NCBI RefSeq assembly: GCF_002355375.1
Contig: NZ_AP017312.1
Location: 3,712,501 to 3,767,500, forward strand
DNA: 55,000 nucleotides
Origin: Aneurinibacillus soli
GTDB lineage: Bacteria; Bacillota; Bacilli; Aneurinibacillales; Aneurinibacillaceae
Direction of reading: 5' to 3'
Shown: one piece after another, positions 1 to 55,000 of the stretch
How the letters are laid out: every line of letters starts with the position of its first letter
Numbering within the stretch: the stretch's first letter is position 1
Translations under genes and position numbers: made by a program
The notes under the pieces: model-generated
The model's input: the letters and a program-made list of their open reading frames with translations, nothing else
Told to the model about the DNA's origin: nothing
Database searches by the model: none

Positions 1-57
1 GGATTTCTCAATATCTTTTACCATAATTCCAACGTGTTCGATTCTTTTCACAGCCAT
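1..57 (-). CDS. VOC (glyoxalase-fold) family protein, 5' end only
   Basis: Only the first 19 codons lie in the window; the gene continues past base 1. The peptide begins MAVKRIEHVGIMVKDIEKS. A His-Val-Gly-Ile-x-Val-x-Asp stretch right after the start is the typical first strand of vicinal-oxygen-chelate proteins such as glyoxalase I, methylmalonyl-CoA epimerase and dioxygenases; the His is usually a metal ligand. The ATG at 57 was chosen over an in-frame ATG three codons earlier because a GGGAG box lies 9 bases upstream of it. The substrate cannot be told from this fragment. Confidence 0.7.
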   Translation of the reverse strand, partial: MAVKRIEHVGIMVKDIEKS

Positions 58-313
58 TTTCTTCATCTCCCTTTTTTTCCTTTTATATCCTCTATAAAGT
101 CCACTTCGTATATTCTACGAGAAACATTATTTTCCTTTGAAGAATTGTAAAAACTTGAATCAAAAAAATCGATTGGAGATCTTTTTCTCTTCTTTAGATT
201 TACGTCCTTATGTCTGGTAGAAAAACAGATTGCAGAACAATTATTTGATGACTCAAGTGATAACTACTCGTATTCATTTTTATAACCACAACCGACCACA
301 AAGGAATTTAAAG
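58..313. other. Gene-free spacer upstream of the VOC gene
   Basis: AT-rich spacer between the VOC start and the terminator of the surface-protein gene. It must contain the VOC promoter, but no convincing -35/-10 pair stands out. Short open stretches on the plus strand near 150-290 have stops and no ribosome binding site, so no gene is called. Confidence 0.5.
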
Positions 314-346
314 AAGCTGGCGTCGATAGATTATCGACGCCAGCTT
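314..346 (-). terminator. Rho-independent-like hairpin after the surface-protein gene
   Basis: A perfect 15-bp stem (314-328 with 332-346) with a 3-base loop lies 70 bases past the 3' end of the detached C-terminal domain. On the minus strand it is followed by CTTTAAATTCC, a weak T tract, so termination is plausible but not certain. Confidence 0.6.
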
Positions 347-418
347 GCGGCTTAGGGGCTTTTCTTCCATATCTATGAAACGGGGGTCTTGACCGCGAAG
401 GGTTGAGTCTCTTTTGAC

Positions 419-919
419 TTACGGGGTGTGCCCTCCGAGGTACTGGACCGTGCCGGTCGGGAAGCTGTTCCATTCCCCGTACAGATTGAACGAGCTCGAA
501 CCGGCGTGAATGCCGGACTTGCGGATAATCGTTCCGCCTTTTGGGGTAAATTGACTGTGCGAGGTCGGATCGCCAAGCACGTCGATCACGACTCCGTTTT
601 TCTTAAGAACAAAGCCTGTAGTGACCGTATTGCCCGGATCGTACATCACCAGTTCGTCATTGTAGGACTGGACGTTGGTGATGTCAAACAGATCGTAGAA
701 CACCCGGTCGATGAAGAGATACGGTATCCCCTTCTGGATTGGGAACAACGCTCGGGTATAAGCGGTCTCCTGCCCGGTCTTGAGCTTGTATTGATGGACT
801 TCCAGCTCGTAGCCGGATATTTTCTGCAAAGTGTTGCCGACGGGGTTGTAGAACAGCTGAATCGCCGTGCGTCCATTGCCCATGTCCATATATTGTGAGA
901 AATACAAGTCCTCGGGCCC
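419..919 (-). pseudogene. Detached C-terminal domain of the SLH surface protein (cut off by TAA)
   Basis: This reading frame continues directly, in the same frame, from the TAA at 920-922 that ends the upstream surface-protein gene. Its roughly 165 residues align along their length with the last residues of the intact paralogue at 18892-22692: both contain Lys-Lys-(Asn/Asp)-Gly, Ile-Asp-Val-(Leu/Ile)-Gly-Asp-Pro, Pro-Lys-Gly-Gly-Thr-Ile-Ile-Arg-Lys-Ser and a final Gln-Thr-Pro or His-Thr-Pro. The pattern loosely resembles a lamin-tail-like beta domain; that assignment is tentative. A TTG at 907 could serve as a start, but no good ribosome binding site precedes it. The frame is otherwise undamaged, so the stop is recent, a sequencing error, or read through. 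Confidence 0.8.
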
Positions 920-3900
920 TTAAGGATTCACGGTGACGTGCAGCACGACTGCCGATCCATTTGCGCCAATCACCCACACCATTGGCCAGGCTTCCCCATT
1001 CCACGTCCAGATCTTTCCGTTCAGCGTCTCCGGTCCAATTGTCGAGTCAGGAGTGCCTTGGTACATTTGGAACGTGGTTTGGTTCGGGAAGATACTCGAC
1101 AGGTCGTAGGTGATGCTGTCCTTCACACCTTGCTTCGTCCGAATCTCCACCAGTCCGTTCGGAGCGAGCGGCGCGTTGCGCACGGTGAAGTCGTAGGTTG
1201 TCGTGCCTCCCTTGCCGTCGTCTGCGGTGATCTGTACCTTCGTGCTGCCTGCGGTCGAATCTGGTGTCAGCGTGAGGAGATTTCCAGAAACGGATGCAGC
1301 GACGATGCCAGATTTTTGCGGAACGGCGGTAAAGGTCAGCGCATCGCCGTCCGGATCTTCAAACAGTTGAGTCAGATCGTACGTTCGGACATTGGTCACT
1401 CCGGCAGTCAGGACTTGTTCGGAGATGAGGCTAATGACTTCCGGGGCTTGGTTTTGTCCCGTTGAAGCCGCGTTGACCTCTAGCGGAATGGATGCTGTTG
1501 CGGTTCCTCCTCTGCTATCGCTCACTGTCAAGGCTACCTCTGTTTGACCTGCGCCAACCGGTGTTAATGTCAGGGTATCCCCGCTCACCGTTACCGTTGC
1601 GATGTTATGATCCTTTGTATCTGCTTTCAACGTCAGTGGATCATGATCCTCATCGTGCAAGTAACTAGATAAATCCAGTTGTTGTGCATTCCCTCCTACC
1701 TGCAGGGTTTGCTTAGCTATCGAGTCAACTGTCGGATTGTGATTGGTTACAGATGCTGCCTTCACCTCTACCGGAATAGATGCCGTTGCGGTTCCTCCTT
1801 TGCCATCGCTCACCGTCAATGCTACCTCTGTTTGGCCTACGCCAACCGGTGTTAATGTCAGGGTATCTCCACTCACTGTTACCGTTGCGATGCTATGATC
1901 CTTTGTATCTGCTGTCAACGTCAGTGGATCATGATCCTCATCGTGCAAGTAACTAGATAAATCTAGTTGTTGTGCATTTCCTCCTACCTGTAGGGTTTGT
2001 GAAGGAATAGTACTAACAGAAGGTTCGGCATTCGGTGGTGCGCTTACGTTCAGTTTGAATGCTTGCGTAATACTACTGCCAGCATTGGATGCTGCAACTG
2101 TCACTGTTGCCATACCCACCCGCAAAGGATGTAGAGTTAATGTACTGTCTGACAAACTTAATGTGGCAATATCAGTGTTATCGATAATTGCCGTATAGTT
2201 TAAAGGATCATTAGTCGTATTTACAAACAAAGAGTTAAAATTAAGAGTGGGGTTACTCGATCCTAACTGTACAGACTGATCAGAAATCGAATCGTTAACG
2301 GATAGGTTAAATGAAGCCGTCGTTTTCTTTCCAACTTGATCATCGGCAACAACTGTAATTTTCGCTGTTCCTTTCCCTTGCGGCATAATGGTAAGAATAT
2401 TTCCTGCAACAGACACTTTAGCAACATTATTATTCTGGGAAGCAGCCCCAAATTTCAAAGTAGGTTGCTCATCATCCTTCAGATACTGAGATAAATCTAT
2501 CGTATAATTTCCATTCGCAAGTAAAACGAGTTGAGGGTCAACAAAATTCTTAATTAGCTTTGGCGCTGTGTTTCCTCCACTAGAACCACCAGATGAACTA
2601 CCTCCCGATGAACTTTGTGAAGCAGATGATGACGTAGTTACCCCGCTAACCGCTGATGCAGGTACACCATTGGCAAGTGTCACGCCCCCCACTTTACTTG
2701 ATACCCCTGTCGTTACCTGGGACTGTGGATTATTAACTTGAAGTTGCCCGACTGAACCAGAATTATTTAGTGCCACTGATCCAGAACCATTCACTGTTAC
2801 ACTAGTAATATCTGCATTACCGGCCACTGTTACTGGGCTTGAACTCGCTACAACAACCTGCTGAACAGTTCCTTGCACGTTAACTGTTTGTGCACCATTA
2901 CTAATCGTTATTTGTTGTAGCTTCGCTGTCGGGTCTACTTCAATCGCTGCATTCGTTCTTACATCCATACTTTGTACTGTTGTACTACCTGAAGAAACGA
3001 CATGTACGTCCTGCTTAGTAACATCAACAGATTGCAGCTGTGAATCCTCAAACTCGACCGTATTTTCATCTCCACCTTCGATGCTTGTCATGCCTTTCAC
3101 TGTTAATTTCTTAGCGTAGAAATCGTTTTGAAGCATCTTTTTAATGGTTAAATTATCCAATACCGTCAGATTCGATACTGTAATATAATCACTCGCAACG
3201 ACCAAATCCCCGTCTAATATCGCTCCATTTCCGTTTAAAATAAGGTTCCCACTAAATTCTTTTTTGCCTGTCTTCGCTGGACTTCCACCCGCCACAAGCC
3301 CTAGGTACGTGATTTTCGTGATCGTTTGATTTGACGATTGAAAGTCAATGTTTGCCTTCTGGAGAACCTTCGCATTCTCTTCATTTAGTAATCCTCTAAA
3401 ATTTTCAGACACTCGATAGGCAGAACCGTTAATCGTAACCGTATCTCCCTTAATCGTGTCTATTACCGCATGATGCGAGGAAGATGTCATTCCATCCACC
3501 AATCTAGCCAAAACAGAGGCTATCTCCTGGCGTTGAACAAATTCCGTAGGGTTGAAGTTTTTCCCATCCCCTCGAAGCAGCCCCTGTTCCATTACCACTT
3601 GAACCGCTGGCTTCGCCCAGGTACTTACCTTACTTTTATCTGCAAATGGAAGATTATCCCCTTTTCCTTTTGTATCCGCCTTAATGGCATTGACCAATAA
3701 CACAGCAAGTTCTTCCCGAGTCATGGGGGTATCTGGATGAAAGTCCCCCTTTTCATCCCCCATCATAATTCCTGCTGTTTTCACTGCTTCAATAGCATCC
3801 CTGGCCCATGCAGCAGTCGAAACATCTCGAAAAGGAGATGAACTGCTTTTTTGTTTCGTTAGATGTAATACGTTTGCTATCGTTGAAGCGACTTCCTGAC

Positions 3901-4159
3901 GTGTCATCTTATCCTGTGGTCGAAAACGCCCCGTTGGATCTCCGACCATAATTCCTTGTTCTTTCACTTTCCCTACAGCATCTTTTGCCCACGCGCTGAC
4001 TTGATCAGAATCTACAAAAGAAATAGACACCGTATTTTTCTGTTCTTGTGTTTCATCAATGGTAGAAGCAGCCATAATATGAGTAGGTCCAAATAACATG
4101 GAAAGAGCAACCGTTGTCGATAAAACGTTATATCCTTTTTTGTATATCTTTTTTCTCAT
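920..4159 (-). CDS. SLH-domain surface protein with Ig/cadherin-like repeats (truncated)
   Basis: Secreted, cell-wall-anchored protein of 1079 aa. A signal peptide (MRKKIYKKGYNVLSTTVALS..., to about residue 31) is followed by three SLH domains (about 46-100, 107-160, 170-222), which in this family bind pyruvylated secondary cell-wall polymer. Next come a region rich in short beta repeats (230-510), a Ser/Gly linker near 515-535, and several cadherin/Ig-like modules carrying Asp-Gly-Lys-Gly-Gly-Thr, two of them nearly identical (DNA about 1480-2030). The ATG at 4159 is preceded by AGGGG. The protein ends at a TAA at 920-922, where the paralogue at 18892-22692 reads on for about 170 more residues; the aligned paralogue residue is Gln, so a single C-to-T change in a CAA codon would explain it. 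Confidence 0.9.
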   Translation of the reverse strand: MRKKIYKKGYNVLSTTVALSMLFGPTHIMAASTIDETQEQKNTVSISFVDSDQVSAWAKDAVGKVKEQGIMVGDPTGRFRPQDKMTRQEVASTIANVLHLTKQKSSSSPFRDVSTAAWARDAIEAVKTAGIMMGDEKGDFHPDTPMTREELAVLLVNAIKADTKGKGDNLPFADKSKVSTWAKPAVQVVMEQGLLRGDGKNFNPTEFVQRQEIASVLARLVDGMTSSSHHAVIDTIKGDTVTINGSAYRVSENFRGLLNEENAKVLQKANIDFQSSNQTITKITYLGLVAGGSPAKTGKKEFSGNLILNGNGAILDGDLVVASDYITVSNLTVLDNLTIKKMLQNDFYAKKLTVKGMTSIEGGDENTVEFEDSQLQSVDVTKQDVHVVSSGSTTVQSMDVRTNAAIEVDPTAKLQQITISNGAQTVNVQGTVQQVVVASSSPVTVAGNADITSVTVNGSGSVALNNSGSVGQLQVNNPQSQVTTGVSSKVGGVTLANGVPASAVSGVTTSSSASQSSSGGSSSGGSSGGNTAPKLIKNFVDPQLVLLANGNYTIDLSQYLKDDEQPTLKFGAASQNNNVAKVSVAGNILTIMPQGKGTAKITVVADDQVGKKTTASFNLSVNDSISDQSVQLGSSNPTLNFNSLFVNTTNDPLNYTAIIDNTDIATLSLSDSTLTLHPLRVGMATVTVAASNAGSSITQAFKLNVSAPPNAEPSVSTIPSQTLQVGGNAQQLDLSSYLHDEDHDPLTLTADTKDHSIATVTVSGDTLTLTPVGVGQTEVALTVSDGKGGTATASIPVEVKAASVTNHNPTVDSIAKQTLQVGGNAQQLDLSSYLHDEDHDPLTLKADTKDHNIATVTVSGDTLTLTPVGAGQTEVALTVSDSRGGTATASIPLEVNAASTGQNQAPEVISLISEQVLTAGVTNVRTYDLTQLFEDPDGDALTFTAVPQKSGIVAASVSGNLLTLTPDSTAGSTKVQITADDGKGGTTTYDFTVRNAPLAPNGLVEIRTKQGVKDSITYDLSSIFPNQTTFQMYQGTPDSTIGPETLNGKIWTWNGEAWPMVWVIGANGSAVVLHVTVNP

Positions 4160-4351
4160 AATCTTACCCCTATAAAATATATTAACGAAAATTAGTACCC
4201 AACAATTGAATTCAACTTCTCTATCCTGAGTATGAAATCAGTTTCTACCTTACGAATGGACACCTACATTTTCTCAAAATATATTGAGAAGTACATTACA
4301 CTTACAAAGAAACATTCGTGACTTTTGTTAATACCATCGACGAATAGCTAC

Positions 4352-4386
4352 ATTATAACAAAGCGTTCTAAACAAATTCTGAACAA
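4352..4386 (-). promoter_or_regulatory. Promoter with 11-bp-spaced direct repeats upstream of the SLH gene
   Basis: On the minus strand a perfect TATAAT (4352-4357) is preceded, after exactly 12 bases, by TTGTTT (4370-4375), and 11 bases further upstream by TTGTTC (4381-4386). The same arrangement with the same spacings occurs before the paralogous SLH gene (22921-22955). No normal -35 hexamer sits 17 bases upstream. Two direct repeats one helical turn apart over the -35 position are how OmpR/PhoB-type response regulators usually activate; the regulator is not identified. The leader would be about 185 bases. Confidence 0.6.
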
Positions 4387-4688
4387 ATCCCATAAGAAAC
4401 GAGGGTTCCATCCATTTCAGACAACAAGGTAATAAAAATTCAATTTCTGTTATTGGTGATAAGTCTGGCGATTTTTTAGGATTTATTAAAAACGGAATAG
4501 CTGAAACTGAAGTCGAAAAAGTTCGGGAGCGAAACCGTGATACACTACTTTCCATGATTCAAACCAATCGAATCTCACATGCTATTACAAAAGAAGAATC
4601 GGAATCCATTTCACAATTGGAATGGCGTCAGTTAGTGATAGAAATCATCCATAATATCCACATAAAAAAAAGCCGCCTATTCATATAA
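4383..4688 (+). pseudogene. Open frame of unknown origin, likely gene remnant
   Basis: About 101 codons stay open on the plus strand between a TGA (4380-4382) and a TAA (4686-4688). The frame lacks an ATG and ribosome binding site at its beginning; the first ATG is at 4554. The hydrophilic peptide, with runs such as GIAETEVEKVRERNRDTLLS, reads like real protein, probably the C-terminal end of a lost gene. Its 5' part overlaps the SLH promoter and its 3' end overlaps the spoVR terminator. I do not recognise the family. Confidence 0.35.
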
Positions 4689-4693
4689 GCGGC
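4664..4693 (-). terminator. Terminator of the prkA-yhbH-spoVR operon
   Basis: On the minus strand a 9-bp stem (4685-4693 with 4672-4680, one G-U pair, 4-base loop) is followed by eight T. It starts 8 bases past the spoVR stop codon, as expected for the end of the operon. Confidence 0.85.
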
Positions 4694-4701
4694 CTTCTCC
4701 T

Positions 4702-5331
4702 CTATAAAAATCTCCGATGACACTTCTTCCCGTCGTATGTGAATAGGACGCGCCGATCTTCAATCCGTGTCTCTATATGCACGGACTTCCCCCACAACTT
4801 ATACACATACGGTAGCGTCTTTTCCAAATATTTTACATCTAGTTCCATTCCCTCGAACTGATGCAGGAGACACAGTTCACCATTCTTCAAATAGTCTCCG
4901 TCCTGTACGAGAATGTATGGAAATCCCCCGTTTACTCGGCTCGTGATTAGCTGATCTCGCACCGTCTCCCACGTTTTACTTGAAATGGACCAATCATTTC
5001 CCTGCTTGGCAAACACGTACATATCCAGTTTATCGACGAGATCTTTCGTCAAATAATTGCGGATAAATGATGTATCACTGTCCATTTCCCGCACTTCAAA
5101 TATTTGTTTCCGCCCCTGCCCCGGCTTGCGCCCAAACCGATCCTGCTCTTCCTGAGTCGGATTGTTCCAGCGATCTTCGATGTCTTCAAAGATTTTTACA
5201 CCCAGATAGTACGGATTGATGCTGGTGCGTGATGGCTGCACGACACCTGCGTTCAGTTTGGCGTATTCAATCGTTTCTTCTTCGGTTAGATCCATTTCGC
5301 GCAGGATGCGCTGATGCCAGTAGGACGCCCA
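4702..5331 (-). CDS. spoVR: SpoVR, C-terminal segment (3' part of interrupted gene)
   Basis: This segment encodes the last 210 or so residues of SpoVR, a protein of the spore cortex/coat programme made in the mother cell. It begins inside the codons for Gly-Trp-Ala-Ser and continues with [12 protein letters not shown] and the family's Asn-Ala-Gly-Val-Val-Gln-Pro-Ser and Asn-Pro-Tyr-Tyr-Leu-Gly motifs. It has no start of its own; the TTG at 5346 belongs to the inserted element. The matching N-terminal segment is at 23865-24670. Joining the two at the CA dinucleotide (5330-5331 with 23865-23866) gives one uninterrupted 477-residue frame, close to the 468 aa of Bacillus subtilis SpoVR. While the 18.5-kb element is present this part has no visible promoter or start. 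Confidence 0.95.
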
Positions 5332-5354
5332 GCCCTCGTTTCGCAAAGCGGCTT
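5327..5354. other. Left attachment site of element 1
   Basis: The 14-bp core GCCCAGCCCTCGTT (5327-5340) is repeated directly at 23862-23875 on the other side of the insert. The inner half-site TCGTTTCGCAAAGCGGCTT (5336-5354) is the inverted partner of 23842-23860, with 17 of 19 positions matching. Both half-sites are exactly 5 bases from the middle of the CA at 5330-5331, which fixes that dinucleotide as the likely crossover point. Confidence 0.9.
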
Positions 5355-5375
5355 GCCGCTAAGGGGAGAGTTGCT

Positions 5376-5651
5376 TTGAACAACGAAATCTTTTCAACGA
5401 AAAAATTCCTCAGATATTGCTTTTATTTAAGCATAGTTTTCATATCAATACTTACTTTTTTTCATACAAGAAAATCCCCAGCTGATACTTTATTCATAAG
5501 TTATTTAATAACCGATAAATTAATTCAAATAGGCATCATTATATTTTCTATAGGAATTATTATAATAAATGGTTCTATATATTTCATTTATCTCATGTTT
5601 CAATTAATAATTAAAGCTCAAAAATATATTAAGCACTTGTTGTCAAATTAG
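5376..5651 (+). CDS. Small membrane protein at the left end of element 1
   Basis: A 91-residue protein that appears to start at TTG 5376, 7 bases after an AAGGGGAG ribosome binding site; longer in-frame versions would begin inside spoVR. It has three hydrophobic stretches (about residues 12-28, 41-60 and 63-82) with few charges between them and a basic C-terminal tail, so it should sit in the cytoplasmic membrane. No family is recognised. It lies just inside the attachment site and is the only plus-strand gene in this part of the element, so excision would place it beside the joined ends. The base composition is strongly AT-rich like its neighbours. Confidence 0.55.
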   Translation: MNNEIFSTKKFLRYCFYLSIVFISILTFFHTRKSPADTLFISYLITDKLIQIGIIIFSIGIIIINGSIYFIYLMFQLIIKAQKYIKHLLSN

Positions 5652-5760
5652 CATAAACATCAAATGCCAAGCGCAATATACACTTGGCAATAAAGTAAAT
5701 ATTGTTCTTTTCTACACAACTGCGACTCGAAAGATACTTACTCTCACTTATTATATCAAT

Positions 5761-7449
5761 TTAGCGAAGATTAAAAAACATGTTCAATATATTATAATAT
5801 AAAGTATCTGAATAACCATAAATTATCATACATACGAGTAAAAAATGAATTATTAAATAAAACAAAGATCTAATATTTGACTTTTCATACTCATAGTAAA
5901 GTTGGGCAACAAAACCAAAAAATAACATAATAGGAAAAATAAATATAAAAATATTCAGAATTACTAGTATTAAAATAGGCATCGGAAATAAAGCCCTTAT
6001 TTGAAAAATATATATTTCACCTTTGAAATTATCAATAATGCTAAATACAAAAAGCGCTATAACCCAAACAGTTGCGCTTTTTAATGATTGGCGTTCATAA
6101 AATTCAGCTAGTGAATACAAAGTATTTCGAATGCCATCAGGGATATACAGAATAAAATCAAGCACTGAAGCAAACACTTTAGGAGTCAAATTTCTAACCG
6201 TTTTAAAAATCTCTTTACACCAGCCACACATTTTATTCCAGAAAGCTTTTTCACTTCCCTCTGCTGATACCAATTGAGGGATATAATTATCAAACTTGAC
6301 ATTACTTCTTATAAGTAATTCGTATATCTCTCCTCCGAAAAGAACAGCTTTTTTTAGAGCTGCTACAACTGCATCTTGATTTTCTTCTATACAATTACTT
6401 AATGCATTAATATAGTAATTCTTTGCTTTTCTTTGATAATGACTTTCTTGCAATTCCAAGCCTATTAACCCCAAAAATGATCCTATAACATAAGGAAGTA
6501 TTGAAACATTAACAAAGTTATCAAACAATCCTTTAAATTTCTCAGGAAGCTTTTCTATATTTTCTGCACCGGTTTCCATCAAAAGCTGACTAAGCAAATA
6601 TTTATCCATATGACTTGGTGTACCAAGAATAGCTTTAGACAAATCTACAGAAACATATAGAAGATATAAAATTACTGAGTTAAATACATAATTAACAAAA
6701 ATGAAAGCAAACTTAGTTCTTTTAATACCATATTTAGGTGTTGAGGCTATTATTATTACTTGTATTAATACTGTGATTAATATATTAATATAAAGGTACT
6801 TCACATCTTGAAATAACAAGATAAAGGAAATCAATACTTCCCTAAAGGAAACTACTCTTTCTAAATGATACAAAAATATAGAAGTATCAAATTGGTTAAT
6901 ATCCCCTTGTGTGAAGAGTTTAAGGACATATAAAGCACCAGTAACCATCGAAAGGAAAATCACTATCAAAATAAGAGTTATAAAAAAACCAAGTATTGTA
7001 GAAGGAAAAATTATAAGAATAGGACTAATCCTAGTATTAATAAGAAATGAAACAACAAGTAAAGCTAATATAGAAATCATTATATAGAACGAAATGTTTA
7101 TCTCTAACATATTATTGATATTTAACTTATTATTTAAGCTTTGGTATGTTAATATAGCTAATATCAAAGTTACATATAATGAAATAATAGCTTTTATAAT
7201 TTGCCGACGTTTTTTTAAATCTATAAAATAATTATTTATATAAAAATTCTCCAAAGAAGACAAACTATCTGAACTCTGTTTTATCTTATAAAGTAATTCA
7301 AGTAGTTTATAAAAAATATATATTTCAACTATCCAGCATACTCCTTTAACTTGTGGAAAAACCATATCAAGTTGGCTTAATAAAAACGTCAAAAATGCTA
7401 CTATCCAAATTGATTCAAAAGATAATTTTGAGTTTAAATTCTTTAACAT
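5761..7449 (-). CDS. Multi-pass membrane protein of unknown function
   Basis: A 562-residue integral membrane protein. I count about six hydrophobic segments in the N-terminal half (including regions near 15-30, 88-105, 120-140, 148-172, 215-235 and 250-270), a soluble middle part of about 150 residues (300-440) with helical, charged sequence, and three or four further membrane segments at the C-terminus. An AGGAGAG box 4 bases before ATG supports the start. Base composition is extremely AT-rich, unlike the chromosomal genes of the window. It follows the TIR gene on the same strand, 268 bases downstream and past a terminator, so the two may be separate units. No domain is recognised; a role beside the TIR protein in defence is only a guess. 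Confidence 0.7.
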   Translation of the reverse strand: MLKNLNSKLSFESIWIVAFLTFLLSQLDMVFPQVKGVCWIVEIYIFYKLLELLYKIKQSSDSLSSLENFYINNYFIDLKKRRQIIKAIISLYVTLILAILTYQSLNNKLNINNMLEINISFYIMISILALLVVSFLINTRISPILIIFPSTILGFFITLILIVIFLSMVTGALYVLKLFTQGDINQFDTSIFLYHLERVVSFREVLISFILLFQDVKYLYINILITVLIQVIIIASTPKYGIKRTKFAFIFVNYVFNSVILYLLYVSVDLSKAILGTPSHMDKYLLSQLLMETGAENIEKLPEKFKGLFDNFVNVSILPYVIGSFLGLIGLELQESHYQRKAKNYYINALSNCIEENQDAVVAALKKAVLFGGEIYELLIRSNVKFDNYIPQLVSAEGSEKAFWNKMCGWCKEIFKTVRNLTPKVFASVLDFILYIPDGIRNTLYSLAEFYERQSLKSATVWVIALFVFSIIDNFKGEIYIFQIRALFPMPILILVILNIFIFIFPIMLFFGFVAQLYYEYEKSNIRSLFYLIIHFLLVCMIIYGYSDTLYYNILNMFFNLR

Positions 7450-7621
7450 TACTCTCTCCTATATCCCCTAAATATTTATGATCCATAGTTAGAATTTTTA
7501 CAAGTTATTTTTCCAAAGACAAGCTAACAAACTTAAAGAATCAAAGCGCGTTTTTGTTATCTATAGAACAAGCTTGACCTTTAGCAGCACATTGGTACTG
7601 CGAACTATGTGGCGTCTCACT

Positions 7622-7660
7622 TGAAATAAAAATAAAAGCACCCCTGATTTCGGGGCACTT
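7622..7660 (-). terminator. Terminator after the TIR gene
   Basis: On the minus strand AAGTGCCCC (7652-7660) pairs with GGGGTGCTT (7636-7644) around a 7-base loop and is followed by TTATTTTTATTTC. It lies 57 bases after the TIR stop codon. Confidence 0.75.
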
Positions 7661-7717
7661 TCCTATGCTATAAGCCTGATTAGCAATTTGCAGCTCAAGC
7701 CAAATGACATTGATGTG

Positions 7718-8752
7718 CTATTTTTTCATTTTCGCTATCATTTCTCCTATCTTACCAAATTGATCCCCTAGTTTACATAATTGTTCAACTATTTCTCCCG
7801 TTGTCTTTGTATCGATCTCTCTAACAGAATCCATATCATCAACCACAGTTCCTTTACTTTCCTTGTTATTATCTATATTCCAATCCTTAAATAAATCTTT
7901 CATCTCTTCAAATGATAATCTATCTTGGAATGATGACAAGAAAAATTTTCCATAATTAATTGCATGTAATCGGTCACCTTGTCTTACACCTTCACGCATC
8001 AAAACTTGACCTAATTTGAAACTATATCTACTACTAGTAATTAAAAGACCTATAATCACTAAGTTTTTCAGTCCAATATATATGTAATAGTATAGATTTG
8101 TATCTTTAATATCTTTAACTGTGTCTAGTATAGTATAGTAAGCAAGCCTAGCCGCTCCAACCAGTAGTCCAACTGTAAGGATATAGAATAATAAAGCGAT
8201 GAACTTATTAATTATTTCTCTCATTCTTAAACCAAACAAAACATCTTTAAGGACCTGACTTTCTATTACCCTTTTAACAACTTTCTGCTTCTCTTCCTTT
8301 TGCGTTTCTTCCTGTTCCTTTATTTCAGTTATTTTGGATTCAAAAACTGAAATTACATGTTCAATCTTTTTTATACATTCATGTAATTCATCAATTCTAT
8401 TAGATGATATCCTTGCCCAATTAATTTCAAAATACGAATTTGGAGGTAGTACATCTCCAATAACAATAGGAATAATTAATTTATTTTCATTTTTTGCGTA
8501 GCTAATGATCGTATTTGATTCGAATCTATGATCGGAATCAATGTAATTTTCAGTAAATACCACAATAGCTACCTCGGATTTATGTACTAACTCTCGAATA
8601 TCTTCGTATACTATAGATCTTGGTAAACTAATTTCTAATTTTAGATGATAATTCGCTGTAAGTATGGTATGACCCAATTCTTTTAAACGATTTATCATAA
8701 TATCTACAACTTTATTGTCTTTCTGTGAATACGAAATATAGATATTTGCCAT
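7718..8752 (-). CDS. TIR-domain membrane protein
   Basis: A 344-residue protein. Residues 1-125 form a TIR domain: MANIYISYSQKDNKVVDIMI at the start matches the first strand and helix, followed by a Glu-Leu-Val-His-Lys-Ser-Glu-Val-Ala-Ile-Val-Val-Phe-Thr strand and a helix with Arg-Phe-Glu, where NADase TIR domains carry their catalytic Glu. A charged, coiled-coil-like stretch (130-165) follows, then two transmembrane segments (about 185-205 and 225-243) and a cytoplasmic tail. Bacterial TIR domains often consume NAD+ in antiphage systems; a membrane-anchored version could also act as a scaffold. The ribosome binding site is weak. The gene is AT-rich and lies next to another membrane-protein gene, which fits horizontally acquired defence cargo, but function is inferred. 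Confidence 0.75.
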   Translation of the reverse strand: MANIYISYSQKDNKVVDIMINRLKELGHTILTANYHLKLEISLPRSIVYEDIRELVHKSEVAIVVFTENYIDSDHRFESNTIISYAKNENKLIIPIVIGDVLPPNSYFEINWARISSNRIDELHECIKKIEHVISVFESKITEIKEQEETQKEEKQKVVKRVIESQVLKDVLFGLRMREIINKFIALLFYILTVGLLVGAARLAYYTILDTVKDIKDTNLYYYIYIGLKNLVIIGLLITSSRYSFKLGQVLMREGVRQGDRLHAINYGKFFLSSFQDRLSFEEMKDLFKDWNIDNNKESKGTVVDDMDSVREIDTKTTGEIVEQLCKLGDQFGKIGEMIAKMKK

Positions 8753-9113
8753 TTATTTAAATTCTCTCTTTCTTTAATCTTTGCTAATCTATTATATTCT
8801 ATTTTTTTACTACTTTGTATAACCTTGTTGTTAATTTCCAAGTGGATCTCTTCTACTAATAAGGATCTCGTCCTCCTTAACCAGGTGGAAGGATACGTTC
8901 AATAATATCACAGGTATCTTTTTACCCGATATACATTTCGAGCTCACTTAAGATATCTCTTCACATGTTACCTAACGCTGGAACGCCTTCTCTTCCAGCT
9001 TACGACTTCTAAGAATTCTTTCACGACTTGTTATAGCACATAATATATAATTTTTATTTCCCATACAGTCATAGAACAATATAGGATTCCAAACATTCCT
9101 CATTTAATCAAAT

Positions 9114-9143
9114 CAACTAACGGATTTTTAATTCCGTTAGTTG
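9114..9143. repeat. Perfect 11-bp inverted repeat
   Basis: CAACTAACGGA (9114-9124) and its exact complement (9133-9143) flank an 8-base AT loop. Without a strong downstream T run it is not a standard terminator; it may be an operator, a DNA structure or part of an RNA. Confidence 0.6.
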
Positions 9144-9192
9144 GTACGGCATATGATGGCCAACTCTATAGAAAATCCTCTTGCACAAGCAT

Positions 9193-9433
9193 CCTTCTAA
9201 TAACCGAGATAGGAACATTATAAAAATGAAATTCTTCACCTAATCACCGAGAGCGTTTATTTATCGAAATTACTGTCCATAATAATAAACAACAGCAAGT
9301 CCATAATTATCTAAGGACAAGGCCTCACCCAATAATATCAGTCTCGGTAGCTGGGTAGGGTCGGGATAGCTACCCTCACCTAAAACCGAGATACTACAAA
9401 TTGCTTTTGCCTATTTACACCTAGCAACCGAGA
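9193..9433. repeat. Five copies of a 17-bp TCTCGGTT-N2-TAGGTGA motif
   Basis: Read on the minus strand, four copies start with TCTCGGT and continue to TAGGTG or a close variant: 9417-9433, 9376-9391, 9236-9252 and 9193-9209. Neighbouring copies within each pair are 42-43 bases apart. A fifth copy is in the opposite direction (9342-9358, TCTCGGTAGCTGGGTAG). The units are too far apart and too few for a CRISPR array. They lie immediately downstream of the tandem recombinase genes and could be protein-binding sites for them. Confidence 0.6.
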
Positions 9434-9440
9434 AAAGCAG

Positions 9441-9477
9441 CAAAAAATAAATCCCCCGTTTCTCATACGGAGGATTT
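9441..9477 (-). terminator. Terminator of the recombinase pair
   Basis: On the minus strand an 11-bp stem with one mismatch (9467-9477 with 9449-9459, 7-base loop) is followed by ATTTTTTG. The stem overlaps the stop codon of the second recombinase gene. Confidence 0.8.
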
Positions 9478-11035
9478 AGAACAACAACTCAAGTTGTGTC
9501 GTATCAACTTTACGTCTGTCCAGGTCATAACGAGTTTTAAATTCAATGTTATGCTTCTTATCAATTGAAATATATTCAACCAGATGGGTAAGCATTCTTC
9601 GCAATGTAGTCTGATTGATTTCATCACGTGGCTTCAAGATATCCTGGATAATAAATCCCCAGGATTCTGGCTTTAGATCAACTTGTTCAATGGACTGAAT
9701 CCGTTTTGTTTTCGTCTTAATTTGCTTTTCAATCGTTTCAATACGCTTGTTTATATCGCTCCGATACATTGTGATAAGGTTAATCATTTTTTTGCTCTTG
9801 TCATCTGGATTACTTCTCATACGCTCTATAAGTTCAGCTTTAATTCGGTTTAGCTGAATGTTGTATTCACCAAGCTCTTGTTCCAACTTAGAAACCTCGT
9901 CTTTCATTCTTTGTATATCGATTTGGAAGCTCTTTTGGATATGAGAAAAAATATACGAGGCATTAATCCGAATATCATTCAGAATTTTGTCGATAGCGTA
10001 TTCGTGAAAAGAATCGGCTTCAATCTTTAATCTACAAGTTGGGCAAAAGTATATCCGTTTCCCGTACTTCTTTCCGTTATTTCCGGATGAAGTTTGATCT
10101 TTTGGTTTTAACTTTACATTGCATTCTTTACAGATTGCAATATTCGCAAAAAGGTAAGAGGTTTTATATTGCTTGGGAGGAACCTTTCTCTCTCGCCTTT
10201 CACAGTACAGCTTCCAGCAAAGCTCCCATTCTTCTTTTGAAACAATCGATTCAATATATTCAGAGTGAACAATAATCCAGGTCTCTCGGTCAGCGAATGT
10301 TCCTTTTCCGGGTCCTGTTCGTTTACCCCAACTCATATAACCGGCGTAGAAAGGATTGGTTATAATGCTTCGTACTTTTTCTTTTGTCCATTTATCATCG
10401 CTATTTTCTAGAGAAAGAGAATTTGCAATGGATGCAAATCCTTCGTTCTTTTTGTACATATCAAAAATTCGCCGAATGAACTCAGCCTCTTCTTGATAAG
10501 GAGTGAATCGATATTCGTTTTTAAGGTAGCGGTAACCGTATGGAGGATTTCCGCCTGTCCAGTATCCCTTCTTAGCACGCACGATTAACCCTGCTCGCGT
10601 CCTTTTAGAAATTTGGTCTACTTCATATTTGGAGATACCATCCTGGGCAAGCTGGGCGATAATATCTCCTTTTTCATCATAGAGTGTTTCCGTACTGCTG
10701 ATTACAATGGGAATTCCATAGATCCTTATGGTTTCCCGAATGTATTGGTGCTCCAGAGGATGCCGGGCAAGACGATCATTATTATAAACAGCGATAAACT
10801 CAAAGCGGCGCTGCTCCGCATCTGCAAGTAGTTCCATTAGCTGCTTTCTTTGCGTTACTTTATTTTTCTTTGCTGATACTCCAGCATCTAGGTACTCCTT
10901 TTCAATGGTACAGCCATATTTTCGCACCATTTCATAAACAGAAACCTGTTGCATATCCATCTCCTGTTTATTTGTAGAGTGCCTGCCATAAAAAACACCA
11001 CGCATTCCTGGTTTGAGCACAGTAGACAAGTTCAT
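9476..11035 (-). CDS. Large serine recombinase, second gene of a tandem pair
   Basis: A 519-residue recombinase that would cut and rejoin two DNA sites through a serine-DNA bond. The resolvase/invertase catalytic domain (about 12-155) has Ser20 in Tyr-Gly-Arg-His-Ser-Thr and an Asn-Asp-Arg-Leu-Ala-Arg motif. The recombinase domain (165-290) includes Pro-Pro-Tyr-Gly-Tyr-Arg, and a zinc-ribbon follows with Cys-Lys-Glu-Cys and Cys-Pro-Thr-Cys (about 305-340). A long coiled coil (360-450) and a C-terminal tail complete it. Its ATG overlaps the TGA of the preceding recombinase by four bases, so the two are translationally coupled. Paired serine recombinases sometimes act together, as CcrA and CcrB do, so these two may need each other. 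Whether they act on element 1 or on a nested insert is open. Confidence 0.9.
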   Translation of the reverse strand: MNLSTVLKPGMRGVFYGRHSTNKQEMDMQQVSVYEMVRKYGCTIEKEYLDAGVSAKKNKVTQRKQLMELLADAEQRRFEFIAVYNNDRLARHPLEHQYIRETIRIYGIPIVISSTETLYDEKGDIIAQLAQDGISKYEVDQISKRTRAGLIVRAKKGYWTGGNPPYGYRYLKNEYRFTPYQEEAEFIRRIFDMYKKNEGFASIANSLSLENSDDKWTKEKVRSIITNPFYAGYMSWGKRTGPGKGTFADRETWIIVHSEYIESIVSKEEWELCWKLYCERRERKVPPKQYKTSYLFANIAICKECNVKLKPKDQTSSGNNGKKYGKRIYFCPTCRLKIEADSFHEYAIDKILNDIRINASYIFSHIQKSFQIDIQRMKDEVSKLEQELGEYNIQLNRIKAELIERMRSNPDDKSKKMINLITMYRSDINKRIETIEKQIKTKTKRIQSIEQVDLKPESWGFIIQDILKPRDEINQTTLRRMLTHLVEYISIDKKHNIEFKTRYDLDRRKVDTTQLELLF

Positions 11036-12513
11036 GGCGAAACAATCGCCTCCTTGATCTGAAGAAATGGATGCTTAAATCTGATTTCAATATAGAGAGG
11101 ATAAACCATGACCTGATGGATGACATCGGAGAATAGCTCTTTTACTACTTTCTCATCGAGTTCCTGAATATTTTCCTTACTTGCAAAGTGCTCGTCCTGC
11201 TGTTTGATTTTATTTCTGATTTCTTCAAGTTCACCTATACAGAACTGAACACGTTCTTTTAGGCGTTTTTGTTCTGCAAATTTGTCATAACCATTTACGA
11301 GCGCTTGCTCTAGCGATTCTTTTTTAGAAGGGTCCTTTTCACAGAACCATTTTTCTGTTCGAGTAATCAGATGCCTTCTCGTTTCGCTCAATTTGTTTTC
11401 AATGCCGCGTAACTGATCTTCAAGAGCGGTACGGTTGCTCTTTTCAAAACGAACAAACAAATCTTGAAGATGACTGGAAAGCAGCTCTCCAAAAAAGTCA
11501 TAGCATCGATCTAGCATTTGTTGCTCAATATCGGCCTTCTCGAGTTTAATCGCGTTGTGCTTTTTGCAGATGTACCGAGCATTTTTAGCTTTTCCGACAA
11601 GTGGCTGCAACGGAAGAGATTGTTCCTGTCTTTTCGCTTCTTCATGACATTCTCCACAAAATAAAAGCGATTCTAAAGGGAAAAACACTTTCGGACTCGG
11701 TGTTCGATTTTTAGCCTGCTGGACTAATTCCAGTTGATACTGAGCTTTTTCCCAGTCTTCTTCATTAATGACGGCGAGGTGGTCCACTCTTTTTTGTAGC
11801 ATTTCATCCTCATAATTCATTACACGCAACCCCATATAAAGCGGGTTAGTTAAGACACTACGAACACTTTGAGATGTCCATAGCTTGCCATCACGAAGCA
11901 GGTTATTCTCATTCAGTTCTTTGGCGACTTCTCCTGTTGAATGGCCATCATTAAACCGTTCATAAATTGTTTTTACAATAGAGAGTTTTTCTTCATCTCG
12001 GGTAATTTTCTTCGATGCAGAGTTATAAGAGTAGCCGAACGGAAGGGTTCCAATATATTTACCATTTAGGAAATTTGCTTTTGTTCTTGCTCGGATACGC
12101 TCAATAATTTGTTCGCCTTCACGTTGTACCATACCGGCCATGATGTACTCAAATAACTCACCGACTGGAGTGTAATAGATGGGGATTTCATTTTCAGCCG
12201 TGAAAATTACTTGTACATTTTTCTCTTTTAACAGTTCATAAATCTCAAGGTATTCAATCGCTTTTCTCGCCAAGCGATCTCGTTTGAATACAAATAACGT
12301 ACTTACTTTATCATTCCGAATGTCCTGTAAAAGCTTTTTCAATCCGGCACGCTGGACAATTGTCGTTTTTCTGGCTGACACTGCTTTATCTACATACTCT
12401 TCTTCAATGGGGATGACGTGATGAATCGAACTTTCAAATGCCATGTACTGCTGCATATCAATGGAGTTCACCTGAATTTCTGTTGAACTTCTATAGTAGG
12501 CGACAGCTTTCAT
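11032..12513 (-). CDS. Large serine recombinase, first gene of a tandem pair
   Basis: A 493-residue serine recombinase. The catalytic domain (1-145) has Ser10 in Tyr-Tyr-Arg-Ser-Ser-Thr and the Arg-Asp-Arg-Leu-Ala-Arg motif; the recombinase domain begins at Leu-Pro-Phe-Gly-Tyr-Ser. The zinc-binding part is unusual: Cys-Gly-Glu-Cys-His is followed only by a Cys-Lys-Lys-His pair, so the second knuckle may be C-H. A coiled coil spans about 365-445. An AAAGGAGG box lies 6 bases before ATG. The gene is divergent from the XRE regulator and follows a 50-residue gene by about 50 bases. It overlaps the next recombinase by ATGA. All catalytic residues are present, so it looks functional. Confidence 0.9.
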   Translation of the reverse strand: MKAVAYYRSSTEIQVNSIDMQQYMAFESSIHHVIPIEEEYVDKAVSARKTTIVQRAGLKKLLQDIRNDKVSTLFVFKRDRLARKAIEYLEIYELLKEKNVQVIFTAENEIPIYYTPVGELFEYIMAGMVQREGEQIIERIRARTKANFLNGKYIGTLPFGYSYNSASKKITRDEEKLSIVKTIYERFNDGHSTGEVAKELNENNLLRDGKLWTSQSVRSVLTNPLYMGLRVMNYEDEMLQKRVDHLAVINEEDWEKAQYQLELVQQAKNRTPSPKVFFPLESLLFCGECHEEAKRQEQSLPLQPLVGKAKNARYICKKHNAIKLEKADIEQQMLDRCYDFFGELLSSHLQDLFVRFEKSNRTALEDQLRGIENKLSETRRHLITRTEKWFCEKDPSKKESLEQALVNGYDKFAEQKRLKERVQFCIGELEEIRNKIKQQDEHFASKENIQELDEKVVKELFSDVIHQVMVYPLYIEIRFKHPFLQIKEAIVSP

Positions 12514-12563
12514 AGCAACCTCCTTTACTCTGCCTAGTTCATTTTATGTTTGGTCGCTTTTAG

Positions 12564-12716
12564 CTAGTCCACTTTATCAGCCTGTTTTAACAATGTCTGC
12601 TTTATGAGATCGATATAAATTTCAAACCACTTCTGCGCAGCTTCAGGGTCATGTACATAGCTTATGGAACGAACTGTATACGTTGGTGTCTGCTTTTTCT
12701 TGTCTGATTTCTTCAC
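12564..12716 (-). CDS. Small protein preceding the recombinase pair
   Basis: A 50-residue basic protein starting at GTG 12716, with an AAAGGA box 8 bases upstream; a longer frame beginning at 12764 runs into the divergent XRE gene and is less likely. The sequence (MKKSDKKKQTPTYTVRSISY...) has a Lys-rich start and an amphipathic C-terminal helix with Trp-Phe-Glu-Ile-Tyr. It stands 50 bases upstream of two coupled serine recombinase genes and probably shares their transcript. Small basic proteins in such positions can be recombination directionality factors, but nothing in the sequence proves this. Confidence 0.55.
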   Translation of the reverse strand: MKKSDKKKQTPTYTVRSISYVHDPEAAQKWFEIYIDLIKQTLLKQADKVD

Positions 12717-12743
12717 AAAAACTTTCCTTTCAGGAGGGATACG

Positions 12744-13142
12744 ATGATAAACGAATTCGGCCAAAGAGTTCGTACCCTGCGAACTCAGCAGGGGATCGGT
12801 CTGAATGCTTTAGCTAACCGACTCAATGTTTCACCCGCTTATCTCAGTAATTTGGAGAATGGAAAGACGGAGACCGTTCACCTTTCTTTTTTAAATCAAT
12901 TACAGGCAGAACTAAACATAGACGTTTCTACACTGCTGGGATCGATTGATGTGGAAAACAATCAGGACTACGATGAATTCGGTTTTCGTCTTCAACACGC
13001 TAGTCTTGCACTGGACAAGCTGCAAAAACTCAATCCTTCCTTTGCTGAGTACTTGCTTTCCATTATCGAGCGAGGTGTTTCTTTGTTCCCTGCTCAACAA
13101 GATCATTCTTCTCAATTTGAAACACCCCAGGACTATCACTAG
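12744..13142 (+). CDS. XRE-family transcriptional regulator
   Basis: A 132-residue DNA-binding protein. Residues 5-60 form a Cro/CI-type helix-turn-helix: Phe-Gly-Gln-Arg-Val-Arg-Thr-Leu-Arg, Leu-Ala-Asn-Arg-Leu-Asn-Val-Ser-Pro-Ala-Tyr-Leu-Ser-Asn-Leu-Glu-Asn-Gly-Lys. The rest is helical and may allow dimerisation. An AGGAGG box lies 6 bases before ATG. The gene diverges from the small gene and the recombinase pair, with only 27 bases between the two start codons, the classic position of an element repressor acting on the shared intergenic region. Confidence 0.88.
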   Translation: MINEFGQRVRTLRTQQGIGLNALANRLNVSPAYLSNLENGKTETVHLSFLNQLQAELNIDVSTLLGSIDVENNQDYDEFGFRLQHASLALDKLQKLNPSFAEYLLSIIERGVSLFPAQQDHSSQFETPQDYH

Positions 13143-13217
13143 GATTCACTACACGAGAAATTTTATTCATAATAAAAAACAACTGTTTATTCTCATGAAT
13201 AAAACAAACAGAAAAAA

Positions 13218-13253
13218 GAGAGTCTAACCAGCAACGGGTTGGCTCTCTTTTTT
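13218..13253. terminator. Bidirectional terminator between convergent genes
   Basis: GAGAGTCTAACC (13218-13229) pairs imperfectly with 13236-13247 and is followed by six T on the plus strand; six A on the other side give a T run on the minus strand. It serves the XRE gene and overlaps the end of the convergent small gene. Confidence 0.7.
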
Positions 13254-13469
13254 GTCTGTAAATATCACTTTAATTCGACTGGCTTCTGCTTCCCCCAGTT
13301 CATTCTCTAATAAATGTGCTGCCGCCATTTCCTTGCAAGTCTGTTCCCAAAGCAACATTCTTTCTTTAATTCTGCATAAGAGTAATTCGTCTGCTACTTC
13401 GTATATGTTACAGAAGGAAAGCATTTCAGATTCGTCACTAATCGAGAAACGAACTTTTATATCTCCCAT
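13224..13469 (-). CDS. Small protein of unknown function, 81 aa
   Basis: A compact, acidic 81-residue protein starting MGDIKVRFSISDESEMLSFC, with a strong AAGGGGGGG box 6 bases before ATG. A beta-like start is followed by a helical middle (Glu-Arg-Met-Leu-Leu-Trp-Glu-Gln) and a beta-like end. It lies between the XRE regulator and the CisA-like recombinase, divergent from the latter. I do not recognise the family. Size and position would suit an element-specific accessory protein, for example a directionality factor, which is only a suggestion. Confidence 0.6.
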   Translation of the reverse strand: MGDIKVRFSISDESEMLSFCNIYEVADELLLCRIKERMLLWEQTCKEMAAAHLLENELGEAEASRIKVIFTDKKESQPVAG

Positions 13470-13602
13470 GGCTATCCCCCCCTTGTCTACATGCTATGTA
13501 AGAACAATTAAGGGACAACCCTTAAATTTTTCTCATTTCATGTCAAAGGGGAGTGAACCATATACATAGGACAAGAACTCAAAAAAAGCCTGGTGAACTC
13601 AT

Positions 13603-15066
13603 ATGAAACATGAATTTGAACAAGTCAACGAGAAAAGTATCGCCCTATATTGTCGAGTTTCTACAGACGAACAAGCACGAGAAGGCGTTTCCCTTGATGA
13701 ACAGCAGGAGCGACTGAAGGCTTATTGTCGAGCTATGGGATGGAGTACAGAGCCAATTTTGTTTGTGGATGATGGATATTCAGCTAAAAATATGGACCGT
13801 CCTCAATTAAATCGTTTGCTCCAAGCCGTTGAAAAAGGAAGCATATCTCGAATCCTTGTTACGAAGCTTGATCGGTTAAGCAGACGCCTTCTTGACTTGT
13901 TGAAGCTGATTGATGTATTTCAGGAATATGATGTTTCTTTTGCCTCTATAAGTGAATCATTCGATACGAATACTCCATCTGGGCGCCTCACTCTTCAAGT
14001 CTTAGGAGCCGTCGCAGAGTTTGAACGTGAACGTATACGTGAGCGCGTATTTGAAAATATGGTTCACGCAGCAAATCAGGGGAAGTGGCTAACACAAAGC
14101 CCTTATGGTTATCGGTTAGAAAATAAAGAGCTAGTTATTTATGAACCTGAAGCGCAAATTGTCCGTGATGTATATGATATGTACTTGAATCAGGGGATCG
14201 GTTATCGGGGGATTGCTAGGAAACTGAATGATGCTGGCATTCTATCTAAACAAAAAAAGGAATGGTCGCTCCGGGCTATAAAACTGATGCTGACCAATCC
14301 AGCTTATAAAGGAACCCTTGTCTGGAATCGGGTAGATACAAGCAAGTCAAAGCGTAATCTAAAGGATAACAGCGAGTGGGTAGTAGTCGATGATGCACTC
14401 CCAGTTATTATTGATAAGAAGACCTGGGAACGTGTACAGCATCAAACCAATAAAAAACAAATGGCTCCCCGTGCTCAAACAAGTCCACACCTTCTTGGTG
14501 GACTTTTGAAATGTGGGAAATGTGGTTCTGGTATGAGCATTGGCTGGTCGGGATCAAAAAATAAAAGATATCGTGTATATGTTTGCTCTGCCCATAAAAA
14601 TAAAGGTACCTGTACAAGTAAACAATACCGAGCAGACGAAGTCGAAGAATGGTTTAAAGAAGGATTGCAGCAGTTGTTAAATATGATCGGTTATCAATCA
14701 TTTCCTCAGTTGATCCAAAAAGCAACTCAACAAAACGAAGAAAATGTAGAGCAAAAAATTCGTACAGCGAAAAACCGCTACAAACGAAAAGTAGAGGCAT
14801 ACACCGCCGGATTGATTGAACTTGAGGATCTAAATGAGGAAAAACAGCGTTTAGAAAAACTTATAGAGGAAGCAGATCAAAAGAGTTCAGTGTCTCAGAT
14901 AGATATTTCATATGTAGAGAAAATGGTTAAAGAAAAAATTAAAAATGCTCTGGATGCTATTGATATATTACCCGTTCCAGAAGCGAAATCTTTAATCAAA
15001 ACTATCGTTGAAAAAGTAATTATACCAGAGGAAAAAGATATTGAAATCGTTCTACGTATAGATTGA
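13603..15066 (+). CDS. Large serine recombinase, CisA/SpoIVCA-like
   Basis: A 487-residue serine recombinase, close in length to SpoIVCA (500 aa), the enzyme that excises skin in Bacillus subtilis. Ser20 lies in Tyr-Cys-Arg-Val-Ser-Thr-Asp-Glu-Gln, followed by Asp-Asp-Gly-Tyr-Ser-Ala-Lys-Asn, Lys-Leu-Asp-Arg-Leu-Ser-Arg and Ala-Glu-Phe-Glu-Arg-Glu-Arg-Ile. The recombinase domain starts at Ser-Pro-Tyr-Gly-Tyr-Arg (about 170), the zinc ribbon has Cys-Gly-Lys-Cys-Gly (about 305) with downstream Cys residues, and a coiled coil spans 370-430. The ribosome binding site is weak (GGTGA). It is the best single candidate for the recombinase of element 1, but the tandem pair at 9476-12513 is a competitor, and none of the three lies next to the attachment sites. 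Confidence 0.9.
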   Translation: MKHEFEQVNEKSIALYCRVSTDEQAREGVSLDEQQERLKAYCRAMGWSTEPILFVDDGYSAKNMDRPQLNRLLQAVEKGSISRILVTKLDRLSRRLLDLLKLIDVFQEYDVSFASISESFDTNTPSGRLTLQVLGAVAEFERERIRERVFENMVHAANQGKWLTQSPYGYRLENKELVIYEPEAQIVRDVYDMYLNQGIGYRGIARKLNDAGILSKQKKEWSLRAIKLMLTNPAYKGTLVWNRVDTSKSKRNLKDNSEWVVVDDALPVIIDKKTWERVQHQTNKKQMAPRAQTSPHLLGGLLKCGKCGSGMSIGWSGSKNKRYRVYVCSAHKNKGTCTSKQYRADEVEEWFKEGLQQLLNMIGYQSFPQLIQKATQQNEENVEQKIRTAKNRYKRKVEAYTAGLIELEDLNEEKQRLEKLIEEADQKSSVSQIDISYVEKMVKEKIKNALDAIDILPVPEAKSLIKTIVEKVIIPEEKDIEIVLRID

Positions 15067-15096
15067 CCATCTGTTTAATCTCTTCTAACCAAAAAT

Positions 15097-15148
15097 GGAT
15101 ATCCTGCAAGCTGCTCGATTGGTCACTTGCGGATATCCCTTTTGTTTT
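15097..15148. terminator. Terminator between recombinase and NHL-SLH gene
   Basis: GGATATCCTGCAAG (15097-15110) pairs with 15126-15138, with one bulged base, and is followed by CTTTTGTTTT on the plus strand. It ends the recombinase transcript and may also serve the convergent surface-protein gene. Confidence 0.8.
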
Positions 15149-15164
15149 ATTCATATTTAGTTAA

Positions 15165-18100
15165 CTAAATCAACTCAGACTTTTGTAAAAGTCTCTGAAC
15201 AATAGCCGCAACCTCTGCTCTCGAGATAAACTCTTTTGGTGCCAGTTGCTGACCATTTCTACCGGAAACTAGACCTGCTTGCAAGCAATCCGCAATTCCT
15301 TCCTTCGCCCACTCCGACGCCTGTTTCGCATCTATAAATGGACGCAACAGTTCTCCTGCTTCTTTAGGCTGAAGTTTCGCTTGCAGATCGGTGATTTTCA
15401 TCGCTTTGGCGATAATCCCCATCGCCTGCTCCCGTGTAATCTTGTCATTTGGACGGAATGTGCCATCTTCAAACCCACGGATTAGATTGTTTTTATACGC
15501 GATTTGCACCGCGCTGCTGTACCAATCTGCTGCTTTTACATCCGTAAATGGCACAACACCATCCTCTTGCTTAATCCCTAACCCACGGACCATGATTGCC
15601 GCAAACTCTGCGCGCGTAATATCCTGGTCCGGATTGAATAGATCATGACCAATTCCGCTAATTACCATCCGTGAACCCATGTCATTCACCGCATTCTTCG
15701 CCCAGTGGTGCTCTACATCTTTAAACTCGAGAGGATGCCAGACAACCGAATACGTACTGTTCGTTAAACTATTGATTTTTACAAAATACTTCCCATCAAT
15801 CATAACCACTTTAGTCGGTACATGACGAACAGTTCCATCTGGGTCAACGACAACGCCTGTTGTAATCTTGTTCGGATCTACTCCGTCTGGAATGGCAATG
15901 GTTCTTTCTACGTATGTGTTAAATTTGGAAACATCAATCGTTTTATCTCCATATGTCCCTGTTACTGTGAAATTGACTGGTGGGGCTACGATTGTAAATT
16001 CACCTTTTGCTGCTGAATTTTCCACGATCTTCACTGTTTCTGCTGGCGGCTTGGAAATCTCGATGTGAACTTTAATATCCTGAAGATTTACTCTCGTTCC
16101 AAGCTGATCTGAGATGGCATTAATATTAATCTGCTGTGCCGGTAACCTATAGGAGACATTCTCTGTTTTAATTTCGACAACAGCCTGCTTTTGTTCCATG
16201 TTTTTGACTATCTGGCCGTTCAATTCGCCAACCACGATATCCGATTTTGTATTTATCGGAATTGTAATTACCGCATGTTGCCCATCAGCTACAAGTTTCT
16301 CTCCAATCTTCTTTTCATCAACGGCAACGGTAGTTACTGTTCGATCATTCACCTTTGCTGTTACTGCTGTTCCAGCACTTTCAACCTTCCCATTGAACAG
16401 AACTTCAACCCCAGTATTTGATGTGCTTGGTGATGGAGATTGTGCAGATGTACTGCTGCTTCCTCCACCTCCGCCACCACTTAAAGTCGCTGCATTTACT
16501 ACTACACTTATACTCGCAGTCTTGCTTTGCGTATTCGTCACCCCGTTGGGGAGAGTGAGTATTCCCGTTACCGTAAAGCTTTGGGTTCCGGTGTTTGCTG
16601 GATTATAGCTTGCGTTAGCTACATCCCATGTTACGTTCACATTGATCTTGCTGTTATCCTCTAACGTTACTTCTACCTGGGGCGGTAATCCCAATGCGGC
16701 TGCCGTCTTCGCTGTTCCATTTGTCACACCTGTTTTCGCCGTCGGATTTGTTACATCTGTAATATTCTTCACGACTGCCGATGCCGCATCCACGCTTACA
16801 TTTATACTCGCAGTCTTGTTTTGTGTATTTGTCACCCCGTTGGGGAGAGTGAGTGTTCCCGTTACCGTAAAACTTTGAGCTCCGATATTTGTTGGATCAT
16901 AGCTTGCGTTAGCTACATCCCATGTTACGTTCACATTGATTTTGCTGTTATCTTCTAACGTTACTTCTACCTGGGACGGTAATCCCAATGCGGCTGCCGT
17001 CTTCGCTGTTCCATTTGCCACACCTGTTTTCGCCGTCGGATTTGTTACATCTGTAATATTCTTCACGACTGCCGATGCCGCATCCACGCTTACATTTATA
17101 CTCGCAGTCTTGTTTTGTGTATTTGTCACCCCGTTGGGGAGAGTGAGTGTTCCCGTTACCGTAAAACTTTGAGCTCCGGTATTTGTTGGATCATAGCTTG
17201 CATTAGCTACATCCCATGTTACGTTCACATTGATTTTGCTGTTATCCTCTAACGTTACTTCTATCTGGGACGGTAATCCCAATGCGGCTGCCGTCTTTGC
17301 TGTTCCGTTTGCCACACCTGTTTTCGCTGTCGGATTTGTTACATCTGTAATATTCTTCACGACTACCGATGCCGCATCCACGCTTACATTTATACTCGCA
17401 GTCTTGTTTTGTGTATTTGTCACCCCGTTGGGGAGAGTGAGTGTTCCCGTTACCGTAAAACTTTGAGCTCCGGTATTTGTTGGATCATAGCTTGCGTTAG
17501 CTACATCCCATGTTACGTTCACATTGATTTTGCTGTTATCCTCTAACGTTACTTCTATCTGGGACGGTAATCCCAATGCGGCTGCCGTCTTTGCTGTTCC
17601 GTTTGCCACACCTGTTTTCGCTGTCGGATTTGTTACTGATTGAATATTTTTTATGATAACAAATTTTTGTACATTCGCACGAGTACCATCTACGACGTAT
17701 ATATTTCCTGAATGGTCAATAGCTACGTCTGTTGGATTGGTAAACGTCGTATCATCCGATGAATTAAAAGGGGTTCCAAACGCATACTGAAAGTCTCCAG
17801 TAGAGCTAAACACTTGAATCGGTAAATTACCATTATAATCGGTTATATATACGTTATCATCAGAATCTATTCCAAGACCGTTTGGATATTTAAATTTTCC
17901 GTTTCCCGTACCTTCTGATCCCCACGTCGTAATTACATTACCATCAGAATCAAATTTTTTAACACATTTGTCTCCGCTATCAGTCACATATAAGTTATTC
18001 TGTGAATCGATCGCGATATCTATAGCTTGATTTAAAGGTGCATTAGACCAATTAGTGTTATCTATTAATTGTAAATTAGAATCATATTTAGTAATACCAA

Positions 18101-18548
18101 GCGCATCTAGAACATATAAGTTACCATATGAGTCTATCGCTACAGAAGATACCATAAATAGATCTGTTAGTTCAGCGATAAATTCTCCCTCTTTTGATAG
18201 TTTTTGAATTCTATTATTGTTTTGATCTGCTACATAAACATTATCTAATGAATCTATCGCAATAAATGAAGGGCCGTCGAATTGCTTACTATCGGTTCCA
18301 TAACTCCCCCACTGCGAGAGAAATATGCCGTTCTCTGAAAATTTTTGAATACGGTTATTCCCTGTATCTACTATATATACATTCCCTGATGAATCTGTTG
18401 CCACTCCTGTAGGAAGATTGAATTTTCCCTCACCATTTCCACCTGCTCCCCATGTTTGTATGAAACTCACCGCGGCACTTGATGTATTTGGAACAAGTAG
18501 CATACACAGACACAACGCTACTAAACTAAAAAGCAACTTTCTCTTCAT
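15165..18548 (-). CDS. NHL-repeat, Ig-like-repeat, SLH surface protein
   Basis: A 1127-residue secreted protein. The start is set at ATG 18548 (AAAGGGG box 5 bases upstream, signal peptide MKRKLLFSLVALCLCMLLVP); an ORF reaching 18599 has no ribosome binding site. Residues 30-315 hold NHL repeats with recurring Val-Ala-(Ile/Thr)-Asp-Ser and Asn-(Asn/Val)-(Ile/Leu)-Tyr-Val-x-Asp, expected to fold as a beta propeller. Four 98-residue bacterial Ig-like repeats follow (Asn-Pro-Thr-Ala-Lys-Thr-Gly-Val, Trp-Asp-Val-Ala). After a Gly/Ser linker comes a mixed beta region, then three C-terminal SLH domains for cell-wall attachment. The propeller may bind a surface ligand. Here the SLH domains are C-terminal, unlike the two paralogous proteins of the window. 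Confidence 0.88.
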   Translation of the reverse strand: MKRKLLFSLVALCLCMLLVPNTSSAAVSFIQTWGAGGNGEGKFNLPTGVATDSSGNVYIVDTGNNRIQKFSENGIFLSQWGSYGTDSKQFDGPSFIAIDSLDNVYVADQNNNRIQKLSKEGEFIAELTDLFMVSSVAIDSYGNLYVLDALGITKYDSNLQLIDNTNWSNAPLNQAIDIAIDSQNNLYVTDSGDKCVKKFDSDGNVITTWGSEGTGNGKFKYPNGLGIDSDDNVYITDYNGNLPIQVFSSTGDFQYAFGTPFNSSDDTTFTNPTDVAIDHSGNIYVVDGTRANVQKFVIIKNIQSVTNPTAKTGVANGTAKTAAALGLPSQIEVTLEDNSKINVNVTWDVANASYDPTNTGAQSFTVTGTLTLPNGVTNTQNKTASINVSVDAASVVVKNITDVTNPTAKTGVANGTAKTAAALGLPSQIEVTLEDNSKINVNVTWDVANASYDPTNTGAQSFTVTGTLTLPNGVTNTQNKTASINVSVDAASAVVKNITDVTNPTAKTGVANGTAKTAAALGLPSQVEVTLEDNSKINVNVTWDVANASYDPTNIGAQSFTVTGTLTLPNGVTNTQNKTASINVSVDAASAVVKNITDVTNPTAKTGVTNGTAKTAAALGLPPQVEVTLEDNSKINVNVTWDVANASYNPANTGTQSFTVTGILTLPNGVTNTQSKTASISVVVNAATLSGGGGGGSSSTSAQSPSPSTSNTGVEVLFNGKVESAGTAVTAKVNDRTVTTVAVDEKKIGEKLVADGQHAVITIPINTKSDIVVGELNGQIVKNMEQKQAVVEIKTENVSYRLPAQQININAISDQLGTRVNLQDIKVHIEISKPPAETVKIVENSAAKGEFTIVAPPVNFTVTGTYGDKTIDVSKFNTYVERTIAIPDGVDPNKITTGVVVDPDGTVRHVPTKVVMIDGKYFVKINSLTNSTYSVVWHPLEFKDVEHHWAKNAVNDMGSRMVISGIGHDLFNPDQDITRAEFAAIMVRGLGIKQEDGVVPFTDVKAADWYSSAVQIAYKNNLIRGFEDGTFRPNDKITREQAMGIIAKAMKITDLQAKLQPKEAGELLRPFIDAKQASEWAKEGIADCLQAGLVSGRNGQQLAPKEFISRAEVAAIVQRLLQKSELI
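16490..17650 (-). repeat. Four tandem 294-bp coding repeats
   Basis: Four copies of a 98-codon Ig-like module lie head to tail inside the NHL-SLH gene. The inner copies differ at only a few bases, including runs of silent identity, which implies recent duplication or gene conversion. The copy at the lower-coordinate end is the most diverged. Copy number could vary by slippage or recombination. Confidence 0.92.
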
Positions 18549-18605
18549 AATTTCCCCTTTCCATATCTCATAGATTTTGATATTACAACTTATCCTCATC
18601 CAAAA

Positions 18606-18644
18606 ACAATACCTAGTATCTTTAGGATTGATACTAGGTATTGT
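18606..18644 (-). promoter_or_regulatory. Leader hairpin followed by T run (possible attenuator)
   Basis: A perfect 15-bp inverted repeat (18606-18620 with 18630-18644, 9-base loop) is followed on the minus strand by TTTTTGG and lies 58 bases before the ATG of the NHL-SLH gene. A possible -10 box, TACAAT at 18734-18739 on the minus strand, lies upstream of it. It may attenuate this gene or terminate transcripts from the upstream SLH gene that ends at 18892. Confidence 0.6.
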
Positions 18645-18891
18645 CCGATAGTATCTAGTACTCTATTTTATGAAACATGTCTTCCTACAAACTACTCTAC
18701 CTCTTTGTGATAAACATTCCACATAAAGACTACATTGTACTTTTGAGATTCTGTAACTCCACTCATATCGCAAAGTAAAATTTCGTTTTTTGTAAAAACA
18801 GGTCGTATGAATACCTAGATTGCCAATAACGTTCGTTATCTTCCTTTTTTTAAATATGTTGGACCTTCACGAACTTTCAAACTATATACAG

Positions 18892-21800
18892 TTACGGCGT
18901 CTGCTGACCGTAATACTCATAGGTTCCTTTTGTATATAGGTTCCATTCACCAGCCTGCGAGTATGTCTGCGAGGCGCTGTGAATCGCGCTCTTCCGAATA
19001 ATCGTTCCTCCTTTTGGCAAAATTTCTTCGTGGCTATTTGGATCACCAATGACGTCAATAATGCGTCCGTCTTTTTTCAAGACGATCGCCGTCAGACGGC
19101 TTCCCGGCATGTTTAGTTCCAGCTCGTCGTTGAAATACGGCGTGTTAATAAAATCGAAAAAGTCATAAAACGCACGATCTATTATATTGATAAGTTTAAT
19201 ATCTTGGATATTTTGCTCCGGTATGTTGAAAATTTTTGTATCCTTGCTTTTAATTTCGTTTGTTGCTAGATCAAAATGAAAGATTTCGAGTACATACCCG
19301 GTAAATTTCTGACCTGTACCGTATTTAGAATTGAGAATCTGAAAAGTCTTATTATATTCTCCACCATCAATGTATTGAATAAAGTAAGGATCAGAATTTA
19401 ACTGTAACGCCACGTTGACTCGAAGTAATACAGCTTTTCCATCAGCACTAACCACCCAATTATCACCGTTAGTCGCTGTACCTATCCATGACTTTTTAGA
19501 TAAAGTTGTTGGTCCACTCAAGGTCTGATTTGGAATGCCCTTATAGACATCGAAACTATCCTGAGTCGGAAAGAAAGGCGACAAATCATAGGTGATGCTT
19601 GGCACACCAACCTTGGTGTTTATTTCAACATAACCATTCGTAGCAAGTTGAACAGCTCGTACATTCAGGTTATAGGTTACTGCTTTTCCCTTGGTGTTCG
19701 TTGCCGTAATAGCAACGAACGTGGTTCCCACGTGTCCGATCATCCCAGGTTCAAGGGTTAACTTATTACCACTTATGGACACCCGAGCTGCATCAGGATC
19801 ATTTACAACTGCCGAAAATGTCAAGGTATCCCCTTCAGGATCGCGGAACAACTGACTCAAATCATACTCACGGGAGACAGTATAAACAGGGCAGAGAACT
19901 TGTGTTTGGATCGAGCTGATAACTTCAGGTGCCTGGTTTGCTGCTGCCTGAACCGTAACAGTGAATGTACTGCTTATCGGTGCATTATGTCCATCGTTTG
20001 CTGTTACCGTAATCGTTGCCGTTCCTGCCGCAATCGGCGTAATTGTCAATTGATCTCCTGTTGTGCTTACGTTCGCAACTCCTGTATCCGAGCTTGATAC
20101 TCCATACATAAGAGTATCTCCATCTGCATCCGCAAAAACATTCCCAAGACTGATCGTGGACGGACTTCCTCCAACTGTCATCGTTTGATTCCCAATGGGA
20201 TTTGCCACCGTTGGTGCATGATTTGTTGCTGCCTGAACCGTAACAGTGAATGTGCTGCTTATCGGTGCATTATGTCCATCGTTTGCTGTTACCGTAATCG
20301 TTGCCGTCCCTGCCGCAATCGGCGTAATTGTCAATTGATCCCCTGTTGTGCTTACGTTCGCAACTCCTGTATCCGAGCTTGATGCTCCATATATAAGAGT
20401 ATCTCCATCTGCATCCGCAAAAACATTCCCAAGACTGATCGTGGACGGACTTCCTCCAACTGTCATCGTTTGATTCCCAATGGGGTTTGCCACCGTTGGT
20501 GCCTGGTTTGCTGCTGCCTGAACCGTAACAGTGAATGTGCTGCTTATCGGTGCATTATGTCCATCGTTTGCTGTTACCGTAATCGTTGCCGTTCCTGCCG
20601 CAATCGGCGTAATTGTCAATTGATCTCCTGTTGTGCTTACGTTCGCAACTCCTGTATCCGAGCTTGATACTCCATACATAAGAGTATCTCCATCTGCATC
20701 CGCAAAAACATTCCCAAGACTGATCGTGGACGGACTTCCTCCAACTGTCATCGTTTGATTCCCAATGGGATTTGCCACCGTTGGTGCATGGTTTGCTGCT
20801 GCCTGAACCGTAACAGTGAAATTTTTAGATACCTTTCCACCCCTACCATCATTTGCTGACATTGCAATTATGGTGCTTCCTGCTGATAATGGAGTGATTT
20901 TTAATTGTGCCTCACTGAGATTCACACTTGCAACTAACGGCTTCTGAGATACCGCTGTAAATGAGAGCACATCTCCATCTTGGTCACTGAAGATTGTATT
21001 TAAATCTATGACCAGATCTCCTGAACCTACCATTATGGTTTGATTCGCAATTGTAGTAGCTGTTGGTGCATGATTTGAACCGCTACTTCCTGAACCACTT
21101 GAAGTAGTAGTAGACGGAGAAACGCCCGCACTGGTACTTGCAATTTGTGACTTCACTTCCGTATAGTTTGTTACAATATTTTCAACCTTGGCTCCTGTTG
21201 GAACCGATAAGGTACCAATCTGTGTTCCCGGCTGTACCGTAACTTTTGAATTGACATCCGAAACAGTAACCTGTGTAATTGTCGCCGATGTATTCAATGT
21301 AACAAAACTTGCATTTTGGATCGTCAGGCTTTCGATTTTTCCGCTTCCTGAGAGAGTCGTGGCATCATGATTTTCAATTGATAACGAAGTAATTGAAGCA
21401 TTAAGAGTTACATTAGTAGCACCATCTTGTATGTTCACCTTTGGAATAGTTATACTTGAATCCGCTTGTATCGTAGCATTGCTAGTAACGTTTATTTCTG
21501 AAACTGTAGTTGTTCCTATTGCTTCTACTCGTACATCTGGTTTATTAATATTCGTTGCCTGAAGAGTAGAATCTTCAAATACAACCGTATGTGGTGATCC
21601 CCCTTCAATAGTTGTATTTCCTTTTACCTCTACCTTGTAGGCATAAAAGTTATTCTTCATATCAGGCTCAATATCAAAATTTCCGGCTATTGTCAGATTT
21701 TTAATCGTTACATAGTCGGCCCCTACCTTTATATTCCCATCAATCGTTGTACCTTGAGCGTCGAGCACAATGTTTTCCGAAAATTCTTTTCCACCTATCT

Positions 21801-22692
21801 TGGCAGGCTTTCCACTCGTTTTGAGCTCTAGGTATGTAATTTTCGTAATAACTTGATTTGATGATTCCACATCAATTTTTGCATGTTGAAGAACATCTGC
21901 GTTCCCTTCATTTAATACGCCTTTTACATTTTCAGCTACACGATAGGAGATACCATTAATAGTGACTATATTCCCTTTAATTTCATCAATCACAGCGTGA
22001 TGAGAGGAAGGGGCTATTAAGTCCATTAGTTTAGATATAACAGACGCTACCTCTTGGCGCTGAATCGGTTTCTTCGGGTTGAAGTTTTTTCCATCACCAT
22101 GGAGCAATCCTTCTTCTAGTGCCACTTGAACGGCTGGTTTTGCCCAGCTACTTATCTGATTTTTATCTGCAAAAGGAAGGGCGTTCCCTTTGCCTTTTGT
22201 ATCTGCTTTTATAATGTTGATAAGTAAACTTGCGAATTCTTCCTGGGTCAAAGGTGCATTCGGATGAAAGTTCCCCTTTTCATCCCCCTTCATAATCCCC
22301 GCTACTTTCACTGCATCAATCGCATCCTTAGCCCAAGTAGTAGTCGAAACATCGTTAAAAGAGGATATGACGGTTTCCTGTTTCGTTAAATTCAATACTT
22401 TGGACAAGGTAGCAGCCATTTCTTGACGCGTCATCTTGTCTAGTGGTCGAAAACGACCGACTGGATCTCCAACCATTATTGTTTGTTCTTTCATTTTCAA
22501 TACAGATTCCTTTGCCCAGTCACTCACTTGATCAAAGTCCAAAAAAGGGCTAGACGCACTTACCTTTTTCTGTGGTTGTTTTTCATGACTTACAGCGGGA
22601 GCTGCTATAGTGTGGGAAGACCCAAATAGCATAGAAAAGATAACTGTAGTGGATAGGACCTTATAATATTCCTTATATATTTTTTTGCTCAT
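18892..22692 (-). CDS. SLH-domain surface protein with cadherin-like repeats (full length)
   Basis: A 1266-residue secreted protein and close paralogue of the truncated gene at 920-4159. It has a signal peptide to about residue 31, three N-terminal SLH domains (about 45-220), a region of short beta repeats (230-500), a Ser/Gly/Thr linker, one diverged and three almost identical 95-residue cadherin/Ig-like modules (Asn-Pro-Ile-Gly-Asn-Gln, Ala-Asp-Ala-Asp-Gly-Asp-Thr-Leu), another module, and a conserved C-terminal domain of about 170 residues. AGGAGG lies 5 bases before ATG. It should be anchored to cell-wall polymer and form part of the cell surface. Its promoter shares the 11-bp-spaced repeats with the gene at 920-4159. 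Carriage of an S-layer-type protein inside a spoVR-interrupting element is unusual. Confidence 0.9.
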   Translation of the reverse strand: MSKKIYKEYYKVLSTTVIFSMLFGSSHTIAAPAVSHEKQPQKKVSASSPFLDFDQVSDWAKESVLKMKEQTIMVGDPVGRFRPLDKMTRQEMAATLSKVLNLTKQETVISSFNDVSTTTWAKDAIDAVKVAGIMKGDEKGNFHPNAPLTQEEFASLLINIIKADTKGKGNALPFADKNQISSWAKPAVQVALEEGLLHGDGKNFNPKKPIQRQEVASVISKLMDLIAPSSHHAVIDEIKGNIVTINGISYRVAENVKGVLNEGNADVLQHAKIDVESSNQVITKITYLELKTSGKPAKIGGKEFSENIVLDAQGTTIDGNIKVGADYVTIKNLTIAGNFDIEPDMKNNFYAYKVEVKGNTTIEGGSPHTVVFEDSTLQATNINKPDVRVEAIGTTTVSEINVTSNATIQADSSITIPKVNIQDGATNVTLNASITSLSIENHDATTLSGSGKIESLTIQNASFVTLNTSATITQVTVSDVNSKVTVQPGTQIGTLSVPTGAKVENIVTNYTEVKSQIASTSAGVSPSTTTSSGSGSSGSNHAPTATTIANQTIMVGSGDLVIDLNTIFSDQDGDVLSFTAVSQKPLVASVNLSEAQLKITPLSAGSTIIAMSANDGRGGKVSKNFTVTVQAAANHAPTVANPIGNQTMTVGGSPSTISLGNVFADADGDTLMYGVSSSDTGVANVSTTGDQLTITPIAAGTATITVTANDGHNAPISSTFTVTVQAAANQAPTVANPIGNQTMTVGGSPSTISLGNVFADADGDTLIYGASSSDTGVANVSTTGDQLTITPIAAGTATITVTANDGHNAPISSTFTVTVQAATNHAPTVANPIGNQTMTVGGSPSTISLGNVFADADGDTLMYGVSSSDTGVANVSTTGDQLTITPIAAGTATITVTANDGHNAPISSTFTVTVQAAANQAPEVISSIQTQVLCPVYTVSREYDLSQLFRDPEGDTLTFSAVVNDPDAARVSISGNKLTLEPGMIGHVGTTFVAITATNTKGKAVTYNLNVRAVQLATNGYVEINTKVGVPSITYDLSPFFPTQDSFDVYKGIPNQTLSGPTTLSKKSWIGTATNGDNWVVSADGKAVLLRVNVALQLNSDPYFIQYIDGGEYNKTFQILNSKYGTGQKFTGYVLEIFHFDLATNEIKSKDTKIFNIPEQNIQDIKLINIIDRAFYDFFDFINTPYFNDELELNMPGSRLTAIVLKKDGRIIDVIGDPNSHEEILPKGGTIIRKSAIHSASQTYSQAGEWNLYTKGTYEYYGQQTP
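19940..20810 (-). repeat. Three tandem 285-bp coding repeats
   Basis: Three head-to-tail copies of a 95-codon module inside the SLH gene are nearly identical at DNA level, including silent positions. The differences I see are a handful of single bases, for example Met/Ile and Val/Ala changes in the Tyr-Gly-Val-Ser-Ser motif. Confidence 0.92.
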
Positions 22693-22920
22693 GACCGCCT
22701 CCTAAATACACTATGTAAACAGAACTAATAAGGTTAAACGCATACTAGTGTGTTATTTACTCATAGTTTTATTTGCCTATAGTTCGAAACCATTTACATT
22801 GGTTGAATAACCTACAAATTTTCGTCATATGAAGTATGCATACCCCCTCTAATTTAGTAATTAATTTCATAAGATTAATATTTTTGGTATAAATTAAGCA
22901 TATATCGTATTTATTACTAC

Positions 22921-22955
22921 ATTATACATTTTCGTTCTGAACAAATTCTGAACAT
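22921..22955 (-). promoter_or_regulatory. Promoter with 11-bp-spaced direct repeats upstream of the second SLH gene
   Basis: On the minus strand TATAAT (22921-22926) is preceded after 12 bases by TTGTTC (22939-22944), and 11 bases further by a second, one-base-different copy, ATGTTC (22950-22955). The geometry is identical to that at 4352-4386, and the bases around the -10 box (TATAATGTAG) are also conserved. The leader would be about 220 bases. Rest of the spacer 22693-23074: AT-rich, no gene. Confidence 0.6.
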
Positions 22956-22968
22956 ATCAGTTTTTACA

Positions 22969-23001
22969 TCAAAAAAGCTGCCCTATTACTAGGCAGCTTT
23001 T
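22969..23001 (-). terminator. Terminator of the protease gene pair
   Basis: A perfect 10-bp stem (22992-23001 with 22973-22982, 9-base loop) is followed by TTTTTTG on the minus strand, about 75 bases past the retropepsin-like gene. Confidence 0.88.
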
Positions 23002-23074
23002 AGTAAAATTTATATTATTATGAGGGATTATAAGATGTATATTTTTTGATTATAGACTGCTTAAATTCATAGAT

Positions 23075-23458
23075 TCATTTATAGTAAACATTCATGTTTT
23101 TCGTATCAATCATAAGCCCCAGTTCACGCATAAAGTCGAATCCTATAATACCATCCAGTTCCAGTCCATAATCCATGGCTCCGATTTCAATTTGGAAATT
23201 CTGAAGCCTTGCATCTCCGATCTGGATTACGTCCATCGTTTTGGAATACACAAATTCGGCACCACCGACTCCATAAATCGTATGCGTCATATCATTTGGC
23301 TCAGGCTTCACACCAATTTCAATGAGCTTATCCACATTAAATATCGTCCCTGCCGAACCTGTATCCAGCAGAACATTTTCGCATTTTATCGTTTGACCAC
23401 GGAACGTCACAGTCGCTTCCACAAACGGCAGGTCATGTTTTATTGTAATTGAGATCAT
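23075..23458 (-). CDS. Retropepsin-like aspartic protease
   Basis: A 127-residue protein starting at ATG 23458, whose ATGA overlaps the stop of the preceding gene; longer frames would begin inside that gene. It contains Val-Leu-Leu-Asp-Thr-Gly-Ser-Ala-Gly-Thr (about residue 32), the active-site Asp-Thr-Gly triad of single-domain retroviral-type proteases, and a matching Leu-Asp-Gly-Ile-Ile-Gly-Phe-Asp-Phe near the C-terminus. Such enzymes work as homodimers and cut soluble or membrane substrates. No signal peptide is visible, so it is probably cytoplasmic. The target is unknown; the coupled upstream gene may encode a partner. Confidence 0.85.
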   Translation of the reverse strand: MISITIKHDLPFVEATVTFRGQTIKCENVLLDTGSAGTIFNVDKLIEIGVKPEPNDMTHTIYGVGGAEFVYSKTMDVIQIGDARLQNFQIEIGAMDYGLELDGIIGFDFMRELGLMIDTKNMNVYYK

Positions 23459-23712
23459 ATTCTGCGCAGCCCTGTCCATTTCTTCTCTCTGATATCAAGC
23501 TCCTCACGGGATGTATGGAAGAAATAATACTCTCGTCCTGGATTCTCCTTATGGAGAGCTGTATAGCGTCGTAGTGCGTCCATTGAGTCCTTATAACGAT
23601 CAATAACAGCCAGATCATCAACAATCCGTTTATCATCCTCGGAACGAGCTTTCAACGCTTCAAACACAATCCACTCGTCCTGATAGGCCTGTCTCACTTC
23701 TTGCCACTTCAC
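23455..23712 (-). CDS. Small charged protein coupled to the protease gene
   Basis: An 85-residue, highly charged, mostly helical protein (MKWQEVRQAYQDEWIVFEAL...). The last four bases (ATGA) contain the start of the retropepsin-like gene, so both are translated from one message. It has no membrane segment or signal peptide and resembles small proteins commonly found beside this protease family in bacilli; function is unknown. It is the rightmost gene of element 1 and lies about 130 bases from the truncated spoVR. Confidence 0.75.
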   Translation of the reverse strand: MKWQEVRQAYQDEWIVFEALKARSEDDKRIVDDLAVIDRYKDSMDALRRYTALHKENPGREYYFFHTSREELDIREKKWTGLRRI

Positions 23713-23791
23713 GACATCCCATCCTTTCCGCGTCCTTTTTTACTGATTATACCACATACATCTGGACATCCATATCTCACCGATTTAAAAT

Positions 23792-23830
23792 AAAAGCATG
23801 CGTCTGACGTTAAGGTCATCGCATGCTTTT
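23792..23830 (-). terminator. Terminator just inside element 1 after the spoVR 5' segment
   Basis: A perfect 11-bp stem (23820-23830 with 23792-23802) is followed on the minus strand by TATTTTAAA. It starts 10 bases past the stop of the interrupted spoVR frame, so operon transcripts entering element 1 would end here. Confidence 0.8.
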
Positions 23831-23839
23831 ATCATAATT

Positions 23840-24670
23840 TTAAGCACCTTTGCGAAACGAAGCCCAGCCCTCGTTCATGATCTTCGTCTCGATCTGAGGC
23901 CAGAAATACAACATCTCTTCGCGCATAATCGTGAGTACATCCCGTTGCCACGGCTCCAGACTTGGACTGAACTCCTCAATGAACAACAACAAATCCTTCT
24001 CTGGCTCCGGAGGAAAACGCTTCGCATGCCGCTTCCGTTCCTCATCCGCTGCTTCCCGTTTTTTCCGCTCCTCCTCATCAATCTCCCACAAATCATCATA
24101 CGGCCGGGTCACTCGGGACGTAAACTCTGGTAATTCGTCTTTATTATCCGCCCATGTAAAATGCCGATGTAGCAAACTCGGATCAATATGCTCCTGAATG
24201 CCGAGAATCGCATCCAGAAAATCTTCCACCGTTTCCTGTCCGTATCGGATCTCATACTGGCGCAACCGCTCGGCTGTAGCTGACATACTTTCTACCATAT
24301 CGCGATTCGTCTGGCTGAACCGGACATTGTTTTTAAAAAAATCACAATGTGCCAGCACATGTGCCACAATCAACTTATTTTGAATCAAGCTATTGCCATC
24401 CAGTAGAAATGCATAGCACGGATTCGAGTTAATCACCAGCTCATAAATCTTACTTAACCCGAGATCATACTGCAATTTCATCCGGTGAAACGATTTTCCG
24501 AAACTCCAGTGCGAGAAGCGGGTTGGCATACCGTATGCGCCAAATGTATAAATAATATCTGCCGGGCACACCTCATAGCGCATCGGATAAAAATCCAGGC
24601 CAAATCCTTGCGCAATCTCGGTGATCTCGTCGACTGCCCTTTCTAGTTGCTTCATCTCTTCTTCTGTCAT
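23840..24670 (-). CDS. spoVR: SpoVR, N-terminal segment (5' part of interrupted gene)
   Basis: The frame codes for the first 271 residues of SpoVR (Met-Thr-Glu-Glu-Glu-Met to the Lys-Ile-Met-Asn-Glu-Gly-Trp-Ala-Ser motif) and then five foreign residues (FRKGA) before a TAA at 23840. The genuine part is highly conserved, with Glu-Val-Cys-Pro-Ala-Asp, His-Val-Leu-Ala-His-Cys-Asp-Phe-Phe and Glu-Glu-Met-Leu-Tyr-Phe-Trp-Pro-Gln. The rest is at 4702-5331. The ATG overlaps the yhbH stop (ATGA), so spoVR is normally coupled to yhbH. SpoVR acts in the mother cell during spore maturation; its biochemical activity is not settled. The truncated product lacks the C-terminal 40% and is probably inactive until element 1 leaves. 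Confidence 0.96.
23842..23875. other. Right attachment site of element 1
   Basis: The inner half-site AAGCACCTTTGCGAAACGA (23842-23860) is followed by the 14-bp direct-repeat core (23862-23875), shared with 5327-5340. The likely crossover CA is at 23865-23866, 5 bases from the half-site, mirroring the left end. Confidence 0.9.
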
Positions 24671-24804
24671 CCCGCACTCTCCTTTCCGAAAAATCCCGTC
24701 AGCGCCTTATACACTTCGCCCTTCTCCCGGACAATCGAATATTTGAACTTCGGGTCTTTAATATGCTTATAAGCTGACATTAATGTAGAATGACGGTTGT
24801 ATTG
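24667..24804 (-). CDS. yhbH: YhbH, C-terminal segment (3' part of interrupted gene)
   Basis: The 45 codons from [12 protein letters not shown] to Phe-Phe-Gly-Lys-Glu-Ser-Ala-Gly are the conserved end of the YhbH/YeaH family. They are missing from the 5' segment at 35469-36482. The frame has no start: a TAG precedes it two codons upstream, in element sequence. The stop TGA overlaps the spoVR ATG. Joining at the CA (24803-24804 with 35467-35468) gives Gly-Glu-Val-Asn-Gln-Tyr-Asn-Arg, the expected family sequence, and a 383-residue protein. Confidence 0.95.
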
Positions 24805-24830
24805 ATTAAACTATTCATGATATATACAAA
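24801..24830. other. Left attachment site of element 2
   Basis: The inner half-site GATATATACAAA (24819-24830) is the exact inverted partner of 35441-35452. Both are 14 bases from the shared dinucleotide (TG on the plus strand, 24803-24804 and 35467-35468). The sequence identity across the crossover is minimal, as allowed for serine integrases that need only two matching bases. Confidence 0.85.
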
Positions 24831-25046
24831 TTAACTAGTGTTCCCTCTCGTTTATAAATTTATACCGGACCTTGTTAAATTTATTCTCTACTCATATCAA
24901 AACAAAACGTCCAGTAAGTACTGAGCTTTTCTTATTTCTTCGGTGTCCAAATAAGTAAGCATTCGCTACTTAATCTTGGCCACAAGGAGGGTATCAGAAA
25001 AGTCATAAAGTAGTCATGTGACCGATTCTCCTCACCGTCCTTCTAG

Positions 25047-25080
25047 GCAAAATAAAAGGAGCAGCTTTTTCCGCTGCCCC
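25047..25080 (-). terminator. Terminator of the SpoIIAA-like gene
   Basis: On the minus strand GGGGCAGC (25073-25080) pairs with GCTGCTCC (25058-25065) and is followed by TTTTATTTTG. The stretch 24831-25046 between it and the attachment site shows no clear gene; a promoter for the downstream yhbH 3' segment and spoVR could lie there. Confidence 0.75.
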
Positions 25081-25088
25081 CCACCTAT

Positions 25089-25448
25089 TTATTCTTGTGT
25101 GATCCATTCCCACGCTTCATTCTGCTGTTCTAGATCGAAGTACTTCATATCGGCTTTAATAAAATAATCTTCTATTTTGATAATCGGCTTCATCCACTTC
25201 CGATCACTTACTACGGCGACTTTGTCGTAATACTTATAGAATTCTTTATTAAATTCTATATCCTCTAAAATAGCATCCCAGGAAACCCCTGTGTATTCTC
25301 CAACCATCATCAGCACTCGAATCTTGCCATAACGATCGGCTATTTCTCGGAAAGCTTGCTCAACATCCGGGTAGTCCTTTTTTGTTACCTTTTCACTGAC
25401 TTCAATCGCTACAACAGCGTCACTACGACTTTCTATCACTTTTATCAT
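25089..25448 (-). CDS. SpoIIAA-like (STAS-fold) protein
   Basis: A 119-residue cytoplasmic protein of the SpoIIAA-like/DUF3478 type. It has the alternating strands and helices of a STAS fold: an opening Ile-Lys-Val-Ile strand, Val-Val-Ala-Ile-Glu-Val, Arg-Val-Leu-Met-Met-Val, Val-Ala-Val-Val-Ser-Asp-Arg-Lys-Trp and a final Ala-Trp-Glu-Trp-Ile helix. Unlike true SpoIIAA I see no phospho-serine motif, so regulation of an anti-sigma factor should not be assumed. Start ATG 25448 follows an AAGGTGA box; a GTG nine bases earlier is the alternative. It is the first complete gene inside element 2 beside the spoVR side. Confidence 0.75.
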   Translation of the reverse strand: MIKVIESRSDAVVAIEVSEKVTKKDYPDVEQAFREIADRYGKIRVLMMVGEYTGVSWDAILEDIEFNKEFYKYYDKVAVVSDRKWMKPIIKIEDYFIKADMKYFDLEQQNEAWEWITQE

Positions 25449-25586
25449 AGAGATCACCTTCCCTTCCCCATATTCTATTCGGTATAGAGATGGGCTTTCC
25501 TTGTACCGCGTAGCAAACTATATGACAAATATGTGAGTATGGCACATGATTTTTCCGTAAAATCAAAACAACCTGCCAGTCTAACT

Positions 25587-25775
25587 GAACCTCTCATGAC
25601 TAAAGTCATGAGGTTCTAAGGTACTTTCATTCAGCCTTCGTCTGAATGACCGAAAACGAGTTTTCGGCTGACATCAGCCACTAAGCTATTTCCCTTAGAC
25701 TTTCATGGACAAGGCAACCATTGCTGCCATTATCGTCCTGTAGGCTCGGTTCAAAACCCTTTTGGATCGAAGTTT
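25587..25775 (-). ncRNA. IS right end and possible TnpB guide (omega) RNA region
   Basis: Downstream of the tnpB stop lie structured bases: a hairpin around CATGACTAAAGTCATG (25587-25616) and shorter ones near 25630-25670 (TTCAGCC/GTCTGAA-type pairings). In IS200/IS605 elements the guide RNA of TnpB is made from the 3' end of tnpB into this right end. That such an RNA exists here is inference from family knowledge. Confidence 0.35.
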
Positions 25776-27223
25776 TACAAGCCGATACTGCTTACTTGTT
25801 TCTTGCTCAAATGTTTAATTCGTTCCATTTCCTGTTCGTGCTTACCAAAGAAGTTGTTCCATGTTTCATTTGCTCGTCCAACATCTACTTCACGCAGATT
25901 GTCTTTTGTATTCATGATTAGAAAGGCACTATACAAATCACGTTGCACATCACCTTGCTCAAAGTGGTTCCAACGTTTTGAGAGCTTTTTCTTCACGCAC
26001 GTTTGCGTGAAGTGTTCAAATTGACTGGCTTTCACTTTAGTGGTGTCAATCCGCTTTAGTTTTAAGCCGAAGTAGTTTAGTTTGTTGTCGATAATCGAAA
26101 GAAGCATAGATGGCGCACGATTCGCTACTGACTTTCCAAATCGTTTTTTACGTTTGTATCGTCCCGTCTTTTCGCTAATCTCTGTTTTCTTTGCTTTTGC
26201 TTGAAGTCCTTTGAAATTCATGGTTTCAACTCGGACATCCAGCCCCAACGAAAGAATATAATTAGCCAGTTGATTGTGTGATTGCCTGCGCTTATCCGCA
26301 ATTTTTCGACTCATTTCAGCGAACTCTTGCCGAGCTTTCTTGTAGTTTTCACTTTGAATCCATTTCTCTCGATTGGATTTATTGATTGTGCCATCTTCCT
26401 TGTATTTGTTCGGGTTATTTGCTCTACGACTGCGGTCTAACTTACGCTGTAGCATCCGTTTTTGACGTTCATCTACTGACAAACCTTCCGCTAGCTCAAA
26501 CAGCTTCACTTCCTTTTCAGAAGTAATGGCGAGTGTTGATGTGCCAATATCTAATCCGACACGAGCGTTTTCATCTTTGGAATGATTATGATTGCGTTTC
26601 TTTGGTGGAAACCCTTCTAAGGCAAATTGAACGAAGTAACGATTTTTACCACGAATCACTTTCTTTACAAGTCGGCAATATTTGATTTTATCTTGAAGCG
26701 CAAGATGTGCGTATTCATCTTGGTTTTTTATCATGACAGGCAGGATAAGTCCTAACCATTCCATGCGTTTGTTTTCGGGAAAGTAACGAAAACCAGTCTT
26801 GTTTGTCTTTTCTTCTAACGAAAAGAATTGACCTACTGAACAAAAATGTACTTTCTTACCGTTCCCATACATGACTTTCTCAATTGCTTGAAACGCTCGT
26901 TCCGCGATATTCTGAGCCATTTGAGAACCGATATTTTGCTTAAGCGTACGCCCCATTCCTTGAACGTACCTATTTAAATCGAATTTACGAACGCCGTATT
27001 GTTCTTTGAATTGATTCAGAAGTTGATTGCGTTCTTTGCCTTTCGGCATACGAACCACTTCCCAATACCTAGGATTACGTATCATGTATTTGTATCTACG
27101 CCACGCTTCACCTAGACAGGCATTGTAGATCGTTCGCCCAATGTGTAAGCGCTTTTCCAGGATGTGTTCTTGCCATGTTTCAACTTGTAAAGGCAACGTA
27201 AGCACATAGGTTGGCGTTGTCAT
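25775..27223 (-). CDS. tnpB: TnpB-like RNA-guided nuclease/transposase protein
   Basis: A 482-residue TnpB-family protein. RuvC-like motifs are visible: Val-Gly-Leu-Asp-Ile-Gly-Thr-Ser-Thr (first Asp, about 225), Val-Glu-Thr-Met-Asn-Phe (Glu, about 335) and Val-Gln-Arg-Asp-Leu-Tyr-Ser-Ala (last Asp, about 425). The zinc ribbon usual between the last two motifs is absent: only one Cys (Gln-Thr-Cys-Val) remains, followed by Lys-Lys-Lys-Leu-Ser-Lys-Arg-Trp. Variants of this kind occur in bacilli. TnpB proteins cut DNA guided by an RNA from the element's right end and help keep the element at its site. It follows tnpA by 19 bases. Confidence 0.88.
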   Translation of the reverse strand: MTTPTYVLTLPLQVETWQEHILEKRLHIGRTIYNACLGEAWRRYKYMIRNPRYWEVVRMPKGKERNQLLNQFKEQYGVRKFDLNRYVQGMGRTLKQNIGSQMAQNIAERAFQAIEKVMYGNGKKVHFCSVGQFFSLEEKTNKTGFRYFPENKRMEWLGLILPVMIKNQDEYAHLALQDKIKYCRLVKKVIRGKNRYFVQFALEGFPPKKRNHNHSKDENARVGLDIGTSTLAITSEKEVKLFELAEGLSVDERQKRMLQRKLDRSRRANNPNKYKEDGTINKSNREKWIQSENYKKARQEFAEMSRKIADKRRQSHNQLANYILSLGLDVRVETMNFKGLQAKAKKTEISEKTGRYKRKKRFGKSVANRAPSMLLSIIDNKLNYFGLKLKRIDTTKVKASQFEHFTQTCVKKKLSKRWNHFEQGDVQRDLYSAFLIMNTKDNLREVDVGRANETWNNFFGKHEQEMERIKHLSKKQVSSIGL

Positions 27224-27242
27224 CTAGGTTCAGCTCCTTTCG

Positions 27243-27644
27243 CTATTTCTTTTGTTGATTACGAATGTATTGGCGTATTTGTTGTTCTGTATTTTCACTT
27301 ACGGTTGCGACAAAGTAACTAGGATTCCACAAATGACCACCCCACAGTTTCTTTTTTAGTTGGGGAAACTCTTTAAATAGCAACCTTGCTGAAACGCCTT
27401 TTAACGCTTTGATGATATTCGGAATTGAATGTTGTGGATTACAGTCAACCAAGAGATGAACATGGTCACAATCACTTTCGATTTCCGAAATCGTGAAACC
27501 ATTATCTATAGCAATTTGATTGAGTATTTCCTTTAATCGTATATCTATATCGCCAAGTAACACGTTGTGGCGATATTTCACGCACCATACAATATGGTAT
27601 TGGATAGCGTACACATATCCTCTACCATGTTTGACTTCTGCCAT
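27243..27644 (-). CDS. tnpA: IS200/IS605 Y1 transposase TnpA
   Basis: A 133-residue HUH-type single-strand transposase of normal length. The metal-binding His-x-His is in Cys-Asp-His-Val-His-Leu-Leu-Val (about 62-70) and the nucleophilic Tyr in Ser-Tyr-Phe-Val-Ala-Thr-Val (about 110). The beginning (Gly-Tyr-Val-Tyr-Ala-Ile-Gln-Tyr-His-Ile-Val-Trp) is typical. ATG 27644 follows GAGGTG by 6 bases. It recognises the subterminal hairpins and excises and inserts the element as a single-stranded circle. It appears intact. Confidence 0.95.
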   Translation of the reverse strand: MAEVKHGRGYVYAIQYHIVWCVKYRHNVLLGDIDIRLKEILNQIAIDNGFTISEIESDCDHVHLLVDCNPQHSIPNIIKALKGVSARLLFKEFPQLKKKLWGGHLWNPSYFVATVSENTEQQIRQYIRNQQKK

Positions 27645-27742
27645 GCTATCCACCTCAATTACAGGATAACATATGTCAAAATATTTTTCAGGCTATTACT
27701 ACTAAATATCGGTATTTTTGTTAGTAGGTAAGTTAACATATG

Positions 27743-27821
27743 TCGGACAATTGACGTGTCAAAAGACACGCCTTGTCCGAAGCCGAGAACACTCATGACT
27801 AAAGTCACGAGTGTTCTCGGC
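27743..27821. repeat. Left-end hairpins of the IS200/IS605 element
   Basis: Two adjacent hairpins: TCGGACAA with TTGTCCGA (27743-27780), enclosing a CGTGTC/GACACG stem, and a 13-bp perfect stem (27782-27794 with 27809-27821) enclosing a TGAC-TAAA-GTCA inner stem. The inner part is shared with the other end of the element. Confidence 0.8.
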
Positions 27822-28022
27822 TAATTCATAAAAACTGCTTATTCTTCGCTTTTATGGGCATATGCACATCCCGAAAAATAGGTATTTGCATAGAGTGTTA
27901 GGGATATTTCAAGTTGATACTGCGGCGATTCCTTTACAAGATTTTTTCATCTCTTCTCGTCTAAGGCAAAATAACAATGCTGGCAGACACCGACGTTTTA
28001 TTTATTTTTGCTGTTCTTCCTT

Positions 28023-28115
28023 CTACTCTCGTTGCTTTTTCTCCTTTTCCCAATATCTTTGTACACACTCTTCCCAATTGCTCTGCGGGTCCGGCATTAT
28101 CACTCGTGTTTCCAT
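28023..28115 (-). CDS. 30-residue charged protein
   Basis: A very short gene with a clear AAGGGAGGAG box 5 bases before ATG 28115. The peptide METRVIMPDPQSNWEECVQR, followed by a Tyr-Trp-Glu-Lys-Glu-Lys-Lys-Gln-Arg-Glu tail, ends at TAG 28023. It is strongly helical and charged at its C-terminus. It lies about 90 bases downstream of the DUF1540 gene. Function unknown; a peptide regulator or recombination accessory factor is conceivable. Confidence 0.55.
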   Translation of the reverse strand: METRVIMPDPQSNWEECVQRYWEKEKKQRE

Positions 28116-28166
28116 TTTACTCCTCCCTTCTTGTCCTGTTATTGTGCAACAAAAAGCTAAAATGAA

Positions 28167-28194
28167 TAATAAAAAGCCACTCCGAAGAGCAGCT
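28167..28194 (-). terminator. Terminator of the DUF1540 gene
   Basis: On the minus strand AGCTGCTC (28187-28194), a TTCG loop and GAGTGGCT (28175-28182) form a stem followed by TTTTTATTATTC. Confidence 0.7.
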
Positions 28195-28204
28195 TATATT
28201 GGCC

Positions 28205-28360
28205 TTACATGCCAGGCTGGAACGTCTTACAGTCTGTTTCCTCTGTAGTCGAAGCATTCTTGCCTTTGTGGCTTACTACATAAATCTCATTTGCGCTGCA
28301 TTTATCGCCTTGCGCCCAGTACGTACAGTTGTTTACTTCGCAAAGTACATCTTTTGCCAT
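28205..28360 (-). CDS. DUF1540 domain protein
   Basis: A 51-residue protein with an AAGGAGGTG box 8 bases before ATG 28360. It shows the family pattern of four spaced Cys: Val-Leu-Cys-Glu-Val-Asn-Asn-Cys-Thr-Tyr-Trp, Gly-Asp-Lys-Cys-Ser-Ala and Asp-Cys-Lys-Thr-Phe. Such proteins are common in spore formers and probably bind a metal; their role is unknown. It lies within element 2 and has its own terminator. Confidence 0.85.
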   Translation of the reverse strand: MAKDVLCEVNNCTYWAQGDKCSANEIYVVSHKGKNASTTEETDCKTFQPGM

Positions 28361-28841
28361 AGTTATCCACCTCCTTCGTAGTTTATCATGGACAAGTTTC
28401 GCTCTGTCTATTCATATTTGTATTGCACTATTCGTTCGATGTCCCCTTAACGGTTGGCAGACCGCGAAGGATATTTTTTGTAGCTTATCAAAACCTTTAC
28501 TTTCATTTAACCTTCTTTACACTTCAATCACCCATAATAATAACTGTCTCTTATTAAAACCACTCCTCCCCCCCTTTTCTAAGTGAAAGGGGCGTTTTTC
28601 TCTCTTCTTCTGAACTCGCTCCAGCGCTCTTCGAACCGTTTTCGGCTCTTTTTATTGCATCTATCCAAGTTTTGATTCAAAAATAGTTTAAAGATAATTC
28701 AGAAACAACTGATTAAGATGCAAAATCCAAGCAATTTAGCGGTTTTCCCCCTACTTTTTGTTGGCATATAATTTGCTTTATAAAAATATCAGCGATAGGT
28801 TTTTCTCCACTCAAATTACTCTGTTGGGCGTTTACACTTTA
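28361..28841. other. Gene-free stretch with one weak hairpin
   Basis: About 480 bases with no supported gene. Plus-strand frames here lack ribosome binding sites and are poor in typical codons. A short hairpin CCCCTTT/AAAGGGG (28571-28592) followed by CGTTTTT could terminate plus-strand transcripts. The left end must contain the DUF1540 promoter. Confidence 0.5.
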
Positions 28842-28880
28842 GGAAGCGAGATTGCACCCCTTTCTCGCTTCCCTTTTTTT
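28842..28880 (+). terminator. Strong plus-strand terminator without an obvious gene
   Basis: GGAAGCGAGA (28842-28851) pairs perfectly with 28863-28872 and is followed by C and seven T. No plus-strand gene ends before it; it may belong to an unannotated RNA in 28361-28841 or be a remnant. Confidence 0.75.
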
Positions 28881-28910
28881 GTCCATTAACAGATCAGCAA
28901 TTTTTAATCG

Positions 28911-29102
28911 TTAAGCCGTATCCCCACTGCACATCTGTTCGGCTACACGCTCTTTGTATTTAGTCAGCTTGCTCACCATCTGTGTAATGGCTGCTAGAGC
29001 TGCTGGTTTAATATCTACATCCAGCTCAAACGTGAGCTTCATTTTCTTATCCGTCACATTTCGACCAGCCACATAGGATTTAAATTCAGCATTCAAGTTC
29101 AT
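28911..29102 (-). CDS. Small protein of unknown function, 63 aa
   Basis: A 63-residue protein beginning MNLNAEFKSYVAGRNVTDKK. The start at ATG 29102 follows a GGGGGG box and lies 43 bases downstream of the preceding gene. Longer in-frame versions would overlap that gene and start at TTG. A strand-rich first half (Met-Lys-Leu-Thr-Phe-Glu-Leu-Asp-Val-Asp) is followed by a helix. It probably forms a transcription unit with the 80-residue gene upstream. I do not recognise the family. Confidence 0.6.
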   Translation of the reverse strand: MNLNAEFKSYVAGRNVTDKKMKLTFELDVDIKPAALAAITQMVSKLTKYKERVAEQMCSGDTA

Positions 29103-29145
29103 GTTATTGCCCCCCGTTCCAAGCCAGACTCCCGAAGGGCCTGAA

Positions 29146-29388
29146 TCATACAGTAGATTCAAGTTTTCCTTTATTCAACTCATACTCTGCACGAATAATT
29201 CTTCTTTTGTGGTTGTACCAAGTAGCTCGAACCCAAGCTCTCTTAAGCATCTGCACCTCTGGAAGCGAGTCATTATCTCGAAACCATTGCGCCTGCTGCT
29301 CGTCTGTCATAAACGGAAGTGCTGAGCGAATCTTGATGGTCGTGTTACCGATCTGTGTGGTGTAGCAAGGACGTTCATTTTGTTCCAT
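29146..29388 (-). CDS. Small protein of unknown function, 80 aa
   Basis: An 80-residue protein starting at ATG 29388 (GGGGG box 8 bases upstream); an open frame reaching 29592 has no matching ribosome binding site. The sequence MEQNERPCYTTQIGNTTIKI runs into Phe-Met-Thr-Asp-Glu-Gln-Gln-Ala-Gln-Trp-Phe and a basic helical end. It precedes the 63-residue gene by 43 bases on the same strand and may form a pair with it. Proteins of this look occur near phage-like islands of bacilli, but I cannot name a family. Confidence 0.6.
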   Translation of the reverse strand: MEQNERPCYTTQIGNTTIKIRSALPFMTDEQQAQWFRDNDSLPEVQMLKRAWVRATWYNHKRRIIRAEYELNKGKLESTV

Positions 29389-29650
29389 ATGCTCATCCCC
29401 CTTTGCACCATATCTATGCGTAGGAGAGCATTGGACAACCCTATTCATTTGGGGAGCCTCCTTTCTTGTAAGACTCCCTTTTTTTTGTCGAAATTTATCT
29501 ATTTCTTTTTGTAGTTTCCTAGAACCATGATATTTAGAATAATAAACATACATATTTTCAGTTGAATTTTCTACATTCAACATAACTATCAATCATTAAA
29601 GGCCAGATTCAGAATGTGCTACTAGCAAAGAACATATTGCACACACAAAA

Positions 29651-29694
29651 AACCGACATCATGATGAACAGCAAACGCTGGCGTGATGTCGGTT
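29651..29694. terminator. Hairpin upstream of the sigma-E-like gene
   Basis: AACCGACATCA (29651-29661) and its exact complement (29684-29694) form an 11-bp stem. It is followed by CTTTTAT on the plus strand and TTTTTTGTG on the minus strand. It lies 26 bases before the start of the sigma-like gene, so it can insulate or attenuate that gene. Confidence 0.6.
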
Positions 29695-29720
29695 CTTTTA
29701 TAAGCTAAGGAGGAAGTAAA

Positions 29721-30083
29721 ATGACATATATCGGCGAATCAGAACCATTACCACCACCATTGAACCAGGAGGAAGAAGAATACTTGCTCAGTCGTCTGCA
29801 TACAGGTGATCAAGAGATTCGCTCGATGCTGATTGAGCGCAATTTACGGCTCGTTGTGTACATTGCCCGCAAGTTTGAGAACGTTGGGGTTAATATCGAA
29901 GATTTGGTCAGCATCGGTACAATCGGACTCATTAAGGCGGTTAATACATTTGATCTGGAGAAAAAAATCAAGCTGGTCACCTACGCATCGCGCTGTATCG
30001 AAAACGAGATTCTCATGTTTTTGCGCCGCAACAGTAAAGTGAGGGCCGAGGTGTCATTTGACGAACCCTTAAACATTGACTAG
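29721..30083 (+). CDS. Sigma-E-like protein: region 2 only, no pro-sequence
   Basis: A 120-residue protein very similar to the N-terminal half of mature sigma-E of spore formers: Tyr-Ile-Gly-x-Ser-Glu-x-Leu-Pro-Pro-Pro-Leu, [18 protein letters not shown] and [12 protein letters not shown]. It starts at the point where pro-sigma-E is cleaved, with a perfect AAGGAGG box 6 bases before ATG, so the membrane pro-peptide is missing. It stops at TAG exactly where sigma-E continues with Trp-Asp-Gly (TGG to TAG would do this); the next codons still read Asp-Gly-Lys-Glu before similarity fades. Region 4 is absent, so it could bind core polymerase or anti-sigma partners but not a -35 box. It may be a remnant. 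Confidence 0.8.
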
Positions 30084-30176
30084 GATGGGAAAGAGCGCTA
30101 GCAAGGTGTGACTGAGCTTCTTTCCTATAAATCGGTTAAACACAAATTGTTGTTAAAACGAAAAAATTGAAGAAGA

Positions 30177-30199
30177 AAAGCGGGCAAATCGCCCGCTTT
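30177..30199. terminator. Bidirectional terminator
   Basis: AAAGCGGGC (30177-30185) pairs perfectly with 30191-30199 around a 5-base loop. T-rich tails exist on both strands. It serves the chemoreceptor gene (minus) and the sigma-like gene (plus). Confidence 0.85.
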
Positions 30200-30213
30200 C
30201 TCTAACCTGCACA

Positions 30214-32181
30214 CTATGCTTTAAATTGTTTTACAATGTCCTCAAGCTCTTCCGCCATTTTAGCTAAAGAGGCTGCTGTAGCGGAAACCTCCTCCATCGA
30301 AGCCAATTGTTCTTCCGTGCTAGCTGACACCTCATTAATACCTTCTGATACTTTTTCTACCGTCTTTGTTACAGAGCGAATTGACGTAACAAACTGCTCG
30401 GTACTTGCTGTAATCTGTTGAACCGAAGCGGAAACCTCATTAATTTCATGGCTTACTTCATCTATAGATTGGTAGATTTGAGTAAAGGAGGCTCCAGCAT
30501 CATCGACAACCTCCATACCTTTTGCTACTTCTCTTCTACTATTCTCCATCGAACGTAACGCAGTATCCATTTTATTTTTAATCATATCAATTAATTCTGT
30601 AACACTACCGGCCGATTGAGAAGATTGCTCTGCCAGCTTTCGAACTTCATCCGCTACAACAGCAAACCCTCGTCCATGTTCTCCCGCTCTTGCTGCTTCG
30701 ATGGCAGCATTCAAAGCCAAAAGGTTTGTTTGGCTTGATATATCTGTAATCAGCCCAGCAAAATTTCCAATTTGATCAATACTTTCATGTAAATGCTTGA
30801 TAATACTAGATAACTCATCGACTGAGTTTTGAATAAAGTTCATCTGCTGAACGGCTGTAAGAATGGTTTCATTTCCTTTGGACGCTATAGTAGAAGTATT
30901 AGCCATAGATACAGACGTGATCTGCGTATGCTGGGCGATTTCCTGGAGCATATCAGACATGTCAGCAATCGTTGCTGACATACCCTCTACGTTTCTCGCC
31001 TCCTCCTCTGATCCGACTGCAATCTCATGAACTGTACCAGAAATATGTTCCGTCGCCTTAGCTGTTTCTTGGGAACTTGCCATTAGTTGTTCGGAGGCAA
31101 CCGCCAAAAGATCTACCCTTTCTTTTACCTGGTATAAAACGGACTGTAAGGATTCACTCATGTGATTAAAGTGATTTCCCAGTTGACCAAGCTCATCTTT
31201 AGCGTTCAAGCTAACTCTCTCCGTTAAATCACCCTGGCTAATTTTATCCGAAGCATCACTTAACAATTTGAGTGGTCTTGTAATGGAAATAATCACCCAA
31301 TATGTCACAACAGCTCCCAACAGCAGCGAGACGATAATCGTAACAACTGTAGTAAAGAAAATACCTTGAACACTCTCTTGAATTTCTGCTAATTTTATCG
31401 TGCCAGCTACTTTCCATCCTGTAATCGTATTCGTTGTAAAAAATGTTTCTTTTTGCTCCCCATCCTCGTTAAATATATATGTGCCTTCATCTTTTTTAAA
31501 TAGTTCCCCCATAGTCTGTTCAGGGATCGCGTCACCACTTTTTATCGTAGGATGAACAATGGCTTTCCTGGTTTGATCGATGATAAATCCATACCCATGT
31601 TCGCCAATTTTTGTTTGTTTCACTGAATTACTCAGACTGGTAAGATCTAAATCGATAGCAACAACCCCGCTTCCATCTTTCAGCGGTTTTGAAACGCTTA
31701 CAACAAATACATTTTTAAGCTTATCAAGGTATGGCTCTGAAACACTTGCGCTCTCTTTATTTTGCATCGCTTCTTGATACCATACTCGCTTCCTGGGATC
31801 ATAGTCTGACGGAAGTTTGTCCGCCCCGTCTGCAATCAGAATCCCCGTTTGTGTACCAACGTATGCAGACGTAATTTCCGGATGCGTACTTTGGTAACGA
31901 TGAATAATTTCCATAACACGTGGGCTTTGTTTCCCATTATATAAACTTGCATCAATAGACTGAGATAAAAAGCCTACACTCTTTTTCTCATTTTCTATCG
32001 TATTGTTAATTAAGTCGTTTAGAAATTTCACGTTTCGTTCCGCAGAATTGACCATATCGTTTTGTATCCGGTCTTTAGCAGTATTATACGAGAAACTTCC
32101 AATAACTAGACTCGGCAGCAGTAAAAGGAGAATAAAAGCAACCTGTAACCTTCTTCCTACACTTGATGCAATCCAATTCAT
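30214..32181 (-). CDS. Methyl-accepting chemotaxis protein, dCache type
   Basis: A 655-residue membrane chemoreceptor. A first transmembrane helix (about 13-33) is followed by an extracellular double-Cache sensor (to about 280) containing Trp-Tyr-Gln-Glu-Ala and Asp-Leu-Asp-Leu-Thr ligand-pocket motifs, a second transmembrane helix (about 281-305), a HAMP domain (Ile-Thr-Arg-Pro-Leu ... Asp-Leu-Thr-Glu-Arg-Val) and a long signalling coiled coil. The hairpin tip carries [16 protein letters not shown], which binds CheA and CheW. The ligand is unknown, possibly amino acids. ATG 32181 is preferred over ATG 32184 for spacing to GAGG. It is intact and an unusual passenger for an intervening element. 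Confidence 0.93.
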
Positions 32182-32318
32182 CATATACCTCAACCCCTTT
32201 TACTAACATTTGTGAATAAAAACTGTATAATTCCATAAATAAATATTATCTATAAAATACCTTTTAGCATAGTGTAAAAATTGCAATATGATATATAAAA
32301 ATCCCTACATAAAATTGA

Positions 32319-32405
32319 TTGACTTTTTTAATCCATATTTCTACATAATATCCCCCTACAAATTGCGAGGAAGCCAATGATACAATCATGGGGAGGTGAT
32401 TGTAT
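32319..32405 (+). promoter_or_regulatory. Promoter and start-codon hairpin of the element 2 recombinase
   Basis: TTGACT (32319-32324) and TACATA or CATAAT (32342-32349) form a possible promoter. Just downstream a perfect inverted repeat, ATACAATCA (32380-32388) and TGATTGTAT (32397-32405), encloses the GGGGAGG ribosome binding site in its 8-base loop and includes the first two bases of the ATG in its right arm. It could be an operator or an RNA hairpin limiting translation. Confidence 0.55.
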
Positions 32406-33963
32406 GTACCGCCCTACTGGAAAAGATGTATTCATTTACCTTCGGAAAAGTCGTAAGGACATCGAAGAAGAGAAAAAAGCACTGGATACTGGCAAACAGT
32501 ACGACACCCTATCCAAGCACCGTAAAGAGTTGCTAGAGCTAGTGAAGCGCGAGCAGCATAATGTGATCGACATATTTGAGGAAGTAGTATCTGGGGAATT
32601 TCTATCCGAGCGCCAAATCGCCCAGGAGATGCTTCGTCAGGTCGAAGAAGGATCTATCGAAGGCGTTGTTGTCATGGACCTTGACCGTCTAGGTCGTGGC
32701 GATATGATTGATGCCGGTACGATCTTCCGGTCTTTTAAGTTCTCTGACACACTCATTATCACACCGAATGAAGTGATTGACTGTAATTCAGAAGGAGCTG
32801 AGCTGCTGTTTGGAGTAAAGTCGATCATCGCTCGTGAGGAACTGAAGCAGATCAATAAGCGTCTGCAAGGTGGCCGCCGTCGATCCGCAAAGGATGGGAA
32901 ATCGATCACCAGAAAGCCCCCGTATGGATACACGCGTGACGAGAACTTGAAGCTGCACCCCAATCCGGAAGAAGCTCAGATCGTGCGCAAAATATTCGAG
33001 CTTGCTGCCGAAGGAAATGGTCGCCAGGCAGTGGCAAAAAAATTAGAACAGCTTAGTATTAAGCCACCGGAGGGAAATCTCTGGGAGCAATCAACCATTA
33101 GCTATATCGTGAAGAACGAGGTTTATCTCGGGCATATCGTTTGGGGCAAACACAAATACTCTAAGCGAAACGGGAAGCGTGTAAAGAAAAGTGTCCCACC
33201 TGAATTGTGGGTCCGACACGAGGATGCGCATGAAGCAATCATCTCGAAGGAATTGTTTGAACAGGCGAATCTGGCTATTACCGGCCGGTATCGCGCCCCG
33301 ACAAGAGAGGGGCTTCAACTGAGCAACCCACTGGCCGGTATCGTCAAGTGCAGCCGTTGCGAACGTGCTTTATCTCAATCCCGTACAAAAGATAGACCGA
33401 ACCCGCAATTGCGTTGCACCAACCCAAACTGTCAGCCATTCCAGAAAGGTGTTCTTCTCCCTATTTTGGAACAAAGAATACTAGATTCGCTTTCTATGTT
33501 GGTAGAACAACCCTCACTTCATCAGGATGAGCTGGCTGCTTCGATAGAAAAGGAAGAGTCTACGATTGAACATAAACAGAAGCAAATCAAAAAGCTAGAA
33601 AAAGAGATTCAAGAACTGCACGGGATGCGAGAAACAGTATTCGAAATGCTAGAGAAAAAAGTATATACCGAGGACATCTTCTTACAACGCCATCAGGCGA
33701 TCGAGCAGAAACTGAAAGAAGCTGAATCGAATATCGAGCAGCTGAAAAAAGAGATAGAGCTGGAAGAAGCCCAGCTCCATCATAAAGAGAATATTATCCC
33801 TCAGATCAAAAAGGTCATCGAAGAGTATCAGGAGATCGATGATCCAGTGGAGAAAAACCACCTCCTCAAATCCATTCTCGACAGAGTATACTTTACTCGA
33901 AAGAAGGAATGGACGAAGAAAGATCAGTTTGAGCTTGAAATTGTACCAAGACTACCGATATAG
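32404..33963 (+). CDS. Large serine recombinase, SprA-like (probable element 2 integrase)
   Basis: A 519-residue serine integrase starting at ATG 32404 (GGGGAGG box 7 bases upstream; an ATG at 32377 has none). Ser16 is in Ile-Tyr-Leu-Arg-Lys-Ser-Arg-Lys-Asp, the variant of the SPbeta integrase SprA (Tyr-Leu-Arg-Arg-Ser-Arg-Gln-Asp) rather than of SpoIVCA. Asp-Leu-Asp-Arg-Leu-Gly-Arg-Gly, Arg-Glu-Glu, a recombinase domain beginning Lys-Pro-Pro-Tyr-Gly-Tyr, a zinc ribbon with Cys-Ser-Arg-Cys and Cys-Thr-Asn-Pro-Asn-Cys, and a long coiled coil (about 385-470) follow in order. It is the only recombinase in element 2 apart from tnpA, so it should catalyse the yhbH excision. SprA itself rejoins spsM in sporulating mother cells. 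Confidence 0.92.
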   Translation: MYRPTGKDVFIYLRKSRKDIEEEKKALDTGKQYDTLSKHRKELLELVKREQHNVIDIFEEVVSGEFLSERQIAQEMLRQVEEGSIEGVVVMDLDRLGRGDMIDAGTIFRSFKFSDTLIITPNEVIDCNSEGAELLFGVKSIIAREELKQINKRLQGGRRRSAKDGKSITRKPPYGYTRDENLKLHPNPEEAQIVRKIFELAAEGNGRQAVAKKLEQLSIKPPEGNLWEQSTISYIVKNEVYLGHIVWGKHKYSKRNGKRVKKSVPPELWVRHEDAHEAIISKELFEQANLAITGRYRAPTREGLQLSNPLAGIVKCSRCERALSQSRTKDRPNPQLRCTNPNCQPFQKGVLLPILEQRILDSLSMLVEQPSLHQDELAASIEKEESTIEHKQKQIKKLEKEIQELHGMRETVFEMLEKKVYTEDIFLQRHQAIEQKLKEAESNIEQLKKEIELEEAQLHHKENIIPQIKKVIEEYQEIDDPVEKNHLLKSILDRVYFTRKKEWTKKDQFELEIVPRLPI

Positions 33964-33980
33964 AATACTATTTAACCGAT

Positions 33981-34004
33981 AAGCTGCTTCTAGCAGCTTT
34001 TTTT
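33981..34004 (+). terminator. Terminator of the recombinase gene
   Basis: AAGCTGCT/AGCAGCTT (33981-33999) with a 3-base loop and seven T in total, 18 bases after the stop codon. Confidence 0.85.
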
Positions 34005-34211
34005 GTCCATACAGTTATAAATTTGAATTAAATTAACTCTAAGCTTCAATTACCATTTTGATAAATATGATATTTTATGACTATATTTAATGTTCCCTTT
34101 ATGATAAAAGTATCATTTACCCAAAAATGGAAGGTAAATGAATTGAGGTGTCGAAAAGGTTTTTACTTAGGATGGAAATAATTTCATTCAATTGAAGAGG
34201 GGGAAAAATTT

Positions 34212-35345
34212 ATGAAAAAGTTATGGGGAAATAAACATATCACCCATAAAGTTCAACAGTCAAAAGAGCGTCGTTTTTTTCTTATTACAATGCTTTCATG
34301 TGCTTTTGTTTTCTCTCCATCTATCGGCAACGCAGCTACAACTCTGGATAGAAACAACCAAGATAGTCTCTATACGGGGTCTGTAGAATCTAATAGTGAA
34401 TCATTCAAAACTCTCCTAAAAGAAGCAGAAGCAGGAGATGATGAATCACAGTATCTAGTTGGAGAGGCATATTATTACGGTTCAGGAGTTCAAAAAAACT
34501 ATAAAAAAGCATTTGAATGGTATATGAAAGCAGCTGTACAAGGCAATATAGATGCAGAATATACCATTGGATATTTTTATTATAAAGGTTTAGAGATACC
34601 AAAGGATGATAAAAAAGCGATGGAGTGGTACCTCAAGGCTGCTGAACAAGGGCAAACTTCTGCTCAAACTAGTGTTGGATCTTTTTATCGCCAAGGGATA
34701 GCTACCTCTCAGGATTATAAAAAGGCCATGGAATGGTTCCTCAAGGCCGCTGAGCAAGAGGATGTTGATGCTCAGTTTAATATAGGTAATTTATATTTAA
34801 ACGGATTGGGCGTTACCGAAGATTATAAGAAAGCCATGGAATGGTTCCTTAAGGCTGCTGCTCAAGGGGATACTGATGCTCAACATATCATAGGACTCTT
34901 ATATGAAAACGGACAGGGTGTTACTAAAGATTATAAGAAAGCAATGGAATGGTTCCTCAAAGCTGCTGAACAAGGAAATGCTGATGCCCAGTACAGTATA
35001 GGTCTTGCATATGAAAATGGACACGGAGTTGCAAGAAACTATAAGAAAGCCATGGAATGGTACCTCAAGGCTGATGCTCAAGAAGATGCTGATGCTCAGT
35101 GTAATATAGGCGTTTTATATCATAATGGATTGGGCGTTACCAGAGACTATAAAAAGGCCATGGAATGGTACCTCAAGGCCGCTGAGCAAGAGAATGCTAA
35201 TGCTCAATATAACATAGGAATCTTATATGAACACGGACAGGGAATTGTCAAAGATGACAATAAAGCCATAGAATGGTATCAAAAAGCGGCCAAACAAGGA
35301 GATCAAGATGCACTGGATCGGATTAAGGCTTTGCAAAAAAAATAA
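34212..35345 (+). CDS. Secreted or membrane-anchored Sel1-repeat protein
   Basis: A 377-residue protein with a GAGGGGG box 8 bases before ATG. A basic start and a hydrophobic segment (about 22-40, Phe-Phe-Leu-Ile-Thr-Met-Leu-Ser-Cys-Ala) look like a signal peptide or anchor, ending in Gly-Asn-Ala-Ala. Residues 65-370 consist of about eight 36-residue Sel1-like repeats with the core Tyr-Lys-Lys-Ala-Met-Glu-Trp-Tyr-Leu-Lys-Ala-Ala-Glu-Gln and Asp-Ala-Gln-Tyr-Asn-Ile-Gly, which stack as an alpha solenoid for protein binding. The partner is unknown. Repeats are similar at DNA level too. It is the last gene of element 2 before the yhbH junction. Confidence 0.9.
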   Translation: MKKLWGNKHITHKVQQSKERRFFLITMLSCAFVFSPSIGNAATTLDRNNQDSLYTGSVESNSESFKTLLKEAEAGDDESQYLVGEAYYYGSGVQKNYKKAFEWYMKAAVQGNIDAEYTIGYFYYKGLEIPKDDKKAMEWYLKAAEQGQTSAQTSVGSFYRQGIATSQDYKKAMEWFLKAAEQEDVDAQFNIGNLYLNGLGVTEDYKKAMEWFLKAAAQGDTDAQHIIGLLYENGQGVTKDYKKAMEWFLKAAEQGNADAQYSIGLAYENGHGVARNYKKAMEWYLKADAQEDADAQCNIGVLYHNGLGVTRDYKKAMEWYLKAAEQENANAQYNIGILYEHGQGIVKDDNKAIEWYQKAAKQGDQDALDRIKALQKK

Positions 35346-35396
35346 TCGATTATGGTTATAGAATAAAGCCTCCCTATATCCTAGATAAAGGATTCT

Positions 35397-36482
35397 TTAA
35401 GGTATTAAAAAAGGTTCGAGTCTTATTTCTCTCGAACCTTTTTGTATATATCTTAAAGATGTATAATGGTTCACCTCACCATATCCGAACATATTACACT
35501 TCTCCATCAATTCCCGCACCAGCTTCACGCAGCGGTCATTATCTGACGTCAGATTATCTCCATCAGAAAAATGAAACGGATAAATGTTATACATCGACGG
35601 TGGATAGCGTGCGTCGATAATCTCCAGCGCTTTGCGGTACGCAGACGAGCAAATCGTTCCCCCGCTCTCTCCCTTGGAGAAAAACGCTTCCTCCGTCACT
35701 TCCTTTGCCTCCGTATGATGGGCGATAAACACAATCTCCACTTTTTCATACTTTGTGCGCAAAAAGCGCAGCATCCAGAAGAAGAAACTGCGCGCGACAT
35801 ACTTTTCAAGCTGACCCATCGAACCAGACGTATCCATCATCGCAATGATTACCGCGTTCGAATGCGGTTCGATAATTTCCTCCCACGTCTTAAAACGCAA
35901 GTCATCATTCGAAATATCTTGAATTCCCTCACGCCCCGCCAGCCCGTTACGCCGAAGTGCTTCAAGCAGTGTACGTTTCTTATCGATATTACCCATAAGA
36001 CCTTTTTTACGGATGTCATTGAACCGTATATCCGTCACGACAATCTCATCCTGATCTTTCTGTTCAAGATTCGGCAGCTCCATCTCAGCGAACAGCATCT
36101 CCTGTAGCTCTTCAACCGAGATTTCTGCCTCGTAGTAATCTTCACCTGCCTGATCGCCCGCTCCTTGCCCCTTGCCTGGCCCCTGTTTTGGGTCACCATC
36201 CCGCGCTACCACGTCGCCTACCTTTGAGTCTCCGTCCCCCTGGCCGACATGCTGGCTCTTATTATAGTTGTAACGAATGCGATACTCGTCGAGCGAGCGG
36301 ATCGGGATTTTCACCATATCCCGCCCGTTCGACATAATAATGCTTTCTTCACTGACAAGATCGGGGAGGTTTTTGCGGATCGCATCTTTCACTTTTTGCT
36401 GGTGCCGCATCTGGTCCTGATGCCCTTTACGATGCAACGACCAGTCCTCCCGCGAAATGATAAATGATGGCTCATGTTTCAC
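35397..36482 (-). CDS. yhbH: YhbH, N-terminal segment (5' part of interrupted gene)
   Basis: The first 338 codons belong to YhbH/YeaH, a family co-expressed with PrkA. They contain a Gly/Asp/Gln-rich segment (about 100-130), a von Willebrand A-like fold with Met-Asp-Thr-Ser-Gly-Ser-Met-Gly (about 225) and [10 protein letters not shown] at the end. The remaining 23 residues are foreign and stop at 35397, inside a terminator hairpin. The true C-terminus (45 codons) is at 24667-24804. Bacillus subtilis YhbH has 392 aa, compared with 383 after rejoining. The gene starts 21 bases after prkA, so they form one operon. The truncated protein lacks the conserved last part and may be inactive. Confidence 0.96.
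35407..35443. terminator. Bidirectional terminator just inside element 2
   Basis: A 13-bp stem (AAAAAGGTTCGAG/CTCGAACCTTTTT) with a 10-base loop lies between the convergent Sel1 gene and the truncated yhbH. It would stop prkA-yhbH transcripts within 60 bases of entering the element. It overlaps the outer edge of the attachment half-site by three bases. Confidence 0.88.
35441..35470. other. Right attachment site of element 2
   Basis: The inner half-site TTTGTATATATC (35441-35452) lies 14 bases from the crossover dinucleotide TG (35467-35468), mirroring the left end at 24801-24830. Confidence 0.85.
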
Positions 36483-36503
36483 AGTGCATCCCCCCTGACC
36501 TTC

Positions 36504-38402
36504 CTATCGATTCAGGAGGCTGCCGACATAGCGCAGCAATTCGTTGGCGCAGATCGGGCAGTATCCGTGTCCATCGATAAGACGGGCGGTCACTTCATTT
36601 ACTTTTTTCAGCTGCATTTCATCCGGGGTTTTGCTAGATGTCGTAATCTTCACAACATCCTTCAGGTCAGCGAATAACTTCTTCTCAATCGCTTCACGCA
36701 GACGCTCATGACTGTTATAATCAAAACGTTTGCCTTTGCGCGCATACGCGGAGATGCGAATGAGAATTTCTTCGCGGAACGATTTTTTCGCATTTTCGGA
36801 AATGCCAATCTGTTCCTCAATGGAACGCATGAGTTTTTCGTCCGCATCCATTTCCTCCCCGGTGATCGGATCGCGTACTTTCGCCTTATTGCAGTACGAC
36901 TCCACATTGTCAAGATAGTTATCCATGAGCGTTTTCGCGGACTCTTCATACGAGTAGACGAATGCTTTCTGCACTTCCTTCTTCGCCAGCTCATCGTACT
37001 CTTTGCGTGCGATGTTAATAAACGTCAAGTACCGTTCTTTCTCTTCCTTCGATACGGTCGCGGTCTGATCGAGGCCATCCTTAAGTGCGCGCAAAATATC
37101 GAGCGCATTGATGCATTCCGTATCGCGGCGAATGAGTGCGCTGGAGATGCGGTTAATCACATAGCGCGGATCAATTCCACCCATGCCTTCGTCAATGAAT
37201 TCGGTTTGCAACTCTTTAATATCGGATTCCTTGAACCCTTCAACCGATTCTCCATCGTAGAGACGAAGCTTCTTCAGCAAATCGACACCCTGCTTCTTGG
37301 AATCTTTGAGACGAGTGAGAATGGAGAAGATGGCTGCGGCGCGAAGCGCGTGCGGTGCGATGTGCACGTGACCGAGGTCGCTTTGCTTAATGAGCTTGTC
37401 GTAAATTTTCTCTTCATCTGATACACGCAAGTTATACGGAACACGCATGACGATAATCCGGGACTGTAACGCCTCGTTTTTCTTATTGCCAATGAACGTT
37501 TTGTACTCCGATTCATTCGTATGAGCAACAATTAATTCATCAGCTGAAATAAGAGCGAATCGCCCGGCTTTGAAGTTCCCTTCCTGTGTAAGTGAAAGCA
37601 GGTTCCAGAGGAATTTCTCATCGCACTTCAGCATCTCCTGGAATTCCATCAAGCCACGGTTCGCCTTGTTCAACTCTCCATCAAAACGATATGCACGTGG
37701 ATCAGACTCTGAACCGTACTTCGTAATTGTTGAGAAGTCAATACTTCCGGTTAAATCTGCGATATCCTGCGACTTTGGATCAGACGGACTGAATGTTCCG
37801 ATCCCCTTGCGTTTTGCCTCCGAGAACAGAATTCGCTCGATCGGCATATCCTCCAATCGGCCGCCGTATTCTGTCTCAAGACGCATCTGGTTATACGGGG
37901 ACAGATTGCCTTCGATTTTGATTCCAAGCTCTTTTTCAATATCCGGACGCAAGTCATGCGGCACGAGGTGCAAGGGGTCCTCTTGCATTGGGCAGCCTTT
38001 AATGGCATATACAGCTCCGTCATCTGTACGTGAGAAATGTTCCAATCCACGCTTTAGCATCGTCACAATTGTCGATTTTCCGCCGCTAACCGGCCCCATG
38101 AGAAGTAGAATCCGCTTTCGTACATCCAGACGCATAGCCGATGAATGGAAATATTCCTCTACCAGTTTCTCAATCGCACGATCCAGACCGTAAATTTCCC
38201 GACTGAAAAAGTTGTATGTTTTGCTTCCGTTTTCGTTATGTTCAATCCCGGCATGTTTAATCATGTTATACACCCGGGAGTGTGCAGTTTGAGCCACATG
38301 AGGATTTTTGCGTACGATTTCCAAATACTCGGCGAACGTGCCTTCCCACATCAGTTGTTCTTCACGGGCGCGGTAGTCTGCGATCCGTTTTAGGATATCC
38401 AT
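36504..38402 (-). CDS. prkA: PrkA, AAA+ serine kinase/protease family protein
   Basis: A 632-residue protein, essentially the length of Bacillus subtilis PrkA (631 aa). An AAA+ domain has Walker A Gly-Pro-Val-Ser-Gly-Gly-Lys-Ser at 103-110; the C-terminal PrkA domain ends in a Cys-Pro-Ile-Cys pair. The family was described as a serine kinase and more recently as a Lon-like ATP-dependent protease; in bacilli it supports sporulation in the mother cell. It is the first gene of prkA-yhbH-spoVR, the counterpart of enterobacterial yeaG-yeaH (and ycgB). It is intact, unlike the two genes behind it. CGTATTCT at 38430-38437 on the minus strand resembles a sigma-E -10 box, but no matching -35 is clear. 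The ATG is preceded by GGAGAGGAG. Confidence 0.97.
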   Translation of the reverse strand: MDILKRIADYRAREEQLMWEGTFAEYLEIVRKNPHVAQTAHSRVYNMIKHAGIEHNENGSKTYNFFSREIYGLDRAIEKLVEEYFHSSAMRLDVRKRILLLMGPVSGGKSTIVTMLKRGLEHFSRTDDGAVYAIKGCPMQEDPLHLVPHDLRPDIEKELGIKIEGNLSPYNQMRLETEYGGRLEDMPIERILFSEAKRKGIGTFSPSDPKSQDIADLTGSIDFSTITKYGSESDPRAYRFDGELNKANRGLMEFQEMLKCDEKFLWNLLSLTQEGNFKAGRFALISADELIVAHTNESEYKTFIGNKKNEALQSRIIVMRVPYNLRVSDEEKIYDKLIKQSDLGHVHIAPHALRAAAIFSILTRLKDSKKQGVDLLKKLRLYDGESVEGFKESDIKELQTEFIDEGMGGIDPRYVINRISSALIRRDTECINALDILRALKDGLDQTATVSKEEKERYLTFINIARKEYDELAKKEVQKAFVYSYEESAKTLMDNYLDNVESYCNKAKVRDPITGEEMDADEKLMRSIEEQIGISENAKKSFREEILIRISAYARKGKRFDYNSHERLREAIEKKLFADLKDVVKITTSSKTPDEMQLKKVNEVTARLIDGHGYCPICANELLRYVGSLLNR

Positions 38403-38536
38403 TGGGCACTCCTCTCCTTTTCCTCGTTCAGAATACGTGTGTCTTAGGGGTGAGTTTTTACTATCCTATTCCGTGACCATTACTGACATGCTAAGAAAAA
38501 CAGGCATCGCTTGGGCATTCGTTGTCTGTTTGTCCA

Positions 38537-38573
38537 ACAAAAAAGCCGCAAGCAATTTTCGCCTGCGGCTTTT
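38537..38573 (-). terminator. Terminator of the ABM-monooxygenase gene
   Basis: A 13-bp stem with one mismatch (38561-38573 with 38541-38553) is followed by a T run on the minus strand. It starts 9 bases past the gene. Confidence 0.88.
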
Positions 38574-38581
38574 CGGTATTT

Positions 38582-38890
38582 TTATTTGTTATCGTATACA
38601 GCACTGTGCAGCACTTCGTAAATTTCAAGCTGTGAACCTGTCGCCGGATTGTTCTCATTCGAATGCGCATGTGCGCGGCGGAATGAGTCGCTCTCCGTCC
38701 AGGCGCGGAATGATTGTTCACTATCCCACTTCGTATACACAACCTGCTTGTCTATATCTTGGCCGCCAAGAAATTGAAACTCCAGACAGCCTGGAACTTC
38801 CTTCATTCGTTCTGCACTTTTGCCAAACATCTCCGTCATACGGCCTTGCATTGCTTTTGGAACTTGCAAGACATTCATAACTACATACAT
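38582..38890 (-). CDS. Antibiotic-biosynthesis-monooxygenase (ABM) domain protein, HmoB/IsdG-like
   Basis: A 102-residue protein of the dimeric alpha-beta ABM fold. The start ATG 38890 follows GGAGGTG by 7 bases. Motifs: Met-Tyr-Val-Val-Met-Asn-Val-Leu, Val-Pro-Gly-Cys-Leu-Glu-Phe-Gln-Phe-Leu and Tyr-Thr-Lys-Trp-Asp-Ser-Glu-Gln-Ser-Phe-Arg-Ala-Trp, the last followed by a His-rich helix (Arg-Ala-His-Ala-His-Ser). This resembles heme-degrading monooxygenases of the IsdG/HmoB group, which open heme to release iron; the His in the helix could be the heme ligand. Monocistronic, between its own terminator and a divergent small gene. Exact substrate not proven. Confidence 0.8.
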   Translation of the reverse strand: MYVVMNVLQVPKAMQGRMTEMFGKSAERMKEVPGCLEFQFLGGQDIDKQVVYTKWDSEQSFRAWTESDSFRRAHAHSNENNPATGSQLEIYEVLHSAVYDNK

Positions 38891-39022
38891 GGAAAGCACC
38901 TCCTGTAAAATCACTTCGCTTTCACTATACCAAACCGGGAAGACAGATTCCAATCTGGGGGTGCAAAACAGCTTTGTAAGTTGGTAGAATAAAGATAATC
39001 ATTTTTAAAAGGAGGCGTATGT

Positions 39023-39196
39023 ATGAATGCCGAATCGTCTGGATCCAGCAAACAGGAAGAGGATGGCCTGGAAAGAAGCGTTCGAGAACGTGACGAGCGT
39101 ATTACACAGATGATACGTGAAAAACAGGAAACTCGTATACTTCTTGCTTCCATGGAGCAACCGTCCTTCTGGCGCCGCCTTTTTCGCCGAACATAA
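39023..39196 (+). CDS. Small charged protein, 57 aa
   Basis: A 57-residue protein with an AAAGGAGG box 7 bases before ATG 39023; another ATG four bases earlier is in a different frame. The sequence starts MNAESSGSSKQEEDGLERSV, continues as a highly charged helix and ends in the basic Phe-Trp-Arg-Arg-Leu-Phe-Arg-Arg-Thr, which could touch membrane or nucleic acid. It is followed directly by a terminator. No family is recognised. It is the only plus-strand gene to the right of yhbH. Confidence 0.7.
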   Translation: MNAESSGSSKQEEDGLERSVRERDERITQMIREKQETRILLASMEQPSFWRRLFRRT

Positions 39197-39254
39197 AAAA
39201 AGCGCACAAGAGCAGTCGTTCCGGTATGGAACGGTATACTCTGTGCGTTTTTTT
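39195..39254. terminator. Bidirectional terminator between convergent genes
   Basis: GCGCACA pairs with TGTGCGT around an inner CGTTCC/GGAACG hairpin; runs of seven A and seven T flank it. It ends the small plus-strand gene and metQ. Confidence 0.85.
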
Positions 39255-39262
39255 GTGCGGCA

Positions 39263-40081
39263 TTAGAATACCGGGATAACTGAACCTTTGTATTTCTCTT
39301 CGATGAATTTCTTCGTATCATCGGATTTCAGCACTGCCATCAGCTTTTTAATCTCTTCACGGTTTTCATCGCCTTCTTTAACGGCTACGATATTCGCGAA
39401 CGTTTTCGCTGCATCAGAACCTTTTTTCTCCATAGCGAGGGCTTTGTCTGGAGTTAGGCCGCCCTCCATCGCATAGTTCCCATTGATCACGGCGTAATCA
39501 ACTTCACCAATCGCACGCGGCAGCATAGACGCCTGCATTTCTTTAATTTGGATATTATTCGGGTTTTCTATGATGTCTTTCTTGGTCAGATCATTCAACT
39601 TCTTGTTCGGTGTAAGTTTGAACCAACCTTGTGCTTCAAGCAATTTCAATGCACGTGCACCGTTTGATACATCATCCGGAATTGCGATCACGGCACCTTT
39701 TTTCGGCTGCTTCGCTGTTTCTTTACCTGGGTACAGACCCATCGGCTCAAGGTGAATGCCGTCTAATGCTTTAATATGTGTGCCATGTTTTGCGTTGAAA
39801 TCCTCAAGATACGGAACTGTCTGGAAGTAGTTCGCATCAATCTTCTTATCTTCAAGCGCGGTGTTCGGAATTACGTAGTCATCAAATACTTGCACTTCCA
39901 TGTCTACGCCCTGTGCTTTCAGCTTGTCCTTCACATGATTCAGAATCTCCGCATGTGGAACTGAACTTGCCCCTACAATAATCTTTTTCGTTGCTGCGTT
40001 CTGCTGATTGCTTCCGCCGCCACACGCTGCGAGCAGGCCTACAACCAGTGCAAGAATTGCCGTTACAATCCACTTCTTCAT
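39263..40081 (-). CDS. metQ: MetQ-family methionine-binding lipoprotein
   Basis: A 272-residue lipoprotein of the NlpA/MetQ family. The signal peptide ends in the lipobox Leu-Leu-Ala-Ala-Cys-Gly (Cys about 20). Family motifs: Val-Gly-Ala-Ser-Ser-Val-Pro-His-Ala-Glu-Ile-Leu, Ala-Asn-Tyr-Phe-Gln-Thr-Val-Pro-Tyr-Leu and a Tyr-Ala-Val-Ile-Asn-Gly-Asn-Tyr-Ala binding loop. It captures methionine outside the membrane for a MetN-MetP ABC transporter. No metN or metP lies nearby, so they must be elsewhere. A SAM-I riboswitch in the leader (40112-40285) supports methionine as the substrate. Confidence 0.94.
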   Translation of the reverse strand: MKKWIVTAILALVVGLLAACGGGSNQQNAATKKIIVGASSVPHAEILNHVKDKLKAQGVDMEVQVFDDYVIPNTALEDKKIDANYFQTVPYLEDFNAKHGTHIKALDGIHLEPMGLYPGKETAKQPKKGAVIAIPDDVSNGARALKLLEAQGWFKLTPNKKLNDLTKKDIIENPNNIQIKEMQASMLPRAIGEVDYAVINGNYAMEGGLTPDKALAMEKKGSDAAKTFANIVAVKEGDENREEIKKLMAVLKSDDTKKFIEEKYKGSVIPVF

Positions 40082-40111
40082 GTGTAAAACCCCTTTTCTT
40101 TTTTTGGTCGT

Positions 40112-40285
40112 ACAAAAAACTCCCTCACCGGCAGAACCGAGAGGGAGTTGACAAAAGCAAACTCATCATCTCTTATCTGCCAGGATTTTCATCCTGCTGG
40201 ATTTGGCACAAAATTCTCTTGGAAACAAGAAAATCCGCTGCCGGGCTTCATAGGGCCAGTCCCTCCGCCGCTCTCGATAAGCGAG
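40112..40285 (-). promoter_or_regulatory. SAM-I riboswitch (S-box) with terminator
   Basis: On the minus strand the leader begins CTTATCGAGAG and continues with GGAGGGACTGGCCC and TGAAGCCCGGCA, the conserved SAM-I aptamer core, and ends with its closing GATAAG near 40170. It is followed by a strong terminator: AACTCCCTC/GAGGGAGTT (40118-40149) plus TTTTTTG. Binding of SAM should end transcription before metQ. Confidence 0.97.
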
Positions 40286-40355
40286 TTTTATTTAATTACT
40301 GAAAATTATATTACTTCCCTTTAAAACGTTTGTCAAATGTTTTTTCAATAAAATA

Positions 40356-41093
40356 TTATTCAGACTTTTTCACAAAAGGTCCTTGCTGGCTTACAAGCAT
40401 ACCATACAGCTCTTTCATCATGCCTGACGCTGTAACGCGGTGCTGTGGTACACCTCGATCAATCTTGTAATCTTCCACCAAAAAAGTTTGCATCCCAACT
40501 TCTTCTGCCACCATATCTTGCTGCATGTCATTCCCGATCATGATACAGCGTTCAGGTGAAATGCCGATATGTTCGCTAATCTCGCGGAAGTAATTCGGAT
40601 TTGGCTTGCAGTAATGGGATTCTTCAAATACGGTCACATGTGTGAAATCTTCCGCAGCAAATCCTGCCCAGCACAAACGTTCGATAATCGAGACACCCGG
40701 AAATACCGGATTCGTGGCGACAACAACCTGATACCCCTGCCGCTTTGCTTCTTCCACCACTTTTGCGGCATACGGATGCGGGCCGCAGTCTTCCTTAAGC
40801 ATCGGAAACTCATCCGCATAAAACTGGTCAAATACCGGCCACACCGTATCATACGCCAATCCGGTCAGATCAAGAAACTTCTGCTGGAATACTTCAGCGT
40901 TCGTTTTGGTGCCATCATCGTCCTGCATCGCGTGCTTTGTCGCTTCCCAAAGTGATGCGCCAAGCTTTTGCGGCTCAATAATATGCGCCGTGTATGCCCC
41001 GAGACGTTCTATGTATCGCTTCACGAAAGCTTCCGTATCCATCGTCAGCAGTGTCCCATCTAAATCAAATAAAATTGCACGCGGCTCCGTCAT
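40356..41093 (-). CDS. HAD-family hydrolase
   Basis: A 245-residue HAD-superfamily phosphatase. Motif I is Leu-Phe-Asp-Leu-Asp-Gly-Thr-Leu-Leu near the start, motif II Val-Ala-Thr-Asn-Pro, motif III Lys-Pro-Asn-Pro-Asn-Tyr-Phe and motif IV Met-Ile-Gly-Asn-Asp-Met-Gln-Gln-Asp. The cap (about 18-95) is helical, C1 type. ATG 41093 is preferred over GTG 41099 because the GGAGGA box then has normal spacing. It is 24 bases downstream of trmL and possibly in the same transcript. The substrate is unknown; small phosphorylated metabolites are usual for this group. Confidence 0.9.
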   Translation of the reverse strand: MTEPRAILFDLDGTLLTMDTEAFVKRYIERLGAYTAHIIEPQKLGASLWEATKHAMQDDDGTKTNAEVFQQKFLDLTGLAYDTVWPVFDQFYADEFPMLKEDCGPHPYAAKVVEEAKRQGYQVVVATNPVFPGVSIIERLCWAGFAAEDFTHVTVFEESHYCKPNPNYFREISEHIGISPERCIMIGNDMQQDMVAEEVGMQTFLVEDYKIDRGVPQHRVTASGMMKELYGMLVSQQGPFVKKSE

Positions 41094-41117
41094 CGCCACT
41101 CCTCCTTTTAGCTGGTA

Positions 41118-41582
41118 TTAACTCATACCGGGATATCCGGTCTGGCGCAGCGCTTCGTACAAAATCACTGCCGCCGTGTTGGACAAATTGAGCGAGCGTG
41201 TCGCATCGCTCATGGGAATACGGATAATCTGACCAGGATACTTCTCCATAATATCGGCTGGAATCCCAGTCGTCTCCTTCCCAAACACAAAAAAATCACC
41301 ATCCCGATATTCAGCTGCGGAATGGTACACTGCTCCGTTCGTTTCGATAAAAAACAGGCGGCAATCTAAGTTTTTGTCCATAAAGTCGTCAAACGACTCA
41401 TAATATGTCAAATCAACCGCATACCAGTAATCGAGTCCAGCCCGCTTCAAGTAGCGGTCATCCGTCGAGAAGCCGAGCGGTTTAATCAGATGCAACCGTG
41501 TTTTCGTTGCGGCGCACGTCCGCGCAATATTTCCCGTATTCGCAGGAATAAGCGGTTCGTGCAGCACAATATTAAGCGCCAT
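41118..41582 (-). CDS. trmL: tRNA (cytidine/uridine-34-2'-O)-methyltransferase TrmL
   Basis: A 154-residue SPOUT methyltransferase that methylates the wobble base ribose in tRNA-Leu, using SAM. The family pattern is complete: Leu-His-Glu-Pro-Leu-Ile-Pro-Ala-Asn-Thr-Gly-Asn-Ile-Ala-Arg-Thr-Cys near the start, Phe-Gly-Lys-Glu-Thr-Thr-Gly-Ile-Pro in the middle and Ile-Arg-Ile-Pro-Met, Arg-Ser-Leu-Asn-Leu-Ser-Asn-Thr in the knotted C-terminal part. Length is normal. The ATG at 41582 follows GAGGTGA by 8 bases; an upstream GTG is less well placed. Confidence 0.96.
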   Translation of the reverse strand: MALNIVLHEPLIPANTGNIARTCAATKTRLHLIKPLGFSTDDRYLKRAGLDYWYAVDLTYYESFDDFMDKNLDCRLFFIETNGAVYHSAAEYRDGDFFVFGKETTGIPADIMEKYPGQIIRIPMSDATRSLNLSNTAAVILYEALRQTGYPGMS

Positions 41583-41627
41583 GTTGTCTGTCACCTCATC
41601 TGTAATGATACCATATTCTGTTCAGAA

Positions 41628-41651
41628 GCAAAACGGCCGCACAAGGCGGCC
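41628..41651 (-). terminator. Terminator of the amidase-like gene
   Basis: GGCCGC/GCGGCC stem (41635-41651) with a 5-base loop and GTTTTGC after it on the minus strand, 7 bases past the stop. Confidence 0.75.
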
Positions 41652-41658
41652 CGATCAG

Positions 41659-42615
41659 CTACAAAATATGATAGAACGAATATTTGATATCCTTAGTGTA
41701 CGCTGTTGAGTCTGTATAATCCCAGTATCGCAGGCGGCTATTTACAGTGTGCGCATTAACAAGCGGGCTACCAAAGAAATCTTTTGCGACAATAATGGTC
41801 GAATGATTCCACCGTCCATCGCCTTCAAAATCGTAGCAAATAATATCGCCAATTGTAAGCTCATACGGTGACTCTTTTTTCTCAGTATAAATCGGATTGC
41901 CGCGCTCAAGCATCCAGCGGAAGCTATTTGCCACGGCCCAACTATAGCTCCACACAGCACCTGGGCTATTGCCACCTCGGTACCACCAGCCCGTTGCGCG
42001 GTTTCCCGTACTCTTCATGGGAATGCCGCCTGCGTGCAAACACTGCGAGATATAGTTGGTACAATCATCGTCAAAATGACGATACGCCGGATTGTAGCTG
42101 TTCCACCATAGCTCCGCATACCGCACCGCCGCAATCCGGTCGTACACATACGTCTGCGACGGCTTTTCGGCTACTGCCCGCTCCTCTTCCTCACTTGTCC
42201 ACGCTACAGGTAATTCTTCTATTTCTCGGGATGGGAGCACTCGCACGACCTCATCGGCTGCGACACCCCAGCTTCCATCCTCCTGACAAATAAGCGTAAT
42301 ACGAGCGTCACGTACTTTCTCCTGCTCTCCCGTTCGTTCTTCCCAGGCGTACATATGCCACTCTCTCACTTTCACTCGAACGGTGATCTCCCGGGCTGCC
42401 AGCCGCTCCACGCCCAGTTCGAGCACATCGAGTCTGCCGCGTACCGGCTGCATATCGTGCTCCTGTAGTCGTCTGCGCAGGCGGCTACAAGCTTCCACTA
42501 CTGGCAGAGAACCCTGTTCTGTTTGCATAATGTCTGTAATCTCATCACTATCCGCCACCAGAAGCTTCGCCCGACATGCTAAGTACTGTACGAGCGTTTT
42601 TTGCCATTGTGTCAT
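41659..42615 (-). CDS. Amidase domain (amidase_6) protein
   Basis: A 318-residue protein. The N-terminal half (1-160) is charged and mostly helical, with no signal peptide. The C-terminal half is a Pfam amidase_6-type domain, beginning with Tyr-Asp-Arg-Ile-Ala-Ala-Val-Arg-Tyr-Ala-Glu-Leu-Trp-Trp-Asn, then Asp-Asp-Asp-Cys-Thr-Asn-Tyr-Ile-Ser-Gln-Cys-Leu-His-Ala-Gly-Gly with the probable nucleophile Cys, and Trp-Asn-His-Ser with the catalytic His. Members probably hydrolyse peptide or amide bonds, perhaps in the spore or wall. ATG 42615 follows GGAGGAG by 7 bases; the longer frame to 42666 lacks a site. Confidence 0.88.
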   Translation of the reverse strand: MTQWQKTLVQYLACRAKLLVADSDEITDIMQTEQGSLPVVEACSRLRRRLQEHDMQPVRGRLDVLELGVERLAAREITVRVKVREWHMYAWEERTGEQEKVRDARITLICQEDGSWGVAADEVVRVLPSREIEELPVAWTSEEEERAVAEKPSQTYVYDRIAAVRYAELWWNSYNPAYRHFDDDCTNYISQCLHAGGIPMKSTGNRATGWWYRGGNSPGAVWSYSWAVANSFRWMLERGNPIYTEKKESPYELTIGDIICYDFEGDGRWNHSTIIVAKDFFGSPLVNAHTVNSRLRYWDYTDSTAYTKDIKYSFYHIL

Positions 42616-42661
42616 CCTTTTCTCCTCCTCGCATACAATCGCTCCTATATATATGCGAGAA

Positions 42662-42692
42662 AACAAAAAGAGAGAAGCTCATCGCTTCTCCC
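42662..42692 (-). terminator. Terminator of ogt
   Basis: GAGAAGC/GCTTCTC stem with a 5-base loop, followed by TCTTTTTG on the minus strand. Confidence 0.8.
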
Positions 42693-42700
42693 ATTCATTG

Positions 42701-43237
42701 CTATGCCATGCCAACTTCTGTTTTTTCCAGGATGCCTTCCAACCGCAGCAAGCTCTCTTTTATATCCAGGCCGCCGCCATATCCGACGAGCGCACCATTT
42801 GAACCGATAACCCGATGGCAAGGAATAAAAATAGACAATGGATTCTTATTGTTTGCTCCACCGATCGCCCGCACTGCTTTCGCAGCATTAATCGAAAGTG
42901 CGATATCTTTATATGAACGCGTCTCTCCATATGGAATCCGGCGCAACTGTTCCCAGACGATCTTCTGGAATGCTGTGCCATACACATCAAGTGGAATATC
43001 AAATTCACGACGCACTCCCGCAAAATATTCGTCCAGCTGCAGGGTTACATCTACGAATAGCTCCGGGGCATGTAACACGCTTTCCGTTCGCAGCCACTTC
43101 TTCGCCCAGCGCTTCAACGAAAGCATGACAGAATCTCCCTCCCCGAATTCCACCAGACATAGACCTTTCTGTGTCGCTGCCAGCGTAATCGGACCGAGGG
43201 GGCTGTGATACACGGTATAGTACATTTCCGGCTTCAC
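42701..43237 (-). CDS. ogt: Methylated-DNA--protein-cysteine methyltransferase
   Basis: A 178-residue DNA repair protein that transfers methyl groups from O6-methylguanine to its own Cys. The active site Ile-Pro-Cys-His-Arg-Val-Ile is near residue 147; Ile-Pro-Tyr-Gly-Glu-Thr-Arg-Ser-Tyr and Ala-Val-Arg-Ala-Ile-Gly-Gly-Ala-Asn are the helix-turn-helix and Asn hinge parts. GTG 43237 is chosen as start because GGAGGG lies 5 bases upstream; the longer frame to 43312 would overlap queG. It lies 64 bases behind queG on the same strand. Confidence 0.95.
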   Translation of the reverse strand: MKPEMYYTVYHSPLGPITLAATQKGLCLVEFGEGDSVMLSLKRWAKKWLRTESVLHAPELFVDVTLQLDEYFAGVRREFDIPLDVYGTAFQKIVWEQLRRIPYGETRSYKDIALSINAAKAVRAIGGANNKNPLSIFIPCHRVIGSNGALVGYGGGLDIKESLLRLEGILEKTEVGMA

Positions 43238-43301
43238 ACAATCCCTCCCTTGTACATCTTTCCCCATCTTACATCGGAGGTCTTTCGAAAAGCTAGCATT
43301 A

Positions 43302-44441
43302 TTATTCGACATTTTCTAGCTTAGAAAGCGCTTTTTCGATTTCAGAGTAGGCTAAGTTGTCCCGTTCGCTGTTTTTCGCCATTTCTAGTGCAACCCGTGC
43401 ATCCTCTCCACCAATTCGCCCAAGTGCCCAGGCAGCAGTGCCGCGAATAGCCGGTCTTTCATCCTTACGCAGCAACTGTATAAGCTCCGGAATAGCCGTC
43501 GTATCTTTAAAATGCGCCAGGGCGAGAATAGCATTGCGCTGGATGGGCTTTTTGCCACGCCAGGCAGCCGATGACCGTCCGAAGCGAGCTGTGAATTCTT
43601 TCTTGCCAATCGACAGGAGTGGTTTTAAGAGCGGTTTTGCTGCTTCGTTGTCCGGTACGAATTCCGGGTGCAGATTGACATGTTTTTTTCGGTTTTTCGG
43701 ACACACCTGCTGGCACGTATCACAACCATACAGGCGATTACCAACCGCCGTGCGAAATTCGTCCGGAATATAGTCTTTTACTTGCGTCAAAAAGGCAACA
43801 CAGCGCGTAGAATCAAGCTGTCCCCCCTGTACAATCGCACTCGTTGGACACGAATCGATACAAAGGGTACAGTCGCCGCACTCATCTTCAATCGGTGTAT
43901 CTGGCGGAAACGGTACATTCGTCAACATCTCGCCTAAATACACCCATGAACCGAATTCATGGGTAATAAGAGACGTATTTTTCCCGACCCAGCCAAGTCC
44001 AGCACGCGCAGCTACGGCCCGATCAGACAACACTCCTGTATCGACCATAGTCACCGTCTGCACATCCGGCACACGCGCCTGCAGAAATCCCTCAAGCTTC
44101 TGCAGGCGGTCACGCAACACATTGTGATAATCTTCTCCCCAGGCAACCCGCGCCAGCACACCGCGATACGTACCCGGCTCTGATTTTGGTGGTGCTTCCA
44201 TGCGCGACGGATAGGCAAGCGCAATCGAAATAATCGAACGCGCTCCTTCCATTGTACGCTCAGGATACACTCGCTTCTCAATGTCTTTCTCTTCAAAGCC
44301 TGACTCATACCCACGTTCCCTATGCGTATATAATCGCTCTTTTAACGTCAAAAACGGGTCTGCGGCTGCAAACCCGATCTTATCAATGCCAATGCTGTAC
44401 GCATATGCAATCACTTCTTGCTTAAGCTGCTCTATGTTCAT
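43302..44441 (-). CDS. queG: Epoxyqueuosine reductase QueG
   Basis: A 379-residue iron-sulfur and cobalamin-dependent enzyme that turns epoxyqueuosine into queuosine in tRNA, the last step of queuosine synthesis. Two 4Fe-4S motifs are visible: Cys-Gly-Asp-Cys-Thr-Leu-Cys-Ile-Asp-Ser-Cys-Pro (about 190) and Cys-Asp-Thr-Cys-Gln-Gln-Val-Cys-Pro (about 240). Asp-Thr-Gly-Pro/Val-Leu-Ser-Asp-Arg-Ala and Gly-Trp-Val-Gly-Lys-Asn-Thr form the family core; a HEAT-repeat tail (315-375) is normal for bacilli. ATG 44441 has GGAGG just upstream. It follows rnhA by about 24 bases. Confidence 0.96.
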   Translation of the reverse strand: MNIEQLKQEVIAYAYSIGIDKIGFAAADPFLTLKERLYTHRERGYESGFEEKDIEKRVYPERTMEGARSIISIALAYPSRMEAPPKSEPGTYRGVLARVAWGEDYHNVLRDRLQKLEGFLQARVPDVQTVTMVDTGVLSDRAVAARAGLGWVGKNTSLITHEFGSWVYLGEMLTNVPFPPDTPIEDECGDCTLCIDSCPTSAIVQGGQLDSTRCVAFLTQVKDYIPDEFRTAVGNRLYGCDTCQQVCPKNRKKHVNLHPEFVPDNEAAKPLLKPLLSIGKKEFTARFGRSSAAWRGKKPIQRNAILALAHFKDTTAIPELIQLLRKDERPAIRGTAAWALGRIGGEDARVALEMAKNSERDNLAYSEIEKALSKLENVE

Positions 44442-44465
44442 AATTCCTCCTTGCAACAAGGCAAG

Positions 44466-44900
44466 CTAACGGCGCTGAATCGCTCCGGTCGCCAGTTCAT
44501 CACAGCGGTTGTTTAATTCATTATCCGCGTGACCTTTCACTTTGATATACTCAACACGGTGTGTCTCCATGAGCGCCAGCAGTTCTTTCCATAAGTCCTG
44601 ATTCTCCACAGGCTGTTTCTTGCTATTTTTCCATCCGTTACGCACCCAATTTTTATGCCATCCTTGTTTGAAACAATTGACCATATACGCGCTGTCACTA
44701 TGCAGCTTCACAACACACGGCTCCGTCAAAGCTTTCAGCGCCTCAACCGCCGCTTTCAGCTCCATCCGATTATTCGTCGTATCATCTTCACTGCCCGACA
44801 TCTCTCGACGATGCTTGCCGTACAGAAGAACTGCTCCCCAGCCACCCGGTCCCGGATTCCCCGAACAAGCGCCATCTGTATAAATGATAATTTCTTTCAT
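44466..44900 (-). CDS. rnhA: Ribonuclease HI
   Basis: A 144-residue enzyme that cuts RNA in RNA-DNA hybrids. The complete catalytic set is visible: Asp in Ile-Tyr-Thr-Asp-Gly-Ala-Cys-Ser-Gly-Asn-Pro-Gly, Glu in Asn-Arg-Met-Glu-Leu-Lys-Ala, Asp in His-Ser-Asp-Ser-Ala-Tyr, and the His-Ala-Asp-Asn-Glu pair near the end. A basic handle (Trp-His-Lys-Asn-Trp-Val-Arg-Asn-Gly-Trp-Lys) as in Escherichia coli RNase HI is present. It lies in a minus-strand run with queG and ogt. Confidence 0.97.
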   Translation of the reverse strand: MKEIIIYTDGACSGNPGPGGWGAVLLYGKHRREMSGSEDDTTNNRMELKAAVEALKALTEPCVVKLHSDSAYMVNCFKQGWHKNWVRNGWKNSKKQPVENQDLWKELLALMETHRVEYIKVKGHADNELNNRCDELATGAIQRR

Positions 44901-44939
44901 CGTCTCCCCTGCTTTCCGCTGTTTCTTCCCCCCAGTATA

Positions 44940-46073
44940 TCAAAAAGCCCGATGCCGGAAAAACACTCCAGCCAGTGCAAATAAGATCAAGAAGCTCCCA
45001 AGCATATAGAACAGGGACGCTCCACCGAACGCTTCCATCGCCAATCCTCCAAGTCCTGGACCAACCAGACTGCCGCTATCAAAATGCAGGGAAGCCAGCA
45101 CGTTACCGGATGCAAGCAAGGTGCGCGGCAATAACATCGCCACATAGGCAAGTCCCAATCCAAAAAACGAGCCAACGAATGTCCCGGCCAGTGCAAACAA
45201 AATCATCAAGCCATACACATGATCGCCAACAAACGGAACAATAAAAAAGACAAGACCACCGAGTACCGCACATACACGCAAAATGAGTTGCGGTCCGAAT
45301 CGATCACTTAACATACCAAGCGGCACTTGAAGCAGCAGACTCCCCAGCACAAATGATGGTAAAATCAAAGAAATCCAGCCATCTGAGATGTGCAGCTCCG
45401 CCGCATAAATCGGGAAGCTAACATTGAGTGCGGCTTCCATTAAACCATACAAAAATGGCGCAAGCAGCGGTAACCAAACCAGCACATACACACGCCCATA
45501 TGTCTTCGAGGAACTTCCTCCTTTCCTAGCAGGTGGCCGTTCATTGCGAATCGTATACAACAAAAGGCCTGTCATACCAAACAAGCTGCCCATTACGATA
45601 AACGGAACCCAGGTTCCATACGCCAGTAAGTTAATGCCCAATGGCCCGATACTAAACCCGAGACTATACATCAAACCATACAATGACATATACCGCCCAC
45701 GTTTATTTTCCGGACTTTGATCCGCAATCCACGTCTGAGTCGCATAATGCAAAATGCTATCTCCGACTCCGACAAGAAAGCGCAGCACGAGCCAGATGAT
45801 AAAAGAATATCCAATAACGGCAAACAAAAACGTACTGCTAACGACCATAACCAGACCAACAACAAGAAGCGGTTTATATCCATAGCGAACAAGCGGCTTT
45901 TCCACAAAAAAAACAGCGAGTAGCGCACCGACATAAAGCGCGGCCGCACTCAAACTGTTTACAGAAGCAGCAATCCCCTGTTTTTCTAACAACAATGACA
46001 GCAAAGGCAAAATCAACCCCTGACTCGCCCCTGCTACCAGTACAAGAATAAGTAATACAAAAAATCGATTCAT
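44940..46073 (-). CDS. MFS transporter
   Basis: A 377-residue major facilitator of about 11-12 membrane helices. The loop between helices 2 and 3 holds Val-Glu-Lys-Pro-Leu-Val-Arg-Tyr-Gly-Tyr-Lys-Pro, and the second half has Gly-Met-Leu-Ser-Asp-Arg-Phe-Gly-Pro, the Arg-rich signature of the family. It resembles sugar or multidrug efflux members; the substrate is unknown. The start ATG shares one base with the stop of the NCS2 gene (TAATG), so the two are co-translated. Confidence 0.9.
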   Translation of the reverse strand: MNRFFVLLILVLVAGASQGLILPLLSLLLEKQGIAASVNSLSAAALYVGALLAVFFVEKPLVRYGYKPLLVVGLVMVVSSTFLFAVIGYSFIIWLVLRFLVGVGDSILHYATQTWIADQSPENKRGRYMSLYGLMYSLGFSIGPLGINLLAYGTWVPFIVMGSLFGMTGLLLYTIRNERPPARKGGSSSKTYGRVYVLVWLPLLAPFLYGLMEAALNVSFPIYAAELHISDGWISLILPSFVLGSLLLQVPLGMLSDRFGPQLILRVCAVLGGLVFFIVPFVGDHVYGLMILFALAGTFVGSFFGLGLAYVAMLLPRTLLASGNVLASLHFDSGSLVGPGLGGLAMEAFGGASLFYMLGSFLILFALAGVFFRHRAF

Positions 46074-47419
46074 TACAGTTTTCTCTTCTCTCTTAATACA
46101 ATTTGCTCCAAGAAAATAATAAGCAGTACACCCATGACAAGCCCATTCCCGAAAATATAACTCACAAATGGCGGCAACGTCATCATCGCTTCTGGCGGCA
46201 CAAACATAATGCCGATCCCGGTCAGAAGTCCGAATCCAATGATCATAATGGTGCGCTCATTCCACGTTACTTTCCCCAGGTCTTGCAGGCCAAATCCAAT
46301 AAGCTGCGTAAAGCTCACAAACGATACTGCATAGCCAACTGGTGCTGGCAGCCCCGACAATACTCGACTCACCTGCGGCAGCATACCAAGAAGCATAAAC
46401 AGTCCGCACGCGGTCAAAAAAGGCAAGCGCGATGCAATCCTTGTTACTTGAATAACCCCGGCTGTAATGGACAACGGAACAAGTCCGACAATGCCAAATG
46501 TTCCCGACAGCATGTGCGCCAGCCCGGTAAAAATACCGCCACGTCGATACTCTGCCTCTCCTGCCTGCACATGAACAACTTTGCCCACGACAACAATACT
46601 CGCCACTAGATTCGTTAACAAAATCAATCCCGTCAACATCGAGATCAAGATGGTTCCAAGATCAAATTCTGGAGTCCCCCAAAAGAACGGCGTAGGAAGC
46701 GACACAAGTCCGTGCATTTCTGGAAGTGGCTTCGTCCAACCGAGCAGTCCATATACCAACCAGCCTACAAGCATGCTAATCAGAATCGCAAAGCTGCGGA
46801 TGTATTTATGCTTTGACCGAATCATCATAAACGTAAACACAACCAGCCCGATCGACACCAGTGCGATTTTAGGCGGAATACCCGTCTGCCCTGGCGTATA
46901 GCCAATGCCTAACAGACCTTTCATAAGTGAACTGCTCAATGACACCGCCAGAAGCAAAATATAGCCGCCTGTGACAAGCGGGGTAAACAGCTTTTGAATT
47001 TTACCAATTATACCTGTTACACCGAGGCCGACAAGCATAATGCCGGTAATGATTAGTCCCATTTCCAGCGAACGTCCGATATCCTGCGGAGATTTACCTG
47101 CCGCCATGCCCAGATTGGCTAAAATGATGAAAATCCCCCACCACATGCCTGCCGGACCTTCCGTGAGCGGAAGTCGATGTCCGAACAATACTTGTAGAAT
47201 GGAAGCCAGCCCGATCAAAAAAAATGTCTGCTGCATAAATACACCGATATCGGCCGATCCGAGTCCGTACGCTTGCCCGACAACGAGCGGCACGACTAGG
47301 GAACTTGACAGTATGACAAAAAACCATTGCAGTGCTGCGGTAATTGTGACGGATAATGGCGGTCTGTCATTTAATTCATATATGTTTGTCGATGCTTTTT
47401 TTTCTTGTTGTGCTTCCAT
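46073..47419 (-). CDS. NCS2-family purine/pyrimidine permease
   Basis: A 448-residue membrane transporter with 12-14 helices, belonging to the nucleobase-cation symporter 2 family (uracil/xanthine permeases). Motifs: Ser-Ser-Ser-Leu-Val-Val-Pro-Leu-Val-Val-Gly, Glu-Gly-Pro-Ala-Gly-Met-Trp-Trp (where family members bind the nucleobase with a conserved acidic residue) and Gly-Leu-Val-Pro-Leu-Ser-Ile-Thr-Ala-Gly-Val in the second half. It imports a nucleobase with a cation; which one is not clear. It overlaps the MFS gene by one base and follows the UDG gene closely. Confidence 0.92.
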   Translation of the reverse strand: MEAQQEKKASTNIYELNDRPPLSVTITAALQWFFVILSSSLVVPLVVGQAYGLGSADIGVFMQQTFFLIGLASILQVLFGHRLPLTEGPAGMWWGIFIILANLGMAAGKSPQDIGRSLEMGLIITGIMLVGLGVTGIIGKIQKLFTPLVTGGYILLLAVSLSSSLMKGLLGIGYTPGQTGIPPKIALVSIGLVVFTFMMIRSKHKYIRSFAILISMLVGWLVYGLLGWTKPLPEMHGLVSLPTPFFWGTPEFDLGTILISMLTGLILLTNLVASIVVVGKVVHVQAGEAEYRRGGIFTGLAHMLSGTFGIVGLVPLSITAGVIQVTRIASRLPFLTACGLFMLLGMLPQVSRVLSGLPAPVGYAVSFVSFTQLIGFGLQDLGKVTWNERTIMIIGFGLLTGIGIMFVPPEAMMTLPPFVSYIFGNGLVMGVLLIIFLEQIVLREKRKL

Positions 47420-47428
47420 ATCATCACC

Positions 47429-48112
47429 TCACTCACTTCTACGTGCGCATTGAAGCGCCACCTGCAAATCCGTCCACACTTCCCGCTTCGTTTTCGCAAG
47501 CGCATCCCCACGCTGACGGATCACATAGGCGGGATGCCAGGTCGGTACGATTTTAATGCTGCCGTACTCATACACATTACCCCGAAACTGCGACATCGTC
47601 TTCATATCCGGGAAGAAATACTGAAGCGACACTTTGCCAAGCGCCAACACGACTTTCGGGCGGATAAGCTCCAGTTCATAATGTAAGTATTTGCTGCATT
47701 CTTTTGTTTCTTCCAGTGTAGGCGTGCGATTCCCACCCTTCTCATTCGTCACCCGACACTTTACCACATTTGTAAAATATACGTGTTCCCGTCGAATCCC
47801 TGCTTTATTCAGAATAAGCGTAAGAAGTGACCCACTAATTCCGACCAGCGGCAACCCCCAATTCTCCTCGTCTTCCCCCGGTCCTTCTCCGACAATCATC
47901 AACGGTGTATCCGCACTTCCTGTCCCCGGCACACGGCCCTGAACACACTCACCGAGTGGGCAATCCGTACAAGCAAGAATCCGGCGGCGCATCTGTTCCA
48001 TGCGTGCTGCTTTCTCCACTTGCTTTAGCGCTGGATTTACGTCTTCTGCGTGATAACCGTCACTTGTTAATCGACGATAAAAGTTAGTCATGCCTTCCGA
48101 GATGCTTTTCAT
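47429..48112 (-). CDS. Uracil-DNA glycosylase family protein (iron-sulfur type)
   Basis: A 227-residue enzyme of the family 4/5 uracil-DNA glycosylases. It has the N-terminal Cys pair Cys-Thr-Asp-Cys-Pro-Leu and a later Cys in Asn-Val-Val-Lys-Cys-Arg as iron-sulfur ligands, motif 1 Gly-Glu-Gly-Pro-Gly-Glu-Asp-Glu-Glu-Asn-Trp-Gly-Leu-Pro-Leu-Val-Gly, and motif 3 Thr-Trp-His-Pro-Ala-Tyr. It removes uracil from deaminated DNA. ATG 48112 follows GGGAGA by 7 bases. A second family member is at 53931-54599. Confidence 0.93.
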   Translation of the reverse strand: MKSISEGMTNFYRRLTSDGYHAEDVNPALKQVEKAARMEQMRRRILACTDCPLGECVQGRVPGTGSADTPLMIVGEGPGEDEENWGLPLVGISGSLLTLILNKAGIRREHVYFTNVVKCRVTNEKGGNRTPTLEETKECSKYLHYELELIRPKVVLALGKVSLQYFFPDMKTMSQFRGNVYEYGSIKIVPTWHPAYVIRQRGDALAKTKREVWTDLQVALQCARRSE

Positions 48113-48187
48113 CTGATTCTCTCCCATCCAGACAGCGTCTTTTCTACGATACCATACTTTTATAAGTGCCTGAAATGAAACATGCAA

Positions 48188-48233
48188 ATAAAAAGAGAGA
48201 AGCGGCCTTCCTTGTTACAGGATAAGCCGCTTC
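48188..48233 (-). terminator. Terminator of the propionyl-CoA synthase gene
   Basis: A perfect 8-bp GAAGCGGC/GCCGCTTC stem (48199-48233) is followed by TCTCTTTTTATTTG on the minus strand, about 20 bases past the gene. Confidence 0.88.
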
Positions 48234-48254
48234 GTTTTCGTATCTATTTATCGA

Positions 48255-51200
48255 TTATTCACTGGTTTTTTCATTCATTTGGGCCGACCATGCTTCGTAT
48301 AGCTGGTCTTTTGTTTTCAGTCCGGTCTGCGGAATCGCATGATTCACAACGTAAGAGCTTCCTACATGGCGATTCTCCCACATTTCCTGATGCGCTTCTG
48401 GCAGCTGGTCGAACTCAACGAATACAGGCTCAGTAATTTCAAGCATGCCGGCATCGATCATCTCATTCATGCGGATGACTTCATAAGCGTTCGAGAGGTG
48501 TGTGCCCCAGATGTTTGCTGTTGGCATGTAAACACGGCGTTGACGCATCCATACTTGCGGCGCATAGAAGCTGTAGCGACGTGCGTTCATGTCTTCGCTA
48601 AATACAACACGGCCCGTATATGGCTTCAGAAGCGTCGTGCTTACACCAAGCGCATCATGTCCAGCACGGTCAAAGATCAGGTCTGGATAACCGCGCGGGT
48701 TGTCAGGAGAGCGCAGGTATTTCGCCACGGCACCGCCAAATGGCTTGAAGATATAATCCGTGAAGTAGCGAACGGCTTCCTTGAATGCTTCCGTTTCCGT
48801 TTTCGGATTCGGGAAGTCCGGCATTGTATCCGGCCACACAAAATTCTCACCTTCGCGACGCTTGATCTCTTCGATACTCAATACGCCACGAACCGCATCA
48901 CCATACCCAAGGCTCTGCACGAACTCTTTCTGGGCATCAGTATACGTTGCGACTACGATACGTGCGCCCATATCCCGTGCTGCTTCAATGGCAACAAGAC
49001 CAGTCTGATCCACAATGCCATCTTCTTTCGTATCTGTTCCGTAGTAGATGAGGACCGACTCACCGGCACGCAGCAAAGCTTTCTCATACATGTCACGCGG
49101 TGTGCTGGCACCTTCTTTCCCCATGAAGGTAAAGTGGTAACCGCTGGACGCACCGTAGAACGTCAGAACCCCGTTTTTCTCCATCATCTGGAATGAACGT
49201 GGGAACGCTACTTCCCCAGCGTGGGATACGACATAGTCTGCCAGACGGCCATTGTTTTGCGCACGGTAGTCATCCAGAATTTTTTGACCTGCCGCCTCCC
49301 ATGCTGCCCACTGTGACGGGTCAGCCGGTACTTTGGTGAATGCGTTGCCGTACTCCGGATTTCTCCGGTTAATAACGCCTGCTGCACCCTGCTCCTGAAT
49401 GTATGCGGCACGTTCTTCACTCGATACCATACCGGTTACGGCCAGGCCATTGCGTGCTGCGGATTTGAGTGCTTCCAGTCCTGTACCGGTCGCTGCACCT
49501 TCTACGAACATTGTTTTGTTCGGCTCAATCGACAGTGTCGTGAACAGAGCGCGATAGATCGTACCCAGATTCAAAATGTAGCTTCCCGCTGCTTCAAGTG
49601 TTGCATCCTGCGGTTTTACATGAACCTGCGGTGCCTGTGCGATCATGAATTGCTGGTGCGAACCATCCGGTCCCTGATAACCCTGAATGCTAAAGTCTGC
49701 AAACATTGGATCAAGACCAACTGTTGGCGACAGCAGATTGTTCTGGCCAGAATAAATCGTAACGAGGTCGCCTACTTTCACACGGCCTTCCCGCTTCACT
49801 TCCGGGCCAACTGATGCAACAAGCGCAATACCACCACTTCCTGTTACGTGATAATCCAGGTCATGATCATCCAGTGTCGAAACCGGGATACCGGTCAGTG
49901 CCCAGATGTCATTGAAGTTTACTTCACTTGCCAGTACGTACAGCAACACTTCATTTGCTGTCGGTTTCTCAACCGGGATGACAATTTTCTTCTCAGCGTC
50001 AATCGGATCCCCGTGATCAACCGCGCCTGTTTCATCATTTTTCACAACCGCATAGGCATATTGCCACTCAGGGATCGGCGTGAAGCCTGGAAAGTACGGC
50101 GCACCAATTGGAAGCAATTCACCCTGCTCAATAAGCTCATCCTGCTTCTCTTCCGTCGGCTGGAAACGCGGACGAGTTGGCAGCGGCATGCTCTTCTTAT
50201 CGAGGAATGCCTGAATGCCGCTTTTGCCGCCATTCGGATCAATTACCGCTTCCGCAAACAGCTGTGCTTCGCGTTCCATCCCCTTCTTAATTCCCTGCTC
50301 ATAGCCTATGCGTGTCGCTTCCAATGCACGATTGGCTGCTTGCTCACGTCCTGCCCATTTGGACTGGCGCAAAATACGCTGGATTTCCGCACTGTTATCA
50401 ATGGCTTCCTGCGGAAATGCCTGTGGTGTATTCCACTGCTGAACGAGACTGTTATGGCGGTCGAACGCTTCTTTGAGCGCTCCTGTGCCACGCAGAATGT
50501 ATTCACGTGCCAGTGCAGCCGCGCGAACGAGTACATCATCACTTTCCTGGATGATTTCGTCAATCAGACCAATCTGCTTCGCTTCTTCTACATCGATCTT
50601 GCGGCCATTCAGAATAATTTCCAATGCTTTAAGGAATCCATCCGTGCCTCTGCGATCCTGCAAGAGACGCGGCAAGCGCTGCGTGCCACCGTAACCTGGA
50701 ATGAGATTCAGATTAATTTCCGGCTGGCCAAATTCAGCGTGCGGCTCGGCAATTCGGTAATGAGTTGCCATCTGGAACTCGTTTCCACCCCCAAGCGCTA
50801 CACCGTTGACAGCTGCGATAACCGGTTTGCCCAGTTTTTCGATTTTACTGAATGCCATATGTGCTTTATTCGCAAGTGGCAATACATCCTGCACATCGAA
50901 CATTTCTTCGAGGAACTGCTTCACATCAGCACCAGCAACGAATGATCCTGTTCCCTGACCTGTAAAGATGACCACCTTGATCTCATCTCGGCGTTCAAGA
51001 TGGCTAACGATTGTATTCAGCTCATCCAGCGCCCGTTCGTTCAGCGCATTAACTGGTGGATTTGTAATCGTAACCGTTGCGACACGCTGACCTGGTAGCA
51101 CGTCATTGTACTGCACACGGAAGAAGCGATAAATTTCGAAAATCTTCTGCTCTTCTTCCATTTTTGTTTTCATACGCCACTGCTCGATTTTCGGACGAAT

Positions 51201-53669
51201 CTCGTCAATGGACTCAGGATTACGCAGGGTCGATGTATCGCCGAGTTCTTCCCCATTAAGCAGATTGCTCAAGAAACGGCGCATGTATTTGCCGCTGCGT
51301 GTTTCCGGGAACTGCAGCACTTCGATATAATCACTCGGAACTGCGACCACACCTTTCTCCTGACGTACAAGTTCGGATAAGCGGCGCTGGTCCTCAAGCG
51401 TCAGCTTTGCACCCGGTACTGTCTGGATGAAAGCAACCGGCGTCAGTCCTTTCTCACGGTGCGGCGCCCCGATTACAATTGCATTTCCAACTGGAGAATC
51501 CGGATTGATCTGTTTGTCGCGCAGGATTGCGCCCTCGATCTCCTCTGTACCCATCCGGTGACCCGATACGTTAATAACGTCATCCGAACGACCGTGTAGG
51601 GAGAACGATTCATCTTCATATTTCATGGCGAAATCGCCCTGCGTATACGCCCATACACCATCCCACTTGCCCCAGTATGTGTCTACGTAACGGTCCGCGT
51701 CACCTTTCCATTCTGGCTGACCAAAATTCGTCTCATCACCCCAGATGTAGCGTGCCAGGTATGGATACGGCTTCGTGATCACAATTTCGCCTTTTTCCTC
51801 AAACCCAGCCGGACGGTGCTTTGTTTTTCCGCCTTCTTCACTGCTTTCCGAAATCCATACATCCCCGAAAATCCACGGCAGCGGGAACGTATGTGCATCT
51901 GCTTTGAGCTGAAAATCATTGTTGCCAAAGAAATGCGTCCATACAATGCCACCATGCTCCGTTGCCCAGTACGAGTTGATGTACTGCGGCGTCATCAGAT
52001 CCATACCGAATTGCTGAACAGCCGGGCTAGTCGGCTCGGCACAGAAGGTTGCGACCCGAAGCGTATCCATGCTGTACTGTTCAACGTCTGCCTTATTCTG
52101 CGGATTGGACATAATCGTTTTTAGGAATGTTGATCCGGCTTTAAAGATCGTCACATTATACCGTTCGATGATGCTCGCATAGCGCCCTGCACTTGGGAAT
52201 ACCGGCGCCCCTTCTGCGACGATGCTTGTTGTGCGTGTGGTTAACGAAGCCGAGATCAGATACGACTGGCCGGTAATCCAGCCTGGATCGGCAATGACAT
52301 ACATGATGTCTTCGCCCGGCGTCGCATCGAATGAAACTTTCATTGTGTGTGCAAGGCCGGCTGTATATCCCCCATGAACATGAACAACGCCTTTTGGCTT
52401 GCCTGTACTCCCACTTGTATAGATAATAAACAGCGGATATTCCGCATCCACTGGCTCCGGTTTGGAAACCGCATACATGATCCGAATAAAGTCTTCTGTC
52501 GGAAGAGCAAGAAGGTCCTGTTCATTCGCTACGTTAGTACCTTGCTCACGTGCTATCGCAAGAATTTGCTCTACCGCTTCACCAATTAGCTCATGCGACC
52601 AACGATCACGCTCTGGGCGCCAGTTCAAATCCTGCTGGCGTGTATGGCGTACGACGATAACCGCTTCCACACGTGGCGGTGCATCTACCAGGCCTTTCGC
52701 GATAACCGTACGAATATGTGATTTCTGCTCGGCATCCATATCGTGGAACTGAGCCAACGCCATGCCGACACCGCGCATAGCATCTGAACGCTCGACCGTA
52801 ATCTCGCTTCCAATCGTCTGCATTACTTTTTCTTGAATGAGTGTAGACTGCTGTTCGTTCAGATTCAGTTCTTTTAATTTTTCCTCGACAATCTGAACAG
52901 CGATTTCTTTTGGCACATAGTTATCTAATGCGGGATCGGTATACGCTTCTTTAAACTCTACGATCTGTGCGTTACGGTAGCCGCCGTCTGATGTAATAAC
53001 AACTTTAGCTCCCGCGTTATGGATACGGTCGCTCAGCGTTTTATCACTGAATCCGCCGAATACAGCGGTATAAACAATCCCAAGGCGCTTCGCCGCTTCG
53101 GTATAATAAATCTGCTCCATAATATTCGGCATGTTCAGTGCAATTCGATCACCTTTTTTCAAGCCGAGATTTTTAAAAACCTGCGCGGCTTTAAGCGTTT
53201 CAAGCATCAGTTGTTTGCGTGTCACCGCAAATTCAACAACCGGGCCGCCCCGGCCATCATTCTTCGCCTGATCCCAGCGGTCGCCCTCGAAGTAAAACGC
53301 AATCTCATCCCCATGCCCATTCATTACATGGCGGTCTACTTCGTTAAAGCAGGCATTCGTTAAGCCACCACTGAACCATTTATAGAAAGGGGCATCACTG
53401 TCGTCAAATGCAGTCTTCCATGGCTCGTATGCTGGAGAATGAGTCACCGTAACAGGCGCTCCTGTATCAGCATCAAGTCCCATCCATTGATTATGCTCAT
53501 CATTCCATATCATCCAGGCATTTGCCTGCTCGTCATACCAGTGAATTTCTCGTTTTGCGATATCTCCGTGGAAATTTCCTGGATCCTGCTCCGCCAGATG
53601 ACGTTGCTTGTTCCAGTCTTCTCGAGTCAATATCGGATTACTTTTGGCTTTCTGCGTTCGTACATCCAT
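48255..53669 (-). CDS. pcs: Trifunctional propionyl-CoA synthase
   Basis: A fused enzyme of 1804 residues that converts 3-hydroxypropionate to propionyl-CoA, using ATP, CoA and NADPH. Part 1 (to about 850) is an AMP-forming acyl-CoA synthetase: Thr-Ser-Gly-Ser-Thr-Gly-Lys-Pro-Lys-Gly-Val, Tyr-Trp-Ala-Thr-Glu-His-Gly and Gly-His-Arg-Met-Gly-Thr-Glu-Glu. Part 2 (about 880-1150) is an enoyl-CoA hydratase: Gly-Ala-Asp-Val-Lys-Gln-Phe and Gly-Val-Ala-Leu-Gly-Gly-Gly-Asn-Glu. Part 3 (about 1260-1800) is a medium-chain reductase: Gly-Ala-Ala-Thr-Gly-Thr-Gly. Length and sequence follow the Chloroflexus enzyme (about 1822 aa) closely from end to end. ATG 53669 fits the AGGAGGGGG box; an ATG ten codons earlier does not. 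Channelling toxic acrylyl-CoA inside one protein is the known advantage. It stands alone here. Confidence 0.95.
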   Translation of the reverse strand: MDVRTQKAKSNPILTREDWNKQRHLAEQDPGNFHGDIAKREIHWYDEQANAWMIWNDEHNQWMGLDADTGAPVTVTHSPAYEPWKTAFDDSDAPFYKWFSGGLTNACFNEVDRHVMNGHGDEIAFYFEGDRWDQAKNDGRGGPVVEFAVTRKQLMLETLKAAQVFKNLGLKKGDRIALNMPNIMEQIYYTEAAKRLGIVYTAVFGGFSDKTLSDRIHNAGAKVVITSDGGYRNAQIVEFKEAYTDPALDNYVPKEIAVQIVEEKLKELNLNEQQSTLIQEKVMQTIGSEITVERSDAMRGVGMALAQFHDMDAEQKSHIRTVIAKGLVDAPPRVEAVIVVRHTRQQDLNWRPERDRWSHELIGEAVEQILAIAREQGTNVANEQDLLALPTEDFIRIMYAVSKPEPVDAEYPLFIIYTSGSTGKPKGVVHVHGGYTAGLAHTMKVSFDATPGEDIMYVIADPGWITGQSYLISASLTTRTTSIVAEGAPVFPSAGRYASIIERYNVTIFKAGSTFLKTIMSNPQNKADVEQYSMDTLRVATFCAEPTSPAVQQFGMDLMTPQYINSYWATEHGGIVWTHFFGNNDFQLKADAHTFPLPWIFGDVWISESSEEGGKTKHRPAGFEEKGEIVITKPYPYLARYIWGDETNFGQPEWKGDADRYVDTYWGKWDGVWAYTQGDFAMKYEDESFSLHGRSDDVINVSGHRMGTEEIEGAILRDKQINPDSPVGNAIVIGAPHREKGLTPVAFIQTVPGAKLTLEDQRRLSELVRQEKGVVAVPSDYIEVLQFPETRSGKYMRRFLSNLLNGEELGDTSTLRNPESIDEIRPKIEQWRMKTKMEEEQKIFEIYRFFRVQYNDVLPGQRVATVTITNPPVNALNERALDELNTIVSHLERRDEIKVVIFTGQGTGSFVAGADVKQFLEEMFDVQDVLPLANKAHMAFSKIEKLGKPVIAAVNGVALGGGNEFQMATHYRIAEPHAEFGQPEINLNLIPGYGGTQRLPRLLQDRRGTDGFLKALEIILNGRKIDVEEAKQIGLIDEIIQESDDVLVRAAALAREYILRGTGALKEAFDRHNSLVQQWNTPQAFPQEAIDNSAEIQRILRQSKWAGREQAANRALEATRIGYEQGIKKGMEREAQLFAEAVIDPNGGKSGIQAFLDKKSMPLPTRPRFQPTEEKQDELIEQGELLPIGAPYFPGFTPIPEWQYAYAVVKNDETGAVDHGDPIDAEKKIVIPVEKPTANEVLLYVLASEVNFNDIWALTGIPVSTLDDHDLDYHVTGSGGIALVASVGPEVKREGRVKVGDLVTIYSGQNNLLSPTVGLDPMFADFSIQGYQGPDGSHQQFMIAQAPQVHVKPQDATLEAAGSYILNLGTIYRALFTTLSIEPNKTMFVEGAATGTGLEALKSAARNGLAVTGMVSSEERAAYIQEQGAAGVINRRNPEYGNAFTKVPADPSQWAAWEAAGQKILDDYRAQNNGRLADYVVSHAGEVAFPRSFQMMEKNGVLTFYGASSGYHFTFMGKEGASTPRDMYEKALLRAGESVLIYYGTDTKEDGIVDQTGLVAIEAARDMGARIVVATYTDAQKEFVQSLGYGDAVRGVLSIEEIKRREGENFVWPDTMPDFPNPKTETEAFKEAVRYFTDYIFKPFGGAVAKYLRSPDNPRGYPDLIFDRAGHDALGVSTTLLKPYTGRVVFSEDMNARRYSFYAPQVWMRQRRVYMPTANIWGTHLSNAYEVIRMNEMIDAGMLEITEPVFVEFDQLPEAHQEMWENRHVGSSYVVNHAIPQTGLKTKDQLYEAWSAQMNEKTSE

Positions 53670-53884
53670 CAGTTCTTGCCCCCTCCTGTGTGCTTCCATG
53701 AATTTTTCTGCCTCTCGAAAGGCTCTACTCTCCTACCACTGTTCATTTTCTCACTAATTGTATTAGTACAGAAATTGATAGTTAACCATTTGTTATATAA
53801 TAACCCACTAAATTTTAGATGACAAGACTTTTTATTAATTATTACAACTTATTAAAATGTTTTGATAATTATTTCGTTTTCTAA

Positions 53885-53917
53885 AGAAAAAAGCCTCCTA
53901 TCTACACACAGATAAGA
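53885..53917 (-). terminator. Terminator of the second UDG gene
   Basis: A short stem (CTTATCT with AGATAGG-type pairing) followed by GGAGGCTTTTTTC on the minus strand, 14 bases past the stop. The stretch 53670-53884 upstream of the synthase is AT-rich, contains its promoter and shows no gene. Confidence 0.65.
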
Positions 53918-53930
53918 GACCCCATCATTA

Positions 53931-54599
53931 TTATAAAATTACACTGGTAATTTTCAATTCTTCAATTGTCTGGCGGAGTTTACGCATGTCTTCATGAAAA
54001 ACTTCCTTCAGTTCACGGCGATAAATAATCGCTGCAGGATGATAGAGCGGAAAAACATGATATAGCTCATCCGACCAGAAAAATTCGCGGCTGTCTTCTT
54101 TTGTTTCAGGACGCTGTATTGATACAGTAAGCAAATTTCCATGTACTTCAGAAATAGAGCGCTCTCCGAGAAGTCTCTTTAGAGGAGTAGAGCCGAGTGT
54201 AATAATAAGCTTTGGGGCAAGTAGTTGAATCTCCATATCCAGCCATGCTGCACACGATGCGACAGCATGTTTGGAAGGGGGACGATTTGATTTCGTGATT
54301 CGAACCGTTCCATTTTTAAGCAATGTTTCTTTTTCTTTATAGGGCCGACAACGAGTTGCATTGGCAATATACATTTGATCCCGGTTCAAACCGACACCTG
54401 CAAGAAACTGATTTAAGTTCTCACCTGCTTTCCCTTGAAAAGGACGTGCATATTTCATCTCTTCGGCGCCTGGACTCTCACCGATCAACATAACTTCCGC
54501 ATTGGAAAGCCCATACCCTGGCACAGGGGTTTGTCCTTCTTCCCGGCGCAATCCATCCTCGCAACGCACACATGTCAAAAATTTTTCAGGAAGCAGCAT
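53931..54599 (-). CDS. Uracil-DNA glycosylase family protein
   Basis: A 222-residue relative of family 4 uracil-DNA glycosylases. Cys-Val-Arg-Cys near the start and Ala-Thr-Arg-Cys-Arg-Pro and a further Cys (Ala-Ser-Cys-Ala-Ala-Trp) are probable iron-sulfur ligands; motif 1 is Gly-Glu-Ser-Pro-Gly-Ala-Glu-Glu-Met-Lys-Tyr-Ala-Arg-Pro-Phe-Gln-Gly and the last motif Leu-Tyr-His-Pro-Ala-Ala. It differs clearly from the protein at 47429-48112, so the pair is not a recent duplication. It excises uracil or a related damaged base. It is monocistronic, next to the tRNA genes. Confidence 0.9.
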   Translation of the reverse strand: MLLPEKFLTCVRCEDGLRREEGQTPVPGYGLSNAEVMLIGESPGAEEMKYARPFQGKAGENLNQFLAGVGLNRDQMYIANATRCRPYKEKETLLKNGTVRITKSNRPPSKHAVASCAAWLDMEIQLLAPKLIITLGSTPLKRLLGERSISEVHGNLLTVSIQRPETKEDSREFFWSDELYHVFPLYHPAAIIYRRELKEVFHEDMRKLRQTIEELKITSVIL

Positions 54600-54728
54600 C
54601 GTATCATCTCTTTTCTTAAGTATGGTATGTACCCTTATATATGTTCTTCCTCAAAAAGGACTAAAATAAAAATAAAAACGCGATCCTTCGTCCTTTATGG
54701 AACGAAAAACCGCGTTGTTGGCTATGTA

Positions 54729-54802
54729 TGGAGCGGGTGATGGGAATCGAACCCACGTATTCAGCTTGGAAGGCTGATGTTCTACCATTGAACTACACCC
54801 GC
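54729..54802 (-). tRNA. tRNA-Gly (TCC)
   Basis: Complete cloverleaf on the minus strand: acceptor GCGGGTG/CACCCGC, T-arm GGGTTCGATTCCC, anticodon loop CTTCCAA with TCC, and encoded CCA. Confidence 0.97.
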
Positions 54803-54815
54803 ATGCAATACATTG

Positions 54816-54904
54816 TGGTGCCGAGGACCGGAATCGAACCGGTACGGTAGTCACCTACCGCAGGATTTTAAGTCCTGTGCGTCTGCCAGTTCCGCCACCC
54901 CGGC
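54816..54904 (-). tRNA. tRNA-Leu (TAA)
   Basis: Class II tRNA on the minus strand: acceptor GCCGGGG/CCTCGGC, anticodon TAA, long variable arm (CGGTAG...CTACCG), T-arm CGGTTCGATTCCG and encoded CCA. Confidence 0.97.
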
Positions 54905-54911
54905 ACAAAAA

Positions 54912-54986
54912 TGGAGGAGGTACCCGGATTTGAACCGGGGAATAAAGGTTTTGCAGACCTTTGCCTTACCACTTGGCTATACCTCC
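54912..54986 (-). tRNA. tRNA-Cys (GCA)
   Basis: Cloverleaf on the minus strand: acceptor GGAGGTA/TACCTCC, anticodon GCA in TCTGCAAA, T-arm CCGGTTCAAATCCGG and encoded CCA. Confidence 0.97.
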
Positions 54987-55000
54987 AATATAGAAACAAC

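Follow-up and report, generated by a model that had tools for sequence, protein, structure and literature searches.

In the window, the whole 55,000-nucleotide stretch of Aneurinibacillus soli DNA analyzed here, the sporulation gene yhbH is interrupted by a 10,664-bp element, and exact removal of this element restores the intact yhbH reading frame. We consider it likely that the element is a domesticated Jimmer-like phage remnant at yhbH codon 339, and that its excision in the mother cell would rebuild yhbH. All parts of the gene lie on the minus strand. The 5' part, with the 338 codons before the core, occupies 35469-36482; the 3' part, defined by the rejoined frame and by comparison with the closest relative (G006), occupies 24667-24802; and the crossover core CA (TG on the plus strand), placed by junction comparison, lies at 35467-35468 on the N-terminal side and at 24803-24804 on the tail side. 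The sequence-only reading had placed the 45 C-terminal codons, core included (24667-24804), about 10.66 kb from the rest of the gene and had joined the two pieces in frame at a shared CA; this proved exact to the base, as the joined frame is open over 383 amino acids, yhbH is intact in G006 (98% identity), and both hybrid ends could be located. In alignments with the window, G006 DNA matches the sequence on either side of the element, and the two matches share 13 bases where they meet.

The N-terminal part matched the NCBIfam model TIGR02877 (spore_yhbH; DUF444) with 564.8 bits against a cut-off of 468, over profile positions 1-330 of 371. Upstream of it lies prkA (36504-38402, minus strand), encoding a serine protein kinase, which was assigned from a PRK15455 match of 346 bits, below the cut-off of 576, and from the position of prkA 5' of yhbH in relatives. 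An intact yhbH elsewhere in the genome, which would have spoken against the split, was not found, since the genome (one contig, 4,116,770 bp) held only these two pieces at E<=0.001. The insertion, at a short shared core, lies within the coding region of a sporulation gene assigned to the mother cell; this expression is taken from Bacillus subtilis, in which the mother-cell regulator SpoIIID is described as binding near yhbH (PMC517825). Compared with G006, the detached tail showed 12 synonymous and 0 nonsynonymous differences (28 synonymous and 107 nonsynonymous sites), and judged from these substitutions it still looks constrained.

The element carries its own intact site-specific recombinase, a 519-aa protein (32404-33963, plus strand) with Pfam Resolvase and Recombinase domains and a match to PHROG 95 (integrase). 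Together with the dinucleotide core and the inverted-repeat attP, these domains place it in the large serine integrase class, and we infer that CA is its exact cleavage dinucleotide. The putative cargo includes a Sel1-repeat protein (34212-35345, plus strand; Pfam Sel1), a methyl-accepting chemotaxis-type protein (30214-32193, minus strand; judged by eye from the translation), a DUF1540 protein (28205-28360, minus strand) and a SpoIIAA-like STAS protein (25089-25457, minus strand), the last two assigned by family matches. The element also contains an IS200/IS605-type insertion with tnpA and tnpB (25775-27653, minus strand; tnpB by Pfam OrfB_IS605, tnpA by eye), and a truncated sigma-E-like gene (29721-30083, plus strand) that has neither the pro-sequence nor anything after region 2; an open-frame sigE is present elsewhere in the genome. 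No phage structural or lysis gene was seen among the open reading frames of 24805-35466 (translations, with Pfam searches on eight and PHROGs on five of them), and the element was thus classed as a remnant rather than a phage.

Phage ancestry was indicated by both the integrase and its site. The integrase is 62% identical over 99% of its length to those of Jimmer-like Brevibacillus phages. The half-sites adjoining the 5' part (TTATACATCTTTAAGATATATACAAA; 35441-35466, minus strand) and the 3' part (TTTGTATATATCATGAATAGTTTAAT; 24805-24830, minus strand) of yhbH were identified by the inverted repeat and by their match to the attP of Jimmer1; the attP rebuilt from them agrees with that of this isolated phage, which adjoins the phage integrase at 31167-31168, at 35 of 52 non-core bases, a level reached by none of 2000 shuffles. 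The rebuilt attP forms an inverted repeat centred on CA with 18 of 30 positions matching (0.8% of shuffles scored at least as well), and across 22 elements the best inverted-repeat register fell on CA in every case, with p below 0.05 in 20. In four IMG/VR prophage contigs (L126, L127, L128 and L130), the junction with yhbH falls on the same base as in the window element. The integrase is related, the attP matches and attB is the same, which places the integration module with those of Jimmer-like phages; the 10.7-kb element is probably a decayed and domesticated relative of these temperate phages. Neither yhbH nor attP is mentioned in the main text of the Jimmer-like phage paper (PMC4909266).

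We searched Bacilli genomes for YhbH proteins with a detached tail. Among 402 scanned genomes, 266 carried yhbH and 32 of these had it split, which makes the split recurrent rather than a single instance. Two sites were used: codon 339, the site of the window (site A), in 25 genomes, and codon 221 (site B) in 11, with both in 4. Genomes in which the match stops at a contig edge (G157, G089), is short and partial (G190) or falls into two pieces within one frame (G056, G058) were left out of the split count, and the G288 tail, missed by the motif, was located by hand. An assembly artefact or chance similarity has a negligible probability, because the rebuilt attP is an inverted repeat centred on CA, an isolated phage carries a matching attP, and 24 further genomes have yhbH cut at the same codon.

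The best-surviving alternative is ordinary prophage insertion and decay, by which yhbH would merely be inactivated in a host that can dispense with it and the element would never be excised in development; we regard this as unlikely. It is consistent with the stable lysogens described for Jimmer-like phages (PMC4909266), with the large size of several site-A elements (47-80 kb), and with the promoter scans described below, which gave no developmental signal. Five split genomes also carry a divergent second YhbH (60% identity in G077; 45-46% in G288, G297, G261 and G217), which might cover for the split gene. However, neutral decay would be expected to break the tail, the frame or the recombinase in many genomes, whereas the rejoined yhbH was open and full-length in all 28 cases with all pieces present (18/18 with site A only, 6/6 with site B only and 4/4 in three pieces), and the window tail lacks any nonsynonymous difference. 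An open full-size recombinase was present in 24 of the 25 site-A and 10 of the 11 site-B genomes, including small elements in which no phage structural gene was seen (G007, 10.3 kb; G217, 3.5 kb; G226, 5 kb). Between G003 and G001 the recombinase dN/dS was 0.036; no such value is given for the window recombinase, because its synonymous sites are saturated against all five relatives compared. The constraint on tail and recombinase may in part be older than the insertion.

A second alternative, which we consider highly improbable, is that the unjoined gene is functional, with a 361-aa read-through protein ending in 23 element-encoded residues standing in for YhbH. It has a counterpart in G008, whose element carries its own YhbH-like tail reading on from yhbH; this genome was therefore counted as restoring rather than split, and by inference the elements of G263 and G343 likewise supply their own tails. 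The read-throughs of G292, G350 and G315 were rejected as substitute tails, as they bear no resemblance to YhbH tails. The window read-through is likewise, by eye, unlike the conserved tail, while the original tail still looks constrained, and site-B splits end directly after the DTSG motif, where a working protein is hardly possible. Because some relatives' elements bring their own yhbH tail, the presence of an inserted element does not by itself mean that excision is regulated; these restoring tails also point to a cost of losing YhbH, which argues against decay.

The adjacent spoVR gene is also split in the window, with residues 1-273 in the 5' part (23855-24670, minus strand) and residues 259-474 in the 3' part (4702-5364, minus strand; match at 4717-5364). 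Its element encodes a serine recombinase (13603-15066, plus strand) in the clade found at spoVR codon ~272, and the recombinase survey identified two more (9476-12513, minus strand); in the recombinase tree these fall in clades other than that of the yhbH-element recombinase. The proposal, also made from the sequence alone, that two separate elements occupy adjacent genes of one operon thus held, each element having its own serine recombinase. Adjacent yhbH and spoVR were both split in six genomes, and in G244 the pair is interrupted by four elements. In a tree of 52 recombinases, the enzymes sorted by target site in 4 changes, the minimum, compared with a shuffled mean of 24.2.

Under our preferred reading of a domesticated, excisable remnant, a serine integrase would have inserted the element into attB at yhbH codon 339 with core CA. 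The sequence itself shows the insertion site with its two hybrid att sites, an integrase gene that is intact, no further yhbH in the genome, related phages whose attP matches, and repeated occurrence across many genomes. During sporulation, the integrase together with a directionality factor would then recombine the two att sites in the mother cell, releasing the element as a circle and rebuilding the 383-codon yhbH, while the forespore would retain it. By analogy with the departure of skin from sigK, excision by the recombinase and a small conserved partner is the most likely course. The candidate partner (29146-29448, minus strand) is the sole product among the nine window open reading frames, recombinase aside, with relatives in other yhbH elements, and Jimmer1 and Jimmer2 also carry a relative. 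It matched no named family in Pfam, PHROGs or NCBIfam, its predicted model is poor (pLDDT 63.6), and relatives were not found in more distant site-A elements or in the examined stretches of G008 and G117. Sigma-E/sigma-K consensus scans upstream of recombinases gave no enrichment (CATANNNTA, 3 seen versus 2.2 expected; CATAmAnT, 3 versus 1.1), no significant motif preceded the window's recombinase or candidate factor, and nothing convincing was found upstream of cargo genes; a sigma-E-like match before the chemotaxis gene (p 0.017) was discounted as one of ten tests. Since the spoVR element would leave independently via its own recombinase, two excisions (four in G244) would be needed to make the prkA-yhbH-spoVR locus whole. 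Sporulating hosts probably must excise yhbH elements at each spore formation.

Taken together, the results suggest that yhbH-spoVR is probably a hot spot in Bacilli for the developmental splitting of genes, with at least four fixed attachment sites (yhbH codons 221 and 339, spoVR codons ~60 and ~272), each with a long-standing recombinase clade and one still used by infectious phages; if so, some species would have to excise two, three or as many as four elements separately to make two proteins. To the handful of split sporulation genes known so far, yhbH adds a target that is split at two sites, sometimes at both, and together with its neighbour. This one gene harbours large elements carrying phage-like genes, remnants of 10 kb, elements of 3.5 kb consisting of recombinase plus cargo, and self-repairing versions. 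Tests thus become feasible of why phages target genes of the mother cell, how one cell coordinates more than one excision and how a phage turns into an obligate part of host development. The att sites and the many integrases also provide new material for recombination tools.

The literature searched, part of it as excerpts, holds no report of a split yhbH, in agreement with the sequence-only reading, which knew of none; Abe et al. 2013, on vfbin and vrin, could still mention the gene. For spoVR, the precedent which that reading had named is in print as vrin of G. thermoglucosidasius C56-YS93 (PMC4191935, PMC6957869), an intervening element in the gene also split in the window, which differs from the yhbH element in its target and is likened here by description. 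SP-beta in spsM, with short remnants of 4-20 kb in B. amyloliquefaciens (PMC4191935, PMC6957869), is likewise a temperate phage in a sporulation gene, but target gene, att sites and phage family differ, its recombinase YokA is 29.5% identical to that of the window over 97%, and excision, described as demonstrated for SP-beta, is predicted for the yhbH element. The gin element in gerE of B. cereus ATCC 10987 is described as a non-phage element with a serine recombinase and the small factor GirX (PMC5595907); its three recombinases are reminiscent of the window's spoVR element, whereas the yhbH element has one, with its candidate factor and GirX likened by description. With skin in sigK (PMC6957869) the element would share the logic of mother-cell excision that rebuilds a gene; the target differs, and SpoIVCA and the window recombinase are likened by description. 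The integrase is 62% identical to those of the Brevibacillus phages Jimmer1, Jimmer2, Osiris and Powder, and the attP arms and core are common to Jimmer1 and the window element; these phages are 53-54 kb in size, whereas none of their structural genes was seen in the window element.

The gene order prkA (36504-38402), yhbH, spoVR lies on the minus strand, with yhbH in two minus-strand pieces (35469-36482 and 24667-24804). The sequence-only reading that an intervening element splits yhbH was borne out in all details: the flanks of the split align to the unbroken yhbH of the closest relative, G006, on either side of a single point; the core common to both junctions is CA; the element measures 10,664 bp; and the rejoined frame encodes 383 aa. 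An intact yhbH elsewhere had been named as what would speak against the claim, which survives: a search of the window's complete 4.12-Mb genome (G000) found no second copy. The nearest named yhbH relatives found were from Aneurinibacillus. The yhbH element is a real, functional-looking gene-splitting insert, and one case of a widespread pattern at two neighboring genes.

The same reading had called for a search of other genomes for YhbH tails lying far from the N-terminal part. The class sample gave a yhbH match in 262 of 398 genomes, and a family search added four, all with yhbH (266 of 402); best matches were inspected for all 266, the last 39 being full-length throughout. yhbH was split in 32 of the 266. 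Within the window's order, the tail was distant or missing in 6 of 15 genomes, or in five (G000, G001, G003, G007, G011) after removal of G008, which has a substitute tail. Two insertion sites were observed. Site A, at codon 339, is used in 25 genomes (G000, G001, G003, G007 [A. tyrosinisolvens], G011, G204, G096 [Brevibacillus sp. SYP-B805], G364, G399 [B. reuszeri NIT02], G117, G077, G279, G161, G274, G244, G288, G103, G292, G172, G252, G315, G341, G377, G350, and G235), with the N side alone read for G172, G341, and G001 (element side masked at the junction). Site B, which falls at codon 221 within the Ser that follows DTSG, is used in 11 (G117, G274, G244, G332 [first piece only], G288, G176 [Brevibacillus fulvus DSM 25523], G297, G261, G217, G226, and G368). 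Both sites are occupied in G117, G274, G244, and G288, leaving yhbH in three pieces. Outside the sample, a Bacillus licheniformis SRCM100027 contig deposited as a plasmid showed a site-B cut with a recombinase. Besides prkA and trmL, this contig (L157, NZ_CP021678) has a yhbH piece terminated by the recombinase element, and it is probably chromosomal.

The elements differ widely in size and cargo. The site-A pieces are spaced by 4 kb in G244, 8.8 kb in G279, 10.3-10.7 kb in G007 and the window, 25 kb in G003, 47-58 kb in four genomes of family f23 (the one holding Brevibacillus), about 80 kb in G103, and 131 kb in G288. Inspection by eye showed phage-like genes in the elements of loci L006 and L012, the large elements being viewed in part. 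Tiny site-B elements consist of a recombinase with an MFS transporter (G217) or a complete aconitase gene (G226). In the latter, the whole aconitase gene (1831-4539 of locus L105) is cargo of a 5-kb element, and excision would take it out of the mother cell. The A. tyrosinisolvens element (locus L003, 11686-14434 and 14559-17087) encodes a subtilase with SLH domains along with two ATP-grasp proteins of the YheC/D type.

Both the separated pieces and the recombinases appeared to be maintained. Counted from the match start, rejoined yhbH gave an open frame of 360 aa or more in all 19 site-A-only genomes with both ends (18 without G008), in 6 of 6 site-B-only genomes, and in 4 of 4 three-piece genomes; the site-B join was placed at the Ser codon, not at a demonstrated core. 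Across 28 synonymous and 107 nonsynonymous sites, the window's detached tail shows 12 synonymous differences from the G006 tail and no nonsynonymous one, and the N part has a dN/dS of 0.024. Of the 25 site-A genomes, 24 have an open full-size recombinase, the exception being G172, where the contig ends within one. The same is true of 10 of 11 site-B genomes; the 3.5-kb stretch of G332 has none. Most site-A recombinases lie no more than about 100 bases from the junction; the distance is 1.4-1.8 kb in G204 and G364, and 1.5 kb in the window because a Sel1-repeat gene intervenes. A divergent second YhbH in five split genomes (60% identity in G077; 45-46% in G288, G297, G261, and G217) counts against such maintenance.

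A maximum-likelihood tree was built from 52 recombinases, including those of the phage Jimmer1, the B. licheniformis contig, and four bystanders from the spoVR elements of G000 and G006; the G274 site-A enzyme, which spans two fetched stretches, was left out. Five target labels (site A, site A restoring, site B, spoVR ~272, and spoVR ~60) required 4 changes, the minimum, against a shuffled mean of 24.2, with a long-branch warning for G244, G350, B. licheniformis, and the bystanders. There is one recombinase clade per target site. The G008 enzyme, labeled site A before its restoring nature was recognized, nests with the window's.

The element ends, when joined, rebuild a phage-type attachment site. 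The window attP is an imperfect inverted repeat centered on CA, symmetric at 18 of 30 positions (shuffled mean 13.6; 0.8% of shuffles equally high). In 22 of 22 elements the best of seven symmetry registers was the core, with p < 0.05 in 20 (exceptions G279, 0.107, and G252, 0.169). Since junctions were called from the conserved GEVN motif on the N side and the following codons on the tail side, the CA on both sides is host sequence; the symmetry center on CA is independent of that calling, and the window's two sides otherwise share little. Beside its own integrase, the Brevibacillus phage Jimmer1 carries a free attachment site of like form; leaving the core aside, this site is identical to the window's at 35 of 52 bases, a match that none of 2000 shuffles equaled. 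Against Jimmer1, 20 of 22 elements reached values found in <1% of shuffles; for G279 it was 20 of 2000, and G350 was unremarkable (93 of 2000). The window's integrase is 62% identical to those of Jimmer1, Jimmer2, Osiris, and Powder. Among 30 IMG/VR loci with a related integrase, several of which stop near it, 11 carried more of yhbH than its tail (L126-L130, L133, L135-L137, L139, and L140), one the last 80 residues (L155), four a tail piece only, and 14 no yhbH. Base-level reading placed the junction at the same CA in L126, L127, L128, and L130; yhbH beside the integrase is unbroken in L133, L135-L137, L139, and L140. Insertion by a serine integrase at a fixed attB can be regarded as virtually established.

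Within the window's element, the Sel1-repeat gene adjoins the yhbH 5' part, followed by the intact 519-aa large serine recombinase, oriented towards yhbH. Deeper inside are a chemotaxis-type receptor (translation read by eye), DUF1540 and SpoIIAA-like genes, an IS200/IS605 insertion, a truncated sigma-E-like gene, and a small conserved gene (29146-29448), the candidate partner of the recombinase; no phage structural gene was seen in this element. The sigma-E-like gene (29721-30083, plus strand) is without a pro-sequence, starts at what we take to be the mature N end, going by B. subtilis SigE, and has a TAG stop directly after region 2. It is 89% identical to an open-frame sigE in its own genome (C1:1633986), with no relative in the other yhbH elements compared. 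Nine window ORFs besides the recombinase were compared with 42 retrieved stretches. Among them, the 29146-29448 protein alone had relatives in other yhbH elements, namely in eight other site-A genomes (the small G007 element among them), and also in Jimmer1 and Jimmer2; at the threshold used, none was found in more distant site-A elements. Eight aligned members share 19 invariant columns, including KIRS and LPEV, and the fold model was poor. Our guess is that the gene might encode a directionality factor, its distribution being as expected of one. The Sel1 gene matched only a displaced fragment of G006 (locus L058, at about 2.38 Mb), where yhbH residues 221-334 lie beside similar Sel1-repeat sequence, far from that genome's whole yhbH; this may be the relic of a yhbH junction that has been moved.

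Some site-A elements bring a replacement for the yhbH tail: the gene remains intact, and its original tail is left stranded. This was read directly in G008, and G263 and G343 are probably also restoring, because a whole yhbH there adjoins a site-A recombinase and a stray tail. Among the matches listed, G283, G248, G256, G308, G146, G116, G281, G400, and G401 had an unbroken yhbH accompanied by surplus tails, some of them weak or interrupted by stops. In G283 (L122-L123), a whole yhbH is followed by three stray tails, perhaps from stacked tail-carrying elements.

Separate elements in two adjacent genes had also been claimed, rightly: spoVR, whose start overlaps the yhbH end, is cut after residue ~272 by its own element of about 18.5 kb (5364-23855) with three serine recombinases. 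In G006, spoVR is split and yhbH is not, and the three recombinases at that spoVR split are closely related to the window's. We searched for spoVR in 50 genomes, chosen non-randomly for their yhbH splits together with relatives, and 48 had a match. Adjacent yhbH and spoVR were both split in G000, G103, G279, G315, G244, and G350; in G292 both were split, not adjacent. spoVR is in three pieces in G350, and in G244 each gene is in three pieces (the first yhbH piece on another contig), giving four elements in two neighboring genes. Contigs 4, 13, and 17 of G343 hold a whole spoVR and several stray C-terminal pieces, as if tail-carrying elements had stacked there too.

yhbH is under sigma-E control in B. 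subtilis. Scans for sigma-E and sigma-K motifs upstream of the recombinases, the candidate factor, and cargo genes found no convincing promoter. PMC517825 describes a SpoIIID-bound region near B. subtilis yhbH, and a gene there that responds to SpoIIID, a mother-cell regulator. We infer that the element would be excised in the mother cell and yhbH rebuilt before it is needed, because the tail and recombinase are constrained, small elements keep little but the recombinase, and comparable cases are known. In the literature searched, mostly without subscription journals, there was no recognizable report of a split yhbH. Prophage genes listed for Paenibacillus larvae include "Sporulation protein YhbH" (PMC9341999), which may be the edge of a yhbH-inserted prophage. 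In B. subtilis, a Tn916 insertion hot spot, among the ten most used, lies just downstream of yhbH before the next gene (PMC11838328); Tn916 is a different element, and this site is outside yhbH. The comparable known cases are skin, SP-beta, vfbin, vrin, and gin (PMC4191935, PMC6957869, PMC5595907), and gin has three serine recombinases, as does the spoVR element of the window.
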